Part shown: one piece after another, positions 1 to 64,000 of the stretch
How the letters are laid out: every line of letters starts with the position of its first letter
How positions within the stretch are numbered: position 1 is the first letter of the stretch
From: Caenorhabditis remanei
Taxonomy: Eukaryota; Nematoda; Chromadorea; Rhabditida; Rhabditidae
Assembly: GCF_010183535.1 (NCBI RefSeq)
Contig: NW_026526091.1
Span: forward strand, 62,001 to 126,000
Direction of reading: 5' to 3'
Length of the DNA: 64,000 nt
Translations under genes and position numbers: made by a program
The notes under the pieces: generated by a model
The model's input: only the letters and a program-made list of their open reading frames with translations
Databases searched by the model: none
What the model was told of the DNA's origin: nothing

Positions 1-340
1 TGTCTTGAGTTTTTCTACAAACCAACATTAAAAAGTTACAATTTTAGAAAAAATTATTTTTCAAATTATTTTCACTCAAAAATTATTTTATTCTCATTTT
101 TTCTCAATTTCCGTAATTTTTTGGCTATAACACGAACAAGGAATACATACATGTGTTTTGTTATTTGTGATAACGCACTTTGCATACAGTTTTGGAAAGG
201 TATGTACGTTTTATAGCCAAAAAATTACGGAAACTGAGAAAAAATGAGAATAAAATAATTTTTGAGTGAAAATAATTTGAAAAATAATTTTTTCTAAAAT
301 TGTAACTTTTTAATGTAGGTTTGTAGAAAAACTCAAGACA
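1..340. repeat. Fold-back inverted repeat, MITE-like
   Basis: Bases 1-130 and 211-340 are almost exact reverse complements, separated by an 80-bp loop. The outer ends read TGTCTTGAG and CTCAAGACA. The arms are AT-rich and hold no credible gene. This is the shape of a small fold-back or MITE element. The left arm starts at the window edge, so the true end may lie further out. Family unknown. Confidence 0.8.
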
Positions 341-724
341 CGTATTTTGGTACATGTTTCAAAAAATTTGGAGAATTTTTTGATGAGTTATGATGGTTTC
401 CCCGAGGGCACTACTTTTGACTTCTGGAGCTTTAGCACGATACTTAGGAGTTGAGAAGCTAATTCAACACAATTTTTTGTTCATTCAGACTGTTTTCAAC
501 ATTTTGAAACAAAAAATTCAATATCTCCAAGAGAAAAAGAAAATGTTTTTTTTCGAATTTTCAAATCAAGATTAGGAAAAATCGATTATCGAAAAAATCA
601 GTGATTGAAATTTTTCAAAAAACATATTTTCTTATTGCTGAATACTTTGGCTTTTTTTCAAAAAAAAGTTTATGCAAAACGGACACGATTCAGCAGAGTT
701 ACACATAAAAGTATGAAGGGGTGC
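341..724. other. Intergenic, AT-rich, nothing recognised
   Basis: AT-rich spacer between the fold-back repeat and the first Maverick gene. A 61-codon open frame at 390-575 has no recognisable motif and low-complexity composition, so I do not call it a gene. No terminal inverted repeat of a Maverick is recognised here. Confidence 0.5.
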
Positions 725-1018
725 TCACTTATGCTCGCTACTGTATGTGGCTGGGGCCATGAGGACAGGTGTTGAGCGAGGGGCGTTTGGCATGTGGAGT
801 TCAAAGTTTTCACGAATAATGTTTAGCATATCATCATTGACTATAGGGAGATTCATATGTTGACGAATTTTGTATAGGATATCTTGATAGAATCGGCACT
901 TTGCAACAGCATCAAGGTTGGGGTCATTGAGGATTTTCTCCAGAAAGCGTTTGCCAGATTCGATAGAGCCACCTTCGTCATAGGGTATCATATGATATTT
1001 ACGAACAAGCTTAGCCAT
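725..1018 (-). CDS. Small conserved Maverick protein, function unknown
   Basis: A 97-residue protein starting at the ATG at 1018-1016. The pattern 'ILNDPNLDAVAKCRFYQDIL' near residues 30-49 resembles the short 'DPxLxxxxKxxxYxxxL' segment found in small proteins linked to Polinton and adintovirus capsid genes (family pattern from memory, not a search). Its ATG overlaps the TAA of the upstream gene by one base (TAATG), so the two are probably on one transcript and the products may act together. In other lineages these two segments may be one protein (inference). No catalytic residues, signal peptide or membrane segment are seen. A virion or assembly role is inferred only from its neighbours. 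Confidence 0.6.
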   Translation of the reverse strand: MAKLVRKYHMIPYDEGGSIESGKRFLEKILNDPNLDAVAKCRFYQDILYKIRQHMNLPIVNDDMLNIIRENFELHMPNAPRSTPVLMAPATYSSEHK

Positions 1019-1326
1019 TACTTTAGTTTTGTTACCACTAGAGCGGGGATAATGAATGAAGAAATCTGTGATTTATTGAGCTTAAATAGCATTCGTCTGG
1101 CCGTCTCCATATTATTTGAACCAGAAAGAGCAAGGAGTTTTGAATGAATAGGTCGAAGTATCGAAAGCTCTTTACTACTGAGCGGTATATTTCGAGAGTT
1201 GAGAATATTGTAGACGATTTCAACAAGAATATTGACTTGCTTGTTAGTAGCATTTCGGAGAGCGGCACGATTATTTTTCATGACTTTGTATAGGAAATCA
1301 TGATGCAAAATGAGGTTGGCAGCCAT
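1018..1326 (-). CDS. Small conserved Maverick helical protein
   Basis: A 102-residue basic, helix-rich protein. The order 'HHDFL', then 'ALRNATNKQVNILVEI', then 'NILNSRNIPLSSKELSILR' and a hydrophobic C-terminus follows a small protein that commonly accompanies invertebrate Polinton genes (FLxxLxxx, KALLxxAxxxxIxxLxE, NxLxGxIPLxxxxxxxLxxH). That family has no established role; a structural or assembly job is inferred. The gene lies just downstream of the packaging ATPase on the same strand. A TATAAAAGG element sits about 30-38 bp upstream of its ATG and overlaps the ATPase stop codon, so it may have its own promoter. A TGACTCA site lies at 1340-1346. Confidence 0.6.
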   Translation of the reverse strand: MAANLILHHDFLYKVMKNNRAALRNATNKQVNILVEIVYNILNSRNIPLSSKELSILRPIHSKLLALSGSNNMETARRMLFKLNKSQISSFIIPALVVTKLK

Positions 1327-1339
1327 TTTATTATGAAAA

Positions 1340-1364
1340 TGACTCAGAAAGTAACCCTTTTATA
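1340..1364 (-). promoter_or_regulatory. TATA element and AP-1-like site upstream of 1326
   Basis: On the minus strand TATAAAAGG (1364-1356) lies about 30-38 bp before the ATG at 1326, with TGACTCA (1340-1346) between them. The TATA element overlaps the TAA of the ATPase gene. TGACTCA is the AP-1/bZIP consensus and recurs upstream of the Maverick polymerase. Role inferred. Confidence 0.45.
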
Positions 1365-2037
1365 CAGGTTCATACGAAATTGGATACTCATCAACAAAAT
1401 TTGACAGAATTCGCATGCAGGGAGGAGAGTGCGGGTCGTTATTTATGAGCATGGCCTGGTAGGGTTTCGACATTATGTCTTGGTATGCTTGGTGTGCTCC
1501 CCTCCAGCTTGTACCAAATTGTTGAACGAGCAAGTTTTTGATTTGTGCCGCGTCAGAAAGACTCCGCATCAGAATTATGTATGTGCTATTGTTTCGGGTC
1601 ACAGGTGGCAAGGCGAATGCAGACTGAACCAAATTGAAGACGGCACAATTATAATGATGGGCATATACTGTGAAAAGAGTATTTAAGAGATTGAGAGACT
1701 CCTTGGATCTGGCAAAATCTGTCATCAGGTCATCACAAACCACAATATTATTCTGATTTTTATATTTTTTGAGTAGTTCAATATCAGGTAAGCCTTCATA
1801 AACTCTCAAATTGGGGAGATGATATGGTATACTAGGAGTTTTTACACCACAAAACCAGAATATATTTGATATTGGTTCTTCGAATGTTTTTGAGTGATTT
1901 TCAATTATTTTCCTGAGTAGTGTAGTTTTGCCGCTTTGTGTAGCCCCTATTATTGTGGTTTGAGAAGGGAATCGGAATCGAAAACCAGGGTTCAGTGATT
2001 TTGACGGCGGGTTAGACGATTGAATAGGAAAAGACAT
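1360..2037 (-). CDS. Maverick DNA-packaging ATPase (FtsK/HerA, A32-like)
   Basis: A 225-residue P-loop ATPase expected to pump the Maverick genome into capsids. Walker A is 'GATQSGKTT' at about residues 31-39. Walker B is 'NIVVCDD' near residues 97-103, with the acidic pair after a hydrophobic strand. A sensor-like polar segment 'NLVQSAF' follows near residue 137. The size matches the compact Polinton ATPases. It starts at the ATG at 2037-2035, just after the divergent penton-like gene on the plus strand. It is followed on the same strand by two small conserved proteins, which suggests one minus-strand cluster. The frame is intact. The superfamily is clear; the packaging role rests on the capsid, protease and polymerase genes around it. 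Confidence 0.88.
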   Translation of the reverse strand: MSFPIQSSNPPSKSLNPGFRFRFPSQTTIIGATQSGKTTLLRKIIENHSKTFEEPISNIFWFCGVKTPSIPYHLPNLRVYEGLPDIELLKKYKNQNNIVVCDDLMTDFARSKESLNLLNTLFTVYAHHYNCAVFNLVQSAFALPPVTRNNSTYIILMRSLSDAAQIKNLLVQQFGTSWRGAHQAYQDIMSKPYQAMLINNDPHSPPCMRILSNFVDEYPISYEPV

Positions 2038-2153
2038 GGGCAGATTGCTACCAAGATTGAAATTGTAGCAATGAAATTAATTGTAAATGTTGGGGCAGTG
2101 ACTGGCAGTGAAGTGGTGCTGTTAGAGAAGATCATTTTGAGTTCCGAGTGCTG

Positions 2154-2175
2154 TTTTTATAGCCTTTTATACTTT
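2154..2175. promoter_or_regulatory. TATA-like pair between divergent ATPase and penton-like genes
   Basis: Two TTTTATA-type motifs (2155-2160 and 2165-2171) lie 15-35 bp before the plus-strand ATG at 2190. Read in reverse they give TATAAAAGG for the minus-strand ATPase at 2037. A short bidirectional promoter is the simple reading. Assignment inferred from position. Confidence 0.4.
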
Positions 2176-2189
2176 TTCAGAGCAAGAGA

Positions 2190-3941
2190 ATGGATGACTT
2201 CTACGTGACACTCCCCTCCAACGTTCCAAACCCGCCCTTTCCAAACACTTCGAGTCGCTATGTCACCAGACTTCCTGAAGTTCTTCAATTGCGTAAAGAC
2301 AAATGGATGGTGGCACTAACAGATTTGGTGTATCCTCATAGTTTTGTGAATGTGGGAAAACCTCTACATTATTGGATTCATTTCAAAACAGGTCGACAGC
2401 CGATTCGAATTACATTTCCATCAGCTCATTATCTGAACTTGGAGCAAATACTTCTTACTCTCAACGCTAGAAATAGGCCAAAAAGAGGTGCTGAGGAGGA
2501 GATTGAAGAAGTCTCGAGAACTAAAAGAGCAGTTTCTGGTGGAAGCACCTCATCAGGCCCGGTACTAACAGAGGCCCAAAAAGAAATTCTAAGACTTGTT
2601 AATGAAAAAGCTGCCAGGGACAAAGCTGCCAAAGAGAAGGCTGATAAAGAGAAGGATGACCAGGAGAAAGCTGACCAGGCGAGGGATGCCAAGGAAAAGG
2701 CAGATAAAGAGAAGGCTGACAAGGAAAAAGCAGACAAGGAAAAGGCAGACAAGGAGAAGGCTGACAAGGAAAAAGCAGACAAGGATAAAGCTAAGAAAGA
2801 AAAAGCAGAGCGGGATAAGGAATTGTTGAAGCTTGTAAATGACAAGGCTGAAAAAGATAGACTTGCTAAGGAAAAGAAAGAAGCTGATGATAGAGCTGGT
2901 GAAAATGATGAGAAGGAAGAACAGGAAAGGGCTGAGAAAGAGGAAGCTGAGAAGGAGAAAGCTAAGAAAGAAAAAGCAGAGCGGGATAAGGAATTGTTGA
3001 AGCTTGTAAATGACAAGGCTGAAAAGGATAGGATTGCTAAGGAAAAGAAAGAAGCTGATGATAGAGCTAAAGAGAAAGAGGAAGCCGAGAAAGAGGAAGC
3101 TGAGAAGGAGAAAGCTAAGAAAGAAAAAGCAGAGCGGGATAAGGAATTGTTGAAGCTTGTAAATGACAAGGCTGAAAAGGATAGGATTGCTAAGGAAAAG
3201 AAAGAAGCTGATGATAGAGCTAAAGAGAAGGCAGACGAAGAAGCACAGAAGAAAGCCGCGGAAGATGCCAAGAAGAAGATTGAAGCTGACGCCAAGAAGA
3301 AAGCTGAACTGGAAAAAGCCCGAAAAGAACAACTTTTGGCTTTGGTAAATAACGCTCTAGCTGTAAAGGAGAATCTCCCCGTATACAAGGAAATTCTAAA
3401 ATCTGTTAAAGATAGACCTGAAGATCCTGCGACATATAGTGAGCTTTTGATAGAATTTGAAAAACTTCGCTCAATTGTTAGTATAGACGGAGCCAATTTC
3501 GATGTGACACCTTACATCAAGTTTTCTGAAGAGTATGGAAGAGTCAAAGTTCAATTTTTGCATTCAGATGTACTTTTCGTTGAATTTGAAAAGCCCTTCT
3601 CCTATTTTCTAGGATTCGACGATACAATTATCAGAAGTAGTATTTCGGCCCCTCATAAAGTTGATCTTTTTGGTGATGTTAGTGTTATTTACTTGTATTC
3701 TGATGTTGTAGAGCCTATAATTGTTGGTAATAAGAAGACTAACCTTCTATCTGTCATCCCTTGCACAGGTCAACATGGTTCTGTTGTTTACTACACTGTC
3801 CCTAATCCTCGATATGTCCCAATAATTAATAGTACTATTGATAGTATTCGTGTTGAGCTACTAACAGACGGTGGTGATCCAATTCCCTTCAGTTGGGGTA
3901 CGACTATTGCTGTATTGCATTTTAAAAAGTTGAAAATGTAA
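2190..3941 (+). CDS. Penton-like minor capsid protein with long helical insert
   Basis: A 583-residue protein in three parts. Residues 1-95 begin 'MDDFYVTLPSNVPNPPFP', the opening of a protein common in invertebrate Polintons (FYVTLPSN, then a 'TKLP' strand and 'LxxIxYPHS'). Residues about 435-583 end in 'IPFSWGTTIAVLHFKK', matching the usual C-terminus of that same family. Between them lies a charged Lys/Glu/Asp/Ala helix of about 300 residues. It has many KEKAD-type hexads and three near-identical copies of a block starting 'KKEKAERDKELLKLVNDKAE' (about nt 2792, 2960 and 3112). The helix looks like an inserted spacer or shaft in an otherwise beta-rich capsid protein, reminiscent of a fibre. 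The nearly identical DNA of the blocks points to recent repeat growth. Family placement is from remembered patterns; the exact virion position (penton or other minor protein) is uncertain. Confidence 0.6.
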   Translation: MDDFYVTLPSNVPNPPFPNTSSRYVTRLPEVLQLRKDKWMVALTDLVYPHSFVNVGKPLHYWIHFKTGRQPIRITFPSAHYLNLEQILLTLNARNRPKRGAEEEIEEVSRTKRAVSGGSTSSGPVLTEAQKEILRLVNEKAARDKAAKEKADKEKDDQEKADQARDAKEKADKEKADKEKADKEKADKEKADKEKADKDKAKKEKAERDKELLKLVNDKAEKDRLAKEKKEADDRAGENDEKEEQERAEKEEAEKEKAKKEKAERDKELLKLVNDKAEKDRIAKEKKEADDRAKEKEEAEKEEAEKEKAKKEKAERDKELLKLVNDKAEKDRIAKEKKEADDRAKEKADEEAQKKAAEDAKKKIEADAKKKAELEKARKEQLLALVNNALAVKENLPVYKEILKSVKDRPEDPATYSELLIEFEKLRSIVSIDGANFDVTPYIKFSEEYGRVKVQFLHSDVLFVEFEKPFSYFLGFDDTIIRSSISAPHKVDLFGDVSVIYLYSDVVEPIIVGNKKTNLLSVIPCTGQHGSVVYYTVPNPRYVPIINSTIDSIRVELLTDGGDPIPFSWGTTIAVLHFKKLKM

Positions 3942-3982
3942 TTTTATTGAATGAAGATTGTTGATAAGTGATAGTAACAAAA

Positions 3983-4698
3983 CTAAATTTGAGCAAAGAG
4001 TTCTTCTTGAAGATCTTGAGCCATTTGTTGTTGAGCCATAACTGGAGAATCAATCAAAACCTCAATGTCTGGCTGCCGATGAAGAACGAATCGGGGGCTT
4101 TTCTTGCCATCCATGTGATGCTTTTCCATAGCAGGTAGCACTCCGGGGTTCACAAGGTTGACGTAACGAGACCAGTTGATATAAGTTTCAGAGTTCATGG
4201 CTTGTTGACAATTTTTGAAATGTTCTTTGAATATATGTGTAGCACAATCTTCAGTTGATTTGAAGAAGTTTCTGCATTCAGGGCATTTACGATGTTTTAT
4301 ACCTTTGATGATCTGGAAAAAAAAACAGTGAGACATTAACATTGAAAAGCACTTACATTTTCGGCAATTTTCTTGCCGAAGCAAGCATGGACAATTTGGA
4401 CCCAGTGGTCCAATAGGATCTGACTCGTGTGGGTCATTGGCCGAAAATAATCTCTGACTGGATGATTGCTGGATATGTGGTGAGCCAGTCCAACCATCTG
4501 AGTATGGTGGTCCAGGCACACGGGGCATGTGTGTGCTTGTTTGTGAAGGCCCCAGTTAGAAATATTATCGAAATCTTTTTGAGTTATGTTGGGTGGAGGT
4601 TGGCGAAATCCGTGATGAATGAATTTCCAATGCTCTTCGAGCTGAATAGAGTCAGAGGCCATCCAACCACATTCACGACAATATAGAGTAAGAGACAT
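3983..4698 (-). CDS. C2H2 zinc-finger protein of the Maverick, two exons
   Basis: Exon 1 runs 4698-4356 and exon 2 runs 4312-3983, joined over a 43-bp intron with GTAAGT donor and TTCCAG acceptor. The product is about 223 residues. It has three C2H2-type fingers: 'YCRECGWMASDSIQLEEHW' with following HH, 'TCPVCLDHHTQMVGLAHH' with a following H, and after the intron 'KCPECRNFFKSTEDCATH' with a following H. The C-terminal half is not recognised and ends in a Gln-rich stretch. It could bind DNA or RNA as a regulator or packaging factor (inference). It lies tail to tail with the penton-like gene and just downstream of the protease gene on the same strand. The intron is typical of Caenorhabditis, showing adaptation to nuclear expression. 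Confidence 0.7.
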
Positions 4699-4733
4699 TG
4701 AAAAATACGACCGACTAGTAGATTGAATTTGAA

Positions 4734-5210
4734 TCAGAATGACTTGGAAGGTGGGAGTTTATATTCATAAGAGTCGTAGAGATATGTCCGTATAAAACTG
4801 TCGTCAGTTGTCAAATTGTCCAGCAGTGTACAGAGGGTTCGAAACGAATAGCCACGAGCCATCATAGCCAGAATGAATATTACGAAACCGCCACAAGTGA
4901 TTTCGCTGATTCTTTGATTTTTGTAAGTGTTGTGTAGAACTTTTGGAAATGTTTTGAGGTAGCTGATGATGTGATGATTCGGTCTTTCACCCAAAGAACA
5001 GAAAAAGTGGCAGGTGCGCTTGGAGTCTACGAAAATGCCTTGCCAGTGTCTTCCTGATTGTTGTTGAGTGTCAGTATTCACAACTAGACAATATTTCTTC
5101 TTTTTGGGTTTTGAAAGATGGACGAGCTCGTCGGCAGAATACACCCCAAGGAACTTGTTTCGAGTGTGTGGGTCCTTGGATAGAATATTGTAGATGTCAT
5201 CAGAAAACAT
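4734..5210 (-). CDS. Adenain-like cysteine protease (Maverick maturation protease)
   Basis: A 158-residue protein with the layout of the adenovirus/Polinton maturation protease. The catalytic His is in 'GRHWQGIFVDS' (about residue 54), with an acidic residue in the following 'FVDS'. The nucleophile Cys is in 'EITCGGFVIFIL' (about residue 109), with Gln in 'NQRIS' shortly before it as the likely oxyanion-hole residue. 'CGxF' followed by a hydrophobic helix is the family signature. It is somewhat shorter than adenovirus protease (about 200 residues). It would cleave capsid precursors during virion maturation. It is divergently transcribed from the pX/pVI-like gene at 5254, with only about 43 bp between the two ATGs. 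Confidence 0.82.
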   Translation of the reverse strand: MFSDDIYNILSKDPHTRNKFLGVYSADELVHLSKPKKKKYCLVVNTDTQQQSGRHWQGIFVDSKRTCHFFCSLGERPNHHIISYLKTFPKVLHNTYKNQRISEITCGGFVIFILAMMARGYSFRTLCTLLDNLTTDDSFIRTYLYDSYEYKLPPSKSF

Positions 5211-5253
5211 GTATAAATAGCTGTGATTTCACTCACCTCTACCCCTTTTTATA
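5211..5253. promoter_or_regulatory. Compact divergent promoter with two TATA motifs
   Basis: Between the ATGs of the protease (minus, 5210) and the pX/pVI-like gene (plus, 5254) are TATAAATAG (5213-5221, plus reading) and CCTTTTTATAATGG (minus reading TATAAAAAGG, about 5242-5251). Each lies about 35 bp from the start codon it would serve. Inferred from spacing and repetition of the same motif at other Maverick genes. Confidence 0.45.
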
Positions 5254-5646
5254 ATGGCTCCAGTACCTGTAGACTTGACTAAAATTAACTACAAGGCTCT
5301 GCTCCGGCACAATATACCAGGATCAGGCCCTTTCCTAGGCACGAGATATCAACGTGGTGGGAATATGAGAGGTGCTGGCCTTGGTGGAATATTGACTGCC
5401 GCTCTTGCCTTGATTCCGAGATTTTTGAGTTCAGCAGCTGGTCAGCATCTAGTTAGTGCAGGCAAGTCGCTAGCGTCCGAAATAGCTAGTGGGAATAATT
5501 TGAAATCTAGTCTGAAGACAGTAGCTAAGCAAAAACTGAAGGAGTTTGGTGGTTCTGGAAGAAAAAGACCTAGGAAAAGTATAAAAGGATCAAGTGTTTC
5601 TGTTTTGAAACCCCATTTGGTTGAGTCTCGTAGAAACTTTCTCTAA
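5254..5646 (+). CDS. pX/pVI-like basic minor virion protein
   Basis: A 130-residue protein. The middle reads 'GAGLGGILTAALALIPRFL' followed by 'AAGQHLVSAGKSLASEIASG' and 'LKSSLKTVAKQKLKEF'. This Gly-rich, then amphipathic helix, then 'GxxLxxAGxxxAxxxxxG' pattern is typical of small Polinton and adintovirus proteins compared with adenovirus pX or pVI. The C-terminal third is strongly basic ('GRKRPRKS'), suiting DNA binding inside the particle. The gene ends two bases before the major capsid ATG, so the pair may share a transcript. It is a plausible substrate of the adjacent protease. Role inferred from family resemblance and context. Confidence 0.65.
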   Translation: MAPVPVDLTKINYKALLRHNIPGSGPFLGTRYQRGGNMRGAGLGGILTAALALIPRFLSSAAGQHLVSAGKSLASEIASGNNLKSSLKTVAKQKLKEFGGSGRKRPRKSIKGSSVSVLKPHLVESRRNFL

Positions 5647-5648
5647 AC

Positions 5649-6959
5649 ATGTTGAGCCGTATTGACCCCAAAAGCCAGGACTTTATCACTGAAGAGCTCG
5701 ATTTCTCGACTCTACCGGCCACACAATGTGGTATCGTTAACTCTCGTTTTACGTATATTCCTTTGAAAAATCAGCTAACTGAGAATGGTCCGTGGGAGCT
5801 TCACTTGACCAACAATAATCTCAGTTACATGAACCCCAAAAAGACTTATATTGTGTTTACTTTTAAAATTACTGATGAGGCTGGTAATCATGTTCAGATG
5901 GGTGGGACTCCTGAGGTACTCTACGCGCCAATCAACAATATTGCGCATAGTATAATAAAGTCGTATAGTATGCATATCAATGGTCAGATGGTCTTTCACA
6001 ATTCAACAAATTATGCCTATCAAAGCTACCTAGAATCGGCCCTAATGCATGGTGAAGAGATCAAGAACTCTACGCTAACAGCTGCCGGGTTCTTTCACGA
6101 CGAGGTGGTTGGAAGTCCTAAAAGCTCTGGATTCTTGAGACGATGTGAAATGGTCTACAAGAAGGGAACTGTTCAAGTGGCTTGCAACATTTCGATTGAT
6201 TTGATGAATCAGAACAAAGTCTTGATCAATGGATGTGATGTGAAGCTGACTCTTTATCCGAATTCGAGTGAATTTCTTATTGAAGGTCAGAACCTTGGAG
6301 CAAATAAGATGAAATTCCATGTCACTGACGTTTTCGCAATGGTGAATGAATTTGATTTGGCCGATGGCCTGTCCAATGAACTCGAGTTGGCTCTGCAAAG
6401 TCATAAAAATATTCAATATCCCTTGATTTCACCACAGATTCGAAGTTTCTACATTGAGGCAAACATACTAGATGCTCCAGCTAATACAATATTTACGTCA
6501 AAGATGCCGAGACGTGTCTTTGTAGGTCTCGTGTCTGCTGAAGCTTACAATGGCTCATACGAAACATCCCCCTTCAATTTTCAAAACTTTGATTTGTCCC
6601 AAATACACATTGACTATTGTGGACAATCGGTTCCTGGAAGACCATTCAATTTGGATTTTGAGGGTGGAAAATTTGTAGAGCCCTACATCCTCATGCACGC
6701 TCGCACCAATTTCACATCCAATTCCATCAGTAAGGAGATGTTCAGAAGTGGAGGGTACACAATTTATGGTTTCGAACTCAGTGTAATTGCACAGGATCAC
6801 AATCTTTTCGAGCTCGTGAAACAGACAAACGTCTCAGTTCGTTTGAATTTTGCTAAAAAGACACCTGCCGGTGGGCTATATGCTATAATTTATGGAGAAT
6901 TCGATAATATTCTGAATATCAACGATCTTCGAGTCCCTGCCGTTAGTACTATTGTCTAA
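5649..6959 (+). CDS. Maverick major capsid protein (double jelly-roll)
   Basis: A 436-residue protein expected to form the pseudo-hexameric capsomer. Its N-terminal pattern matches the invertebrate proteins often named 'F54H12.2-like', which are Polinton major capsids. 'LPATQCGIVNS' near residues 20-30 corresponds to the family 'PPTQTSI' segment. 'YAPINNIAHSIIKSYSMHIN' near residues 89-108 corresponds to 'VNNLLHSLFNQVDVF', and 'NYAYQSYLESAL' near 118-129 to the very conserved 'NAYAYRAYIETLL'. The C-terminal 'NLDFEGGKFVEPYILMHART' and the Phe/Ile-rich strands fit the second jelly-roll. The frame is intact and unspliced. Its close neighbours are the basic minor protein, protease and ATPase, which together form the standard Maverick morphogenesis module. 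Confidence 0.87.
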   Translation: MLSRIDPKSQDFITEELDFSTLPATQCGIVNSRFTYIPLKNQLTENGPWELHLTNNNLSYMNPKKTYIVFTFKITDEAGNHVQMGGTPEVLYAPINNIAHSIIKSYSMHINGQMVFHNSTNYAYQSYLESALMHGEEIKNSTLTAAGFFHDEVVGSPKSSGFLRRCEMVYKKGTVQVACNISIDLMNQNKVLINGCDVKLTLYPNSSEFLIEGQNLGANKMKFHVTDVFAMVNEFDLADGLSNELELALQSHKNIQYPLISPQIRSFYIEANILDAPANTIFTSKMPRRVFVGLVSAEAYNGSYETSPFNFQNFDLSQIHIDYCGQSVPGRPFNLDFEGGKFVEPYILMHARTNFTSNSISKEMFRSGGYTIYGFELSVIAQDHNLFELVKQTNVSVRLNFAKKTPAGGLYAIIYGEFDNILNINDLRVPAVSTIV

Positions 6960-7030
6960 TGGTCATTAATCATTTTCCTGTTTTCTCTGGGTCTCGAATC
7001 CCTTACAGCGTCAGCTGTTTAGGCTCCGCC

Positions 7031-7045
7031 CACTTTTATAAATAG
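7031..7045 (+). promoter_or_regulatory. TATA motif before the 7127 gene
   Basis: CTTTTATAAATAGAG lies about 85-95 bp upstream of the chosen ATG at 7127, the same TATAAATAG seen upstream of 5254. Inferred core promoter. Confidence 0.4.
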
Positions 7046-7126
7046 AGACCTTCCATTCCAAAAGTCGTCATTCTTACCTTTTGTCTTGCTGGATGTCGGC
7101 GGTTTTTTCCTCTGCTCTCTCCACCA

Positions 7127-7810
7127 ATGCCCCGAAAACCCGTTTCGCCAAGTCGTCAACTCAGACGTCCAAAGCTGCCAAGTCAGCCAATCACCCAACC
7201 AATCATTCCTCCTCCTACCAACCAACCAACCAAGCCTCTGGCGGCAAATGGAAGCGATCCATCCATGAAACTGGTATGGATTCTCAACCAGGTGACCGAC
7301 CTCCAACAAATGGTTCTGAACCACTCGCAAAGGAACCACGAGTTGGCTCTCCAGAAGATGGGAAAGTATGCAATGGTAGCGAAAGTCGTAAGGTGTTTTG
7401 TTTATTTTTCTTGCTTCAATAACTAATTGTTTTTCAGAGATATCTTGGAGAAAAAGCAGCAACAATAGAAATGCCAACTGCGGAAGCTGCTGAATTGTGT
7501 CCAAAGTTTCTCTACGATGACCGTACCCTGATTATCCACATGTGTCTTCCTTGCCGAATCGCGAGCCGTACTCTTGATATGCAAATTGTCGATGATGATA
7601 ACCAACAACTAGGTAAATTTTTGAAAAAATTATGATTTTCATTGTGTTCTTACAGCCGTCAACCTATGTAAAATTTGCCGATCCACGTTCAAATCTCAAC
7701 TTGGAGTGAAATTCTTCAAACACGATCTTCCATGTGTCAAGCGCCAACTACTCGATGATGCTGCGAAGAACAAAGTCGACAAGAAGGACCTCAAAAAATT
7801 TGTCTTGTAA
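7127..7810 (+). CDS. Cys-rich small Maverick protein, paralogue of the 15683 gene
   Basis: Three exons fit: 7127-7387, 7438-7612 and 7656-7810. Both introns are 43-50 bp with TTTTCAG or TTACAG acceptors. The product of about 197 residues has a Pro/Gln/Asn-rich N-terminus and then two paired-cysteine sites: 'IIHMCLPCRIASRTLDM' and, after intron 2, 'VNLCKICRSTFKSQLGVKFF', with a late Cys in 'HDLPC'. This could form a zinc ribbon (C-x2-C, C-x2-C). The gene at 15683-15169 (and its twin at 58018) has the same two sites, 'IVHMCTPCKKI' and 'LALCSICRSYL...NVKFF', and introns of the same phases (0 and 1), so the two are paralogues. Function unknown. An alternative ATG in another frame does not give this protein. 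Confidence 0.65.
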
Positions 7811-8412
7811 ATTTTCTTGTGAGCAGTGCATTTAATCCTATGTCTTTTTTCAAATGTAACCAAATAATCCTGATTTCTTGTCATTCATTCTTTTATTACT
7901 CTTTTAATATTTTACACTATAATAAATCTGCTCATGAGAAGAGTGTGTTACTTTGTACAATGGCTCTTCAGCCAATTATTGTTATCTGAGTTTGGGAAAA
8001 AAATTGAGGAGTTGAAAGGAATAGGAATAGACTATACTGAGATTGTAAGAATACTTTTGAAAACGTAATAATTTGAATTAATTCCTTCAGAAAGCACAAA
8101 GCAGTGCCACAATGTGGAAGTCTGAGTGTTTGAAGTTGAAAAACATGTTGAAGTATGTATATTTACTCTTTGAGCTTTTGATTTTCACGGTTTTTCACGG
8201 AAAAGAGTACACGATTTGGCGCAATGGACATGTCCCTCAATAACTTCGTCTCGGAAAAGTAATAAATAATACCATTCGGCCCCCTCTTTCCTTCATATTT
8301 TGCCCCCAACTCCTACATTTCCTCTCTTTTTTTCCCCATTTTTCTCTGCGTCTCTTGATTTTACATACTCTTTATTTCAATAAAATTAAATTATTCTAAA
8401 GTGCTCACGAAA
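7811..8412. other. Intergenic, nothing recognised
   Basis: AT-rich spacer after the Cys-rich gene, with pyrimidine-rich runs around 8280-8345 and AATAAA motifs near 7920 and 8380. No convincing reading frame or RNA gene is seen. Confidence 0.5.
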
Positions 8413-8471
8413 TTTTCAAAATAAAGAAGACTTTTTAACTATGGTGTAAAAAGTCTTCTTTTTCTTGAAAA
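8413..8471. repeat. Short perfect-stem hairpin
   Basis: The arm AAAGAAGACTTTTTA (about 8423-8437) pairs with TAAAAAGTCTTCTTT (about 8447-8461), with near-pairing flanks TTTTCAA/TTGAAAA. It could be a remnant fold-back element or a transcript-end structure. No function can be assigned. Confidence 0.5.
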
Positions 8472-8496
8472 TTCCTTCAAATATACAAAAATGGTG

Positions 8497-8590
8497 ACCT
8501 AGAAAAAGCTGGCCGAGGAAATGCTGGCCGAGAAAATGCTGACCGAGAAAATGCTGGCCGAGAAAATGCTGACCTAGAAAATGGTGGCCT
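8497..8590. repeat. Short tandem repeat, about 18-bp unit
   Basis: About five copies of a unit like CTGGCCGAGAAAATG with small variations. The minus-strand frame across it gives a repetitive Ser/Ala/Phe/Arg peptide that I regard as a by-product. Confidence 0.7.
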
Positions 8591-8727
8591 CGGTGTAATA
8601 GTCGGCCGCCGTAAAATTATCTTCCAGGGGGACAGGTGCCTCCTTAGTGTGTGTCGACGCGCGCCCGCGAAATTTGCGTACAGCAGCTGACTCGCCGTCA
8701 CCGTATTTTTCTTATCCCAATCTACTC

Positions 8728-10580
8728 ACAAAGCTGTACTGTTTTAGGAATAGGAAAAAATTGACCAGAATCACCAATTTTCGGCTGAAAATGAGGTTTT
8801 CTGTCGTTTTTGACTCTCATTGAGTTGTCTGAGTCATAGAATAACAGTTATAATTAGGATCAGTACATGTTTTGATAGAAACAAACACGCTCTTTCATTT
8901 GCACATAGCCACAAAGCTGTACTGTTTTAAGAATAGGAAAAAATTGACCAGAATCACCAATTTTCGGCTGAAAATGAGGTTTTCTGTCGTTTTTGAATCT
9001 CATTGAGTTGTCTGAGTCATAGAATAACAGTTATAATTAGGATCAATACATGTTTTGATAGAAACAAACACGCTCTTTCATTTGCACATAGCCACAAAGC
9101 TGTACTGTTTTAAGAATAGGAAAAAATTGACCAGAATCACCAATTTTCGGCTGAAAATGAGGTTTTCTGTCGTTTTTGACTCTCATTGAGTTGTCTGAGT
9201 CATAGAATAACAGTTATAATTAGGATCAGTACATGTTTTGATAGAAACAAACACGCTCTTTCATTTGCACATAGCCACAAAGCTGTACTGTTTTAAGAAT
9301 AGGAAAAAATTGACCAGAATCACCAATTTTCGGCTGAAAATGAGGTTTTCTGTCGTTTTTGACTCTCATTGAGTTGTCTGAGTCATAGAATAACAGTTAT
9401 AATCAGGATTAGTACATGTTTTAGTAGGAACGAACACGCTCTTTCATTTGCACATAGCCACAAAGCTGTACTGTTTTAAGAATAGGAAAAAATTGACCAG
9501 AATCACCAACTTTCGGCTGAAAATGAGGTTTTCTGTCGTTTTTGACTCTCATTGAGTTGTCTGAGTCATAGAATAACAGATATAATCAGGATTAGTACAT
9601 GTTTTGATAGAAACAAACACGCTCTTTCATTTGCACATAGCCACAAAGCTGTACTGTTTTAAGAATAGGAAAAAATTGACCAGAATCACCAACTTTCGGC
9701 TGAAAATGAGGTTTTCTGTCGTTTTTGACTCTCATTGAGTTGTCTGAGTCATAGAATAACAGATATAATCAGGATTAGTACATGTTTTGATAGAAACAAA
9801 CACGCTCTTTCATTTGCACATAGCCACAAAGCTGTACTGTTTTAATAATAGGAAAAAATTGACCAGAATCACCAACTTTCGGCTGAAAATGAGGTTTTCT
9901 GTCGTTTTTGACTCTCATTGAGTTGTCTGAGTCATAGAATAACAGTTATAATCAGGATTAGTACATGTTTTGATAGAAACAAACACGCTCTTTCATTTGC
10001 ACATAGCCACAAAGCTGTACTGTTTTAAGAATAGGAAAAAATTGACCAGAATCACCAATTTTCGGCTGAAAATGAGGTTTTCTGTCGTTTTTGACTCTCA
10101 TTGAGTTGTCTGAGTCATAGAATAACAGATATAATCAGGATTAGTACATGTTTTGATAGAAACAAACACGCTCTTTCATTTGCACATAGCCACAAAGCTG
10201 TACTGTTTTAAGAATAGGAAAAAATTGACCAGAATCACCAACTTTCGGCTGAAAATGAGGTTTTCTGTCGTTTTTGACTCTCATTGAGTTGTCTGAGTCA
10301 TAGAATAACAGTTATAATCAGGATTAGTACATGTTTTGATAGAAACAAACACGCTCTTTCATTTGCACATAGCCACAAAGCTGTACTGTTTTAAGAATAG
10401 GAAAAAATTGACCAGAATCACCAATTTTCGGCTGAAAATGAGGTTTTCTGTCGTTTTTGACTCTCATTGAGTTGTCTGAGTCATAGAATAACAGTTATAA
10501 TCAGGATTAGTACATGTTTTAGTAGGAACGAACACGCTCTTTCATTTGCACATAGCCACAAAGCTGTACTGTTTTAAGAA
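8728..10580. repeat. 183-bp satellite array, outer part
   Basis: Ten full 183-bp units start at 8728, 8911, 9094, 9277 and so on, plus a partial unit broken at 10580 by the Helitron. The unit runs from ACAAAGCTGTACTG to CATTTGCACATAGCC. Units differ by a few bases such as AATTAGGATC versus AATCAGGATT. Each unit carries TGAGTCA once. No coding potential is seen. Confidence 0.95.
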
Positions 10581-10732
10581 TCTTTACTATTAACAAACAC
10601 CAGATTCTGTATGTTTGTCCGTATGTCGCCGATCCTACCGCCCTCCCTACTGAACCGATTTTCTTCAAATTTGGACCAAAAAATCAGAAATTTTCTCTTA
10701 ATGATGCCCGTCTTTTTCTTTTTTCAAAATTC

Positions 10733-11000
10733 TCAAAATGACGCCTTCTGAGCCAAAAACACAGATAAAGCATAGGGGAATGAAAAACGGGAAAAGTGGC
10801 GTGAAACTGTCGGCCTCAGCGTCGTCATTTCTTTCTTTTCATCGGCTTGCATTTTCCGTGGCCGCATGGTTAGGGTTGACGTGTCGTCGCGTCCGATCTG
10901 GCAAGTTAAGCGTCGTTGACTATAGTTAGTTTTAAGTTCGATCCCGGGTGACGATAAGTTTTTTGAATTTTTGTTGATAGGTTCGGAAAAGTAGAAGTTT
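10733..11000. other. Helitron internal segment with tRNA-like B-box motif
   Basis: GTTCGATCCC (about 10936-10945) matches a pol III B box, but no tRNA cloverleaf or clear A box is found. The segment around GATCTGGCAAGTTAAGCG recurs in diverged form near 12745, so part of the element may be internally duplicated. No gene called. Confidence 0.3.
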
Positions 11001-11277
11001 CCGAACATGTCGTTTGTTTCCAGTGAGATCTACGTCACGAACAAATTCTGACCGTTACCTAAAAAAAGGACGACGACAAGCATTTTTTGTTATCATCGGA
11101 TTCAGAAAAAAAAAGATTCAAAAATAGATACGGGCAGTTTTCAAGACACAGGTAATGGATCCATATGGGTCCACATTAAAAAAAAGTATTGTTAGCCATT
11201 TTGGGCAACATTTCCCTTCTTCTCATCACTGTTTTCGCTCCTCCCATTTTTAAAATATAATGACCAGAGTTGAGTGG

Positions 11278-11700
11278 AGTGCGATTTTTGAAATGGCGGA
11301 AGGCGGAAGGCGGAATGAAAATTTTAAAAGCGGAAAGCGGAAAGCTTAAGGCGGAAGTAAAAAAAACTTGGCGGAAAGCGGAAGGCGGAAGGCAGAAGCG
11401 AAATTTTTCGGCGGAAGGCGGAAAGCGGAATGAAAAAATTGGCAAAAAATGGTCTTATTTTGTTGTAAAAAGCTTTTAAAAATGGTTAAATCTGTATTAA
11501 ATTTCCTTTTTTGGTAAAAATTGTTAGTTTTGCTGCAAAAAACTCAAAAATATCAGTAAATTCGAGTAGGCGAACAAATTTTTCAAGCTGATATCCTCTA
11601 GGGGGAAGGCGGAAAAAATGTTAAAACGGCGGAAGGCGGAAGGCGGAAAGCGGAAAAAGGCAAAAATTTAGCGGAAAGCGGAAGGCGGAATTCCGCTCAA
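11278..11700. repeat. GGCGGAA-type simple repeats inside the Helitron
   Basis: Two patches (about 11290-11440 and 11605-11695) are built of GCGGAAGGCGGAAAGCGGAA variants. The mirrored copies are at 63650-63720 and 63915-64000. Reading frames across them are repetitive and not credible as genes. Confidence 0.85.
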
Positions 11701-11794
11701 CTCTGATAAGGACGAGCGGAAGCCGCGTGAAGTCCTGATATGAGCCACGTAAAATCCGTTTTTTCCAACCGCTGATAACTATCATTTTCTTTCT

Positions 11795-12378
11795 AACTAA
11801 TAACTGTTCCCGCCGACAATTCACTGGATGCTCATGGTGGTGCTTCTCCTGTTCCCCGTGATATCACCTCCACCTCGGAGGTTGTTCCTCGGCTTCGTGA
11901 TAGTCTGATAAGTACAGAAGAAGAAATAGATGAAGGGGTGTTCCATCAATCAGAATCAGATGGGAGAGTGGAGCTCGGAAAAATTGATCGGCTAGAGGAC
12001 ACGACACAGAGATCGGCAAAGAAAAACGGCAAGAAGAAGACGTCCGGTGGAGCTATCCGGTCCCGATATTGTCAGGATTCCATAGCAAATATTGTTTACT
12101 TGACTGCAGAAAGAGACGAGATGAATACAAGTACGGATATCAGCTCGGATTCAGATGTGAGCGTAAAACTTAACGGAATTGACGGGATCGAGGGCACTCA
12201 GCTAATGACACAGGAGCCGGTGAAAAACATCGACAAAAAGGAGACGTCGGGCACTGCTTTCCGGCACCCAAGATTGCCCGGATCTTTACTATCTCTGAGA
12301 TTGAAAATTATGGCAAATGATACATCAGTCCGACGATTTCTACAGTCTGACACTGAGCAGTCGACAGTCGAACTATAA
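11795..12378 (+). pseudogene. Degenerate open frame carried by the Helitron
   Basis: The frame is open from about 11795 to the TAA at 12376-12378 without a credible ATG near its start. The product is Ser/Thr/Asp-rich with two imperfect repeats ('KNGKKKTSGGAIRS' and 'KNIDKKETSGTAFRH'). It resembles an exon piece of a larger gene, perhaps captured by the Helitron. The mirrored copy at 63410-62970 keeps the same frame with few changes. No domain is recognised. Confidence 0.35.
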
Positions 12379-12497
12379 CAGAACCAACACCAAACGAATG
12401 AAAATCAGCAGGAAAAACGAGTCCGGTGATCAAACAAGATCTAGACGGGCTTCAAAGATTTCCCAGGCTGCTATCAGACGATAAGAAGATCCCGAAG

Positions 12498-12727
12498 ATG
12501 TGAAGGCGGGAAGAACAAGAGCCAACACCAACAGAGCATCTGTAACTCAAGTGAAAGAGACGGGCAGACCACATCGACTTCGGAAGTCGGCACGTCAACG
12601 AGCTCTTTCTCCAGTAGGTGCTACTGATGCACAACCAGATCCTCACTACATGGGAAGGATGGATCAAGTTAATCCATACTGCGAAAAGCTATATTTCGCG
12701 GCTAAGTTTGATTTTCAAATGGTGTAG
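12498..12727 (+). pseudogene. Second open-frame remnant in the Helitron
   Basis: About 75 codons, basic at the start ('KAGRTRANTNRA') and ending 'YFAAKFDFQMV'. There is no convincing start codon. It lies 120 bp after the preceding remnant in a different frame, so the two may be exons or pieces of one decayed gene. Mirrored at 62848-62621. Not recognised. Confidence 0.3.
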
Positions 12728-13085
12728 GTGAACGTTTAGGAATCTGATCTGGCAAGTTAGGCAGCGTTGACTGTAATCAGTTGGATGTGTCCCATGTGGG
12801 GACGTGGAAGATTTTTTCTTATTGCCAGATTTAGAAAAAATGGAGGATTAAGGGAAGGAAATTGTATCAGAAAAGTAGAGATTTGACAATTGTGTTTTTT
12901 CGGAACGGTCTATTCACAGCTAGAAAACTACTAACAAGTTAAGAAAAATATTACGATACATAAGTTGAGAATTCTGAGACCTCGATAGTCTCAATCGTTT
13001 GGGAAGCGCCGCAGGCGCTGTAACATGTAGAAGGGTGGTGTAGAAAAGGAGGTTTAGTCGCCGTTAGGCGACGTGAACCGACTGG

Positions 13086-14323
13086 TAGGAAAAAATTGAC
13101 CAGAATCACCAATTTTCGGCTGAAAATGAGGTTTTCTGTCGTTTTTGACTCTCATTGAGTTGTCTGAGTCATAGAATAACAGATATAATCAGGATTAGTA
13201 CATGTTTTGATAGAAACAAACACGCTCTTTCATTTGCACATAGCCACAAAGCTGTACTGTTTTAAGAATAGGAAAAAATTGACCAGAATCACCAATTTTC
13301 GGCTGAAAATGAGGTTTTCTGTCGTTTTTGACTCTCATTGAGTTGTCTGAGTCATAGAATAACAGTTATAATTAGGATTAGTACATGTTTTGATAGAAAC
13401 AAACACGCTCTTTCATTTGCACATAGCCACAAAGCTGTACTGTTTTAAGAATAGGAAAAAATTGACCAGAATCACCAATTTTCGGCTGAAAATGAGGTTT
13501 TCTGTCGTTTTTGACTCTCATTGAGTTGTCTGAGTCATAGAATAACAGTTATAATCAGGATTAGTACATGTTTTAGTAGAAACGAACACGCTCTTTCATT
13601 TGCACATAGCCACAAAGCTGTACTGTTTTAAGAATAGGAAAAAATTGACCAGAATCACCAATTTTCGGCTGAAAATGAGGTTTTCTGTCGTGTTTGACTC
13701 TCATTGAGTTGTCTGAGTCATAGAATAACAGTTATAATTAGGATCAGTACATGTTTTGATAGAAACAAACACGCTCTTTCATTTGCACATAGCCACAAAG
13801 CTGTACTGTTTTAAGAATAGGAAAAAATTGACCAGAATCACCAATTTTCGGCTGAAAATGAGGTTTTCTGTCGTGTTTGACTCTCATTGAGTTGTCTGAG
13901 TCATAGAATAACAGTTATAATCAGGATTAGTACATGTTTTGATAGAAACAAACACGCTCTTTCATTTGCACATAGCCACAAAGCTGTACTGTTTTAAGAA
14001 TAGGAAAAAATTGACCAGAATCACCAATTTTCGGCTGAAAATGAGGTTTTCTGTCGTGTTTGACTCTCATTGAGTTGTCTGAGTCATAGAATAACAGTTA
14101 TAATTAGGATCAGTACATGTTTTGATAGAAACAAACACGCTCTTTCATTTGCACATAGCCACAAAGCTGTACTGTTTTAAGAATAGGAAAAAATTGACCA
14201 GAATCACCAATTTTCGGCTGAAAATGAGGTTTTCTGTCGTTTTTGACTCTCATTGAGTTGTCTGAGTCATAGAATAACAGTTATAATTAGGATCAGTACA
14301 TGTTTTGATAGAAACAAACACGA
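13086..14323. repeat. 183-bp satellite array, inner part (left arm)
   Basis: About 6.8 units of the 183-bp satellite continue after the Helitron and stop at AAACACG before AGAGAGGTAGGGGGG. The mirrored array in the right arm (59383-62262) has about 15.7 units, nine more. Confidence 0.95.
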
Positions 14324-15168
14324 GAGAGGTAGGGGGGTGGGGTTAGAACACGCACGCATGGAAGGGGCGTCGCAGACCGGCAGTGTAGGAGAGGAGGAGC
14401 GTGGGGGACCAGTGTAGGGTCTCCAAAACTGTGGTAATGAAGGTATGAAGAGCTTTTCAATGGGTTACCAATTATGAATAAACGTAAATTTGCTGTAGAA
14501 ACCAAAAGTCTACGTGGATGTGTCTTAAAAATACATGATTCTCCGATTAGCGTTATCACCGATGTAAACTTTGTGAGTACATACCCGTCAGTTTAGTGTA
14601 TCTAGCAAATCACTTTATAGACCGCAAGGTTTCAAGTTATGGAGTTTGGGAATATTTTTGCGTCTCAGAAAATTCTGAAACGTCGCACGACTATGTTCTA
14701 GCGTTTTTGCTCTTGCGAAGTCACATCTCTTATGATGTTGCGAAGTAATGTGAATTTCATTCCATATTCTTTACTTCATTGTTCCCAGAAATTATCTCAA
14801 CTTGCTTTCGATTCCAATTGATTCAGGTTAGTGACCACCCATGTGTGCATTTACAAAAACTGGACAACTATGATTGTAGTCAACTTCTAAATAGAGACCA
14901 ACGAAACAATTTTCACAAGTGTAAGCAAAATTGACTACACAGTTCTAGAGTTCCAGAAATTTAAGGTGTAGTGAGGAGGATGCTGCATCAACAATGCAAC
15001 ACTAGACAAACAGTCACACTTTATTCATTACTTATAATTTACGCAAGACACGGACCAACACCTTTGTTTAAAAAATGACGTGTGCTCAGAAGAAGCTTTG
15101 ATATAGATCATGAACAAAGATTATCAGATTCACAGATTGAGCTCCTTCTTGATTGACGGGGAATCGTG
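14324..15168. other. Intergenic, nothing recognised
   Basis: Non-repetitive spacer between satellite and the Cys-rich gene. It opens with a G-rich stretch (14324-14420). A minus-strand open frame at 14559-14293 runs into the satellite and has no recognisable features, so I leave it out. The mirrored copy is 58533-59382. Confidence 0.5.
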
Positions 15169-15683
15169 CTAAAAGAACTTCACGTTTCTCTGAGGAGTTA
15201 GATAAGAGCGACAAATGGAGCACAAAGCGAGAGCTGAAATTTGAAAATTGCAAGTTTTGAAATTTTGATGCAAGTAAACTCACGAATTTCGATCATTCCA
15301 TCAGCAATCTTAACAGTTTTGCAGGTTGAGTTGATCTTCTTACATGGAGTACACATGTGAACAATAAGTGGATCCAAACCTTTGAAAAGACGTTCCGGCA
15401 TAACAATGGCTTGGTAATCAGTAGGAATAATGGATTCAACAGCCTTCTCATACAGCCACTACAAACATAATCATTTTGAGTTTTCTACAAATTAAGTCTA
15501 ACTTACGCGCTTAGCATCAGATTTTCCACCTTCAGGACCAACGAGCTTCTTTTTCGGAATCTTCTTCTTCTTCATCGGAGCATGGTTAGTCTCTTCGACA
15601 TCTTCAGAATATGGACACTTCTCACGTTGACCGTTCATCTTGGGTTTAGTAGGAGTACCATATTCGGGTTGAACATCAGACAT
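15169..15683 (-). CDS. Cys-rich small Maverick protein (left copy)
   Basis: Three exons: 15683-15507, 15458-15284 and 15233-15169, with 48-50-bp introns and GTAAGT/GTGAG donors. The product of about 138 residues has a Lys-rich N-terminal part ('MKKKKIPKKKLVG'), then 'LIVHMCTPCKKINSTCK' and, after the last intron, 'LALCSICRSYL' ending 'NVKFF'. The paired C-x2-C sites suggest a zinc ribbon. It is a paralogue of the 7127-7810 gene, which has the same cysteine layout and intron phases. It is transcribed away from the polymerase gene. The lysine patch could serve nucleic-acid binding or nuclear import (inference). Exact role unknown. Confidence 0.65.
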
Positions 15684-15956
15684 TCTCTAAAAATCACACG
15701 AAATTTGGAGCGAAACATTTATCAAGGAGAGCAGACATAACAGGGATGCAAATGAACGTCGGGAGAGTGAAGGTGCAAATGAGAAAATGATGAGTACATT
15801 ACTTGAATAGAAGTCTGAAAAACAAGAGTCATCCACAAATAGGGACAGGTCAACTTGAAAAATTCAATCAACCGAGGGTCAGGTGAGGTATAAATCATCA
15901 CCAGCAGGAGAAATTTCTGCACGAAGTGGACGGCTGAAGGACAATGAGCAAACAAA

Positions 15957-16304
15957 CTAGGGTTTTGGTTGAATGTGGATGGTAGGCATGGAACTCTTAG
16001 CAAAGTTGAAAACGTAGGCTTCAGATTTCTTTTCAAGCTTTTGAGTTGGGTTCGATGTATAAAAGTACTGATCCAGACCATTTGAAGAAACCTGAACGAT
16101 TTGAAGATTTTTCAACTGCCAAGTGTTTGTAATTCTCACCACTCCAACTGGGTCTTGGGAACTAGGTTGATATTCATATCCTGAGCTTATTTCATCACTA
16201 ACAGCAGGCTTTTGAATACCCATTGTCTTTTCGGAATGAGTATCTACGATAACAACGAGATCGCCACACTTGACACAGAGATGATTGATGCGGCCGTGGA
16301 GCAA
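15957..16304 (-). CDS. Unidentified Maverick ORF with one C-x2-C (left copy)
   Basis: A frame of up to 115 codons is preserved with only a few substitutions in the mirrored copy (57397-57744). It includes 'LCVKCGDLVVIVDT' near the start and ends 'TIHIQPKP'. There is no ATG at the upstream end. The first in-frame ATG would give about 88 residues starting 'MGIQKPAVSDEISS' and lose the cysteine pair, so an unrecognised upstream exon or a non-AUG start is possible. It lies between the Cys-rich gene and the polymerase upstream region. I do not recognise the family. It may be a small accessory protein or a decayed exon. Confidence 0.4.
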   Translation of the reverse strand: MLHGRINHLCVKCGDLVVIVDTHSEKTMGIQKPAVSDEISSGYEYQPSSQDPVGVVRITNTWQLKNLQIVQVSSNGLDQYFYTSNPTQKLEKKSEAYVFNFAKSSMPTIHIQPKP

Positions 16305-16835
16305 GAGGAGTTGAGAAGTAATGAAAGCCAGAAGTGGTCACACAGTTTTTCAATGTAGTCCAAGGAACTAAGTCACGAAGGAGAGTGTACGACAGTTCTC
16401 AAAAATGGATCACTAGTGCTTGATCATACTCATGCATTAGGCAGACATTTTGCCTATCGAAATAACGTTTGCTGAATTGCAAGAGCAGCTAACGCGGTTG
16501 GAAACAGTGATGTCCTGAAAAATGCATTATGAACTCAAGAATCGTAGAGTTCATGGATTTCCTTTCTGTATCTGAATGAACGCTTAACGAACTGAACAAC
16601 AAATAGAAATATTGTGCAGAGCAATGCATCCTGTGTGATCATGAAGAGAACCTTCACAAACTTGGAAATGTGAATAATTCTGGAGTCGCCTTAGCAAGGG
16701 TAGAAAACCCCGGAAACGTGAAAAACTGAAGAATTTTCTCCAAGAGCAGAAAATCAGACTATGCACATGAAAACGGTGAGAGACAGTGAAATGACACCAA
16801 ACTGAACAATCGTAACGCAGAACGATTGGTTTTGA
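16305..16835. other. Intergenic, no firm gene
   Basis: This stretch separates the 16304 ORF from the TGACTCA cluster. A 35-codon minus-strand frame around 16640-16535 starts 'MITQDALLCTIFLF' and would be a tiny hydrophobic peptide. It is kept in the right arm, but evidence is too thin to call it a gene. Confidence 0.4.
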
Positions 16836-17039
16836 TGACTCATCAGAATGGAAAGTTTGAAACCCTGAAAGTTACCTCTCGCGATGACTCATCAAGGATG
16901 ACTCATCAAGGTTGACTCATCAATGATGACTCACTGTTTCGAGATTCAGCATATATTGGGATTTGCCGACAGAGCAAGGAATTCTACATATTATGTGGAA
17001 ACCATCCATGTTTCACTGAGGAAAGATAGAAATGAGTCA
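16836..17039. promoter_or_regulatory. Six TGACTCA sites upstream of the polymerase (left copy)
   Basis: TGACTCA occurs at 16836, 16885, 16899, 16913 and 16927, and in reverse (TGAGTCA) at 17033. Four of them are exactly 14 bp apart, forming a short tandem array. TGACTCA is the AP-1 (FOS/JUN-type bZIP) consensus. The cluster lies 380-580 bp before the polymerase ATG and upstream of a TATA box, so it is a good candidate enhancer. The mirrored copy retains all six. Confidence 0.6.
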
Positions 17040-17182
17040 TCACACCGGGGTACAAACTTCCCACTTTCACCAAGTCTCCTATGGGTCAATGAAATAAGGA
17101 GAAATTTGAGCTATAACGACTGATTATGTGGCAAACCGACAAATTCTGGAGGGTAATTGAACACAACAGATGAGAATACAGG

Positions 17183-17192
17183 GGTATATAAG
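17183..17192 (+). promoter_or_regulatory. TATA box of the polymerase gene (left copy)
   Basis: GGTATATAAGG lies about 225 bp before the ATG at 17416. It is retained in the mirrored copy near 56509-56518. Confidence 0.5.
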
Positions 17193-17415
17193 GCAATCAG
17201 CGCAACTTCAAAAACCATATCACACTTCATTCCGAAGCGAACGTCACTGATTTTCTTGACGCGACTTAACTTTATCATTTTCATCATCATCATCATCATC
17301 ATTGTCAATCCCACCCTTGTCTTGATTCTCTTCCTCATCAACCCCAACCTTGTCTTGACTTCCATCAACCACACCAATACCGTCGTTGTCTTGATTTCCA
17401 AGAAGATCTACAACC

Positions 17416-20400
17416 ATGATGGTTGAAAACTTTGAAGAGGTAAGTGTAGAAGTTTTTGAAGTCGTCATTAACGTCAACTTTTACCAGGAACAAATTGGTG
17501 GAGCAAAGATCCGTGTTTTGGAAGTCCACGAAAAGACTCCCAAGGGTCATTTTGAAGGTCGAATCATTTCACGCACGCTAGGTTTGGAACTTCCTGACTC
17601 TATGACTACTCATCCACGAGGTCCTGAAATGTTTGCTGAAACTTTGATAGAGCTCGCTCATCGCTATGACCCATTCAAAAATCCCCGTGTAAAAGTGGGT
17701 ATTGTATTTGAATCAAGCGAGATTCCTGAAAGCGTTGGTTTGTGCTATCAACCGATTGACCGGATCAAGGCTGAACACATTGTTCAAACCCTTGCTCTTC
17801 AGTCACAGTCAAACAAATCGGTCTTGGAACTTGAAACTCCAAAAATCAATGCCAGATTTACCTACATCAATCCACCGGTTGGTAGCGGTAAACGTCGCTT
17901 TGACACTGGCGAAATCCTGGAACTCACTGTATTTGAAAAACGACGAAAAACAAGCGAAACAGAGCTTGAGATGAAGAAGGAACTACCAAAAGTCAAAAAG
18001 CTCAGATCCAACATCATGCCGAACGAAGGTAAAGTTTTATGAACATTGCTGTTCAGGTTAATATCATCATCATCGACATGTTTTCAGTGATCGAAGATTG
18101 TCTGGTTCATGCATTGTACCAGGCCCTGATGTACCACAATTGGAAACACTGTAAAACACAGGAAAACAAGAACAAGTATCGAAATGCACTGAGAAAGACT
18201 TTCAAGCGACCACACATTTGCCAAGAAGTTTACGAAGCGGTGAAAGCTATGAAAGAGGTAAGATTCAGGGCAAACTCAGCAACTCAATTTCAGAAAACTT
18301 ACAGAAAGCAGGTGTGTCGAAATCATCAAACTTCTGCAGGATGGATGTTGAGCGATTTCAAAACACAGTTTTTGCCGGAACACATCAAATGATTGTATTT
18401 GTGAAGAACTCAACTATCCCCTACTACTCAAGACCATACGTGGGCGAGAAAAAACAGCTGGTCTTGTACTTGGACGATGGACACTATAGAGGTGTCAGAA
18501 GTATTTGTGCACTACTGAGGACCGAGTACTATTGCGCTCTCTGCAATAGACGCTATAAAAGTACCGTACAGCACTATAAATGTCCACTGGTTCACCGCTT
18601 ATGCGGTCAACGCAATTGTCCTGTTACAGAGAGTGATCAACCAACTCGATGCAAGACATGCACCGTGTTGTTCAAATCTCAAATCTGCTATGAAAATCAT
18701 ATCAAAAAAGGTAGGTGCTTGGTTAGGAAGCTCCAGCTCAACATCACTTCTTTCAGGGCCAAAGAATGGTAAAAGTCGATGTGATTATACGACAGTGTGT
18801 AAGAAATGCGAGGACGTCTACTACACGAACAAAGGCAATCCACACAAGTGCGGGCAGAAATGGTGTTATCGCTGCAACTGCCAAAGAATTACGCCGCACA
18901 ATTGCCTGATGCCCATTTCAAAGAAAAATGAGAAAAAGCTGACACGACGTCGTGTATATTTTGACATTGAGGTTTGCATATCACCAAAATTAAGTTCACA
19001 CCCTAAAAATTTCAGAGCAGAGCCGACGAATCAACTGGACAGCAACACCCCGTCTTGTTCGTGGCTCTCCGTTGTTGCCCAGGCTGCGCAATCTTCATCC
19101 CAAATGACATTGAACAAGCAAGAAACATGGTATGCTCGAAATGTGCACCTGATGGTCGATTGAAGGTCATAGAATGTATAACCATCGAGAATCGAAATGT
19201 GGATGTTGGAAGTGAGATGACAAATTGGCTGTTTGCTGATCACCACCAAGGAGCTGTTGTTGTGGCACACAATGCATCTGGGTAAATCTTGATGTTGGTT
19301 ATAATTACAAAGATGTGGTATATTTCAGGTACGATGGTCAATTCATTCTTGAGAATTTGATTGCCAGCAACAAAGCTTCACCCAAACTTGTCATGGATGG
19401 AACCAAACTGATTTTCATGGAACACAACGGAGTAAAACTTCTTGACTCAATTCGATACCTGTCAATGAGTCTGAGTTCACTTGGAAAGACGTTCAACGTG
19501 GATTCCGTCAAGGGGTATGACAGTGTGAGACCAGAGTGAAGTTATTCTTGAAATTTACAGGGATTTTCCGGTGTTGTTCATCAAACCCGAAAACTACACA
19601 TATGTGGGACCGCTTCCTGAAGATTGTCACTACGCGATGGACAACAAATCGTCTGCGGTCAAAGAGCAACTTTCAACATTTTTGAGTGCACAAAGGGATG
19701 AAGGCAAAATTTTCAACTTTGTCGAAGAGATTTTCAAGTATTGCTACAACGACGTATACATTCTGGCAACTTCAATGGGACTCTTCGAGACGGAATTTGA
19801 AAAAATCACTAACGTTTGTCTTCTGGAGGTAAGTTTCCGTAAAAATTGTACCACGCAAACACTTTCAGGAGTCTACGACTGCGGCATCAGCAGCTGCTCT
19901 TGTGTTTCGTCGAAATCATTTGGATTCAGAAAAGCCGATTGTCTTGGATGTGAAACCGTCAGTATCAATGAATGCATCAGAAGTCAGTCAAAAATATTTG
20001 GCGTGGTTCGCTTCGAAAGAGGATGTGCAGCTGAACATGTCAACCACGTATGGTGAAGAAAAGGTGAGTGAAGCACACAGGCTCACAGACGATAATGCAA
20101 AATTTTTCAGATTGGGAGGTACCGAGTGGATGGTTTTGTACATCCATGTCCAAAATATCCTCAAGGACTCATCGTTGAGTTTTTCGTAAGTGAACACAGC
20201 TACGAGATTCCTAAATAATCACAATTGCAGGGCTGCTACTGGCATGCACACGAGTGCACTTATTCAGAAGAATCCATGATAGGTTGTGAAAGTGCCAAAG
20301 AAATTCGCCTGAAAGATGAGGAACGTTTGAATGCACTACGTGAATTTCATCCAGTCAAAGTTGTATGGGAATGTGAAGTGAAGAAGCAGCTTTTGAGAAA

Positions 20401-20639
20401 TCCTGAGATGGCCGCATTTTTTCGAGACTATGAAGCTGTGGTAAGATTTCAATGCATACATCATCTGCACACGAATGAATTTAGGGACTTCTACACTGCG
20501 ACAGGGCACTGACAGGTGGCAGAACAGAGGTTTTTCGACTATACGCCAACAATGAGGGTAAAACACTACGATATGCAGACGTTGTCAGGTGATTTCCGAC
20601 TCTACTTTCATCAAAAACTATAGCATTTTCAGTCTCTAT
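17416..20639 (+). pseudogene. Protein-primed DNA polymerase B, N-terminal part (disrupted copy)
   Basis: The first about 12 exons of the Maverick polymerase: 17416-17439, 17488-18028, 18088-18257, 18305-18710, 18757-18971, 19016-19281 and onward to 20639, all with short introns. The N-terminal region has a Cys-rich block ('YYCALCNRRYKS', 'RLCGQRNC', 'TRCKTC') like a set of zinc sites. The exonuclease motifs follow: Exo I 'RRVYFDIE' (ends 18971), Exo II 'AHNASG-YDGQF' across an intron (about 19265-19340), and Exo III 'YCYNDVYIL' (about 19740-19766). A 'GCYWHAHEC' segment near 20230 corresponds to the family TPR1-side motif. The gene is cut after the Tyr codon of the motif A 'SLYP' by LTR element 1, so this copy cannot make a normal polymerase unless the 11.4-kb insert is removed. 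The intact twin is at 56285-51493. Confidence 0.88.
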
Positions 20640-21010
20640 TGTCACATGGTACTTTGAACGTTCTCTCATTTGGAGGGGCGTTCCCTGTACTCTGTGTCTC
20701 TCTCCCTTTCTCCCGCGCGGGGTTGTCGACACCCGAGGGTCAGTGGTAGCGGAGTGCTAGGTCCCAAGACACACCAACCGTCTTGCGGTCTATTATTTAA
20801 TCTTTAATTATCTCTTTTATAGTTTTACATGTTTATTCCCATTAAGCCCCTTTAGTATTAGTCTCCCTCTTTAAGTTAACTTTATCTTTCTTATTCTTTA
20901 GTCTCCTCTAATAAATATTTATGTAATCGAGACCGTGTTCGTAAGTGTTGGATTTAAGTAAGTGGAAGGATAAGGTCCAAGTTCACATCATGGACGTCAA
21001 CCTTATTAAA
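20640..21010 (+). repeat. 5' LTR of element 1
   Basis: The 371-bp repeat starts TGTCACATGG and ends CCTTATTAAA. AATAAA occurs near 20911. The end is not the usual CA, but the boundary is fixed by the empty site and by the primer site starting with TGG. Confidence 0.93.
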
Positions 21011-21028
21011 TGGAGGTCCCACACCGAA
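21011..21028 (+). other. Primer binding site of element 1
   Basis: TGGAGGTCCCACACCGAA follows the LTR directly. The first 12 bases (TGGAGGTCCCAC) are shared with element 2 and would pair with a tRNA 3' end reading GTGGGACCTCCA, which fits a tRNA-Gln (assignment from memory). Confidence 0.65.
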
Positions 21029-22500
21029 CTCTAGTATGATCCAGTTTCACTGAGAGAGTCAGGAGTGCTACGTTTTCCCACTTTCCTTCACTAGAACTCT
21101 TCCTTGTAAACGGAAGATAGGTCCTAGCACCATCTACTCAATTGCACTGCGAGGTTTGTAGTGTCACCTTGGACGGTCTCATCGTGTTTTGGTTAACCGA
21201 ATTTCAGAGGTTCGCGCACCAATTTGGGTTGTGAGAAGTTGCTAGCTCACTTCCACACTTTAGGACCCCCTGTTATCTCATTTCAACTCATTTAGCAGGG
21301 TAATTCCAAGGGTTTGGAGTTCAATTCTGTGTATGTTATCTCCGCGCATCATAATCTTTTCTTGGCGACCTAGATCCTATCCCTAATCTCTTATGTATCC
21401 CTCTTATCGCAAATTCATTTCAAATTCATCGCGATTTTGATTAAGTTTTAATAATAATAATAACAAACGACACCGGTGGGGGAACGGAAGTAACGTCTCT
21501 CTTTACTCAATTCGTTGGTTTCCAGGCCACGAATACCGGAAAGGCTATTTGGACAAGCGGGCTGAGAACCGTCTTTTTGGTCCTAATATATATATATTTT
21601 ATCCTTAAGGTTGGTTAGCGTGAGTCAAGGCATATTTAGACTCGGCCAAAGTCTATCAGTGTAAAGGCATCCTGAGATACCGAGAGGGTCCAGGAGAAGC
21701 GCATTTAGTGAAAAGCCGTCGTATAATTAGCCAAGAAAGATTTCGACTCGTAGCTAAAGTTCTCTGGAAAAGACTAGCTATTACGCAAAATTTATTTTTC
21801 GATGCCCCAACAAAATTCAATTTTAAATTAGAGTCGAGACATGGAGTCGTAAACCATGTTTGTCCGTCTGGCCACGGAAAGTCGTGACAGATGCATCCAC
21901 AGACACTCATCTGGTGCACAAAGGGCCAGGAAGTGAACTGACACAAGCCAGTACGATAGATTGTTTACACTGGATGGCATCTCCAGAATCTATCAGAAAC
22001 CTTAATGCGAACAGTGCGCCATCTGGTAAACAAAGTCATTAAGCGTGCGGAACCGATAAGAGTGCGTTCACCCATATGTCCTATGCGGTAAACAATATGC
22101 CTATCTCTCCATCGCATCGGATTATTACGCTCGCAACATTAGTGACAGCTGCACCGGGTGGCACCGCGGGCGAATGCGGTAAACAATTCGGAATATGCAT
22201 ATGCATCTGCCGTAAACAATCGAGAGATTGAGAGACCACGCCCACAGAATAATAAGATAGTAAGAAGGGTTTATTCATTCATTCATTCATTGAAGCACCC
22301 TATCAGAGTTGTCGTCATTTTCCTCTGCTCTTCGTTCGTCAAATTCTTTTTCTCAGTTTTGAATTTTTCCTTCGATTGCTTTGGGATTTGCCACAGCTTC
22401 TGTTGTGACCTCCTACTGTTCTTATTCATTCTTCTCATCTCTCGCTCTTCTATCCTTTCATCCTTCTCATCGCTCTTCACCTTACCTTCGCTTACCGTAA
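21029..22500 (+). other. Long leader of element 1, with forkhead-type motifs
   Basis: About 1.5 kb of untranslated leader. Between 21962 and 22218 the 7-mer GTAAACA (or its reverse TGTTTAC) occurs five times: 21962, 22026, 22088, 22179 and 22212. GTAAACA is the forkhead/FOXO (DAF-16-type) core. Four of the copies are in similar contexts (TGCGGTAAACAA), suggesting a degenerate repeat. The rest shows no gene. Confidence 0.6.
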
Positions 22501-25500
22501 TATCAATCTTTTTTCATCAACAACCTGGAAGACAAGCCGAAGAGAGACAAACCCGTCTTACCTGAATCGAGCATCCGCACGAGAAGTCAGACGAGAAAGG
22601 ACAAGGAAGAGGAATTATCAAAGTTAGCAGCATCAACAACTGCATCAACATCTGCATCGACATCTGCATCAACATCTGCAACAACAACTACATCTGGAAA
22701 AGTCAAGAAGCCGCCTACGAAGTCCAAGAAGTCCAAGAAGTCGACAGGGAACAAAGAAGTCAAAGTCGAAGTTGAAGAACCTCCAGTCGAAGAACCTCCA
22801 GTCGAAGAACCTCCAGTTGAAGAAACCACAGCTGAAGAAACTCTCATCGCTCCAAAGGAAAACTCACCGTCCAATACAAAAGGATTCTTCACGACCCTTC
22901 TGAACTACACTCCATTCGGAAAATTGAAAGCAGAAGAAGCTGGAAAGCAGGAGACAACTGAGAACCAAGGAACTCCAACAACACCTCCGGGAAAATCTGT
23001 AAGAGTTAATCCGTTTGATATCGATTTATCTGATTCCGAATTATTCGGCTCTATATTCTCATCAACTCCGATCTCAAGCCCTTCCTCTCAACTCACTCCT
23101 CCATTCTCTGCTCTTCTATCTCCAATTTCCTCATCACCACTGTCATCTCCATTTGTCTCTGCCAATTCATCGCCAAATTTTTCTCCTCCGGAATCTGAAT
23201 CGGGATCGGAAACACTCACCGTTCGACATTTCCAACTGAATTCGTCAATCGCTCCATCGCCAAAGATGAGTCTCAATGGAGAGCAAAACGAGCAGAAACC
23301 GGTGTTAAGCGACTCGGAGTTGGAGTTGGAGGACCAATGTGCGATGGATGGTCCAAGATTGAAGGTGAACTCCAAGAAGATCTGGAAGGATACGGCTGAC
23401 ATCATCCGACTATTGGAGAAGAGTACCAAAAAGTTTAAGGACGGAAGAGCAGCTGACCTCGTCGTATGGCTCAACGACGTGGGAAAGCTGCTCCGCCTGA
23501 TCAACGTCCCAGCCAAAACGGGCATTCCGCTGATGCCGTTCTTCCTGGAAAATCCCGCAAGGGAGAGGTTCAACACACTGAAGGAAGACGAACTCACTTC
23601 ATGGAAAACGATGTCCGACGCGTTTGTGAAACTTCACGAATGTGAAGCTGACAAGGAGGTCGCTCTTCAAGAAATGGCTACGCTGGTCCAAGGAAAACTG
23701 TCAATCCGAGAGTTCGCCGAGAAGATAAAGAGAGTGGGCTCGTACGCCTACGACGATCTCGAGACAGTGTCTCGGGAACGTCTGATGGCGTCCCAGTTCC
23801 TGAACGGCGTCCACAGGAACATCCGGACCGAAATCCGACGCCTGCCCACCGTGCCGAGGACACTGCGAGACATGACTCTTCAAGCCGAGAAGATCAGTAG
23901 GCTGCTGAAGATTGAAGCTGAAGAGGAGGAAGGAGACGCCATGATTGCTGCCGTCCAGTTTTACCACCAGAAGCAGCAAGGTGGATTCAATCCAAATCAG
24001 AATCAAGGATTCAATGGAAATCCGAATCAAGGATTCAACAGCCACCAGAATCAAGGATTCAATGGACCGAATCGTGGAAATAGTCGTGGCAGAGGTGGAA
24101 ATCGTGGAAGATTCGGACGCAGAGGAAACGGCAACGGATTTCAAGGATTCCAAGGATTCGCCGGATTCCAAGGAAATGGATTCCAACAGCAGCAGTTCCA
24201 GCCTCAGCAGTTCCAAAACCAGCAGTACCAGCAACATCAGTTCCATCCACAGCAGCAGTTCCAGCAGCAGCAGCAGCAGCAGCCAACCGGATTCCCTCAA
24301 ATCACAAATGGTACAACTCATGGAAATCGTGGAAATCAAGGTAACCAACCTAGAGCTAACGTAAATAGCATCAGCAATTTCCTTATGGGATTGATGATGG
24401 TGTTTGCGTTGTTCCATGGAGCAGCTGCATCGTCGTCACACCAAATCTGTGGATTTGGCGTTAATGGAAACACTTTCATTCCTCCACCCATCATCCCTTG
24501 CATCTTCAACAACGAGCTTCAACTACGACGTCACCAAGTGAATGTCTTCGTCGCTCGATCGGAAGTCAACCAGCTGGAAGCCGTCAAATGCTTCAAGACG
24601 GAGATCGAGGCAAAAACTTTCGGAATTTTGTCTATTTACCATCGGACAGTTGCGGAAGTCGGGAAGCAGTTGGAAGTGCCAGAAGAAGAATGCCGGAGAG
24701 CCGCATCTGAAAAGAAATTCGATGGAGGGAAATTGGAAGAAATTTCACCAGGAATGTGGCGTTCGAACTCACTCGGAACGGAAATCAACAACAAGACGCT
24801 CTGGTTTGGATCCTACGTTAATCACGTGCTGGAATTCACCCTCCAGACGGGACACGTAGGAACTTTGGACGGATCCACCATCGTTTCGGATCTTGGATCG
24901 ATGGAAACGTGCAGCTGGGAGTCGGGAAGCTGTAGGACCGGACAAGCCACGATTGTTTGGATGCCACAATCACCGAGAAGAGAGTGCCCATTCCGATCCG
25001 CCTACTCGACTGAAGCCATTCTGGACCTCAATCACGTAGCCCTTGAAGAGACTGGAGTTTTCTCCAGGATTGACAAGGACTTACGGAAGTTGAACCAGAT
25101 AAAAGACGACTGCTACTTGAACGAGGCCCTTCTGACGGATGATGGACTCCTCATTGAGTTCCCGGACCACTTTCACCGACGGCCGAAACATCAGTTCCTG
25201 CGGGACGAGCCGTTCTGGATTCGGAAGAGGAGAGAGGTAGCCGGAATCAAAGGAGCTGGTGGAGAATGGATTCAATTTGAGATTGGCCAGAACTTTTCCA
25301 CCCCAATCGTCTGGAAAGTTCTGGGAGTGCGCCGTCTTGAGGAAGTTCCGAAGCTGACGAATCCCATCGACAATCCGGACATTTTGAAGGAATTCAAAAT
25401 GTACAATGTCACGAACCAGCTGCTGACCACTCGAACGAAGTTCTACCCGGAAGATCGGAAACATCCACAGGGAGAAATGGTGATCGCGCTGAAAGCAATC

Positions 25501-28500
25501 CGGATTGCTCAATACGCTTGGAGAGAAAGAAGACGACTTACCCAGCTGAAGAGAGAGTTGACCAGAGAAGAACGGACAATGCTTGGATTGATCGACAGCA
25601 AGGATGCCTTCATGTTCGACCCACTGTTGGAAAGAGAATTTGGACCAAGTGCAGCTGATTTTCTTCATTTGGATTCCAAGTATGTCGCTCCACGATTCGA
25701 TGAAGCCAAGCTGAAAAGTCAACCGGACATCAGACCACTCGATGAAGCTTCATGGTCACCTCCAATGGCTCCAACACGTCCAGCCACAACAACAACTACC
25801 ACCATCCGATCAACGACAACGGACATGACGACAACGACGACAACGACTACGATGCCGCCACCGAACGTCAAGCCGCCTTCACATCAAAGTAAGACAACTA
25901 CATCTCAATTGCCTCAAGATGTCATCATCGAAGACTCCATGGACAGGTCGTCCATTTCGAAGAAATCGATTCAAGAGAGTTTCGTCGACACTTGCAAGGA
26001 CCAATTTGCGACTGCATCATTATTCGAAACATTGCTTTCAATTGATCCGACAGCCGCCGTGAGACATTTGCTGAAAAGAAAGGATGTGTCAGCAAAGAGA
26101 GTTGGAGATACTTTGATGGTTTCAAAATGCCGTACAGTGACACCTTCGACAATCCATTGGGATAGGAAGGTAAATGATACCTGTTACGATTTGATTCCTG
26201 TTATCGTTGATGGAGATTTATGGTTTCAATTACCTGGTTCGGACGATCTCGTCGGAAAAGCAGTTGTCATCCCATGCAATGAAAGACCACCAGGAATTCG
26301 TTTGGAGAACAACAGATGGATCGGAGCTGAAAATCGTGAAGTGAACCCTCAACAATTGAATCGACCAAACAAAATTACCCAAGATCAATTTCTCCTGGAT
26401 GCACCAAAGACGTTCTACACAACGATGGATGAAGAAACTGGTGTTTCGACAGGAGCTGATAAGGAGAAGGAGCGCCGAGCTTCGAGATATCAACGTGATC
26501 TGGAAAATAGTTTGATTCAAGGAGGATATTTGAGTGATGGATTGGAATTTATCAAGAATACAACTTCAAAAGTCCACAAATCTGCTAAGGAAATCTACAA
26601 GTCTACAGTCACTTCAATTGGAAAAGGATTGGAGAAAGTTTTCTTTTCCGTCGTTCAACTACTCATGTGGATTGCTGCACCTGTCATCGTTATTCTACTA
26701 TTCATTTGCTTCATCTACTTGTATTTCAAGTTCCGAGCATTCAGAAGAGCTGCAAAACTTACGAAGAGAGCAACTCGAGAGACAGCGAATGTTGCGATTG
26801 GATTAGCTACTCAAGCTACTCAAGCTTTGGCCAGAATCAACAACGTGCATATGGATCAACGAGCCCACTATGAGCCAGTGGTTGCCGCAGATGACTATCC
26901 TGTAATCAAGATCAATGCTGTTGTAAACAAATGCCGATTCAAAATTGCCAAATTACCTCATATCGATGTGAATATGGAAGGAAAAATCCTCGAAGCACTA
27001 GTCGACAGCGGAGCTGCAGTGAGTTATATGCCACTTTCATCTGTAAGGACAAAAATCAACTCAACTACTGTACCACCTGCTCAAGCCGCTAACGGATCTT
27101 CAATTCCTTTCTTGGGAACGACTCAAGCTACCATCAAGATTGGAGATTTCTACATACCTCATACATTTTTGGTTTCTCGTGATGGAGATTGTCCAGCACC
27201 ACTTCTTCTGGGAACGGATTTCGTCAACGAAATCAACAAAAATCACGACTTCAGTATTAACGTCCACAAAGGATACGTCAAGATTGGAACCTGTGAGATC
27301 CAATTGAACGCCGTCACCGTCGAAGAGAAAATCGAAGTTTTCCCTCAAAAGGAAACTATCATCGAGCCACAATCAGAAGCTGTTATCCCTGCAATTATTC
27401 CGAATTACACCGAGGATATGGGAACTGAGCTCTACATGGAAGATACTCAAGAAGACAGTGATGACGTGTATGCCGTAGGAAGAGTGCTTGTCAGAGTCGG
27501 ACCGAAAGGAAAAACTATGGTTCAAGTTTTCAACCCTTCATCTACCAGTGTTCGTGTCAAGAAAAACAAACCTATTGCCATCGGATCGAAGATTGGTCAA
27601 GTGAAAACGATGAATGAAGTCAGAGGATCACCGGAAGCAGACTGGGAATCGAAACTGCCAAAACTTCCACAGGAGACGCCTAAAAATTTTCGGATATCAG
27701 ATTGGGTCGACCTTTCGAAATCGAAACTCACCGAAAATCAAAAAGAAGTTCTGAGAGTGATCATCGACGCGCATGCTGAAGCATTCGTTGGTCCAGACGG
27801 TGTATTAGGAGAGTACACCGGTCCAATCAAACACCGAATCGATTTGGAAGAAGGATGCAAAATTCCCCAGACGAAGATCTATCGAATTCCGCTGGAAAAA
27901 CGAGAAGAAATTGGAAAGCAAATCAGATTAATGCTGGAACAGAGGATCATCAGACCCTCAAATTCTCCATTTCTCGCCCCTATCGTTTTGGTTCGAAAAT
28001 CGGATGGTATAACATGGCGTTTTACAGTGGACTTTCGAGGACTTAATGCAGTTACGAAGCCTGTACAGTCAGTTATACCGAATATTCAAGAAATATTGGA
28101 CTTGTGTGGTGGACAAGAACTATATACCAGTTTGGATTTTCAATCGGGATTTCACCAAATTTTGGTAGAGCCAGAACATTGTCAAAGGACTGCTTTTGCT
28201 TGTTTCCTGGGAGCATTCGAATATCTACGGATGCCAATGGGACTCAAAGGATCGCCTGGCACATTTCAAAGATGCATGAACTTACTTATCGAGCAAGTCA
28301 GAGCCCGGATTTTTGTCTACATCGATGACGTCATCATCACATCCGGAAGTGTTGAAGAGCATCTTCAGGACATCGATGAAGTTTTGGGAAAGATCGAACA
28401 AATCGGGATGAAGTTGAAAGCTGAAAAATCGAAGTTTGCTATGAGTGAGATTTCATTTCTGGGATTTCTAGTTTCAAAGGATGGAATCAAACCGGATCCA

Positions 28501-30498
28501 GCCAAGACAAAAGCTGTCACCGACTTTCCAAGACCGAAAACTGTGAAAGATGTTCGTGCTTTCATTGGAATGGCCTCATTTTATCGACGTTTTGTGAACA
28601 ACTTCTCAAAGATTGCTGCTCCAATTATCGAACTCACCAAGAAAGATGAAAAGTTTGAATGGACTTCTGAGCGTCAACAAGCATTTCAACAACTCAAGGA
28701 TGCTTTGACTACCGAACCAATTTTGGTAGCTCCTCGTCTTGGAAAACCATTCGTCATCGAAGTTGATGCTTCTGGAAAAGGAGTTGGAGCTGTATTGTAT
28801 CAACAACAAGGTGAGGATGAGAAAGATTTGAGAGTTGTTGCCTACGCTAGCCGTGTCTACAATCGATTCGAGAAGAACTACCCTGCTATCGAATTGGAAG
28901 CTCTGGGATTAGTGTTCGCTGCCAAGACTTTTCGCCCGTATATTGATGGTGCTCATACCACTATCATAACGGACCATTCACCATTGAAGTCTTTGATGTA
29001 CCGAAAGGAGTTAGCTGGACGTCTTGGAAAATATCAACTCACCATCCAGGACATGAATATCAACATCCAGTATCGACCAGGCAAACAGAACATCGTTTGT
29101 GACACTCTTTCGAGATATCATCCAGAGAAGAAAGAAGACACCGAATCAACGCCAGACAAGCAGAACACCAAAAAGAAAGGAGAGATTGCCACCGTAGATG
29201 TACCACCTGCAATCAATGCCTTAACCAGTAATCACAACATCGATTTTGCCAAAGTTCGAGAAGAACAATCCAAAGATGAGAGGATCTTGGATATGGCAAA
29301 CAATTTGAAGAAATTCACCATTCATGACGACGTTGTATTCCTTAGAACACCAGAAAAAGAATGGATTATTCTTCTTCCACCCAAATCGCAATATGGAAAA
29401 GAACTCACCAAGATGATTCACGAATCTCTCTTCGAGAGTGCCCATCTAGGATTCGAGAAAACATTGCAACGTGTCAAATCAATTGCCACATGGAAGGGAA
29501 TGCATCAATCCATTCAGAAAGTCGTCGAAAGATGTGCCGTCTGCCAGCAAAACAAGGACTCTGCAAAACTGAGAATAAGAGCCAAGCTGGGAAGATTCGA
29601 AAAGACGACATCGCCATTCGAAAGAGTACATTCGGATTATATTGGTCCGCTACCGGAAACAACTCAACGGAGTCGATATATTGCTGTATTTGTTGATGCG
29701 TTCAGCAAATTTATCATTGCGGAACCAGTTCAAGATCAAACTGCCGAAGTACTATGTTCAGTCTTCAAGGATCGAGTGGTTGCAAGATTTGGAACACCGA
29801 AATTATTGGTTACGGATCAGGGAACGAACTACACTTCACACGTGTTTCGTGATCTACTGAAATCGCTGAAAGTGGAGCACAAGATGAGTACACCTTACCA
29901 TCATGAAGCCAATGGACAAGTCGAACGTGCCAACCAGACAATTGAAGTGATGATCCGCCAAATCGAAGACAAAGACGAATGGGATAAGGAATTGCAAACG
30001 CTCGTCCACGCGTACAACAATGCGATCAATACGACCACCGGAGTGAGTCCACACGTCGTAATGCACGGACAGGAGGCAAGGTCACCACTACGGAACGCCC
30101 TTCCACCGAAGGACCACGCGGAGAATGTGAATGACCATGTGCAAACATTGAAGGAGACCCACGAAGTTCTACAAAAAGAGTGTCACGCAAATATTGAGAA
30201 GAAAACACGCAAGCAAGAGGAAATTCATGACAACAAGAATAACCTGAATGACGTGGAAATCAAGATTGGTGACAAAGTTTGGATTAGAGAAGCTCGGTAC
30301 AACAAGATTGGAAAACAGTTTCTGGGACCATATCTGGTAACAGATGTTCAGGATCCAAACGTCACAGTTCAACACTCAGGACCGAATACGAGATCGAAGA
30401 CCGAGAAGACACGGACAGTGCACAAGAATCGATGCAAAGGGTACAAATCGGAAGAGAAAGAAGTCCCCACAACACCGGAGGACCCCGCAGAAGAATGA
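22501..30498 (+). CDS. Gag-Env-Pol polyprotein of LTR element 1
   Basis: One frame is open from 22501 to the TGA at 30496-30498. No ATG occurs before 23266 ('MSLNGEQNEQ'), so the N-terminal extension needs splicing or a non-AUG start. Order, counting residues from nt 22924: Gag core about 150-330; Gln/Asn/Gly-rich tail with RGRGG but no CCHC knuckle (350-470); signal-peptide-like 'FLMGLMMVFALFHGAAA' (about 484-500); Cys-containing ectodomain with 'RKRREVAG' (about 766) and a Thr/Pro-rich stalk (about 950-990); transmembrane 'WIAAPVIVILLFICFIYLYF' (about 1250-1269); aspartic protease 'LVDSGAAVSYMP' (about 1360); reverse transcriptase with 'YIDDVIITS' (about 1799); RNase H 'EVDASGKGVGA'; integrase HHCC then D,D-E ('HSDYIGP', 'VTDQGTN', 'HHEANGQVERANQ'). 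Pol is Ty3/Gypsy-like. The frame has no internal stop, so the element could be active. The env-like part is placed before pol rather than after it, which is unusual. Confidence 0.9.
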   Translation, partial: YQSFFINNLEDKPKRDKPVLPESSIRTRSQTRKDKEEELSKLAASTTASTSASTSASTSATTTTSGKVKKPPTKSKKSKKSTGNKEVKVEVEEPPVEEPPVEEPPVEETTAEETLIAPKENSPSNTKGFFTTLLNYTPFGKLKAEEAGKQETTENQGTPTTPPGKSVRVNPFDIDLSDSELFGSIFSSTPISSPSSQLTPPFSALLSPISSSPLSSPFVSANSSPNFSPPESESGSETLTVRHFQLNSSIAPSPKMSLNGEQNEQKPVLSDSELELEDQCAMDGPRLKVNSKKIWKDTADIIRLLEKSTKKFKDGRAADLVVWLNDVGKLLRLINVPAKTGIPLMPFFLENPARERFNTLKEDELTSWKTMSDAFVKLHECEADKEVALQEMATLVQGKLSIREFAEKIKRVGSYAYDDLETVSRERLMASQFLNGVHRNIRTEIRRLPTVPRTLRDMTLQAEKISRLLKIEAEEEEGDAMIAAVQFYHQKQQGGFNPNQNQGFNGNPNQGFNSHQNQGFNGPNRGNSRGRGGNRGRFGRRGNGNGFQGFQGFAGFQGNGFQQQQFQPQQFQNQQYQQHQFHPQQQFQQQQQQQPTGFPQITNGTTHGNRGNQGNQPRANVNSISNFLMGLMMVFALFHGAAASSSHQICGFGVNGNTFIPPPIIPCIFNNELQLRRHQVNVFVARSEVNQLEAVKCFKTEIEAKTFGILSIYHRTVAEVGKQLEVPEEECRRAASEKKFDGGKLEEISPGMWRSNSLGTEINNKTLWFGSYVNHVLEFTLQTGHVGTLDGSTIVSDLGSMETCSWESGSCRTGQATIVWMPQSPRRECPFRSAYSTEAILDLNHVALEETGVFSRIDKDLRKLNQIKDDCYLNEALLTDDGLLIEFPDHFHRRPKHQFLRDEPFWIRKRREVAGIKGAGGEWIQFEIGQNFSTPIVWKVLGVRRLEEVPKLTNPIDNPDILKEFKMYNVTNQLLTTRTKFYPEDRKHPQGEMVIALKAIRIAQYAWRERRRLTQLKRELTREERTMLGLIDSKDAFMFDPLLEREFGPSAADFLHLDSKYVAPRFDEAKLKSQPDIRPLDEASWSPPMAPTRPATTTTTTIRSTTTDMTTTTTTTTMPPPNVKPPSHQSKTTTSQLPQDVIIEDSMDRSSISKKSIQESFVDTCKDQFATASLFETLLSIDPTAAVRHLLKRKDVSAKRVGDTLMVSKCRTVTPSTIHWDRKVNDTCYDLIPVIVDGDLWFQLPGSDDLVGKAVVIPCNERPPGIRLENNRWIGAENREVNPQQLNRPNKITQDQFLLDAPKTFYTTMDEETGVSTGADKEKERRASRYQRDLENSLIQGGYLSDGLEFIKNTTSKVHKSAKEIYKSTVTSIGKGLEKVFFSVVQLLMWIAAPVIVILLFICFIYLYFKFRAFRRAAKLTKRATRETANVAIGLATQATQALARINNVHMDQRAHYEPVVAADDYPVIKINAVVNKCRFKIAKLPHIDVNMEGKILEALVDSGAAVSYMPLSSVRTKINSTTVPPAQAANGSSIPFLGTTQATIKIGDFYIPHTFLVSRDGDCPAPLLLGTDFVNEINKNHDFSINVHKGYVKIGTCEIQLNAVTVEEKIEVFPQKETIIEPQSEAVIPAIIPNYTEDMGTELYMEDTQEDSDDVYAVGRVLVRVGPKGKTMVQVFNPSSTSVRVKKNKPIAIGSKIGQVKTMNEVRGSPEADWESKLPKLPQETPKNFRISDWVDLSKSKLTENQKEVLRVIIDAHAEAFVGPDGVLGEYTGPIKHRIDLEEGCKIPQTKIYRIPLEKREEIGKQIRLMLEQRIIRPSNSPFLAPIVLVRKSDGITWRFTVDFRGLNAVTKPVQSVIPNIQEILDLCGGQELYTSLDFQSGFHQILVEPEHCQRTAFACFLGAFEYLRMPMGLKGSPGTFQRCMNLLIEQVRARIFVYIDDVIITSGSVEEHLQDIDEVLGKIEQIGMKLKAEKSKFAMSEISFLGFLVSKDGIKPDPAKTKAVTDFPRPKTVKDVRAFIGMASFYRRFVNNFSKIAAPIIELTKKDEKFEWTSERQQAFQQLKDALTTEPILVAPRLGKPFVIEVDASGKGVGAVLYQQQGEDEKDLRVVAYASRVYNRFEKNYPAIELEALGLVFAAKTFRPYIDGAHTTIITDHSPLKSLMYRKELAGRLGKYQLTIQDMNINIQYRPGKQNIVCDTLSRYHPEKKEDTESTPDKQNTKKKGEIATVDVPPAINALTSNHNIDFAKVREEQSKDERILDMANNLKKFTIHDDVVFLRTPEKEWIILLPPKSQYGKELTKMIHESLFESAHLGFEKTLQRVKSIATWKGMHQSIQKVVERCAVCQQNKDSAKLRIRAKLGRFEKTTSPFERVHSDYIGPLPETTQRSRYIAVFVDAFSKFIIAEPVQDQTAEVLCSVFKDRVVARFGTPKLLVTDQGTNYTSHVFRDLLKSLKVEHKMSTPYHHEANGQVERANQTIEVMIRQIEDKDEWDKELQTLVHAYNNAINTTTGVSPHVVMHGQEARSPLRNALPPKDHAENVNDHVQTLKETHEVLQKECHANIEKKTRKQEEIHDNKNNLNDVEIKIGDKVWIREARYNKIGKQFLGPYLVTDVQDPNVTVQHSGPNTRSKTEKTRTVHKNRCKGYKSEEKEVPTTPEDPAEE

Positions 30499-30685
30499 TG
30501 GTCTGTATGTTTACAATCGCTTATCTTCGGGTCAAATCTATCGTATGTTATCGGGTCATTTCATCAACTACCCTCCAATTATGTCTGTTTGCTGCCACAT
30601 CAACCAAGGAAAAAAAAAACAACGTGTATTACAAAAGAAGAAGAACAACAACAACAAAAACAACAAGAAAAGAAGAACAAAAAGC
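30499..30685. other. Spacer between pol and the antisense EGF gene
   Basis: A-rich spacer holding the 3' end region of both convergent genes. No separate gene. Plus-strand frames here are Lys/Asn/Gln low-complexity shadows. Confidence 0.5.
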
Positions 30686-31050
30686 TCAGCAGAGACTGTC
30701 ATCCAACAGCTGATCCTGACGACGAGTCAAGAAAAGACAAAGAAGAAGAAGGAGGACGAGAACGACGAAGCCGAAGCCGACAACGAGGAAGATGGTCCAG
30801 GCTGAAAATGTTGAGTTATTTTATTTGAAAATCTCTTTCATTTACCTCCGGAGCTGCTGGCGACAGTGGTCACGGCAGGAGCCGAGACAGTCGTGTTGAC
30901 GAGGGGGGACGCCGCAGTTTCGGCCATCTGCTCACAAATCTCTCCGACCCATCCTTCATCGCAAACACATTGGAACGACTCCAACATCTGCATGCAGAAG
31001 CCATGGAAGGAGCAAGCAGCGTCACACAGGAAAGCAGCGACACGAGACAT
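30686..31050 (-). CDS. Antisense EGF-like single-pass membrane protein (element 1)
   Basis: A two-exon gene opposite to the retroelement: exon 1 31050-30846, a 44-bp intron (GTAAAT...TTTTCAG), exon 2 30801-30686. The product is about 106 residues. Exon 1 encodes one EGF-like module, 'LCDAACSFHGFC', then 'CVCDEGWVGEICE', with spacing C-x3-C-x5-C-x8-C-x-C-x8-C, followed by a Ser/Thr/Ala/Val stalk. Exon 2 begins with a hydrophobic helix ('WTIFLVVGFGFVVLVLL...') and ends in a short cytoplasmic tail starting 'TRRQDQ'. There is no classical signal peptide, so N-out insertion by the transmembrane helix is likely. Element 2 has a homologue at 38052-38470 with identical cysteine spacing and the same phase-1 intron just before the helix. 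Function unknown; a cell-surface or virion-surface role is inferred. Confidence 0.75.
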
Positions 31051-31632
31051 GATTTCGCTGAAAATTCACAATTTCGGTTGAGAATTCGCTGCGAAACATG
31101 GAATTGGACACGAAAATCGTTGAAGAAAGAAGAAAAAACGAAGGAAAACGAGGAAAAATGATGAAAATGGAAGAAAATCGAACGAAAATGGTCGTTTCTC
31201 GTAACCTGTGGTACGGTTCATTTTGGAGCGTTTGTGGTGGATGTTGCGGGGCAGAGCTGGAAGAGGATGGATTTTCGCTGGCAATCTCGCGGATGGTGGA
31301 GGATTCAATCGTGGATCAATGGCCATCTGCGAGTTCGAGTCATTGGCCAACTGCGTGTCTACTCGAGTTCAATCGTGTTCTTCATGCTTCTTCAATTTGG
31401 ACAGTCGTGGTTCCCTGGTGTAGCGGCATTGTTGTTTATGTTGTATTAATTGTATTGTATTTATTATTGTAATTTTTATTGTATATTGAGTGTATTATGT
31501 TTTATTATAGTTTCCATTATTTCATCCCTTAGTCATTTAGGAATTTACTTGTAAATATCAGTTAACTGTAGGTTCCCCAATATTATGTATAAGTCTCCGA
31601 GGACGTCGATGCTCTTCCGGAAGGAGGGGGGA
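31051..31632. other. 3' untranslated region of element 1 with polypurine tract
   Basis: Holds the presumed promoter side of the antisense EGF gene and ends in a polypurine tract (GGAAGGAGGGGGGA, 31619-31632) directly before the 3' LTR. Plus-strand frames at 31098-31472 lack recognisable features and overlap this region only by chance. Confidence 0.6.
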
Positions 31633-32003
31633 TGTCACATGGTACTTTGAACGTTCTCTCATTTGGAGGGGCGTTCCCTGTACTCTGTGTCTCTCTCCCT
31701 TTCTCCCGCGCGGGGTTGTCGACACCCGAGGGTCAGTGGTAGCGGAGTGCTAGGTCCCAAGACACACCAACCGTCTTGCGGTCTATTATTTAATCTTTAA
31801 TTATCTCTTTTATAGTTTTACATGTTTATTCCCATTAAGCCCCTTTAGTATTAGTCTCCCTCTTTAAGTTAACTTTATCTTTCTTATTCTTTAGTCTCCT
31901 CTAATAAATATTTATGTAATCGAGACCGTGTTCGTAAGTGTTGGATTTAAGTAAGTGGAAGGATAAGGTCCAAGTTCACATCATGGACGTCAACCTTATT
32001 AAA
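31633..32003 (+). repeat. 3' LTR of element 1
   Basis: 371 bp, identical to the 5' LTR by eye, followed by the CTAT target duplication at 32004-32007. Confidence 0.93.
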
Positions 32004-33576
32004 CTATCCTACGGTGATGAAACACGATCCATTTCCTATTGGTGCACCTGAAAATGTACCTAAAGGCTCCATGGAAGTACCAATGAGGAAACCAACCGAT
32101 TTGACATTTCGAGGGTTTTTGAGCTGCAAAGTTTTACCACCACGGCATCTGAAGTTACCAGTGTTGCCAATCAAGGACAACGGAAAGCTCTTGTTTGGTC
32201 TTTGTAAAAGTTTGTCACGGCAAAAGTCCACATAGAAACCTCTTCAGTTTTTCAGAATGCTGTAGAGACTCAAATCAACATGATTGTGAACACTCGGACA
32301 ATGATCGTTCGTTCAGCGGAACGTTTACTACAGTGGAACTCCAGAAAGCATTGAGCTTAGGCTACGAAATTACAGAAGTGTTCCATGTGAAGACAGGTAT
32401 TTGGGGGATTCATGTAATTTTATTTTTGCAGGGTGTCAAGTATGAAAACTGGGTGCAAAACGATGAAAGTGGTCGTGGAGGACTATTCACCTCGTACATC
32501 AACCAAATGATGGAGGAAAAAATTGTGAGTGAGACTGTGCTGGGTGCCTAATTTATTCAACCATTTTCAGTATAGCACAGGATGGCCAGCAAATGTCAGC
32601 ACAGATGCTCAAAAAGACGCGTACTGCAAAGCATACTTTGACAAGGAACAAATTCATCTCACAGACTACTCACGATTTTCGAAAAATCCAGGAAAGAGAG
32701 CTGTTGCCAAATTGATGTTGAACTCACTGGTATGGCTTCAATGTTCTCACTGTAGATAAACCAATTTTTTCAGTGGGGCAAATTTGCACAGCGAGTGGAT
32801 CGAGAAACGACTTGCATAGTGACAGACCCAACGGTTTTCTGGAACATTTTCTATGACACAACAATCGTCATTTCGGATGTACTATGTGTGAATGATGCTC
32901 TGATCATCAAATACAGGAAACAGGCAGAAACTCTTGAGAGTTTCAAAACCAGTGCAATGCAACTTGCTGCACTCACTACGTCTTATGCTCGTCTTCGACT
33001 CTACCGCTTCATGGAGATGGTTGGTGCGGAAAACATCATGTACACAGGTATTTTCCAGTCAGTGGTCAATTTTTCGCACTCAAAATTTACAGATACGGAT
33101 TCAATCATTTATGCTGTACCCGAAGGATCAAATGACCCCTTGCGTGGAGAAATCGGACCTTATCTCGGGCAGCTTACTGACGAATTGGATGGCACAATGA
33201 CAGAATTTGTAACCCTAGGCCCCAAAACGTATTGCTACAAGGAGGTGTCAGCCGATGAATCCCTGAAGGTGAGTGGTATAAACAAGTTTAATGCGATAGA
33301 TTACCAAATTTTCAGGTTGTTCGAAAAGCAAAAGGCATCACAGTCAATTCCGTCGTCAAAAATCTAATGTCTTTCGATCTGATGAAAAACATGGTGGATG
33401 AAGTTCTGCAGGATGTATATCAACGAACCCGACTTCAATTTCCGCAACACGTCATGTATCGCGATGCATATCACCACGTGTACAGCAAAAAGATTTCCAA
33501 AAAATTCCAGTTCACCTTCAACAAGAGACGCATCGTCTCCGATGGATCTACACTCCCATATGGATTTTGTGCCTGA
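32004..33576 (+). pseudogene. Protein-primed DNA polymerase B, C-terminal part (disrupted copy)
   Basis: Continuation of the polymerase gene after LTR element 1, beginning at the Pro of the motif A 'SLYPTVM' region (four target-site bases repeated). Further short-intron exons encode 'MEVPMRKPTDLTFRGF', motif B 'KLMLNSL-WGKFAQR' split by an intron at about 32730-32773, and motif C 'TDTDSIIY' at about 33092-33112, the catalytic Asp pair. The C-terminus ends 'GSTLPYGFCA' at 33576. The motifs themselves are preserved; the defect is the insertion. As a stand-alone piece it has no promoter or start of its own other than the LTR. Confidence 0.88.
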
Positions 33577-33840
33577 AATTATGAAATTGTTGTTGCTCGC
33601 ATATAAATAATTGTCATTGCTCACCTTAAACCTATAAAAAATTTTGAACCATGTACTTTTACAAGTTTTCAGACTGAATTTGCTGTGACCAAGTTTGAGA
33701 GTGAAGTATATCTGTAGCCAAGTTTTGAGTCTGAAGTAGCCTTGATGGGACCAAATTTCAAACACAAAGTGTATTTGTGGGTAAATTTTCAAAATTCCAT
33801 CATTCTGCGCAGCATTTGGAGACTGAAGTGCTTTTGCTAT
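33577..33840. repeat. Degenerate tandem repeats after the polymerase
   Basis: Units of about 60-65 bp with the theme 'GACCAAATTT...CATTTGGAGACTGAAGTGCTTTTG' occur here and continue after the solo LTR to about 34460. The LTR inserted inside this repeat zone. No gene. Confidence 0.6.
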
Positions 33841-34232
33841 TGTGAACGGGGAGAACCAGACTCTAGTCTGGCTTCCCCTCTTTCGCAATCCTCTCCTCTT
33901 AGCGGCCCACCACCAAGAGGAGAGACGGAGGAGACAGGCTCCGCCCCTACTCTAAGGAGCAGGGACGGCGCCCTCTCTTTTTCTTTAGTCTCGAGATAGC
34001 CTTAGCTCTGGGAAGTCACCTGTCCAGGGATGAAACCCCGATCTACAGTAACACCGTAGTTCGGGAGTTCACTAAGGTTACTTCACTCGATATTTACTCA
34101 ACTATAATAAACCCATATATATTCAATAACCAACTGTCTTCTATTTATCTTGTGTCCTACCGTAACCCCAAGTCCGAGGGATCGGATAAAGGTTGAGCTA
34201 GAATGAAGGGCATCGGGAGCGTCCCCTTCACA
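33841..34232 (+). repeat. Solo LTR of LTR element 2 family
   Basis: A 392-bp LTR, TGTGAACGGG to CCCTTCACA, identical by eye to the two LTRs of element 2 (36607-36998 and 50837-51228). It is flanked by CTAT on both sides (33837-33840 and 34233-34236). The full-length element occupies the mirror-image site in the right arm with the same CTAT. AATAAA occurs near 34106. Confidence 0.95.
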
Positions 34233-36606
34233 CTATGATCAAATTTTCAAATTTACATCTTTCTGGGCCACATTTGGAGAATGAAGTGCTTTTGATATGA
34301 CCAAATTTCCAAATTTACATTATTTTGTGCCCACTTTAAAGAGTGAAGCGCTTTTGATATGAGCGAATTTCATATTCATATTCATATTCTTGTCACCAAA
34401 TGTTCTGACTGAAGAGCTTCTGAAACCATGTTTTCAGACATATTTGGTTTTGTGACTAAATTTCAGTCTGTAGTGTTACAATTTCAGAGAATGCCAATTT
34501 GTAACCGTTGCAAAAATCCACATCACGTAAAATAGTTTATGACGAAACAGCTGAGGAGCAACTCAGATAAAACTCAGTTAAGGTACAACAGTTTGCGAAT
34601 CTCATTCCTGATGAAGTTGCATCAATCCTTGGAAATCCATGCTTATGTATCTCAAAAATTTACAAGCATTGCAACACAAAATAAGGAGAAATGCATTTTC
34701 TGTCCAAAAACTACAACTTTCCAGTCTCATTCCTAATGAAAGTGATGTCAGGCTCTGGGAAGTCGTGCTTATCGGGCTCAAAATATACAAAAATCACAAT
34801 GCAGATTAAGGAGAAATCCATTTACAGGCCAAAAAGTGGATGATTTCAACCAAAATTCTGTAAATGCAAACCATTTTGAGCCACTATAAGACCCAGAACT
34901 GGGAAATTGAGGGGTTTAAGTACACGAGAGAAGTATGGGGGAATATGAGGCGAACGAATTTTTGTAGTCGCTGCGTCTCTCGCTTGGAAGGGTCGGGGCT
35001 TATTCTCTGCCTCTCTCTCACTCACACACTCTCTCACTCTGTAGCCTATCCTTCGCGCCTGTCATTGATGAGGCGTCTATCCTTAATGAGGTCCTTAATG
35101 CTTATCCTTAATGAGGTGCCTATCCTTAATGTGGTACACATCCTCAGTGACGTGCGTAGTACACATACAGGCCTATCTCTACGCATATCCCACATTGGAC
35201 TTTTTGGAAAATCAGTCAGAGTACCGGGTTGGGTATCGAACCTACCTTAGGCGATCGACCGCACGTGTAACCTAGACCAAGGGGTGAGGTGATGTTTATA
35301 TACCGAGCGCCCGCGCCCCTTGAGCGCCCGGTGTGAGGAGCGAGGGGGTTGTCTCTGCGTCTCTCATGCCAAACACACCTCGAGAGACGCAGAGACAACC
35401 CCCTCGCTCCCCTCACCGGGCGCTCGAGGGGCCGCGGGCGCTCGGTATATAAACATCACCTCACCCCTTGGTCTAGGTTACACAGTTAGCGCACCCGGTT
35501 GTGTGTTTAATCAGCGGTCGGTCGCCTCCGGCAGGTTCGACACCCAACCCGGTACTCTGACTGATTTTCCAAAAAGTCCAATGTGGGATATGCGTAGAGA
35601 TAAGCTGGTATGTGTACCTCATTAAGGATACGCACGTCACTGAGGATGTGTACCTCATTAAGGATAGGTACCTCATTAAGGATAGGCACCTCATTAAGGA
35701 TAAGCACTAAGGACCTCATTAAGGATAGGCGCCTCATCAATGATAGGCGTGAAGGATAGGCTTCAGAGTGAGAGAGTGTGTGAGTGAGAGAGACGCAGAG
35801 AATAAGCCCCGCCCCCTCCAAGCTACAAAGTGAGAGAGTGTGTGAGGTGGAGAGACGCAGAGACATGACTACAAACTACAAAAGTTCGCCTTATATTCCC
35901 CCATACTTCTCTCGTGTACTTAAACCCCTCAATTTCCCAGTTCTGGGTCTTATAGTGGCTCAAAATGGTTTGCATTTACAGAATTTTGGTTGAAATCATC
36001 CACTTTTTGGCCTGTAAATGGATTTCTCCTTAATCTGCATTGTGATTTTTGTATATTTTGAGCCCGATAAGCACGACTTCCCAGAGCCTGACATCACTTT
36101 CATTAGGAATGAGACTGGAAAGTTGTAGTTTTTGGACAGAAAATGCATTTCTCCTTATTTTGTGTTGCAATGCTTGTAAATTTTTGAGATACATAAGCAT
36201 GGATTTCCAAGGATTGATGCAACTTCATCAGGAATGAGATTCGCAAACTGTTGTACCTTAACTGAGTTTTATCTGAGTTGCTCCTCAGCTGTTTCGTCAT
36301 AAACTATTTTACGTGATGTGGATTTTTGCAACGGTTACAAATTGGCATTCTCTGAAATTGTAACACTACAGACTGAAATTTAGTCACAAAACCGAACATG
36401 TCTGAAAACATGGTTTCAGAAGCTCTTCAGTCAGAACATTTGGTGACAAGAATATGAATATGAATATGAAATTCGCTCATATCAAAAGCGCTTCACTCTT
36501 TAAAGTGGGCACAAAATAATGTAAATTTGGAAATTTGGTCATATCAAAAGCACTTCATTCTCCAAATGTGGCCCAGAAAGATGTAAATTTGAAAATTTGA
36601 TCATAG
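34233..36606. repeat. Core of the large inverted repeat
   Basis: The two halves, 34233-35365 and 35382-36606, mirror each other around a 16-bp spacer (35366-35381). They contain degenerate tandem repeats of about 65 and 130 bp, a short 18-20-bp array of CCTCATTAAGGATAG units (35055-35145 and 35615-35760, with more copies on the right), and a GC-rich stem near the axis. No credible gene. A tRNA-like B box GGTTCGACACC lies near 35532, with a mirrored GTTCGATACC on the left. Confidence 0.9.
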
Positions 36607-36998
36607 TGTGAAGGGGACGCTCCCGATGCCCTTCATTCTAGCTCAACCTTTATCCGATCCCTCGGACTTGGGGTTACGGTAGGACACAAGATAAATAGAA
36701 GACAGTTGGTTATTGAATATATATGGGTTTATTATAGTTGAGTAAATATCGAGTGAAGTAACCTTAGTGAACTCCCGAACTACGGTGTTACTGTAGATCG
36801 GGGTTTCATCCCTGGACAGGTGACTTCCCAGAGCTAAGGCTATCTCGAGACTAAAGAAAAAGAGAGGGCGCCGTCCCTGCTCCTTAGAGTAGGGGCGGAG
36901 CCTGTCTCCTCCGTCTCTCCTCTTGGTGGTGGGCCGCTAAGAGGAGAGGATTGCGAAAGAGGGGAAGCCAGACTAGAGTCTGGTTCTCCCCGTTCACA
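36607..36998 (-). repeat. 3' LTR of element 2
   Basis: 392 bp, identical by eye to the 5' LTR and to the solo LTR. A C-run on the plus strand (36999-37006; GGGGGGA on the coding strand) is the polypurine tract next to it. Confidence 0.93.
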
Positions 36999-37198
36999 TC
37001 CCCCCCGGTTGGAAAAGTGACCGTCCCTGGTCACCAAAAGGAGGAGACCTACATATTATCAATTAAATATTGTATATATATATATAAAAAAAAGAACATT
37101 TACATAAAAAGAATTAAAAGAAAGTGATGTTAAAGACAATAAACGCTAACCTAAAATTACCTAAATTATTATTGTGAAAAGAAAAATTATTATCCTTG
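36999..37198. other. 3' end of element 2 before the LTR
   Basis: AT-rich tail with a TATATATATA run at about 37074-37085 and the polypurine tract at 36999-37006. No gene. Confidence 0.5.
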
Positions 37199-37750
37199 CT
37201 ACATTCTGAATGGGTATTGTGGGTATTGGGGTGGGAGAATGAATTGTGGGGCGGGTTGTGGTGAGACATAATGGATGGTTGGTTGTGAAATCAATTGGGG
37301 TGGAATTTGGGATGGGATTTGGGATGGAAATTGTGGTGGGAAGTGAGGGGCCGCTATTTGCACTACCTGGGGTTGGTGGTACAGTGTAGGCGGATATTGC
37401 AACAGCTGCTGTGGACGCTGCTGCCCGTTGTTCTTCTTTTGCCCTTTCTTCTGTTGCCATTTCCTTCCTGGAGTTCCAGCTGGGGTTTCCTTCTTCTTTC
37501 TTCCTTGTGCTCCTCCTCTCCCGTTGTTCTCCATCCTTGTGTTTCCTCCACGTCTCCAATTCCCTCGTCTCGGACCGGTGTTCCTTGGTGGGCTTCGTCT
37601 TGGGGAGCGTCTTCTTGCTGGGCTGCGGATTCTGAACGGTCCTCTGCCTGCCGGAAACTGCACCCTTGATCTTAGAGTGGAACTGGAAAATTCTATATTT
37701 TTAGTTTCTTCCGACTTTTCTTTGGCAATTTTCTTCTTTTGGGAATTCAT
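37199..37750 (-). CDS. Basic Arg/Gln/Pro-rich accessory protein of element 2
   Basis: A 183-residue protein from the ATG at 37750. Residues 1-20 are Lys-rich ('MNSQKKKIAKEK'). Residues about 40-85 are strongly Arg-rich with 'RSPARRRSPRRSPPR' and 'RRGNWRRGG'; the C-terminal half is Gln/Pro-rich. The composition suggests an intrinsically disordered RNA-binding or nuclear-import protein. C. elegans Cer1 is reported to encode an accessory protein (CERV) for RNA export, and a similar job here is possible, but I see no proof of homology. Element 1 has no equivalent. An upstream non-AUG extension is possible. Low-complexity composition limits certainty that it is translated. Confidence 0.5.
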   Translation of the reverse strand: MNSQKKKIAKEKSEETKNIEFSSSTLRSRVQFPAGRGPFRIRSPARRRSPRRSPPRNTGPRRGNWRRGGNTRMENNGRGGAQGRKKKETPAGTPGRKWQQKKGQKKNNGQQRPQQLLQYPPTLYHQPQVVQIAAPHFPPQFPSQIPSQIPPQLISQPTIHYVSPQPAPQFILPPQYPQYPFRM

Positions 37751-38051
37751 TGTTCGCGGCAATCAAAAAATCCGTTTTTAAATTTCCGCGCAAATGATTT
37801 CCCGAGGTGGCCCGCAAGTGCGCTCTACTGGACTGGCGTTTTCAAAAGTTGTTTATTTGTTTTTGGCTATAATTTTCGATTTTTCCTGCTATTTTTCGAC
37901 GTTTTCTCGTTTTTTCCCGTCGTTTTCCTTCACCAATTCCATTTTTAATCAACAACTTAGCCATTTTCCAGCATTTCCTCGTTTTTCTCGTGATTTTTCT
38001 CACGATTTTCCATTTTCCGTTAACAATTTAGCCTTTTTCCAGACTCCCGTC
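37751..38051. promoter_or_regulatory. Divergent spacer between accessory ORF and antisense EGF gene
   Basis: A 300-bp T-rich interval between the ATGs of the minus-strand basic ORF (37750) and the plus-strand EGF gene (38052). It must contain any private promoter of the EGF gene. No motif stands out. Confidence 0.35.
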
Positions 38052-38470
38052 ATGCAACGTGTCGCTCTCGGGCTCTGTCCCTCAGACTGCTCAATGCGTG
38101 GTACTTGTCGTCTCGTCGGAGGATTTGCCAAATGCTTTTGCCGAAAAGGGTGGACCGGAGCTGCCTGTGAGACCGCGACCGCGGCTGTTGCTTCCACCGT
38201 CATCCCGAGTACTCCGGACTCCAGTATTCTCGGTAAGCTGAAATTCTTAACCAATTTTTTCACCTCTCATCTCTTCTTGCAGTCCCCATCTTGCTCGTCG
38301 CGTTGCTGAGCCTGCTCGTTGTCTGCCTCGCGGCTGTCGTCGTCTATCTGATGTCTGGTAGGCGCTCAGTTGGATGTGTCGATTTCGACGCCGAAATCGA
38401 GAGTGGCAAGGCTATGCTCCACGAGAAGGCTACTTTCTGGAAGAAGGTTAAGGCTCGATTTGTTAACTGA
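38052..38470 (+). CDS. Antisense EGF-like single-pass membrane protein (element 2)
   Basis: A two-exon gene opposite to the retroelement: exon 1 38052-38232, a 50-bp intron (GTAAGC...TTGCAG), exon 2 38283-38470. The product is about 122 residues. The EGF-like module reads 'LCPSDCSMRGTCRLV', then 'CFCRKGWTGAACE', with spacing C-x3-C-x5-C-x8-C-x-C-x8-C, exactly as in element 1. A Thr/Val/Pro/Ser stalk follows. Exon 2 starts with the helix 'ILLVALLSLLVVCLAAVVVY' and has a cytoplasmic tail of about 40 residues ending 'FWKKVKARFVN'. Both genes start 'MxRVA', and the phase-1 intron lies directly before the membrane helix in both. There is no signal peptide. Sequence identity is low outside the cysteines, so conservation of the architecture suggests selection. 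Confidence 0.8.
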
Positions 38471-39201
38471 GGCCCGCGGATTCCTTGAAATTTAATTTTC
38501 CCTTCTCTGCTTTCCCTTCTGAACCTCTCACTTTAATTGTTACTTCTTTTACTGCACTGATCTTATTTTCTTAAGTTTTCCATGTTCGATTAAGCTAGAT
38601 CTCTCTCTTTGATCTTATTTTCTCTTTCGCCGGGTATTTGAGGCGTGTAGCTTAATCCAATTATCTTTTTATCTGATTTCCCCAAAATCTCTCGATTCTA
38701 CTAGGATTTTTCTCTCATTTCTTCTCGTTCTTCTGATATCTCTTTTATCTCTTCTCATTCTTCTACTCATGTTCTCTGTTATCTCTCCACTTTCTAACCT
38801 TTCTTATTTTTACCCATTTTCTCGATTTCTCTGTACTCTCTCGTTCTCCTGTTGTCTCTCTATTTCTCATCTCACGGGTGTTTCAATTTGTTGACGGGTT
38901 GCTTTTTATTGTTACGGCTACACAAAAGAATGAAGTCCCGTTGTTAATAATCATTCTTAGCTAATTTAAATATTCGCTTTTCAGGAGTTTTTCTCTAGAT
39001 GAAAGGATTTTAATATTCTTTTGGCAAAACTCTTTTCTTCTGGTAACCAGTGAAACAAAGTGAACGATTTTCTTACGAACTGCCAACCTTCTCGACCACC
39101 TTCTATTTTTAGATGACGTTTATTCGAAGGGATAAATTCTCTGGTATATATGGTATTATTCTAAATTATGATAGAGGAGACGAGAAAAAAAAATTCGACT
39201 A
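38471..39201. other. Pyrimidine-rich spacer between EGF gene and 242-residue ORF
   Basis: A T/C-rich stretch full of TCTCTTT and TTTCTC motifs. It separates two convergent genes and holds no credible frame. It probably includes the 3' ends of both transcripts. Confidence 0.5.
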
Positions 39202-39930
39202 TTATTCCAAATCGTCTGTCGCCACGATTTCCCATTCTTCGTTCTCCGAATCCTCCTCCTGAGGGTTTCTTCCTTGCGGCATGGTGATTCTTGCGAACCC
39301 TCTGAGTGGTCTCTGTCCCTCCGGAAGCCAGACGTATGGGTGTGGGGACCGGAGTAGTGGCTGGAGTCCTGCCTCCTCTGCTGATTGATATCTTGTTACA
39401 AAGGCTGCATTCCCCTCCTTTTCTTCCGTCGTGAACCGTCGTGCCATTCCGATGGCAATGGCTCCGTCCCTTCCCATTTGGAGCTCCATGCTCAGTTTTT
39501 TCTCCTTCGAGAAGGTCTTGAGCCATGCCTCCACTGCTGAGTTTGTATGCTTGACTTTCGCGAACGGAAAGAATCCGTTGTAGTAGTGGCCCGTCTCCCC
39601 GAACCACGGAAACTGATTGTGAAAGAGGACCTTCAGTAGCAGTTCCCCTCCTTTTTGATTTTGGCTGGGAAGGTAGATCGATTGAATTCCTAATTTTTCT
39701 CCATCCAATTTAACTTTCCATCCAGAACAAGTTGTTTCATCTAATTCCCCTTTCCTTGGATGGTAGTCTTCGGAATAGACAGTGATTTCAAAGAGCTCTC
39801 CTGGTTGCCTTTTCTTTGATTGGTTGTGAATGACTAGGTTTTCTTCGAATTTCGGGGTGAAGAGCATGACTCTTCCTCCTTCTTCCGAGATGACCATAGC
39901 CTTGACAATCGTTACGTTGTTGCACGCCAT
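39202..39930 (-). CDS. Accessory ORF of element 2, 242 residues, unknown
   Basis: An intact frame from the ATG at 39930 ('MACNNVTIVKAMVIS') to 39202. It lies downstream of pol on the coding strand and is separated from it by about 350 bp. The N-terminal two-thirds looks like a compact beta-rich domain ('GRVMLFTPKFEENLVI', 'GELFEITVYSEDYHP'). The C-terminal tail is acidic ('EEDSENEEWEIVATDDLE'). There are no cysteine clusters, no signal peptide and no membrane helix. Element 1 has no match. I do not recognise it. It could be an accessory regulator expressed from a spliced mRNA. Confidence 0.55.
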   Translation of the reverse strand: MACNNVTIVKAMVISEEGGRVMLFTPKFEENLVIHNQSKKRQPGELFEITVYSEDYHPRKGELDETTCSGWKVKLDGEKLGIQSIYLPSQNQKGGELLLKVLFHNQFPWFGETGHYYNGFFPFAKVKHTNSAVEAWLKTFSKEKKLSMELQMGRDGAIAIGMARRFTTEEKEGNAAFVTRYQSAEEAGLQPLLRSPHPYVWLPEGQRPLRGFARITMPQGRNPQEEDSENEEWEIVATDDLE

Positions 39931-40277
39931 CTTCAAGAAAACTCAATTAGTGATGCATGTCTAGTTCCTTCCTTTAATAATTTTCTTTTCCGACTAGGCC
40001 TTCCCCCTTTCGCTCTTCTTTTCGCTGCTCTTCGCATTTCTTTTCCGTTTCCCTTTCTATTACAACTCATTACACTTTCTCTCGTTTTACACGTTCTTTC
40101 TGACTTTCCTGGACGGGAATTTTACTAGAACTCTTATTTATTGATTATTTATTAATGCAAATTAAAAAAAGAGTAGGTTATATGTTTCTAAAATGAAATA
40201 GAGTATTTTAATAGCATTTTAACAGTATTTTGAAAGTCTAATAACTGGGCGGCTGTTGATGGCAATACTTCTTGTGG
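39931..40277. other. Spacer between pol and the 242-residue ORF
   Basis: AT-rich, with no frame of interest on either strand. Confidence 0.5.
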
Positions 40278-43112
40278 TTATTTTCTCTCAACGAATTTCT
40301 TGCAACGGTCCTTGTGAACCCATATCTCTCTTTTGTCTCCATTTCTGGTGACTCTTCCAAACCCTTGGATGGCAATGTTGGGGTCTTCAACCTTGACAAC
40401 TTCAAATGGACCTAGGAAAGGTGAACTAAGCTTGTCCCTTGGTCCTTTCCTGAGCAAAATCTTGTCTCCAACTTCAAATTGAACGTCATTTATGTTGTCC
40501 TTATTGTTGTAACGGTCGTTTCTCTCCTTCGTTCTTTCTTCAATCTTTGCTCTGCAATACGCTTGTTGCCTTCCCAGCGTTCTTCTGATGTTATCCATAT
40601 ATTCGTTGACTGACACTTCACCGGTTTTTAGAAGGCTGTTTTTCATCGGGGTTCCCGGACTAAACGTGTGCACCACTCGAAATGGTGCAATCCCCGTTGT
40701 CGCGTGAACAGACGTATTGTAGGCGTGAACGACCTTCTGCAAGTAGATGTCCCAACATCCCTCATCCTTGTAGGGTCGGAGTGCAATTTCGATGACTTGA
40801 TTCGCTCGCTCAACTTGTCCATTTGATGAATGGTGGTATGCCGTGGAGATTTGGTGAGTGACGTTTTTTAAAAGAAGAAAGTGGGCTACCACTTTGGACA
40901 TAAAGTTAGTTCCTTGATCGGTGACGACGATCTTGGGGATTCCAAATCTCGCAAATAATCTGTCACTGAGTGTTTGGACTGTTGTCATTGCTGTTTGGTC
41001 TTCTAGGGGCTCGGCGACAATGAATTTCGAGAATGCGCAGCACATGACCAAGACATATTTGTAAGAGCGTTCCGTTGTTGGCCAGGGTCCCACGAAGTCG
41101 CAGTGGACTCGTTCGAATGGTTGTGAGACACTTTCGAACTCGTGTAGTCGTGCCCTGGTGCGAGCAACAGCCGGATCCTTGGTTTTCTGGCATGTTGGGC
41201 ATGCTGCAACAACGTTTCTTACAGCAAGCTCCACTCCTGGCCATGTCGCTATCTCCTTGACCTTGTGATATGTCTTATCTCTGCCCATGTGTGCTCCTTC
41301 GTCCAAATCTCCATGAATTTTCTCGATCAGTTCCTTTCCATATTTTGTGTCTTTCGGCAGATATACGACTGGTGTTCCTGTCGTCACTTTGTAGACAATT
41401 CCATCATGGAGTGCAAAGTGATCCAGTTTCTCATGGATTGCTGTAAAGTCCGGGGCCGTTTGTTGTTCGGCTCTGACAACTTTCATGTCAATCCATGTGG
41501 GGATGACCGCGTTAACTAGTGGATGATGTCTTGACAGCGCGTCTGCGATGACATTGGCTTTTCCTGGTCGGTATACAATGGTCACATTGTATTCCTGCAA
41601 GATGATCTGGTATTTCGCCAAACGTCCTTGCAGGTCCGTCCGGTATAACAGTGCCTTGAGCGGCGAATGGTCTGTTATAATTGTTGTTTCCGCTCCGTCG
41701 ATGTATGGACGGAACTTTGTCACCGCAAAGATAAGTCCAAGAGCTTCAAGTTCGATGGCTGGGTACCGTTTTTCATGCTTGTTGTATACTCGCGATGCAT
41801 ATGCAATCACTCGAGGCTCGATGGCCTCTCGATCTTGAGATTGCATGAGAACGGCTCCAACACCTTTTCCTGAGGCATCCGTTTCGATGATAAACGGGTG
41901 TCCCAACTTTGGTGCTGCCAAGACTGGACTTGACACGAGGGCTAGCTTCAATTTCTCGAATGAATCTTTTTGTTCTTCGTCCCAATGGAATTCAGAATCC
42001 TTCTTGGTGAGTTCGGTTAAGGATGTGGTGATTTTTGAGAAATCCTTAATGAACCTTCTGTAAAATGAAGCAAGGCCTAGGAATGCTCTTACATCCCTGA
42101 CCGTCTTGGGTGTCGGATATTCCGTGATCGCCGAAGTCTTTGACGGATCGGGGTGTATTCCTTCTGCGGAAACGACGAATCCCAAGAAAGTAATTCTGTC
42201 CTGTCCAAACTTTGCTTTGCTCGGTTTCAGCTTCATCCCTGATTGTTGGATCATTCCCAGGACCTCTTCGATGTCACGTAAGTGTTTTTCTGCATTTGGT
42301 GACGTGGTGATAATGTCATCAATGTAGCAAAATACTCTGGCCTTCAGTGGTCTCAATAGACTGCGCATGATTCTTTGAAAAGTGCCTGGACTTCCTTTCA
42401 GACCCATGGGCATTCGGATGTACTCGTAGACACCCATAAAGCTTGCGAATGCAGTTCTTTCACAATGAGCTTCTTCTACCGGGATCTGATGAAATCCTGA
42501 TGCAAAATCAAGAGTGGTGTATATTGGATTCTGAGCTGTTACATCCAATAACTCCTGAATATTCGGAAGTACTGATTGTACTGGCTCCGTGATATTATTC
42601 AGAGCCCGGTAATCAATGCAAAATCTCCATGATTCTTTATCAGCCTTTTTCACCAAGACAATCGGTGCTGCAAATGGAGACGAAGACTCCCGAATGATCC
42701 CTTGCTTTTCCATCTCTTTGATCTGCTTTTCGACTTCTCGACGTCGTTCCAGGGGAATCCGATAATTCTTTGGTGGGGGAATTATCGCGTCCTTTACGAA
42801 ATCGATTCGATGTTTGATTGGTCCCGTGTAGCATCCTAAGACGCCATCCGGAGCGACGAAGGCTTCCTTGTGTTGGTTGATGATTTCCTTCAGTCTTCTT
42901 TTCTGGTCTTCTGTGAAGATGGATTTGCTGAGATCGATTTCATCTGATGGTTGATATCCTGGAGGAGTTTCTGTTGGTAGGCGCGGCAGTTTCGATGTCC
43001 AGTCGGCTTCTGGTGGTGTGTATCCTTCGTCCCAGACTTGTTCATAGATGGTGGCTGTCGCTAGCGCTTGGCCTGCATACAACTGGATTGATTTCGCTGA
43101 GGGATTACACAA
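40278..43112 (-). CDS. Pol part of element 2: RT, RNase H, integrase (after in-frame stop)
   Basis: The same reading frame as the Gag-Env-protease part, continuing straight after a TAA at 43115-43113. There is no ATG at its beginning, so as the sequence stands it needs stop readthrough, or this copy is defective. RT has 'FCIDYRALNNITEPVQS' and the catalytic 'YIDDIITTS' (about 42326-42315). RNase H has 'IIETDASGKGVGAVL', 'ELEALGLIF' and 'ITDHSPLKALL'. Integrase has a HHCC finger ('HMGRDKTYH', 'CPTCQKTK') and the D,D-E core ('VHCDFVGPW', 'VTDQGTNF', 'HHSSNGQVERANQ'). It ends 'VHKDRCKKFVERK' at 40278. It aligns throughout with element 1 Pol. Ty3/Gypsy type. Confidence 0.88.
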   Translation of the reverse strand: MCNPSAKSIQLYAGQALATATIYEQVWDEGYTPPEADWTSKLPRLPTETPPGYQPSDEIDLSKSIFTEDQKRRLKEIINQHKEAFVAPDGVLGCYTGPIKHRIDFVKDAIIPPPKNYRIPLERRREVEKQIKEMEKQGIIRESSSPFAAPIVLVKKADKESWRFCIDYRALNNITEPVQSVLPNIQELLDVTAQNPIYTTLDFASGFHQIPVEEAHCERTAFASFMGVYEYIRMPMGLKGSPGTFQRIMRSLLRPLKARVFCYIDDIITTSPNAEKHLRDIEEVLGMIQQSGMKLKPSKAKFGQDRITFLGFVVSAEGIHPDPSKTSAITEYPTPKTVRDVRAFLGLASFYRRFIKDFSKITTSLTELTKKDSEFHWDEEQKDSFEKLKLALVSSPVLAAPKLGHPFIIETDASGKGVGAVLMQSQDREAIEPRVIAYASRVYNKHEKRYPAIELEALGLIFAVTKFRPYIDGAETTIITDHSPLKALLYRTDLQGRLAKYQIILQEYNVTIVYRPGKANVIADALSRHHPLVNAVIPTWIDMKVVRAEQQTAPDFTAIHEKLDHFALHDGIVYKVTTGTPVVYLPKDTKYGKELIEKIHGDLDEGAHMGRDKTYHKVKEIATWPGVELAVRNVVAACPTCQKTKDPAVARTRARLHEFESVSQPFERVHCDFVGPWPTTERSYKYVLVMCCAFSKFIVAEPLEDQTAMTTVQTLSDRLFARFGIPKIVVTDQGTNFMSKVVAHFLLLKNVTHQISTAYHHSSNGQVERANQVIEIALRPYKDEGCWDIYLQKVVHAYNTSVHATTGIAPFRVVHTFSPGTPMKNSLLKTGEVSVNEYMDNIRRTLGRQQAYCRAKIEERTKERNDRYNNKDNINDVQFEVGDKILLRKGPRDKLSSPFLGPFEVVKVEDPNIAIQGFGRVTRNGDKREIWVHKDRCKKFVERK

Positions 43113-46100
43113 TTAAAGCAACGTTTTCCCTTCGTCATCGGTGTTAACCACCGTTCTGGCAACAGTGTAGATGTCGTCCGATTCTCTTTGGTTGTCCTGA
43201 ATCATGAACTCATTCCCCATTTCCGTTCGATAGTTCTCCAGTTTGGCTGGAATCAACGCTTCGGATCTTGGATTAACGATGCATTTGAATAGCACCACTA
43301 CTCTGATGGTATCCCTTTCCGGTGCTAACTCAACGCTACAAATCAATGCAACTTCTTTTCCGATCGTTAGCTTCTTGTTCACCATATCGAAGTTAATGGG
43401 GTGTCCTTGTCTATTCAGGTTTCGGACGAAGTCTATGCCTAACAACATTTCAGATGGACAATCGCCGTTTACAGACACTAGTAGTAGCTGATCTACTACG
43501 ATGTCTCCAATTCGGATTTTCTGTTGGGTGGATCCGTTGAACTTGATGACTGATCCGTTTGCTGCATTTGCAATCTGCTTTCCGCTCTCGATTTGTTCTG
43601 GTTGGACCATTGATTCTGGAAGGTAACTCACTCCTGCGCCTGTGTCGATCAATGCATGGAGTGTTCTTCCATCCATTTCCACTTGAATCACTGGCAGATG
43701 TCCTTTGTTGTGGTGATGTAAGACCGAGTAGACTCCAGGAATAGGATACTCGTCCTCTATGTTTGTGGCAACATAGCATTTCCTTGTTGGCGTTTGGTCC
43801 ACGTAGTTGACTGATCTTAGTTGTTTTGTGGCCATCTCTATCATCTGTCGTGCTGTTACAGTGGCTGCTTTCCGGGCAAGCTTGTATTTGCAATAGGCGT
43901 ATAAGATGATTACGAGGATCACAATTACTGCAAGCGGTACAATTATTATCAGCAAAAATTTGGTCACATCGAAGACCACAGTTTTCACTGTTTCGAAAAC
44001 TCGTTTTCCAGCTTGATTCCATATTGACTCCAGTGTGTTGGCTACTCGATCCTTGTGAACCTTTACAGTGTTGGTGATGAAATCCTTTGCTTTGACAACA
44101 TTTTCTTCTAAAAGTTTGAATGCGATGTTGTTGACTTTTTGACGATACATTTTGCTCAATTCTTCATCTGCTGCCGATGAGGTTCCTGGACCTAAAAGAT
44201 CTTTTCCAACAACAGTCGGTGTTTGAAAGAGAAATTGGTTGGCTTCTCTTCTGATTGGTCGATTGAATGTTTGGACCCATGTTTCTGATCCTTTCTCGTT
44301 TCTCCAAACGAGATCTTCTTTATGGATTTTCCCCGTTTCTTGTGGTGTCGTACATTCAACTGATCCCGATTCGGCAACCAGGTCATCGGTGCCTTCGAGT
44401 AGGAACCATATCTTTCCATCGATCATCATCGGAACCAAGTCGAAACAGGTGTTATTGATTTTCCTGTCCCAAATGATTTCTTCTGGTTCGACGGTCTTGC
44501 ATTGGGTGACTAGTATTCCTTGTCCTGCTTTCCTGGCTGCTATGTCAGTTCTTTTCATCAGCTGTCTGACTGCTGCCGTAGGGTCAATATTCAGTACTGT
44601 TTGGAATAGAATAGTCGCCTCTCGTTGTTGAATGCAAGTGTTCATGAAAAGATCAATAGCTGGACTATGAAACGGTCTTTCTTGTGGTTTCTCGAATACC
44701 ACATTCCTGTTGCTTTCCGGAATGTACTCTTCCCATGTTTGAACTTGTGGAAGATTGGTTGTCGTTGTTGTAGTCGAGGGTGTCGTTACTGGTGGTAACC
44801 TTGGTGGAGTCGGTTTCGGCGGAGATGTGCTTGCTGGTGTTGTTCTCGGTGTTTGTGGTTTCGGAGTCGTTGTTTTTGGTGGATTAGTTGGTTCTGGTGG
44901 GTTTGGTACTTGGGCTCTTGTAGGTGCAACTGTTCTGGGCACTACTACAGTTGGCTGCTGAGTGGTTGTTGTCGTCGGAGCAATGGTCACGGTTCGAATG
45001 GTTGGAGGTACGTATTCCACTTCAATGTATGGAGTTCTGTATTCCATTTTTAATACTTTGTCCTCGTCGAATCTGGGAAATTTATAGCCGGCATGTGGTG
45101 TGGAATCTGTTTCCTCACTCACTCCAAATTCGAGGTCTAGTAGTGGGTCGAACACGTTCACCAGATCACTGCTCATGATTTTTAACAGTTCTGATTCGGC
45201 TGCAGTAAGTTCTCGTTTCAAGTTGTTCAGTCGTTCCGTTGTTCGGAACTTATACTGCATGATTCTGATACACTTCAGAACAATCAGCTGATGCCCTAGA
45301 GAGTTTTTCCTCTCTGACTCGTACCTTTCGGCTCTGGTCATTAGTAACTCATTTGTTACTCCAAACGTCTTGATCTCATTCAGGATCCTAGGATCACTGA
45401 TTGGCTCAGTCTCGAAACGCTCTATCTTTTCGAGAGCATCTACACTGAAGAGTCTCTGTATGATGGGTACAGCAAACTTTTCTCCCAAGTTTAGAGCCAT
45501 AGTAATGTTGTTTGGTCCTGGAACCAGCAATAATGTCCTTTTCCTTCTGTGATGACCTTCCTTCATTCGGACATAGTCTGGGATCCAAAGATCAGAAGGC
45601 AGCTCTGGGAATGAGATCATTTTTCCGTCGTCCGTGAAGTACACGTTTCCAACGGTACATCCTTTTGCTTCTGTGTCCGTGAATCTCATATCTTGCGATA
45701 TGGCTGCGAACATTCGAAGCTCTGGGATTGCAATATGTTTATCCGAGATGAAAGCATTTGCTGAAGTCATGCGTTGGTATTTACATGACTGGAATGGGGC
45801 ACTTTCCATCCACACGATGGTGGTTTTCTCGGTCTTGCAGTATCCGGACGAATAGAGACATTTGGACGTATCTCCAAGAGTGGAGATAGTGGTTGCGCCG
45901 TCGAACGAAGCGACTTCACCCACCACGATGATGATTTCTTCGTGATTGAAGTGGGTGCTGCCAAACCACGCCGTGTGATTTTCAGCTACCTCCGATGCAT
46001 GTGCTGAACGGAACACGCCTTTCGGAGATTCGATCAGATCTTTTCCAGCAAACTTCTTCAGTCTCACTGCTTCTCTGCATTCTTGAACGCGAACCGACTG

Positions 46101-48096
46101 GAAGACATTCTCTCCTGGGTTTGTCATTTTAGCTGTGACGTAGAACTTCAGAAATGAAAAAGTTTGTACTTGGAACGTTTGCTTATAGCAAGAATGAGCA
46201 ATCTGTCTCATTGGATCTGATCTGAGTTCGAAGATGTCCGCTTTTGTGGCTACGATTGGTGTTTTCGGTGGCTCACAAGGCAGAACTGACGGTGGTACGA
46301 ACATATTACCTCCTTGCTGAAAACCACAAATTTGGGGCTTGCCTGCCTGGGCTAGACCAACCAGCATCATTGATATCGTGAGGTATGCGAGCAGCTTGTT
46401 GGGAAAGCCTCTTCCACGGTGGAAGTTGCGCTCGTCCTGAGATCTTTCCTCGTTACGATAGTTGCGACCTGGTGGTTGCTCTGGGCGAAACCTGTTTAGA
46501 GGGGATTCCATAGGAAATCTACCTCTGGGAGGTTCCATCGGGAATCGATTTGGTGGGTACTGAAGTGGAGGACCTCTACCTCTCATGGGTGGCCGATTAT
46601 CTTGACGATAATTTGTACGATCGTTTTGGCGAAAATTTGGGCGAAAGTTTTGGCGATCGTTCCTTTGGAAGTTTGGCCGACCTCCATTTCGGTAGTTTGG
46701 TGGGTCTCTTCCTCCATATCTCCACGATGGTTGGGTTCCAGACTCAAGTGGAGGCGCACTAGGTTGACGATAGCTTGGGCGGCCGGTCATTTCCCGATCT
46801 TGATCCGGTGCTGGTCTCATAAGCTGACTCATGGCAGCAACGAGCTGTTCGTCTTCCTTTTCCTCATCGAGGTTATGGAGTCTTTGGAACCGTTCCGCTT
46901 TGCGGATCATTTCCTCCAAGGTTTTTGGCACGTTCTCCATCTGGAGAAGCTTCTTCCGGAGATGGGGAGCAGCATGATGCATGAAGTGATTGAGAAGGAG
47001 ACTTTCTCTCACGTTCTCTGGCATGCCCTCATAGGCATACTCACCCAGCGTTCTGAGTCGTCTGGCGTACTCAGTGATCGTGAGCTCTCCTTGTTTCAGA
47101 GTCGTGATTTCCTGCTGAGCAAGTTCACGATCTCCTGGGACTTCGAAAGCTCTAATCAGATTCTCCACCACATCTGTCCACGTTGCCTTTTGAGCAGCGG
47201 CCAGTTGGTGATAGCGCTGCTTCGCTAACCCATCAAGGAAGAATGGCAAGATCCTGGCCCCGGCTTCTTGCTTAATGTTGAGGTTGTGGAGGGCAAGCCT
47301 GTAATCCACTAACCATCTTCGCAGTGCTGCTGTGTTCCCTTTGCTGAACTTGGGAACGTGGCCAGCAACTGCCCTCAAGGCCTTGAGAGGTTCCGTCTCT
47401 GCGGGCGAATCCTCTTCCCATTGCAGATCACCTGCGAGCTCCTTTTTCTCCATGTCTGGTTTCTCCGGTTTACGAGTAAAGCTCTTTTCCTCTTTTCCGG
47501 GTTTTCCAGGGGGTGTGGAGTTAGGAGTGGGGTTCTTCTCCTTGAGGTCACTTGGATTCGGTGTTAACACTTCCTCCTGTTCGTTCTCAGTGGACTTTCC
47601 GCTGGTCTGGTCCTGTGGGTCTTCCTCCGAATTTTCAAAGAACGAGAGAAATCTGGCGAAGAAGTCTCTAACCTTATGAGTTGGTTGAGGTGAACCAGTT
47701 GGACCTTCCCGGCGAGAAAGTATGGGGGTTTCTTTGAGAGGAAATTGGGATGGGGTTTGGTAATTACTCCCGGGGGATGAAAAATCCTCTACCGGATTCG
47801 CAAACTGCGCGCGGGGTGTTGGTAGTTCTGCGTTCAGGAGCTGTCCTGGCGTTTGCGGTAGGGTCGCCGTGAGATCCCGTGGGGTGCTATCTGCTGGATT
47901 CCCACGGACTGGTCTGCTGGCCTGCTTTGGCTTTTCAACGCTTTTTGTGAAAGCGTCGAACTGCTCTTTCTCCCTCCTTTTCAAGCGCTCTTCTCTTTCG
48001 CGATTTGCTCTCCTCCTATCTTCTTCGCGCTCTTCTTTACTCCGGTTCCACTGAAGACTCAGTTTGGCCGAATCAGTAACTCTTACTCCTTAGATT
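43113..48096 (-). CDS. Gag-Env-protease part of element 2, ends at in-frame stop
   Basis: The frame is open from about 48096; the first ATG is at 47453 ('MEKKELAGDLQ'), just before the Gag core, as in element 1. Order: Pro/Ser-rich extension with 'RDFFARFLSFFE'; Gag core (about 47380-46800); Arg/Asn-rich tail without CCHC knuckles ('MRGRGPPLQ', to about 46425); signal-like 'LLAYLTISMMLVGLAQAG' (about 46405-46350); ectodomain opening 'PQICGFQQGGNMFVPP'; basic site 'HHRRKR' (about 45555-45538); Thr/Pro-rich stalk (about 45010-44750); transmembrane 'FLLIIIVPLAVIVILVIILY' (about 43960-43900); aspartic protease 'LIDTGAGVSYLP' (about 43660-43625). The TAA at 43115-43113 falls where element 1 reads on without a stop. 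Everything else looks intact, so this is either a single lesion or a readthrough site. Confidence 0.88.
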
Positions 48097-50836
48097 TCTC
48101 TTTAGGAGTAGGAGTAGGAGTAATACAGTAGAAGTGAGCGGTTCGTCAATTAGGTGACGAGAGGAAACGAAACCGGGAATGGTAATGAATGAGTGATGAG
48201 CAATCAACAATCAGCTGTGTCGTGTTCTTTATACAGCTGGTAGAAGAGAGATAGAGAAATAGATTGAATGAGCAGGAGAGAGTAGCAATAAATCAGACGC
48301 AGACCGCGCTCAAATCACAACTGATGGAAAAGAGAGAATTGAATGAGCGGTTAGGAACAGCGATAATCAGAATTGAACGCGCCCGCTTTGCAACTGGTAG
48401 AGTTCGAGAGAGCGAGAGAGAAATAGATAGAGAGAGAATTGACTATGACTGATGAACTGATTTTAGAAGTACCTATAAGTTGACTCTTATTTTACTTATC
48501 TATTATTTTCCTAGGCCGGAGAAAAGAAATAATTAACTCACTTGTATCGGATGTTGGACTGTCTTGGCGCAGGCAAGTGACTCTTCTTTGATCGCTGAGA
48601 TAGTAAATTTGTCTTTCAATGATTTGATAGACTAACTCACTTTTCAGTTGGGAGGGAACTTTTGACTTTTTGTAGCACGTGAGCGAAATCAAGAATTACA
48701 CAAGTCTGGAAGAATCTTGATGTTGGTAACGTAAGAAGGAAATGAGGAAAAATGAGGCTTTTCACTGCTTCATCCACCTTTTTATACTTCCCACGTTACC
48801 GTCTTCCTGGGCGGAGCCTATCCTCATTGGTTCTCCGGCTTCTGTTCCATCTTCCCTTCGGACCCTTTTTTGTTTGTCACATCTTGCTGACTGATAACCC
48901 TTGACCTGCCTATTGCGTCGACGGCTCATCCTTCTATCCGTTCTCGTAAACAAGTGGCTTCTCATTTTTGATTCCGGAACCCCTTTCCTGTTTCTCTTGC
49001 GTAACTCTACTATTTCTTCCACCTGGTTCTCCGTTTCTTTCCTTTACGAATTTTCGTCAGGTGGTTCGGTTTGGCTCTCGGATCATGAGATTTCTCCTAT
49101 GCCTCTTCTTTGGTTCCTTAGTCATTTCTACCGTAGTCCTCTGTTTTCCAAATATCCAACATCCTCACATCTCAGAGATCTTTCTGAGGCGACCAAAGTG
49201 TATCTGTCCTCTCACAGATTTCACTCCCATCTAGTGTCTATTTTTAGATATACGTGATTAAAATGTGGCTAAAAAATTTGAGTAAGATGATGGGAACAAT
49301 TAACCAATCTTTTGTTTCCCTGACTCTGCCCTAGGATCATTGGTATTTTATGGGCTGGCCCTTCAAAGAACAGCGAGAATAAACTTCTTAGACTTATTAT
49401 ACAACTTTCTAACCATGTTTTCCTAGTGAGTCTGAACGGCCGATTCAGGTTGTTCACCCATGGTGTGGGGCCCTCTTAAACTTAACTCTAGGAGAGACTC
49501 TTTTCCCGAGGTCCTTTTCGGGGGTACGGACGGGCAGTGGTCCCATTTCAGATTCTACTTCTTAAGATCTTATAATAGTTCCTTCTTGAATCTGCCTAGA
49601 GCTTCTCTGCATACCGCTATGGAGAGGAAACTACATGGTGCTGGTTAGCTCTTACGTTCAAAGATCTTATCCTCCATTTCTGACTAGCTATACCTTTACA
49701 CCATCTACAATTATTTATGATATGTGAGGTTAACTTGAGAATTTTGAATTTGCTTATATTTTCATAGCGGCACGTCCTACTGTTCTTTGGTGATAAACAT
49801 GATAAACTACTAGATACTGAACCTAACTCCATAGGTTACTGGGATGGTCGTGACTTTCTGAGCAAATTTTCACCTGATACCGTAGTCTTCTGATCCAGAG
49901 AACGACTATGTTCAGCAGATTACCGTAGTTTCAAGCAAGATACTAACTATGTTCTTCTAGTTTTCTCTTTTTGTGCCACTTCTTCACTCTGAATGAGACG
50001 TGACGTTGCCTGAGAACTGTATTTCGTTCCCGTCTTTTTATGCTTGACTGCCTCTGACCCAGTCTTGCATAACTTTCTAGGAATACTGTTCTGCTACCGT
50101 AACATTTGCTCAGTGTGATGATAATTGGTTTTGGCTCGGTATGACTTTTGTTAGGAGAACCAAAGGTTAGTACTTCTCAATCAGTATGTTCATCAGTGTT
50201 TCGTACTGTTTATAATACTCTTATAACCTTTTTACCTAGTAAAACCCGTCAGAACGTAGATATTTTAAAACGAGAGATATATACCCGATATTACTAACAC
50301 ATTTTGAGAGATATTTTTATGAGAGAGATTTTAATGAGAGAAATTTTGATGAGAGATATTTTAATGAGAGATATGTTTAATGAGAGATATCTTGATGAGA
50401 GAAATTCTAATGAGAGATGTTTTAATGAGAGATTTTGAGAGAATTTTTGAGAGGTTTTCAGAACATTACCCTTAGAATGTAGTTTTCCTTTCACATGAAA
50501 TCGTAACCCTAGTATATCTTCTGTTGTGAATAACAATTTGGAGCTACAGAAGACATTCCCAAGTCTCCGTTTCGGAATGTAAGGGAGATTTGAACTGTTC
50601 TAATTGTTCAGTTCCTTAAGCGTACCTGCATCTCGTCTTAGTTGTTGGACCTTCTCCTGAGTGTGTTTGCAACCACACTCGGGAAGTCGACGAGACCTAC
50701 TTGAATCCTTTGACATGTGACATGAATAAAGTACAAACGTGAATAAATAGAATAAAATGTGAAATATGAATAAAGAATGGTTCAAGTAGAGGTAAAAATT
50801 TTCAGATGAAGTGAAAATTTAAAGGTGGGACCTCCA
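48097..50836. other. Long leader of element 2
   Basis: About 2.75 kb between the 5' LTR and the Gag frame. Near 50300-50450 there is a tandem repeat of about 18 bp (TTTTAATGAGAGA-like, some eight copies). GGAGTA repeats lie near 48100-48125. The primer site (TGGAGGTCCCAC on the minus strand) occupies 50825-50836 beside the LTR. I see no convincing protein frame; short frames here lack motifs. The length leaves room for upstream exons supplying a start codon to Gag. Confidence 0.55.
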
Positions 50837-51228
50837 TGTGAAGGGGACGCTCCCGATGCCCTTCATTCTAGCTCAACCTTTATCCGATCCCTCGGACTTG
50901 GGGTTACGGTAGGACACAAGATAAATAGAAGACAGTTGGTTATTGAATATATATGGGTTTATTATAGTTGAGTAAATATCGAGTGAAGTAACCTTAGTGA
51001 ACTCCCGAACTACGGTGTTACTGTAGATCGGGGTTTCATCCCTGGACAGGTGACTTCCCAGAGCTAAGGCTATCTCGAGACTAAAGAAAAAGAGAGGGCG
51101 CCGTCCCTGCTCCTTAGAGTAGGGGCGGAGCCTGTCTCCTCCGTCTCTCCTCTTGGTGGTGGGCCGCTAAGAGGAGAGGATTGCGAAAGAGGGGAAGCCA
51201 GACTAGAGTCTGGTTCTCCCCGTTCACA
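50837..51228 (-). repeat. 5' LTR of element 2
   Basis: 392 bp, TGTGAACGGG to CCCTTCACA on the minus strand, followed by the primer site and flanked outside by ATAG (CTAT) at 51229-51232. Confidence 0.93.
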
Positions 51229-51232
51229 ATAG

Positions 51233-51492
51233 CAAAAGCACTTCAGTCTCCAAATGCTGCGCAGAATGATGGAATTTTGAAAATTTACCCACAAATACAC
51301 TTTGTGTTTGAAATTTGGTCCCATCAAGGCTACTTCAGACTCAAAACTTGGCTACAGATATACTTCACTCTCAAACTTGGTCACAGCAAATTCAGTCTGA
51401 AAACTTGTAAAAGTACATGGTTCAAAATTTTTTATAGGTTTAAGGTGAGCAATGACAATTATTTATATGCGAGCAACAACAATTTCATAATT
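51233..51492. repeat. Degenerate tandem repeats after the polymerase (right copy)
   Basis: Mirror of 33577-33840; the same 60-65-bp units. No gene. Confidence 0.6.
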
Positions 51493-54400
51493 TCAGGCAC
51501 AAAATCCATATGGGAGTGTAGATCCATCGGAGACGATGCGTCTCTTGTTGAAGGTGAACTGGAATTTTTTGAAAATCTTTTTGCTGTACACGTGGTGATA
51601 TGCATCGCGATACATGACGTGTTGCGGAAATTGAAGTCGGGTTCGTTGATATACATCCTGCAGAACTTCATCCACCATGTTTTTCATCAGATCGAAAGAC
51701 ATTAGATTTTTGACGACGGAATTGACTGTGATGCCTTTTGCTTTTCGAACAACCTGAAAATTTGGTAATCTATCGCATTAAACTTGTTTATACCACTCAC
51801 CTTCAGGGATTCATCGGCTGACACCTCCTTGTAGCAATACGTTTTGGGGCCTAGGGTTACAAATTCTGTCATTGTGCCATCCAATTCGTCAGTAAGCTGC
51901 CCGAGATAAGGTCCGATTTCTCCACGCAAGGGGTCATTTGATCCTTCGGGTACAGCATAAATGATTGAATCCGTATCTGTAAATTTTGAGTGCGAAAAAT
52001 TGACCACTGACTGGAAAATACCTGTGTACATGATGTTTTCCGCACCAACCATCTCCATGAAGCGGTAGAGTCGAAGACGAGCATAAGACGTAGTGAGTGC
52101 AGCAAGTTGCATTGCACTGGTTTTGAAACTCTCAAGAGTTTCTGCCTGTTTCCTGTATTTGATGATCAGAGCATCATTCACACATAGTACATCCGAAATG
52201 ACGATTGTTGTGTCATAGAAAATGTTCCAGAAAACCGTTGGGTCTGTCACTATGCAAGTCGTTTCTCGATCCACTCGCTGTGCAAATTTGCCCCACTGAA
52301 AAAATTGGTTTATCTACAGTGAGAACATTGAAGCCATACCAGTGAGTTCAACATCAATTTGGCAACAGCTCTCTTTCCTGGATTTTTCGAAAATCGTGAG
52401 TAGTCTGTGAGATGAATTTGTTCCTTGTCAAAGTATGCTTTGCAGTACGCGTCTTTTTGAGCATCTGTGCTGACATTTGCTGGCCATCCTGTGCTATACT
52501 GAAAATGGTTGAATAAATTAGGCACCCAGCACAGTCTCACTCACAATTTTTTCCTCCATCATTTGGTTGATGTACGAGGTGAATAGTCCTCCACGACCAC
52601 TTTCATCGTTTTGCACCCAGTTTTCATACTTGACACCCTGCAAAAATAAAATTACATGAATCCCCCAAATACCTGTCTTCACATGGAACACTTCTGTAAT
52701 TTCGTAGCCTAAGCTCAATGCTTTCTGGAGTTCCACTGTAGTAAACGTTCCGCTGAACGAACGATCATTGTCCGAGTGTTCACAATCATGTTGATTTGAG
52801 TCTCTACAGCATTCTGAAAAACTGAAGAGGTTTCTATGTGGACTTTTGCCGTGACAAACTTTTACAAAGACCAAACAAGAGCTTTCCGTTGTCCTTGATT
52901 GGCAACACTGGTAACTTCAGATGCCGTGGTGGTAAAACTTTGCAGCTCAAAAACCCTCGAAATGTCAAATCGGTTGGTTTCCTCATTGGTACTTCCATGG
53001 AGCCTTTAGGTACATTTTCAGGTGCACCAATAGGAAATGGATCGTGTTTCATCACCGTAGGATAGAGACTGAAAATGCTATAGTTTTTGATGAAAGTAGA
53101 GTCGGAAATCACCTGACAACGTCTGCATATCGTAGTGTTTTACCCTCATTGTTGGCGTATAGTCGAAAAACCTCTGTTCTGCCACCTGTCAGTGCCCTGT
53201 CGCAGTGTAGAAGTCCCTAAATTCATTCGTGTGCAGATGATGTATGCATTGAAATCTTACCACAGCTTCATAGTCTCGAAAAAATGCGGCCATCTCAGGA
53301 TTTCTCAAAAGCTGCTTCTTCACTTCACATTCCCATACAACTTTGACTGGATGAAATTCACGTAGTGCATTCAAACGTTCCTCATCTTTCAGGCGAATTT
53401 CTTTGGCACTTTCACAACCTATCATGGATTCTTCTGAATAAGTGCACTCGTGTGCATGCCAGTAGCAGCCCTGCAATTGTGATTATTTAGGAATCTCGTA
53501 GCTGTGTTCACTTACGAAAAACTCAACGATGAGTCCTTGAGGATATTTTGGACATGGATGTACAAAACCATCCACTCGGTACCTCCCAATCTGAAAAATT
53601 TTGCATTATCGTCTGTGAGCCTGTGTGCTTCACTCACCTTTTCTTCACCATACGTGGTTGACATGTTCAGCTGCACATCCTCTTTCGAAGCGAACCACGC
53701 CAAATATTTTTGACTGACTTCTGATGCATTCATTGATACTGACGGTTTCACATCCAAGACAATCGGCTTTTCTGAATCCAAATGATTTCGACGAAACACA
53801 AGAGCAGCTGCTGATGCCGCAGTCGTAGACTCCTGAAAGTGTTTGCGTGGTACAATTTTTACGGAAACTTACCTCCAGAAGACAAACGTTAGTGATTTTT
53901 TCAAATTCCGTCTCGAAGAGTCCCATTGAAGTTGCCAGAATGTATACGTCGTTGTAGCAATACTTGAAAATCTCTTCGACAAAGTTGAAAATTTTGCCTT
54001 CAGCCCTTTGTGCACTCAAAAATGTTGAAAGTTGCTCTTTGACCACTGACGATTTGTTGTCCATCGCGTAGTGACAATCTTCAGGAAGCGGTCCCACATA
54101 TGTGTAGTTTTCGGGTTTGATGAACAACACCGGAAAATCCCTGTAAATTTCAAGAATAACTTCACTCTGGTCTCACACTGTCATACCCCTTGACGGAATC
54201 CACGTTGAACGTCTTTCCAAGTGAACTCAGACTCATTGACAGGTATCGAATTGAGTCAAGAAGTTTTACTCCGTTGTGTTCCATGAAAATCAGTTTGGTT
54301 CCATCCATGACAAGTTTGGGTGAAGCTTTGTTGCTGGCAATCAAATTCTCAAGAATGAATTGACCATCGCACCTGAAATATACCACATCTTTGTAATTAT

Positions 54401-56285
54401 AACCAACATCAAGATTTACCCAGATGCATTGTGTGCCACAACAACAGCTCCTTGGTGGTGATCAGCAAACAGCCACTTTGTCATCTCACTTCCAACATCC
54501 ACATTTCGATTCTCGATGGTTATACATTCTATGACCTTCAATCGACCATCAGGTGCACATTTCGAGCATACCATGTTTCTTGCTTGTTCAATGTCATTTG
54601 GGATGAAGATTGCGCAGCCTGGGCAACAACGGAGAGCCACGAACAAGACGGGGTGTTGCTGTCCAGTTGATTCGTCGGCTCTGCTCTGAAATTTTTAGGG
54701 TGTGAACTTAATTTTGGTGATATGCAAACCTCAATGTCGAAATATACACGACGTCGTGTCAGCTTTTTCTCATTTTTCTTTGAAATGGGCATCAGGCAAT
54801 TGTGCGGCGTAATTCTTTGGCAGTTGCAGCGATAACACCATTTCTGCCCGCACTTGTGTGGATTGCCTTTGTTCGTGTAGTAGACGTCCTCGCATTTCTT
54901 ACACACTGTCGTATAATCACATCGACTTTTACCATTCTTTGGCCCTGAAAGAAGTGATGTTGAGCTGGAGCTTCCTAACCAAGCACCTACCTTTTTTGAT
55001 ATGATTTTCATAGCAGATTTGAGATTTGAACAACACGGTGCATGTCTTGCATCGAGTTGGTTGATCACTCTCTGTAACAGGACAATTGCGTTGACCGCAT
55101 AAGCGGTGAACCAGTGGACATTTATAGTGCTGTACGGTACTTTTATAGCGTCTATTGCAGAGAGCGCAATAGTACTCGGTCCTCAGTAGTGCACAAATAC
55201 TTCTGACACCTCTATAGTGTCCATCGTCCAAGTACAAGACCAGCTGTTTTTTCTCGCCCACGTATGGTCCTGAGTAGTAGGGGATAGTTGAGTTCTTCAC
55301 AAATACAATCAGTTGATGTGTTCCGGCAAAAACTGTGTTTTGAAATCGCTCAACATCCATCCTGCAGAAGTTCGATGATTTCGACACACCTGCTTTCTGT
55401 AAGTTTTCTGAAATTGAGTTGCTGAGTTTGCCCTGAATCTTACCTCTTTCATAGCTTTCACCGCTTCGTAAACTTCTTGGCAAATGTGTGGTCGCTTGAA
55501 AGTCTTTCTCAGTGCATTTCGATACTTGTTCTTGTTTTCCTGTGTTTTACAGTGTTTCCAATTGTGGTACATCAGGGCCTGGTACAATGCATGAACCAGA
55601 CAATCTTCGATCACTGAAAACATGTCGATGATGATGATATTAACCTGAACAGCAATGTTCATAAAACTTTACCTTCGTTCGGCATGATGTTGGATCTGAG
55701 CTTTTTGACTTTTGGTAGTTCCTTCTTCATCTCAAGCTCTGTTTCGCTTGTTTTTCGTCGTTTTTCAAATACAGTGAGTTCCAGGATTTCGCCAGTGTCA
55801 AAGCGACGTTTACCGCTACCAACCGGTGGATTGATGTAGGTAAATCTGGCATTGATTTTTGGAGTTTCAAGTTCCAAGACCGATTTGTTTGACTGTGACT
55901 GAAGAGCAAGGGTTTGAACAATGTGTTCAGCCTTGATCCGGTCAATCGGTTGATAGCACAAACCAACGCTTTCAGGAATCTCGCTTGATTCAAATACAAT
56001 ACCCACTTTTACACGGGGATTTTTGAATGGGTCATAGCGATGAGCGAGCTCTATCAAAGTTTCAGCAAACATTTCAGGACCTCGTGGATGAGTAGTCATA
56101 GAGTCAGGAAGTTCCAAACCTAGCGTGCGTGAAATGATTCGACCTTCAAAATGACCCTTGGGAGTCTTTTCGTGGACTTCCAAAACACGGATCTTTGCTT
56201 CACCAATTTGTTCCTGGTAAAAGTTGACGTTAGTGACGACTTCAAAAACTTCTACACTTACCTCTTCAAAGTTTTCAACCATCAT
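51493..56285 (-). CDS. Maverick protein-primed DNA polymerase B (uninterrupted copy)
   Basis: The full-length twin of the broken left copy, with roughly 19 short exons from the ATG at 56285 to the stop at 51493 and a product of about 1,200 residues. Pol B of this type starts replication from a terminal protein and copies the linear Maverick genome. All exonuclease motifs are present ('RRVYFDIE', 'AHNASG' region, 'YCYNDVYIL'), as are the polymerase motifs: A 'SLYPTVM' (about 53080-53062), B 'MLNSL-WGKF', C 'TDTDSIIY'. The Cys-rich N-terminal block is intact. In Exo II the Tyr before the catalytic Asp is Cys here (SG-C-DGQF at about 54370), whereas the left copy keeps Tyr; this may weaken proofreading. 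Other differences from the left copy are about ten scattered substitutions. Splice sites match. No frameshift was noticed. Confidence 0.88.
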
Positions 56286-56508
56286 GGTTGTAGATCTTCT
56301 TGGAAATCAAGACAACGACGGTATTGGTGTGGTTGATGGAAGTCAAGACAAGGTTGGGGTTGATGAGGAAGAGAATCAAGACAAGGGTGGGATTGACAAT
56401 GATGATGATGATGATGATGAAAATGATAAAGTTAAGTCGCGTCAAGAAAATCAGTGACGTTCGCTTCGGAATGAAGTGTGATATGGTTTTTGAAGTTGCG
56501 CTGATTGC

Positions 56509-56518
56509 CTTATATACC
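56509..56518 (-). promoter_or_regulatory. TATA box of the polymerase gene (right copy)
   Basis: The minus strand reads GGTATATAAGG, the same position relative to the ATG as in the left copy. Confidence 0.5.
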
Positions 56519-56661
56519 CCTGTATTCTCATCTGTTGTGTTCAATTACCCTCCAGAATTTGTCGGTTTGCCACATAATCAGTCGTTATAGCTCAAATTTC
56601 TCCTTATTTCATTGACCCATAGGAGACTTGGTGAAAGTGGGAAGTTTGTACCCCGGTGTGA

Positions 56662-56865
56662 TGACTCATTTCTATCTTTCCTCAGTGAAACATGGATGGT
56701 TTCCACATAATATGTAGAATTCCTTGCTCTGTCGGCAAATCCCAATATATGCTGAATCTCGAAACAGTGAGTCATCATTGATGAGTCAACCTTGATGAGT
56801 CATCCTTGATGAGTCATCGCGAGAGGTAACTTTCAGGGTTTCAAACTTTCCATTCCGATGAGTCA
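56662..56865. promoter_or_regulatory. Six AP-1-like sites upstream of the polymerase (right copy)
   Basis: TGACTCA at 56662, and TGAGTCA at 56768, 56782, 56796, 56810 and 56859. The four inner sites keep exact 14-bp spacing. All six are shared with the left copy. Confidence 0.6.
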
Positions 56866-57396
56866 TCAAAACCAATCGTTCTGCGTTACGATTGTTCAGT
56901 TTGGTGTCATTTCACTGTCTCTCACCGTTTTCATGTGCATAGTCTGATTTTCTGCTCTTGGAGAAAATTCTTCAGTTTTTCACGTTTCCGGGGTTTTCTA
57001 CCCTTGCTAAGGCGACTCCAGAATTATTCACATTTCCAAATTTGTGAAGGTTCTCTTCATGATCACACAGGATGCATTGCTCTGCACAATATTTCTATTT
57101 TTTGCTCAGTTCGTTAAGCGTTCATTCAGATACAGAAAGGAAATCCATGAACTCTACGATTCTTGAGTTCATAATGCATTTTTCAGGACATCACTGTTTC
57201 CAACCGCGTTAGCTGCTCTTGCAATTCAGCAAACGTTATTTCGATAGGCAAAATGTCTGCCTAATGCATGAGTATGATCAAGCACTGGTGATCCATTTTT
57301 GAGAACTGTCGTACACTCTCCTTCGTGACTTAGTTCCTTGGACTACATTGAAAAACTGTGTGACCACTTCTGGCTTTCATTACTTCTCAACTCCTC
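56866..57396. other. Intergenic, no firm gene (right copy)
   Basis: Mirror of 16305-16835 with a few substitutions. The 35-codon hydrophobic frame starting 'MITQDALLCTIFLF' is present near 57058 with changes inside it. Not called. Confidence 0.4.
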
Positions 57397-57744
57397 TTGC
57401 TCCACGGCCGCATCAATCATCTCTGTGTCAAGTGTGGCGATCTCGTTGTTATCGTAGATACTCATTCCGAAAAGACAATGGGTATTCAAAAGCCTGCTGT
57501 TAGTGATGAAATAAGCTCAGGATATGAATATCAACCTAGTTCCCAAGACCCAGTTGGAGTGGTGAGAATTACAAACACTTGGCAGTTGAAAAATCTTCAA
57601 ATCGTTCAGGTTTCTTCAAACGGTCTGGTTCAGTACTTTTATACATCGAACCCAACTCAAAAGCTTGAAAAGAAGCCTGAAGCCTACGTTTTCAACTTTG
57701 CTAAGAGTTCCATGCCTACCATCCACATTCAACCAAAACCCTAG
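57397..57744 (+). CDS. Unidentified Maverick ORF with one C-x2-C (right copy)
   Basis: Counterpart of 16304-15957 with changes such as Asp to Val and Ser to Pro, frame kept open. The extended start is TTG at best; the first ATG in frame is at about 57478. Frame retention with only amino-acid substitutions in both copies favours a coding role, but over this short divergence the evidence is weak. Function unknown. Confidence 0.4.
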   Translation: MLHGRINHLCVKCGDLVVIVDTHSEKTMGIQKPAVSDEISSGYEYQPSSQDPVGVVRITNTWQLKNLQIVQVSSNGLVQYFYTSNPTQKLEKKPEAYVFNFAKSSMPTIHIQPKP

Positions 57745-58017
57745 TTTGTTTGCTCATTGTCCTTCAGCCGTCCACTTCGTGCAGAAATTTCTCCTGCTGG
57801 TGATGATTTATACCTCACCTGACCCTCGGTTGATTGAATTTTTCAAGTTGACCTGTCCCTATTTGTGGATGACTCTTGTTTTTCAGACTTCTATTCAAGT
57901 AATGTACTCATCATTTTCTCATTTGCACCTTCACTCTCCCGACGTTCATTTGCATCCCTGTTATGTCTGCTCTCCTTGATAAATGTTTCGCTCCAAATTT
58001 CGTGTGATTTTTAGAGA

Positions 58018-58532
58018 ATGTCTGATGTTCAACCCGAATATGGTACTCCTACTAAACCCAAGATGAACGGTCAACGTGAGAAGTGTCCATATTCTGAAGA
58101 TGTCGAAGAGACTAACCATGCTCCGATGAAGAAGAAGAAGATTCCGAAAAAGAAGCTCGTTGGTCCTGAAGGTGGAAAATCTGATGCTAAGCGCGTAAGT
58201 TAGACTTAATTTGTAGAAAACTCAAAATGATTATGTTTGTAGTGGCTGTATGAGAAGGCTGTTGAATCCATTATTCCTACTGATTACCAAGCCATTGTTA
58301 TGCCGGAACGTCTTTTCAAAGGTTTGGATCCACTTATTGTTCACATGTGTACTCCATGTAAGAAGATCAACTCAACCTGCAAAACTGTTAAGATTGCTGA
58401 TGGAATGATCGAAATTCGTGAGTTTACTTGCATCAAAATTTCAAAACTTGCAATTTTCAAATTTCAGCTCTCGCTTTGTGCTCCATTTGTCGCTCTTATC
58501 TAACTCCTCAGAGAAACGTGAAGTTCTTTTAG
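58018..58532 (+). CDS. Cys-rich small Maverick protein (right copy)
   Basis: Exons 58018-58194, 58243-58417 and 58468-58532. It encodes the same protein as 15683-15169, with paired C-x2-C sites 'HMCTPCKK' and 'LCSICRS'. The ATG follows TTTTTAGAGA. The 3' end overlaps no other gene. It is homologous to 7127-7810 of the virion block. Function unknown; a zinc-ribbon fold is inferred. Confidence 0.65.
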
Positions 58533-59382
58533 CACGATTCCCCGTCAATCAAGAAGGAGCTCAATCTGTGAATCTGATAATCTTTGTTCATGATCTATAT
58601 CAAAGCTTCTTCTGAGCACACGTCATTTTTTAAACAAAGGTGTTGGTCCGTGTCTTGCGTAAATTATAAGTAATGAATAAAGTGTGACTGTTTGTCTAGT
58701 GTTGCATTGTTGATGCAGCATCCTCCTCACTACACCTTAAATTTCTGGAACTCTAGAACTGTGTAGTCAATTTTGCTTACACTTGTGAAAATTGTTTCGT
58801 TGGTCTCTATTTAGAAGTTGACTACAATCATAGTTGTCCAGTTTTTGTAAATGCACACATGGGTGGTCACTAACCTGAATCAATTGGAATCGAAAGCAAG
58901 TTGAGATAATTTCTGGGAACAATGAAGTAAAGAATATGGAATGAAATTCACATTACTTCGCAACATCATAAGAGATGTGACTTCGCAAGAGCAAAAACGC
59001 TAGAACATAGTCGTGCGACGTTTCAGAATTTTCTGAGACGCAAAAATATTCCCAAACTCCATAACTTGAAACCTTGCGGTCTATAAAGTGATTTGCTAGA
59101 TACACTAAACTGACGGGTATGTACTCACAAAGTTTACATCGGTGATAACGCTAATCGGAGAATCATGTATTTTTAAGACACATCCACGTAGACTTTTGGT
59201 TTCTACAGCAAATTTACGTTTATTCATAATTGGTAACCCATTGAAAAGCTCTTCATACCTTCATTACCACAGTTTTGGAGACCCTACACTGGTCCCCCAC
59301 GCTCCTCCTCTCCTACACTGCCGGTCTGCGACGCCCCTTCCATGCGTGCGTGTTCTAACCCCACCCCCCTACCTCTCTCGTG
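58533..59382. other. Intergenic, nothing recognised (right copy)
   Basis: Mirror of 14324-15168. The plus-strand open frame at 59142-59408 runs into the satellite and is not supported. Confidence 0.5.
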
Positions 59383-62262
59383 TTTGTTTCTATCAAAACA
59401 TGTACTGATCCTAATTATAACTGTTATTCTATGACTCAGACAACTCAATGAGAGTCAAAAACGACAGAAAACCTCATTTTCAGCCGAAAATTGGTGATTC
59501 TGGTCCATTTTTTCCTATTCTTAAAACAGTACAGCTTTGTGGCTATGTGCAAATGAAAGAGCGTGTTTGTTTCTATCAAAACATGTACTAATACTGATTA
59601 TAACTGTTATTCTATGACTCAGACAACTCAATGAGAGTCAAACACGACAGAAAACCTCATTTTCAGCCGAAAATTGGTGATTCTGGTCAATTTTTTCCTA
59701 TTCTTAAAACAGTACAGCTTTGTGGCTATGTGCAAATGAAAGAGCGTGTTTGTTTCTATCAAAACATGTACTAATCCTAATTATAACTGTTATTCTATGA
59801 CTCAGACAACTCAAAGAGAGTCAAACACGACAGAAAACCTCATTTTCAGCCGAAAATTGGTGATTCTGGTCAATTTTTTCCTATTCTTAAAACAGTACAG
59901 CTTTGTGGCTATGTGCAAATGAAAGAGCGTGTTTGTTTCTATCAAAACATGTACTGATCCTAATTATAACTGTTATTCTATGACTCAGACAACTCAATGA
60001 GAGTCAAAAACGACAGAAAACCTCATTTTCAGCCGAAAATTGGTGATTCTGGTCAATTTTTTCCTATTCTTAAAACAGTACAGCTTTGTGGCTATGTGCA
60101 AATGAAAGAGCGTGTTTGTTTCTATCAAAACATGTACTAATCCTGATTATAACTGTTATTCTATGACTCAGACAACTCAATGAGAGTCAAACACGACAGA
60201 AAACCTCATTTTCAGCCGAAAATTGGTGATTCTGGTCAATTTTTTCCTATTCTTAAAACAGTACAGCTTTGTGGCTATGTGCAAATGAAAGAGCGTGTTT
60301 GTTTCTATCAAAACATGTACTGATCCTAATTATAACTGTTATTCTATGACTCAGACAACTCAATGAGAGTCAAAAACGACAGAAAACCTCATTTTCAGCC
60401 GAAAATTGGTGATTCTGGTCAATTTTTTCCTATTCTTAAAACAGTACAGCTTTGTGGCTATGTGCAAATGAAAGAGCGTGTTTGTTTCTATCAAAACATG
60501 TACTAATCCTGATTATAACTGTTATTCTATGACTCAGACAACTCAATGAGAGTCAAACACGACAGAAAACCTCATTTTCAGCCGAAAATTGGTGATTCTG
60601 GTCAATTTTTTCCTATTCTTAAAACAGTACAGCTTTGTGGCTATGTGCAAATGAAAGAGCGTGTTCGTTTCTACTAAAACATGTACTAATCCTGATTATA
60701 ACTGTTATTCTATGACTCAGACAACTCAATGAGAGTCAAAAACGACAGAAAACCTCATTTTCAGCCGAAAATTGGTGATTCTGGTCAATTTTTTCCTATT
60801 CTTAAAACAGTACAGCTTTGTGGCTATGTGCAAATGAAAGAGCGTGTTTGTTTCTATCAAAACATGTACTAATCCTAATTATAACTGTTATTCTATGACT
60901 CAGACAACTCAATGAGAGTCAAAAACGACAGAAAACCTCATTTTCAGCCGAAAATTGGTGATTCTGGTCAATTTTTTCCTATTCTTAAAACAGTACAGCT
61001 TTGTGGCTATGTGCAAATGAAAGAGCGTGTTTGTTTCTATCAAAACATGTACTGATCCTAATTATAACTGTTATTCTATGACTCAGACAACTCAATGAGA
61101 GTCAAAAACGACAGAAAACCTCATTTTCAGCCGAAAATTGGTGATTCTGGTCAATTTTTTCCTATTCTTAAAACAGTACAGCTTTGTGGCTATGTGCAAA
61201 TGAAAGAGCGTGTTTGTTTCTATCAAAACATGTACTAATCCTGATTATAACTGTTATTCTATGACTCAGACAACTCAATGAGAGTCAAACACGACAGAAA
61301 ACCTCATTTTCAGCCGAAAATTGGTGATTCTGGTCAATTTTTTCCTATTCTTAAAACAGTACAGCTTTGTGGCTATGTGCAAATGAAAGAGCGTGTTTGT
61401 TTCTATCAAAACATGTACTGATCCTAATTATAACTGTTATTCTATGACTCAGACAACTCAATGAGAGTCAAAAACGACAGAAAACCTCATTTTCAGCCGA
61501 AAATTGGTGATTCTGGTCAATTTTTTCCTATTCTTAAAACAGTACAGCTTTGTGGCTATGTGCAAATGAAAGAGCGTGTTTGTTTCTATCAAAACATGTA
61601 CTAATCCTGATTATAACTGTTATTCTATGACTCAGACAACTCAATGAGAGTCAAACACGACAGAAAACCTCATTTTCAGCCGAAAATTGGTGATTCTGGT
61701 CAATTTTTTCCTATTCTTAAAACAGTACAGCTTTGTGGCTATGTGCAAATGAAAGAGCGTGTTCGTTTCTACTAAAACATGTACTAATCCTGATTATAAC
61801 TGTTATTCTATGACTCAGACAACTCAATGAGAGTCAAAAACGACAGAAAACCTCATTTTCAGCCGAAAATTGGTGATTCTGGTCAATTTTTTCCTATTCT
61901 TAAAACAGTACAGCTTTGTGGCTATGTGCAAATGAAAGAGCGTGTTTGTTTCTATCAAAACATGTACTAATCCTAATTATAACTGTTATTCTATGACTCA
62001 GACAACTCAATGAGAGTCAAAAACGACAGAAAACCTCATTTTCAGCCGAAAATTGGTGATTCTGGTCAATTTTTTCCTATTCTTAAAACAGTACAGCTTT
62101 GTGGCTATGTGCAAATGAAAGAGCGTGTTTGTTTCTATCAAAACATGTACTAATCCTGATTATATCTGTTATTCTATGACTCAGACAACTCAATGAGAGT
62201 CAAAAACGACAGAAAACCTCATTTTCAGCCGAAAATTGGTGATTCTGGTCAATTTTTTCCTA
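59383..62262. repeat. 183-bp satellite array (right arm)
   Basis: About 15.7 units of the same 183-bp satellite in reverse orientation, ending at the Helitron. Units alternate between AAAAACGACAG and AAACACGACAG variants, which suggests amplification of a two- or multi-unit block. Each unit carries the AP-1-like heptamer once. Confidence 0.95.
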
Positions 62263-64000
62263 CCAGTCGGTTCACGTCGCCTAACGGCGACTAAACCTCC
62301 TTTTCTACACCACCCTTCTACATGTTACAGCGCCTGCGGCGCTTCCCAAACGATTGAGACTATCGAGGTCTCAGAATTCTCAACTTATGTATCGTAATAT
62401 TTTTCTTAACTTGTTAGTAGTTTTCTAGCTGTGAATAGACCGTTCCGAAAAAACACAATTGTCAAATCTCTACTTTTCTGATACAATTTCCTTCCCTTAA
62501 TCCTCCATTTTTTCTAAATCTGGCAATAAGAAAAAATCTTCCACGTCCCCACATGGGACACATCCAACTGATTACAGTCAACGCTGCCTAACTTGCCAGA
62601 TCAGATTCCTAAACGTTCACCTACACCATTTGAAAATCAAACTTAGCCGCGAAATATAGCTTTTCGCAGTATGGATTAACTTGATCCATCCTTCCCATGT
62701 AGTGAGGATCTGGTTGTGCATCAGTAGCACCTACTGGAGAAAGAGCTCGTTGACGTGCCGACTTCCGAAGTCGATGTGGTCTGCCCGTCTCTTTCACTTG
62801 AGTTACAGATGCTCTGTTGGTGTTGGCTCTTGTTCTTCCCGCCTTCACATCTTCGGGATCTTCTTATCGTCTGATAGCAGCCTGGGAAATCTTTGAAGCC
62901 CGTCTAGATCTTGTTTGATCACCGGACTCGTTTTTCCTGCTGATTTTCATTCGTTTGGTGTTGGTTCTGTTATAGTTCGACTGTCGACTGCTCAGTGTCA
63001 GACTGTAGAAATCGTCGGACTGATGTATCATTTGCCATAATTTTCAATCTCAGAGATAGTAAAGATCCGGGCAATCTTGGGTGCCGGAAAGCAGTGCCCG
63101 ACGTCTCCTTTTTGTCGATGTTTTTCACCGGCTCCTGTGTCATTAGCTGAGTGCCCTCGATCCCGTCAATTCCGTTAAGTTCTACGCTCACATCTGAATC
63201 CGAGCTGATATCCGTACTTGTATTCATCTCGTCTCTTTCTGCAGTCAAGTAAACAATATTTGCTATGGAATCCTGACAATATCGGGACCGGATAGCTCCA
63301 CCGGACGTCTTCTTCTTGCCGTTTTTCTTTGCCGATCTCTGTGTCGTGTCCTCTAGCCGATCAATTTTTCCGAGCTCCACTCTCCCATCTGATTCTGATT
63401 GATGGAACACCCCTTCATCTATTTCTTCTTCTGTACTTATCAGACTATCACGAAGCCGAGGAACAACCTCCGAGGTGGAGGTGATATCACGGGGAACAGG
63501 AGAAGCACCACCATGAGCATCCAGTGAATTGTCGGCGGGAACAGTTATTAGTTAGAAAGAAAATGATAGTTATCAGCGGTTGGAAAAAACGGATTTTACG
63601 TGGCTCATATCAGGACTTCACGCGGCTTCCGCTCGTCCTTATCAGAGTTGAGCGGAATTCCGCCTTCCGCTTTCCGCTAAATTTTTGCCTTTTTCCGCTT
63701 TCCGCCTTCCGCCTTCCGCCGTTTTAACATTTTTTCCGCCTTCCCCCTAGAGGATATCAGCTTGAAAAATTTGTTCGCCTACTCGAATTTACTGATATTT
63801 TTGAGTTTTTTGCAGCAAAACTAACAATTTTTACCAAAAAAGGAAATTTAATACAGATTTAACCATTTTTAAAAGCTTTTTACAACAAAATAAGACCATT
63901 TTTTGCCAATTTTTTCATTCCGCTTTCCGCCTTCCGCCGAAAAATTTCGCTTCTGCCTTCCGCCTTCCGCTTTCCGCCAAGTTTTTTTTACTTCCGCCTT
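62263..64000 (-). mobile_element. Helitron, right copy, cut by window end
   Basis: The minus-strand Helitron 3' end (CTGG, with the GTCGCC/GGCGAC hairpin at about 62276-62291) abuts the satellite at 62262-62263. It contains the same open-frame remnants (63410-62970 and 62848-62621) and GGCGGAA repeats. Its 5' end should lie about 770 bp beyond the window. Confidence 0.85.

Follow-up and report, generated by a model that had tools for sequence, protein, structure and literature searches.

Two Ty3/Gypsy retrotransposons lie in the window, the whole 64-kb stretch of the Caenorhabditis remanei assembly that was analysed (C40:62001-126000), and each carries, antisense to its own genes, a small two-exon gene for a protein with one EGF domain and a single membrane helix (EGF-TM; Table 1). 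Both elements, here E1 and E2, encode gag, aspartic protease, RT, RNase H and integrase in the Gypsy order (Pfam), and this PR-RT-RNaseH-IN order, together with LTRs and 4-bp target site duplications (TSDs), identifies them as Ty3/Gypsy elements. The two LTRs are 100% identical within each element (371 bp in E1, 392 bp in E2), and the primer site of both is TGGAGGTCCCAC. E2 has two further sense frames, neither with a Pfam match. ORF-B has a 27-30% identical stretch in the C4:2729k and C1:14244k elements, which belong to the subclade of E2, and none was seen in the E1-type loci compared; stretches similar to ORF-C occur in loci L002 and L005.

Table 1. Features of the two elements and of their EGF-TM genes (window positions), with the EGF-TM loci of the assembly
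Feature	Position	Strand	Details
E2 antisense EGF-TM gene	38052-38470	+	Two exons, 122 aa, antisense to Ty3/Gypsy element
E2 EGF-TM exon 1	38052..38232	+	181 nt, EGF domain and stalk; ATG at 38052
E2 EGF-TM intron	38233..38282	+	GTAAGC...TTGCAG, 50 nt, phase 1; identical junction in NCBI model P0002
E2 EGF-TM exon 2	38283..38470	+	Membrane helix, basic tail, stop; TGA ends 38470
E2 3' splice site	38034..38042	+	TTTTTCCAG, 9 nt 5' of ATG; acceptor in NCBI model P0002
E1 antisense EGF-TM gene	31050-30686	-	Homologue of E2 gene, 106 aa
E1 EGF-TM exon 1	30846..31050	-	205 nt; ATG at 31050
E1 EGF-TM intron	30802..30845	-	GTAAAT...TTTCAG, 44 nt, phase 1
E1 EGF-TM exon 2	30686..30801	-	Membrane helix, tail, stop
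E1 3' splice site	31058..31064	-	TTTTCAG, 7 nt 5' of ATG
E2, Ty3/Gypsy, 14.6 kb	36607..51228	-	LTRs 36607-36998, 50837-51228; TSD ATAG on both flanks
E2 pol	40281..43112	-	RT, RNase H, integrase; Pfam RVT_1, RT_RNaseH, rve
E2 open frame gag - envelope-like - protease	43116..48089	-	Pfam Retrotrans_gag, gag-asp_proteas
E2 envelope-like region	43857..46415	-	RRKR site; Pfam Glycoprotein_B 3e-4, Monjiviricetes_fusion 3e-3, below curated cut-offs
E2 sense ORF-B	39205..39942	-	Accessory, 246 aa
E2 sense ORF-C	37202..37762	-	187 aa, Arg/Pro/Gln-rich
E1, 11.4 kb	20640..32003	+	LTRs 20640-21010, 31633-32003; TSD CTAT
E1 envelope-like region inside gag-pol	24355..26760	+	RKRR site; Pfam Glycoprotein_B 1.1e-6, Monjiviricetes_fusion 4.9e-6, below curated cut-offs
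Solo LTR of E2	33841..34232	+	Mirror position of palindrome; 100% match to E2 LTR, CTAT on both flanks
Loci with intact EGF-TM gene			E1, C174, C3:14522k, C4:3774k, C5:13609k, C6:3373k, C6:21368k; E2, C4:4110k, C122, C3:16049k, C4:2729k, C1:14244k
Loci with damaged EGF-TM gene			C2:17448k, C2:17472k (frameshifted); C6:21262k (degraded)

Much of the window is a very large palindrome (about 11348-64000, centre about 35420), with main arm segments 99-100% identical and with 183-bp tandem arrays. Its arms differ in that E1 faces an empty site (the uninserted site is at 53062-53065 on the opposite arm) and the solo LTR faces the full E2. Either a genuine inverted duplication or the joining of two haplotypes during assembly could account for the palindrome. 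In its own orientation each element has CTAT as its target duplication (36603-36606 and 32004-32007), which reflects either chance or target preference. At 1363-2037 (-), 4737-5210 (-) and 32774-33046 (+), weak Pfam matches, most of them under the curated cut-offs, to a Pox_A32-type ATPase, an adenovirus-type protease and a viral-type DNA polymerase B suggest that Maverick/Polinton sequence surrounds the Gypsy insertions.

The two EGF-TM genes stand out clearly within the window. The pattern C-x3-C-x5-C-x8-C-x-C-x8-C occurs exactly twice in it (38076+ and 31026-), once in each gene, and never in 100 windows simulated from it with a first-order Markov model. Of the 819 ORFs in the window, only these two genes were recovered (E 1e-15 and 4e-12) by a profile of three EGF-TM proteins from two other lineages, and both proteins match Pfam EGF_Teneurin above the curated cut-off (30.2 and 29.9 bits versus 24.3). 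Automatic NCBI predictions agree closely, as GCK72_012394 [C. remanei] is 98% identical to the E2 gene and CRE_26768 differs from the E1 protein at two residues. An earlier note on this DNA had reported that E1 and E2 have in common this spacing, an 'MxRVA' start and a phase-1 intron directly before the helix, and had described the start and stop of the E2 gene; all of this was borne out, as was its remark that the sequences have otherwise diverged, the two proteins being 30% identical. The phase-1 intron before the helix recurs in all 13 element copies modelled. When splice sites and helix were scored at five loci, the phase-1 model ranked top in four of four element loci and second to a phase-2 model in the fifth, an orphan gene described below. 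Furthermore, a CAG acceptor, pyrimidine-rich in E1 and E2, is found 1-9 nt 5' of the ATG in all ten genes read, the orphan included (3-9 nt in the element copies modelled). Acceptors closely 5' of the ATG are usual in nematode trans-splicing, and TTTTTCCAG before the E2 ATG is a candidate trans-splice (spliced-leader) acceptor.

An alignment of eight EGF-TM proteins (E1, E2, five further element copies and the orphan) shows that the six cysteines are kept throughout, and all eight match EGF_Teneurin at E 0.01 or better. Each has one hydrophobic helix C-terminal to a Ser/Thr-bearing stalk, and in E2 the layout runs from a single EGF domain through the Ser/Thr stalk and the one membrane helix to a basic tail. 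Basic residues (K/R) number 0-1 in the 15 residues before the helix and 2-7 in the 15 after it in all eight. According to the positive-inside rule, the basic flank of a membrane helix faces inside; this bias would thus place the EGF domain outside and the tail inside. Since the first EGF cysteine is residue 9, there would be, judging from length alone, too little space ahead of it for a conventional signal peptide, and for this reason we infer that the helix acts as a reverse signal-anchor. Two upstream sources of a signal peptide were considered and rejected: in E2 the open frame extends to 37782 and includes a hydrophobic stretch, yet E1 has an in-frame TGA 5' of its ATG; and the upstream exon of NCBI model P0002 differs from the open upstream frame of E2, neither being conserved given the E1 TGA. 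A structure model of the protein reached pLDDT 66.

By profile, the nearest solved structures are Notch and teneurin chains (PDB), and the E1 EGF domain also matched Delta/Jagged EGF models, below cut-offs. Such a Notch/teneurin type of domain speaks for a mimic of host signalling, in which the protein would bind a worm receptor (Notch/GLP-1, teneurin or similar) in germline or neighbouring cells and alter their proliferation or survival independently of any envelope. We regard this as unlikely, because Notch-type EGF domains are generic adhesion modules and because the cysteine spacing (3, 5, 8, 1, 8) does not fit the consensus of EGF-receptor ligands (EGF, TGF-alpha, LIN-3), C-x7-C-x4/5-C-x10/13-C-x-C-x8-C. 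The same misfit disfavours the receptor mimicry proposed in the earlier note, insofar as it concerned EGF-receptor ligands.

Each element also has an envelope-like region between gag and protease, within gag-pol, which is an unusual position. In both, it comprises a hydrophobic leader, an RKRR/RRKR site, a Thr/Pro-rich tract, a gB-like segment ('IDPTAAVR...') and a membrane helix directly 5' of the protease. Its similarity to the class III fusion models of Pfam is sub-threshold: E1 scores 28.8 bits against a cut-off of 43 and 25.2 against 27, and the Glycoprotein_B and Monjiviricetes_fusion matches of P0007 are likewise below cut-off. Matches to gB in PDB are weak (E 0.003-0.03 with E1 alone, 0.04-0.5 with an E1/E2 profile), and the structure model, at pLDDT 32, is unusable. 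We therefore describe the region as class III-like and not as a proven fusogen. A gB-like env is found in the Tas element of Ascaris. Literature searches located fusogens of other kinds in nematode elements (phlebovirus-like in Atlas, and Maverick) and, within open-access papers, no class III env or fusogen in a nematode Gypsy element of the E1/E2 kind.

We surveyed the C. remanei assembly (130.5 Mb) with four element EGF proteins and E2 pol as queries. The pol search gave 342 candidates, of which 48 were scored, and all counts are lower bounds. Membership of the E1/E2 clade was assigned at 53% or more over pol, or 60% or more over RT-RNase H, and C6:21262k was assigned through a 98% match to E1 pol. 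At least 17 pol loci belong to the clade, 16 of them testable (C87 ends before its 3' region), and in 16 out of 16 an EGF gene lies on the opposite strand 3' of pol; the LTRs bounding the gene were shown directly for E1 and E2, and the other loci were scored as 3' of pol. The gene is intact in 13 and damaged in three. C2:17448k and C2:17472k still have open gag-env-pol frames (2338 and 2647 aa) despite their EGF frameshifts, which, being 24 kb apart, are probably one event. Among the matches scored, the 31 other pol loci (45% or less) have no EGF match within 10 kb. The survey of carrier clades that the earlier note had proposed was thereby carried out within one genome. Identity between the pol proteins of E1 and E2 is 61% in RT-RNase H and 42% in integrase, so the two belong to one clade and the description of them as distant holds in a relative sense.

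Beyond these loci, two EGF fragments, C4:21764k (exon 2 alone) and C3:15208k (lacking its 5' end), were excluded from the 16; their 3-kb loci gave no pol match and contain only pieces of the sense ORF-B or ORF-C. The orphan is an intact EGF-TM gene at C1:12395490-12395876 (+) (L058 485-880), with its acceptor placed as in the element copies and no pol match within the 4 kb examined. It is equally close to the element copies and to a frame of 592 aa at C1:751468 that is presumably host sequence, and is either a domesticated copy or a host source. Protein searches found relatives only in C. remanei (2, 4 and 2 matches), a range limited by the shared-word method and by annotation, which does not speak against relatives elsewhere.

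These placements bear on how the gene came to be in both elements. It might be argued that E1 and E2 captured different host EGF genes independently, an outcome that the earlier note had named as a refutation, given that their proteins share just 30% identity and that single EGF domains converge readily. However, place and strand are identical in 16 of 16 testable elements, intron phase and site are one in the modelled copies, the EGF and integrase trees contain no conflicting split (the EGF tree being weak, with support 65-94 and no outgroup), and both genes are recovered by a profile built on two other lineages, so that independent capture is very improbable. Judged by shared position, intron and trees, the EGF-TM gene is one inherited protein-coding accessory gene and not two captures.

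An env match adjoins pol in 14 out of the 16 EGF-bearing elements; in C3:16049k the nearest is ~11 kb past the end of the pol match, and in C6:21262k there is none near. Such co-occurrence is circumstantial support for the role in cell-to-cell transfer that had been suggested earlier, as the same elements would supply an envelope-like protein. It would also agree with superinfection exclusion or envelope control, whereby the EGF protein in the producing cell would bind its own envelope, or the receptor of that envelope, and limit re-entry or display; separate antisense expression would permit independent timing. We consider such control distinctly unlikely, as seven of the 31 sister pol loci have an env match near pol but no EGF match. 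In the two of these seven whose 3' regions were read (C1:4540k and C2:848k), the EGF pattern is absent. Judged by the matches at the seven loci, env can do without the EGF gene, and an obligate pairing of the two was set aside.

Env sequence is also found apart from complete elements. Long open gag-env frames (1505-1691 aa) occur at C3:2900586, C5:17306526, C4:4170820, C81:14046, C3:14808131, C6:2937518 and C55:14721, possibly a non-autonomous gag-env family; in four of these seven copies, the ones probed for RT, pol is missing or cut. Ten env loci lacking an EGF match were chosen for inspection of their 3' regions, of which nine were readable (C87 ends too early). These nine showed no pol or EGF at E 0.05 and no EGF pattern, and at E 10 gave chance-level matches only. 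Among the four probed, C3:2903k and C4:4173k (99% identical) have ~30 aa of RT followed by a break (recognisable in one), and RT is absent in the other two. We read the four as pol-deleted derivatives, which cannot test the link between env and the EGF gene.

Selection on the protein was estimated as w (dN/dS, Nei-Gojobori) for 24 EGF-gene pairs, three of them identical and the other 21 not independent. Values of 0.16-0.25 were obtained in 19 of the 21 and of 0.37 and 0.50 in the remaining two. Six pairs, two of which share E1, have p values: E1 vs C5_136 (dS 0.60, dN 0.14, w 0.24, p 4e-7), E1 vs C3_145 (w 0.18, p 0.003), C122 vs C3_160 (w 0.18, p 0.002), C174 vs C4_377 (w 0.25, p 0.03), E2 vs C4_411 (w 0.16, p 0.04) and C4_272 vs C1_142 (w 0.50, p 0.02). 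Pol is more constrained (w 0.07-0.11, three pairs), and in the integrase of E1 vs C5 synonymous sites are saturated. The dN/dS comparison of element copies suggested in the earlier note thus gives values below 1 rather than near it, and its view that both elements keep the same gene for its protein is upheld. A neutral passenger hitchhiking in the elements would account for the damaged copies in three of 16, but w of 0.16-0.50 at p 4e-7 to 0.04 in the six pairs leaves it with hardly any probability.

Overlapping strands call for care in reading these values. In the E1/C5 pair, w is lower in the gene frame than in the other frames of its strand, for either exon (0.26 and 0.22); in exon 1 the wobble-aligned frame of the opposite strand scores the same, by geometry, and in exon 2 that frame contains stops. 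Exon 1 of C122/C3_160 likewise shows an equally low w in the opposite frame, and in exon 1 of C4_272/C1_142 another of the six frames falls below that of the gene. Since dN/dS alone is ambiguous in exon 1 there, the coding strand is settled by the cysteines kept across lineages and by the Pfam match.

Protein selection is not the only force acting on this stretch. Nucleotide identity between the E1 and C5 families reaches 77-95% across 30401-31200, a segment that includes the EGF gene with its noncoding flanks, as against 53-77% in integrase windows before 30401 and 58-77% beyond 31200. The intron, at 91%, and the 100 nt upstream, at 87%, exceed the exons (82% and 78%) in identity, from which it follows that nucleotide constraint or recombination is also acting; the block could reflect exchange as a module, constraint on regulatory sequence or a combination of the two. 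Within it, a noncoding stretch upstream of the E1 gene (31101-31200), rich in pyrimidines when read on the strand of the gene and 95% identical to the C5 family, is a candidate antisense promoter or outron. The antisense location and the unusually conserved flanks and intron of these two families are points in favour of antisense RNA control, in which the transcript and not the protein would matter (by way of dsRNA or small RNA, or by interfering with sense transcription). That this is the whole story, one of the options raised in the earlier note, is disfavoured by selection on amino acids, by six cysteines kept in the eight aligned proteins and by frames open in 13 of 16 copies, and we consider it quite improbable.

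Since selection has kept the EGF-TM gene, it probably benefits its element through a role at the surface of the cell. As to how, we tentatively propose, as a possibility somewhat short of probable, an accessory surface protein that partners the envelope-like protein of the element. Transcription would be driven by an antisense promoter of the gene's own; spliced-leader trans-splicing at the acceptor directly 5' of the ATG would form the 5' end of the mRNA; and the helix would serve as a reverse signal-anchor in place of a signal peptide, with the N-terminal EGF domain outside, followed by the Ser/Thr stalk, the helix and the basic tail inside. At the surface of the expressing cell, and perhaps on particles too, the EGF protein would act in adhesion or attachment beside the envelope-like protein embedded in gag-pol.

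The antisense orientation may also explain why the gene has an intron at all. Classical transduction takes up spliced sense RNA. An intron-bearing antisense gene would survive reverse transcription because the sense genomic RNA is unspliced there, and the retained intron suggests capture at the DNA level. We speculate further, and with more doubt than conviction, that these elements are enveloped retroviruses of nematodes whose surface machinery has two components, namely a class III fusogen encoded between Gag and protease and a spliced, antisense EGF protein that serves attachment. The EGF gene would have entered as genomic DNA with its intron and been kept, perhaps exchanged as a module between families, since antisense placement shields introns at the RNA stage. 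In any case, the gene suggests a route by which intron-bearing genes persist in retroelements, and a surface protein tied to envelope-bearing elements bears on the possible movement of retroelements between cells or species in nematodes. Moreover, a readable domain, a predicted anchor and selection on the protein, in a tractable worm genus, make the function of antisense accessory genes testable.

Several known systems resemble this gene in part. HBZ of HTLV, a nuclear bZIP regulator, is likewise an antisense protein gene close to the 3' LTR, and the C. remanei product is instead a predicted membrane EGF protein. In Caenorhabditis itself, the Ty3/Gypsy element Cer1 has an accessory gene, CERV, in the region between pol and the 3' LTR, which differs in lying on the sense strand and being spliced to exons of gag, and whose product is a nuclear RNA-export factor; the words 'antisense' and 'EGF' have 0 occurrences in the text describing it (PMC10309623). 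The primer binding site of Cer1 is given there as tRNA-Pro TGGGGGCCG, as opposed to TGGAGGTCCCAC in E1 and E2, which rules out their membership of the Cer1 family. LTR elements of bdelloid rotifers have extra ORFs with membrane segments and cysteines (Env, and a small TM ORF3), for which the authors suggest env-like roles; in the available part of the account, the ORF3s are not described as antisense, EGF is not mentioned, and an env derived from herpesviruses is mentioned in passing (PMC5408684).

The closest likeness is to the aORF-3R, antisense extra ORFs between pol and the 3' LTR in plants and fungi, with examples such as maize Grande gene23, rice RIRE2, Silene Retand, Phaseolus PvRetro13 and fungal Boty; according to a review, which also mentions an antisense LTR promoter in HTLV, such genes have been known in LTR elements since the 1990s without clear function or homology, and for Grande gene23 an antisense promoter of its own was reported (PMC7264820). 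An antisense ORF at this place is therefore already known, and our searches found no EGF gene in LTR elements within the open-access literature (most subscription papers and preprints being outside its scope), so that the EGF-membrane version, as predicted, appears unmatched in the open literature searched. Like the aORF-3R, which in the text available are antisense at the same place, present in most family copies and conserved about as well as other element proteins (PMC7264820), the C. remanei gene is antisense to gag-pol at 16 of 16 loci and kept by most copies (13 intact, 3 damaged). Whereas aORF-3R products are described in that text as having no clear similarity to known proteins, with the Grande product nuclear and that of PvRetro13 bearing an SMC domain (PMC7264820), the gene in C. 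remanei differs from them in its EGF domain, its predicted membrane anchor, its two exons and its animal host.
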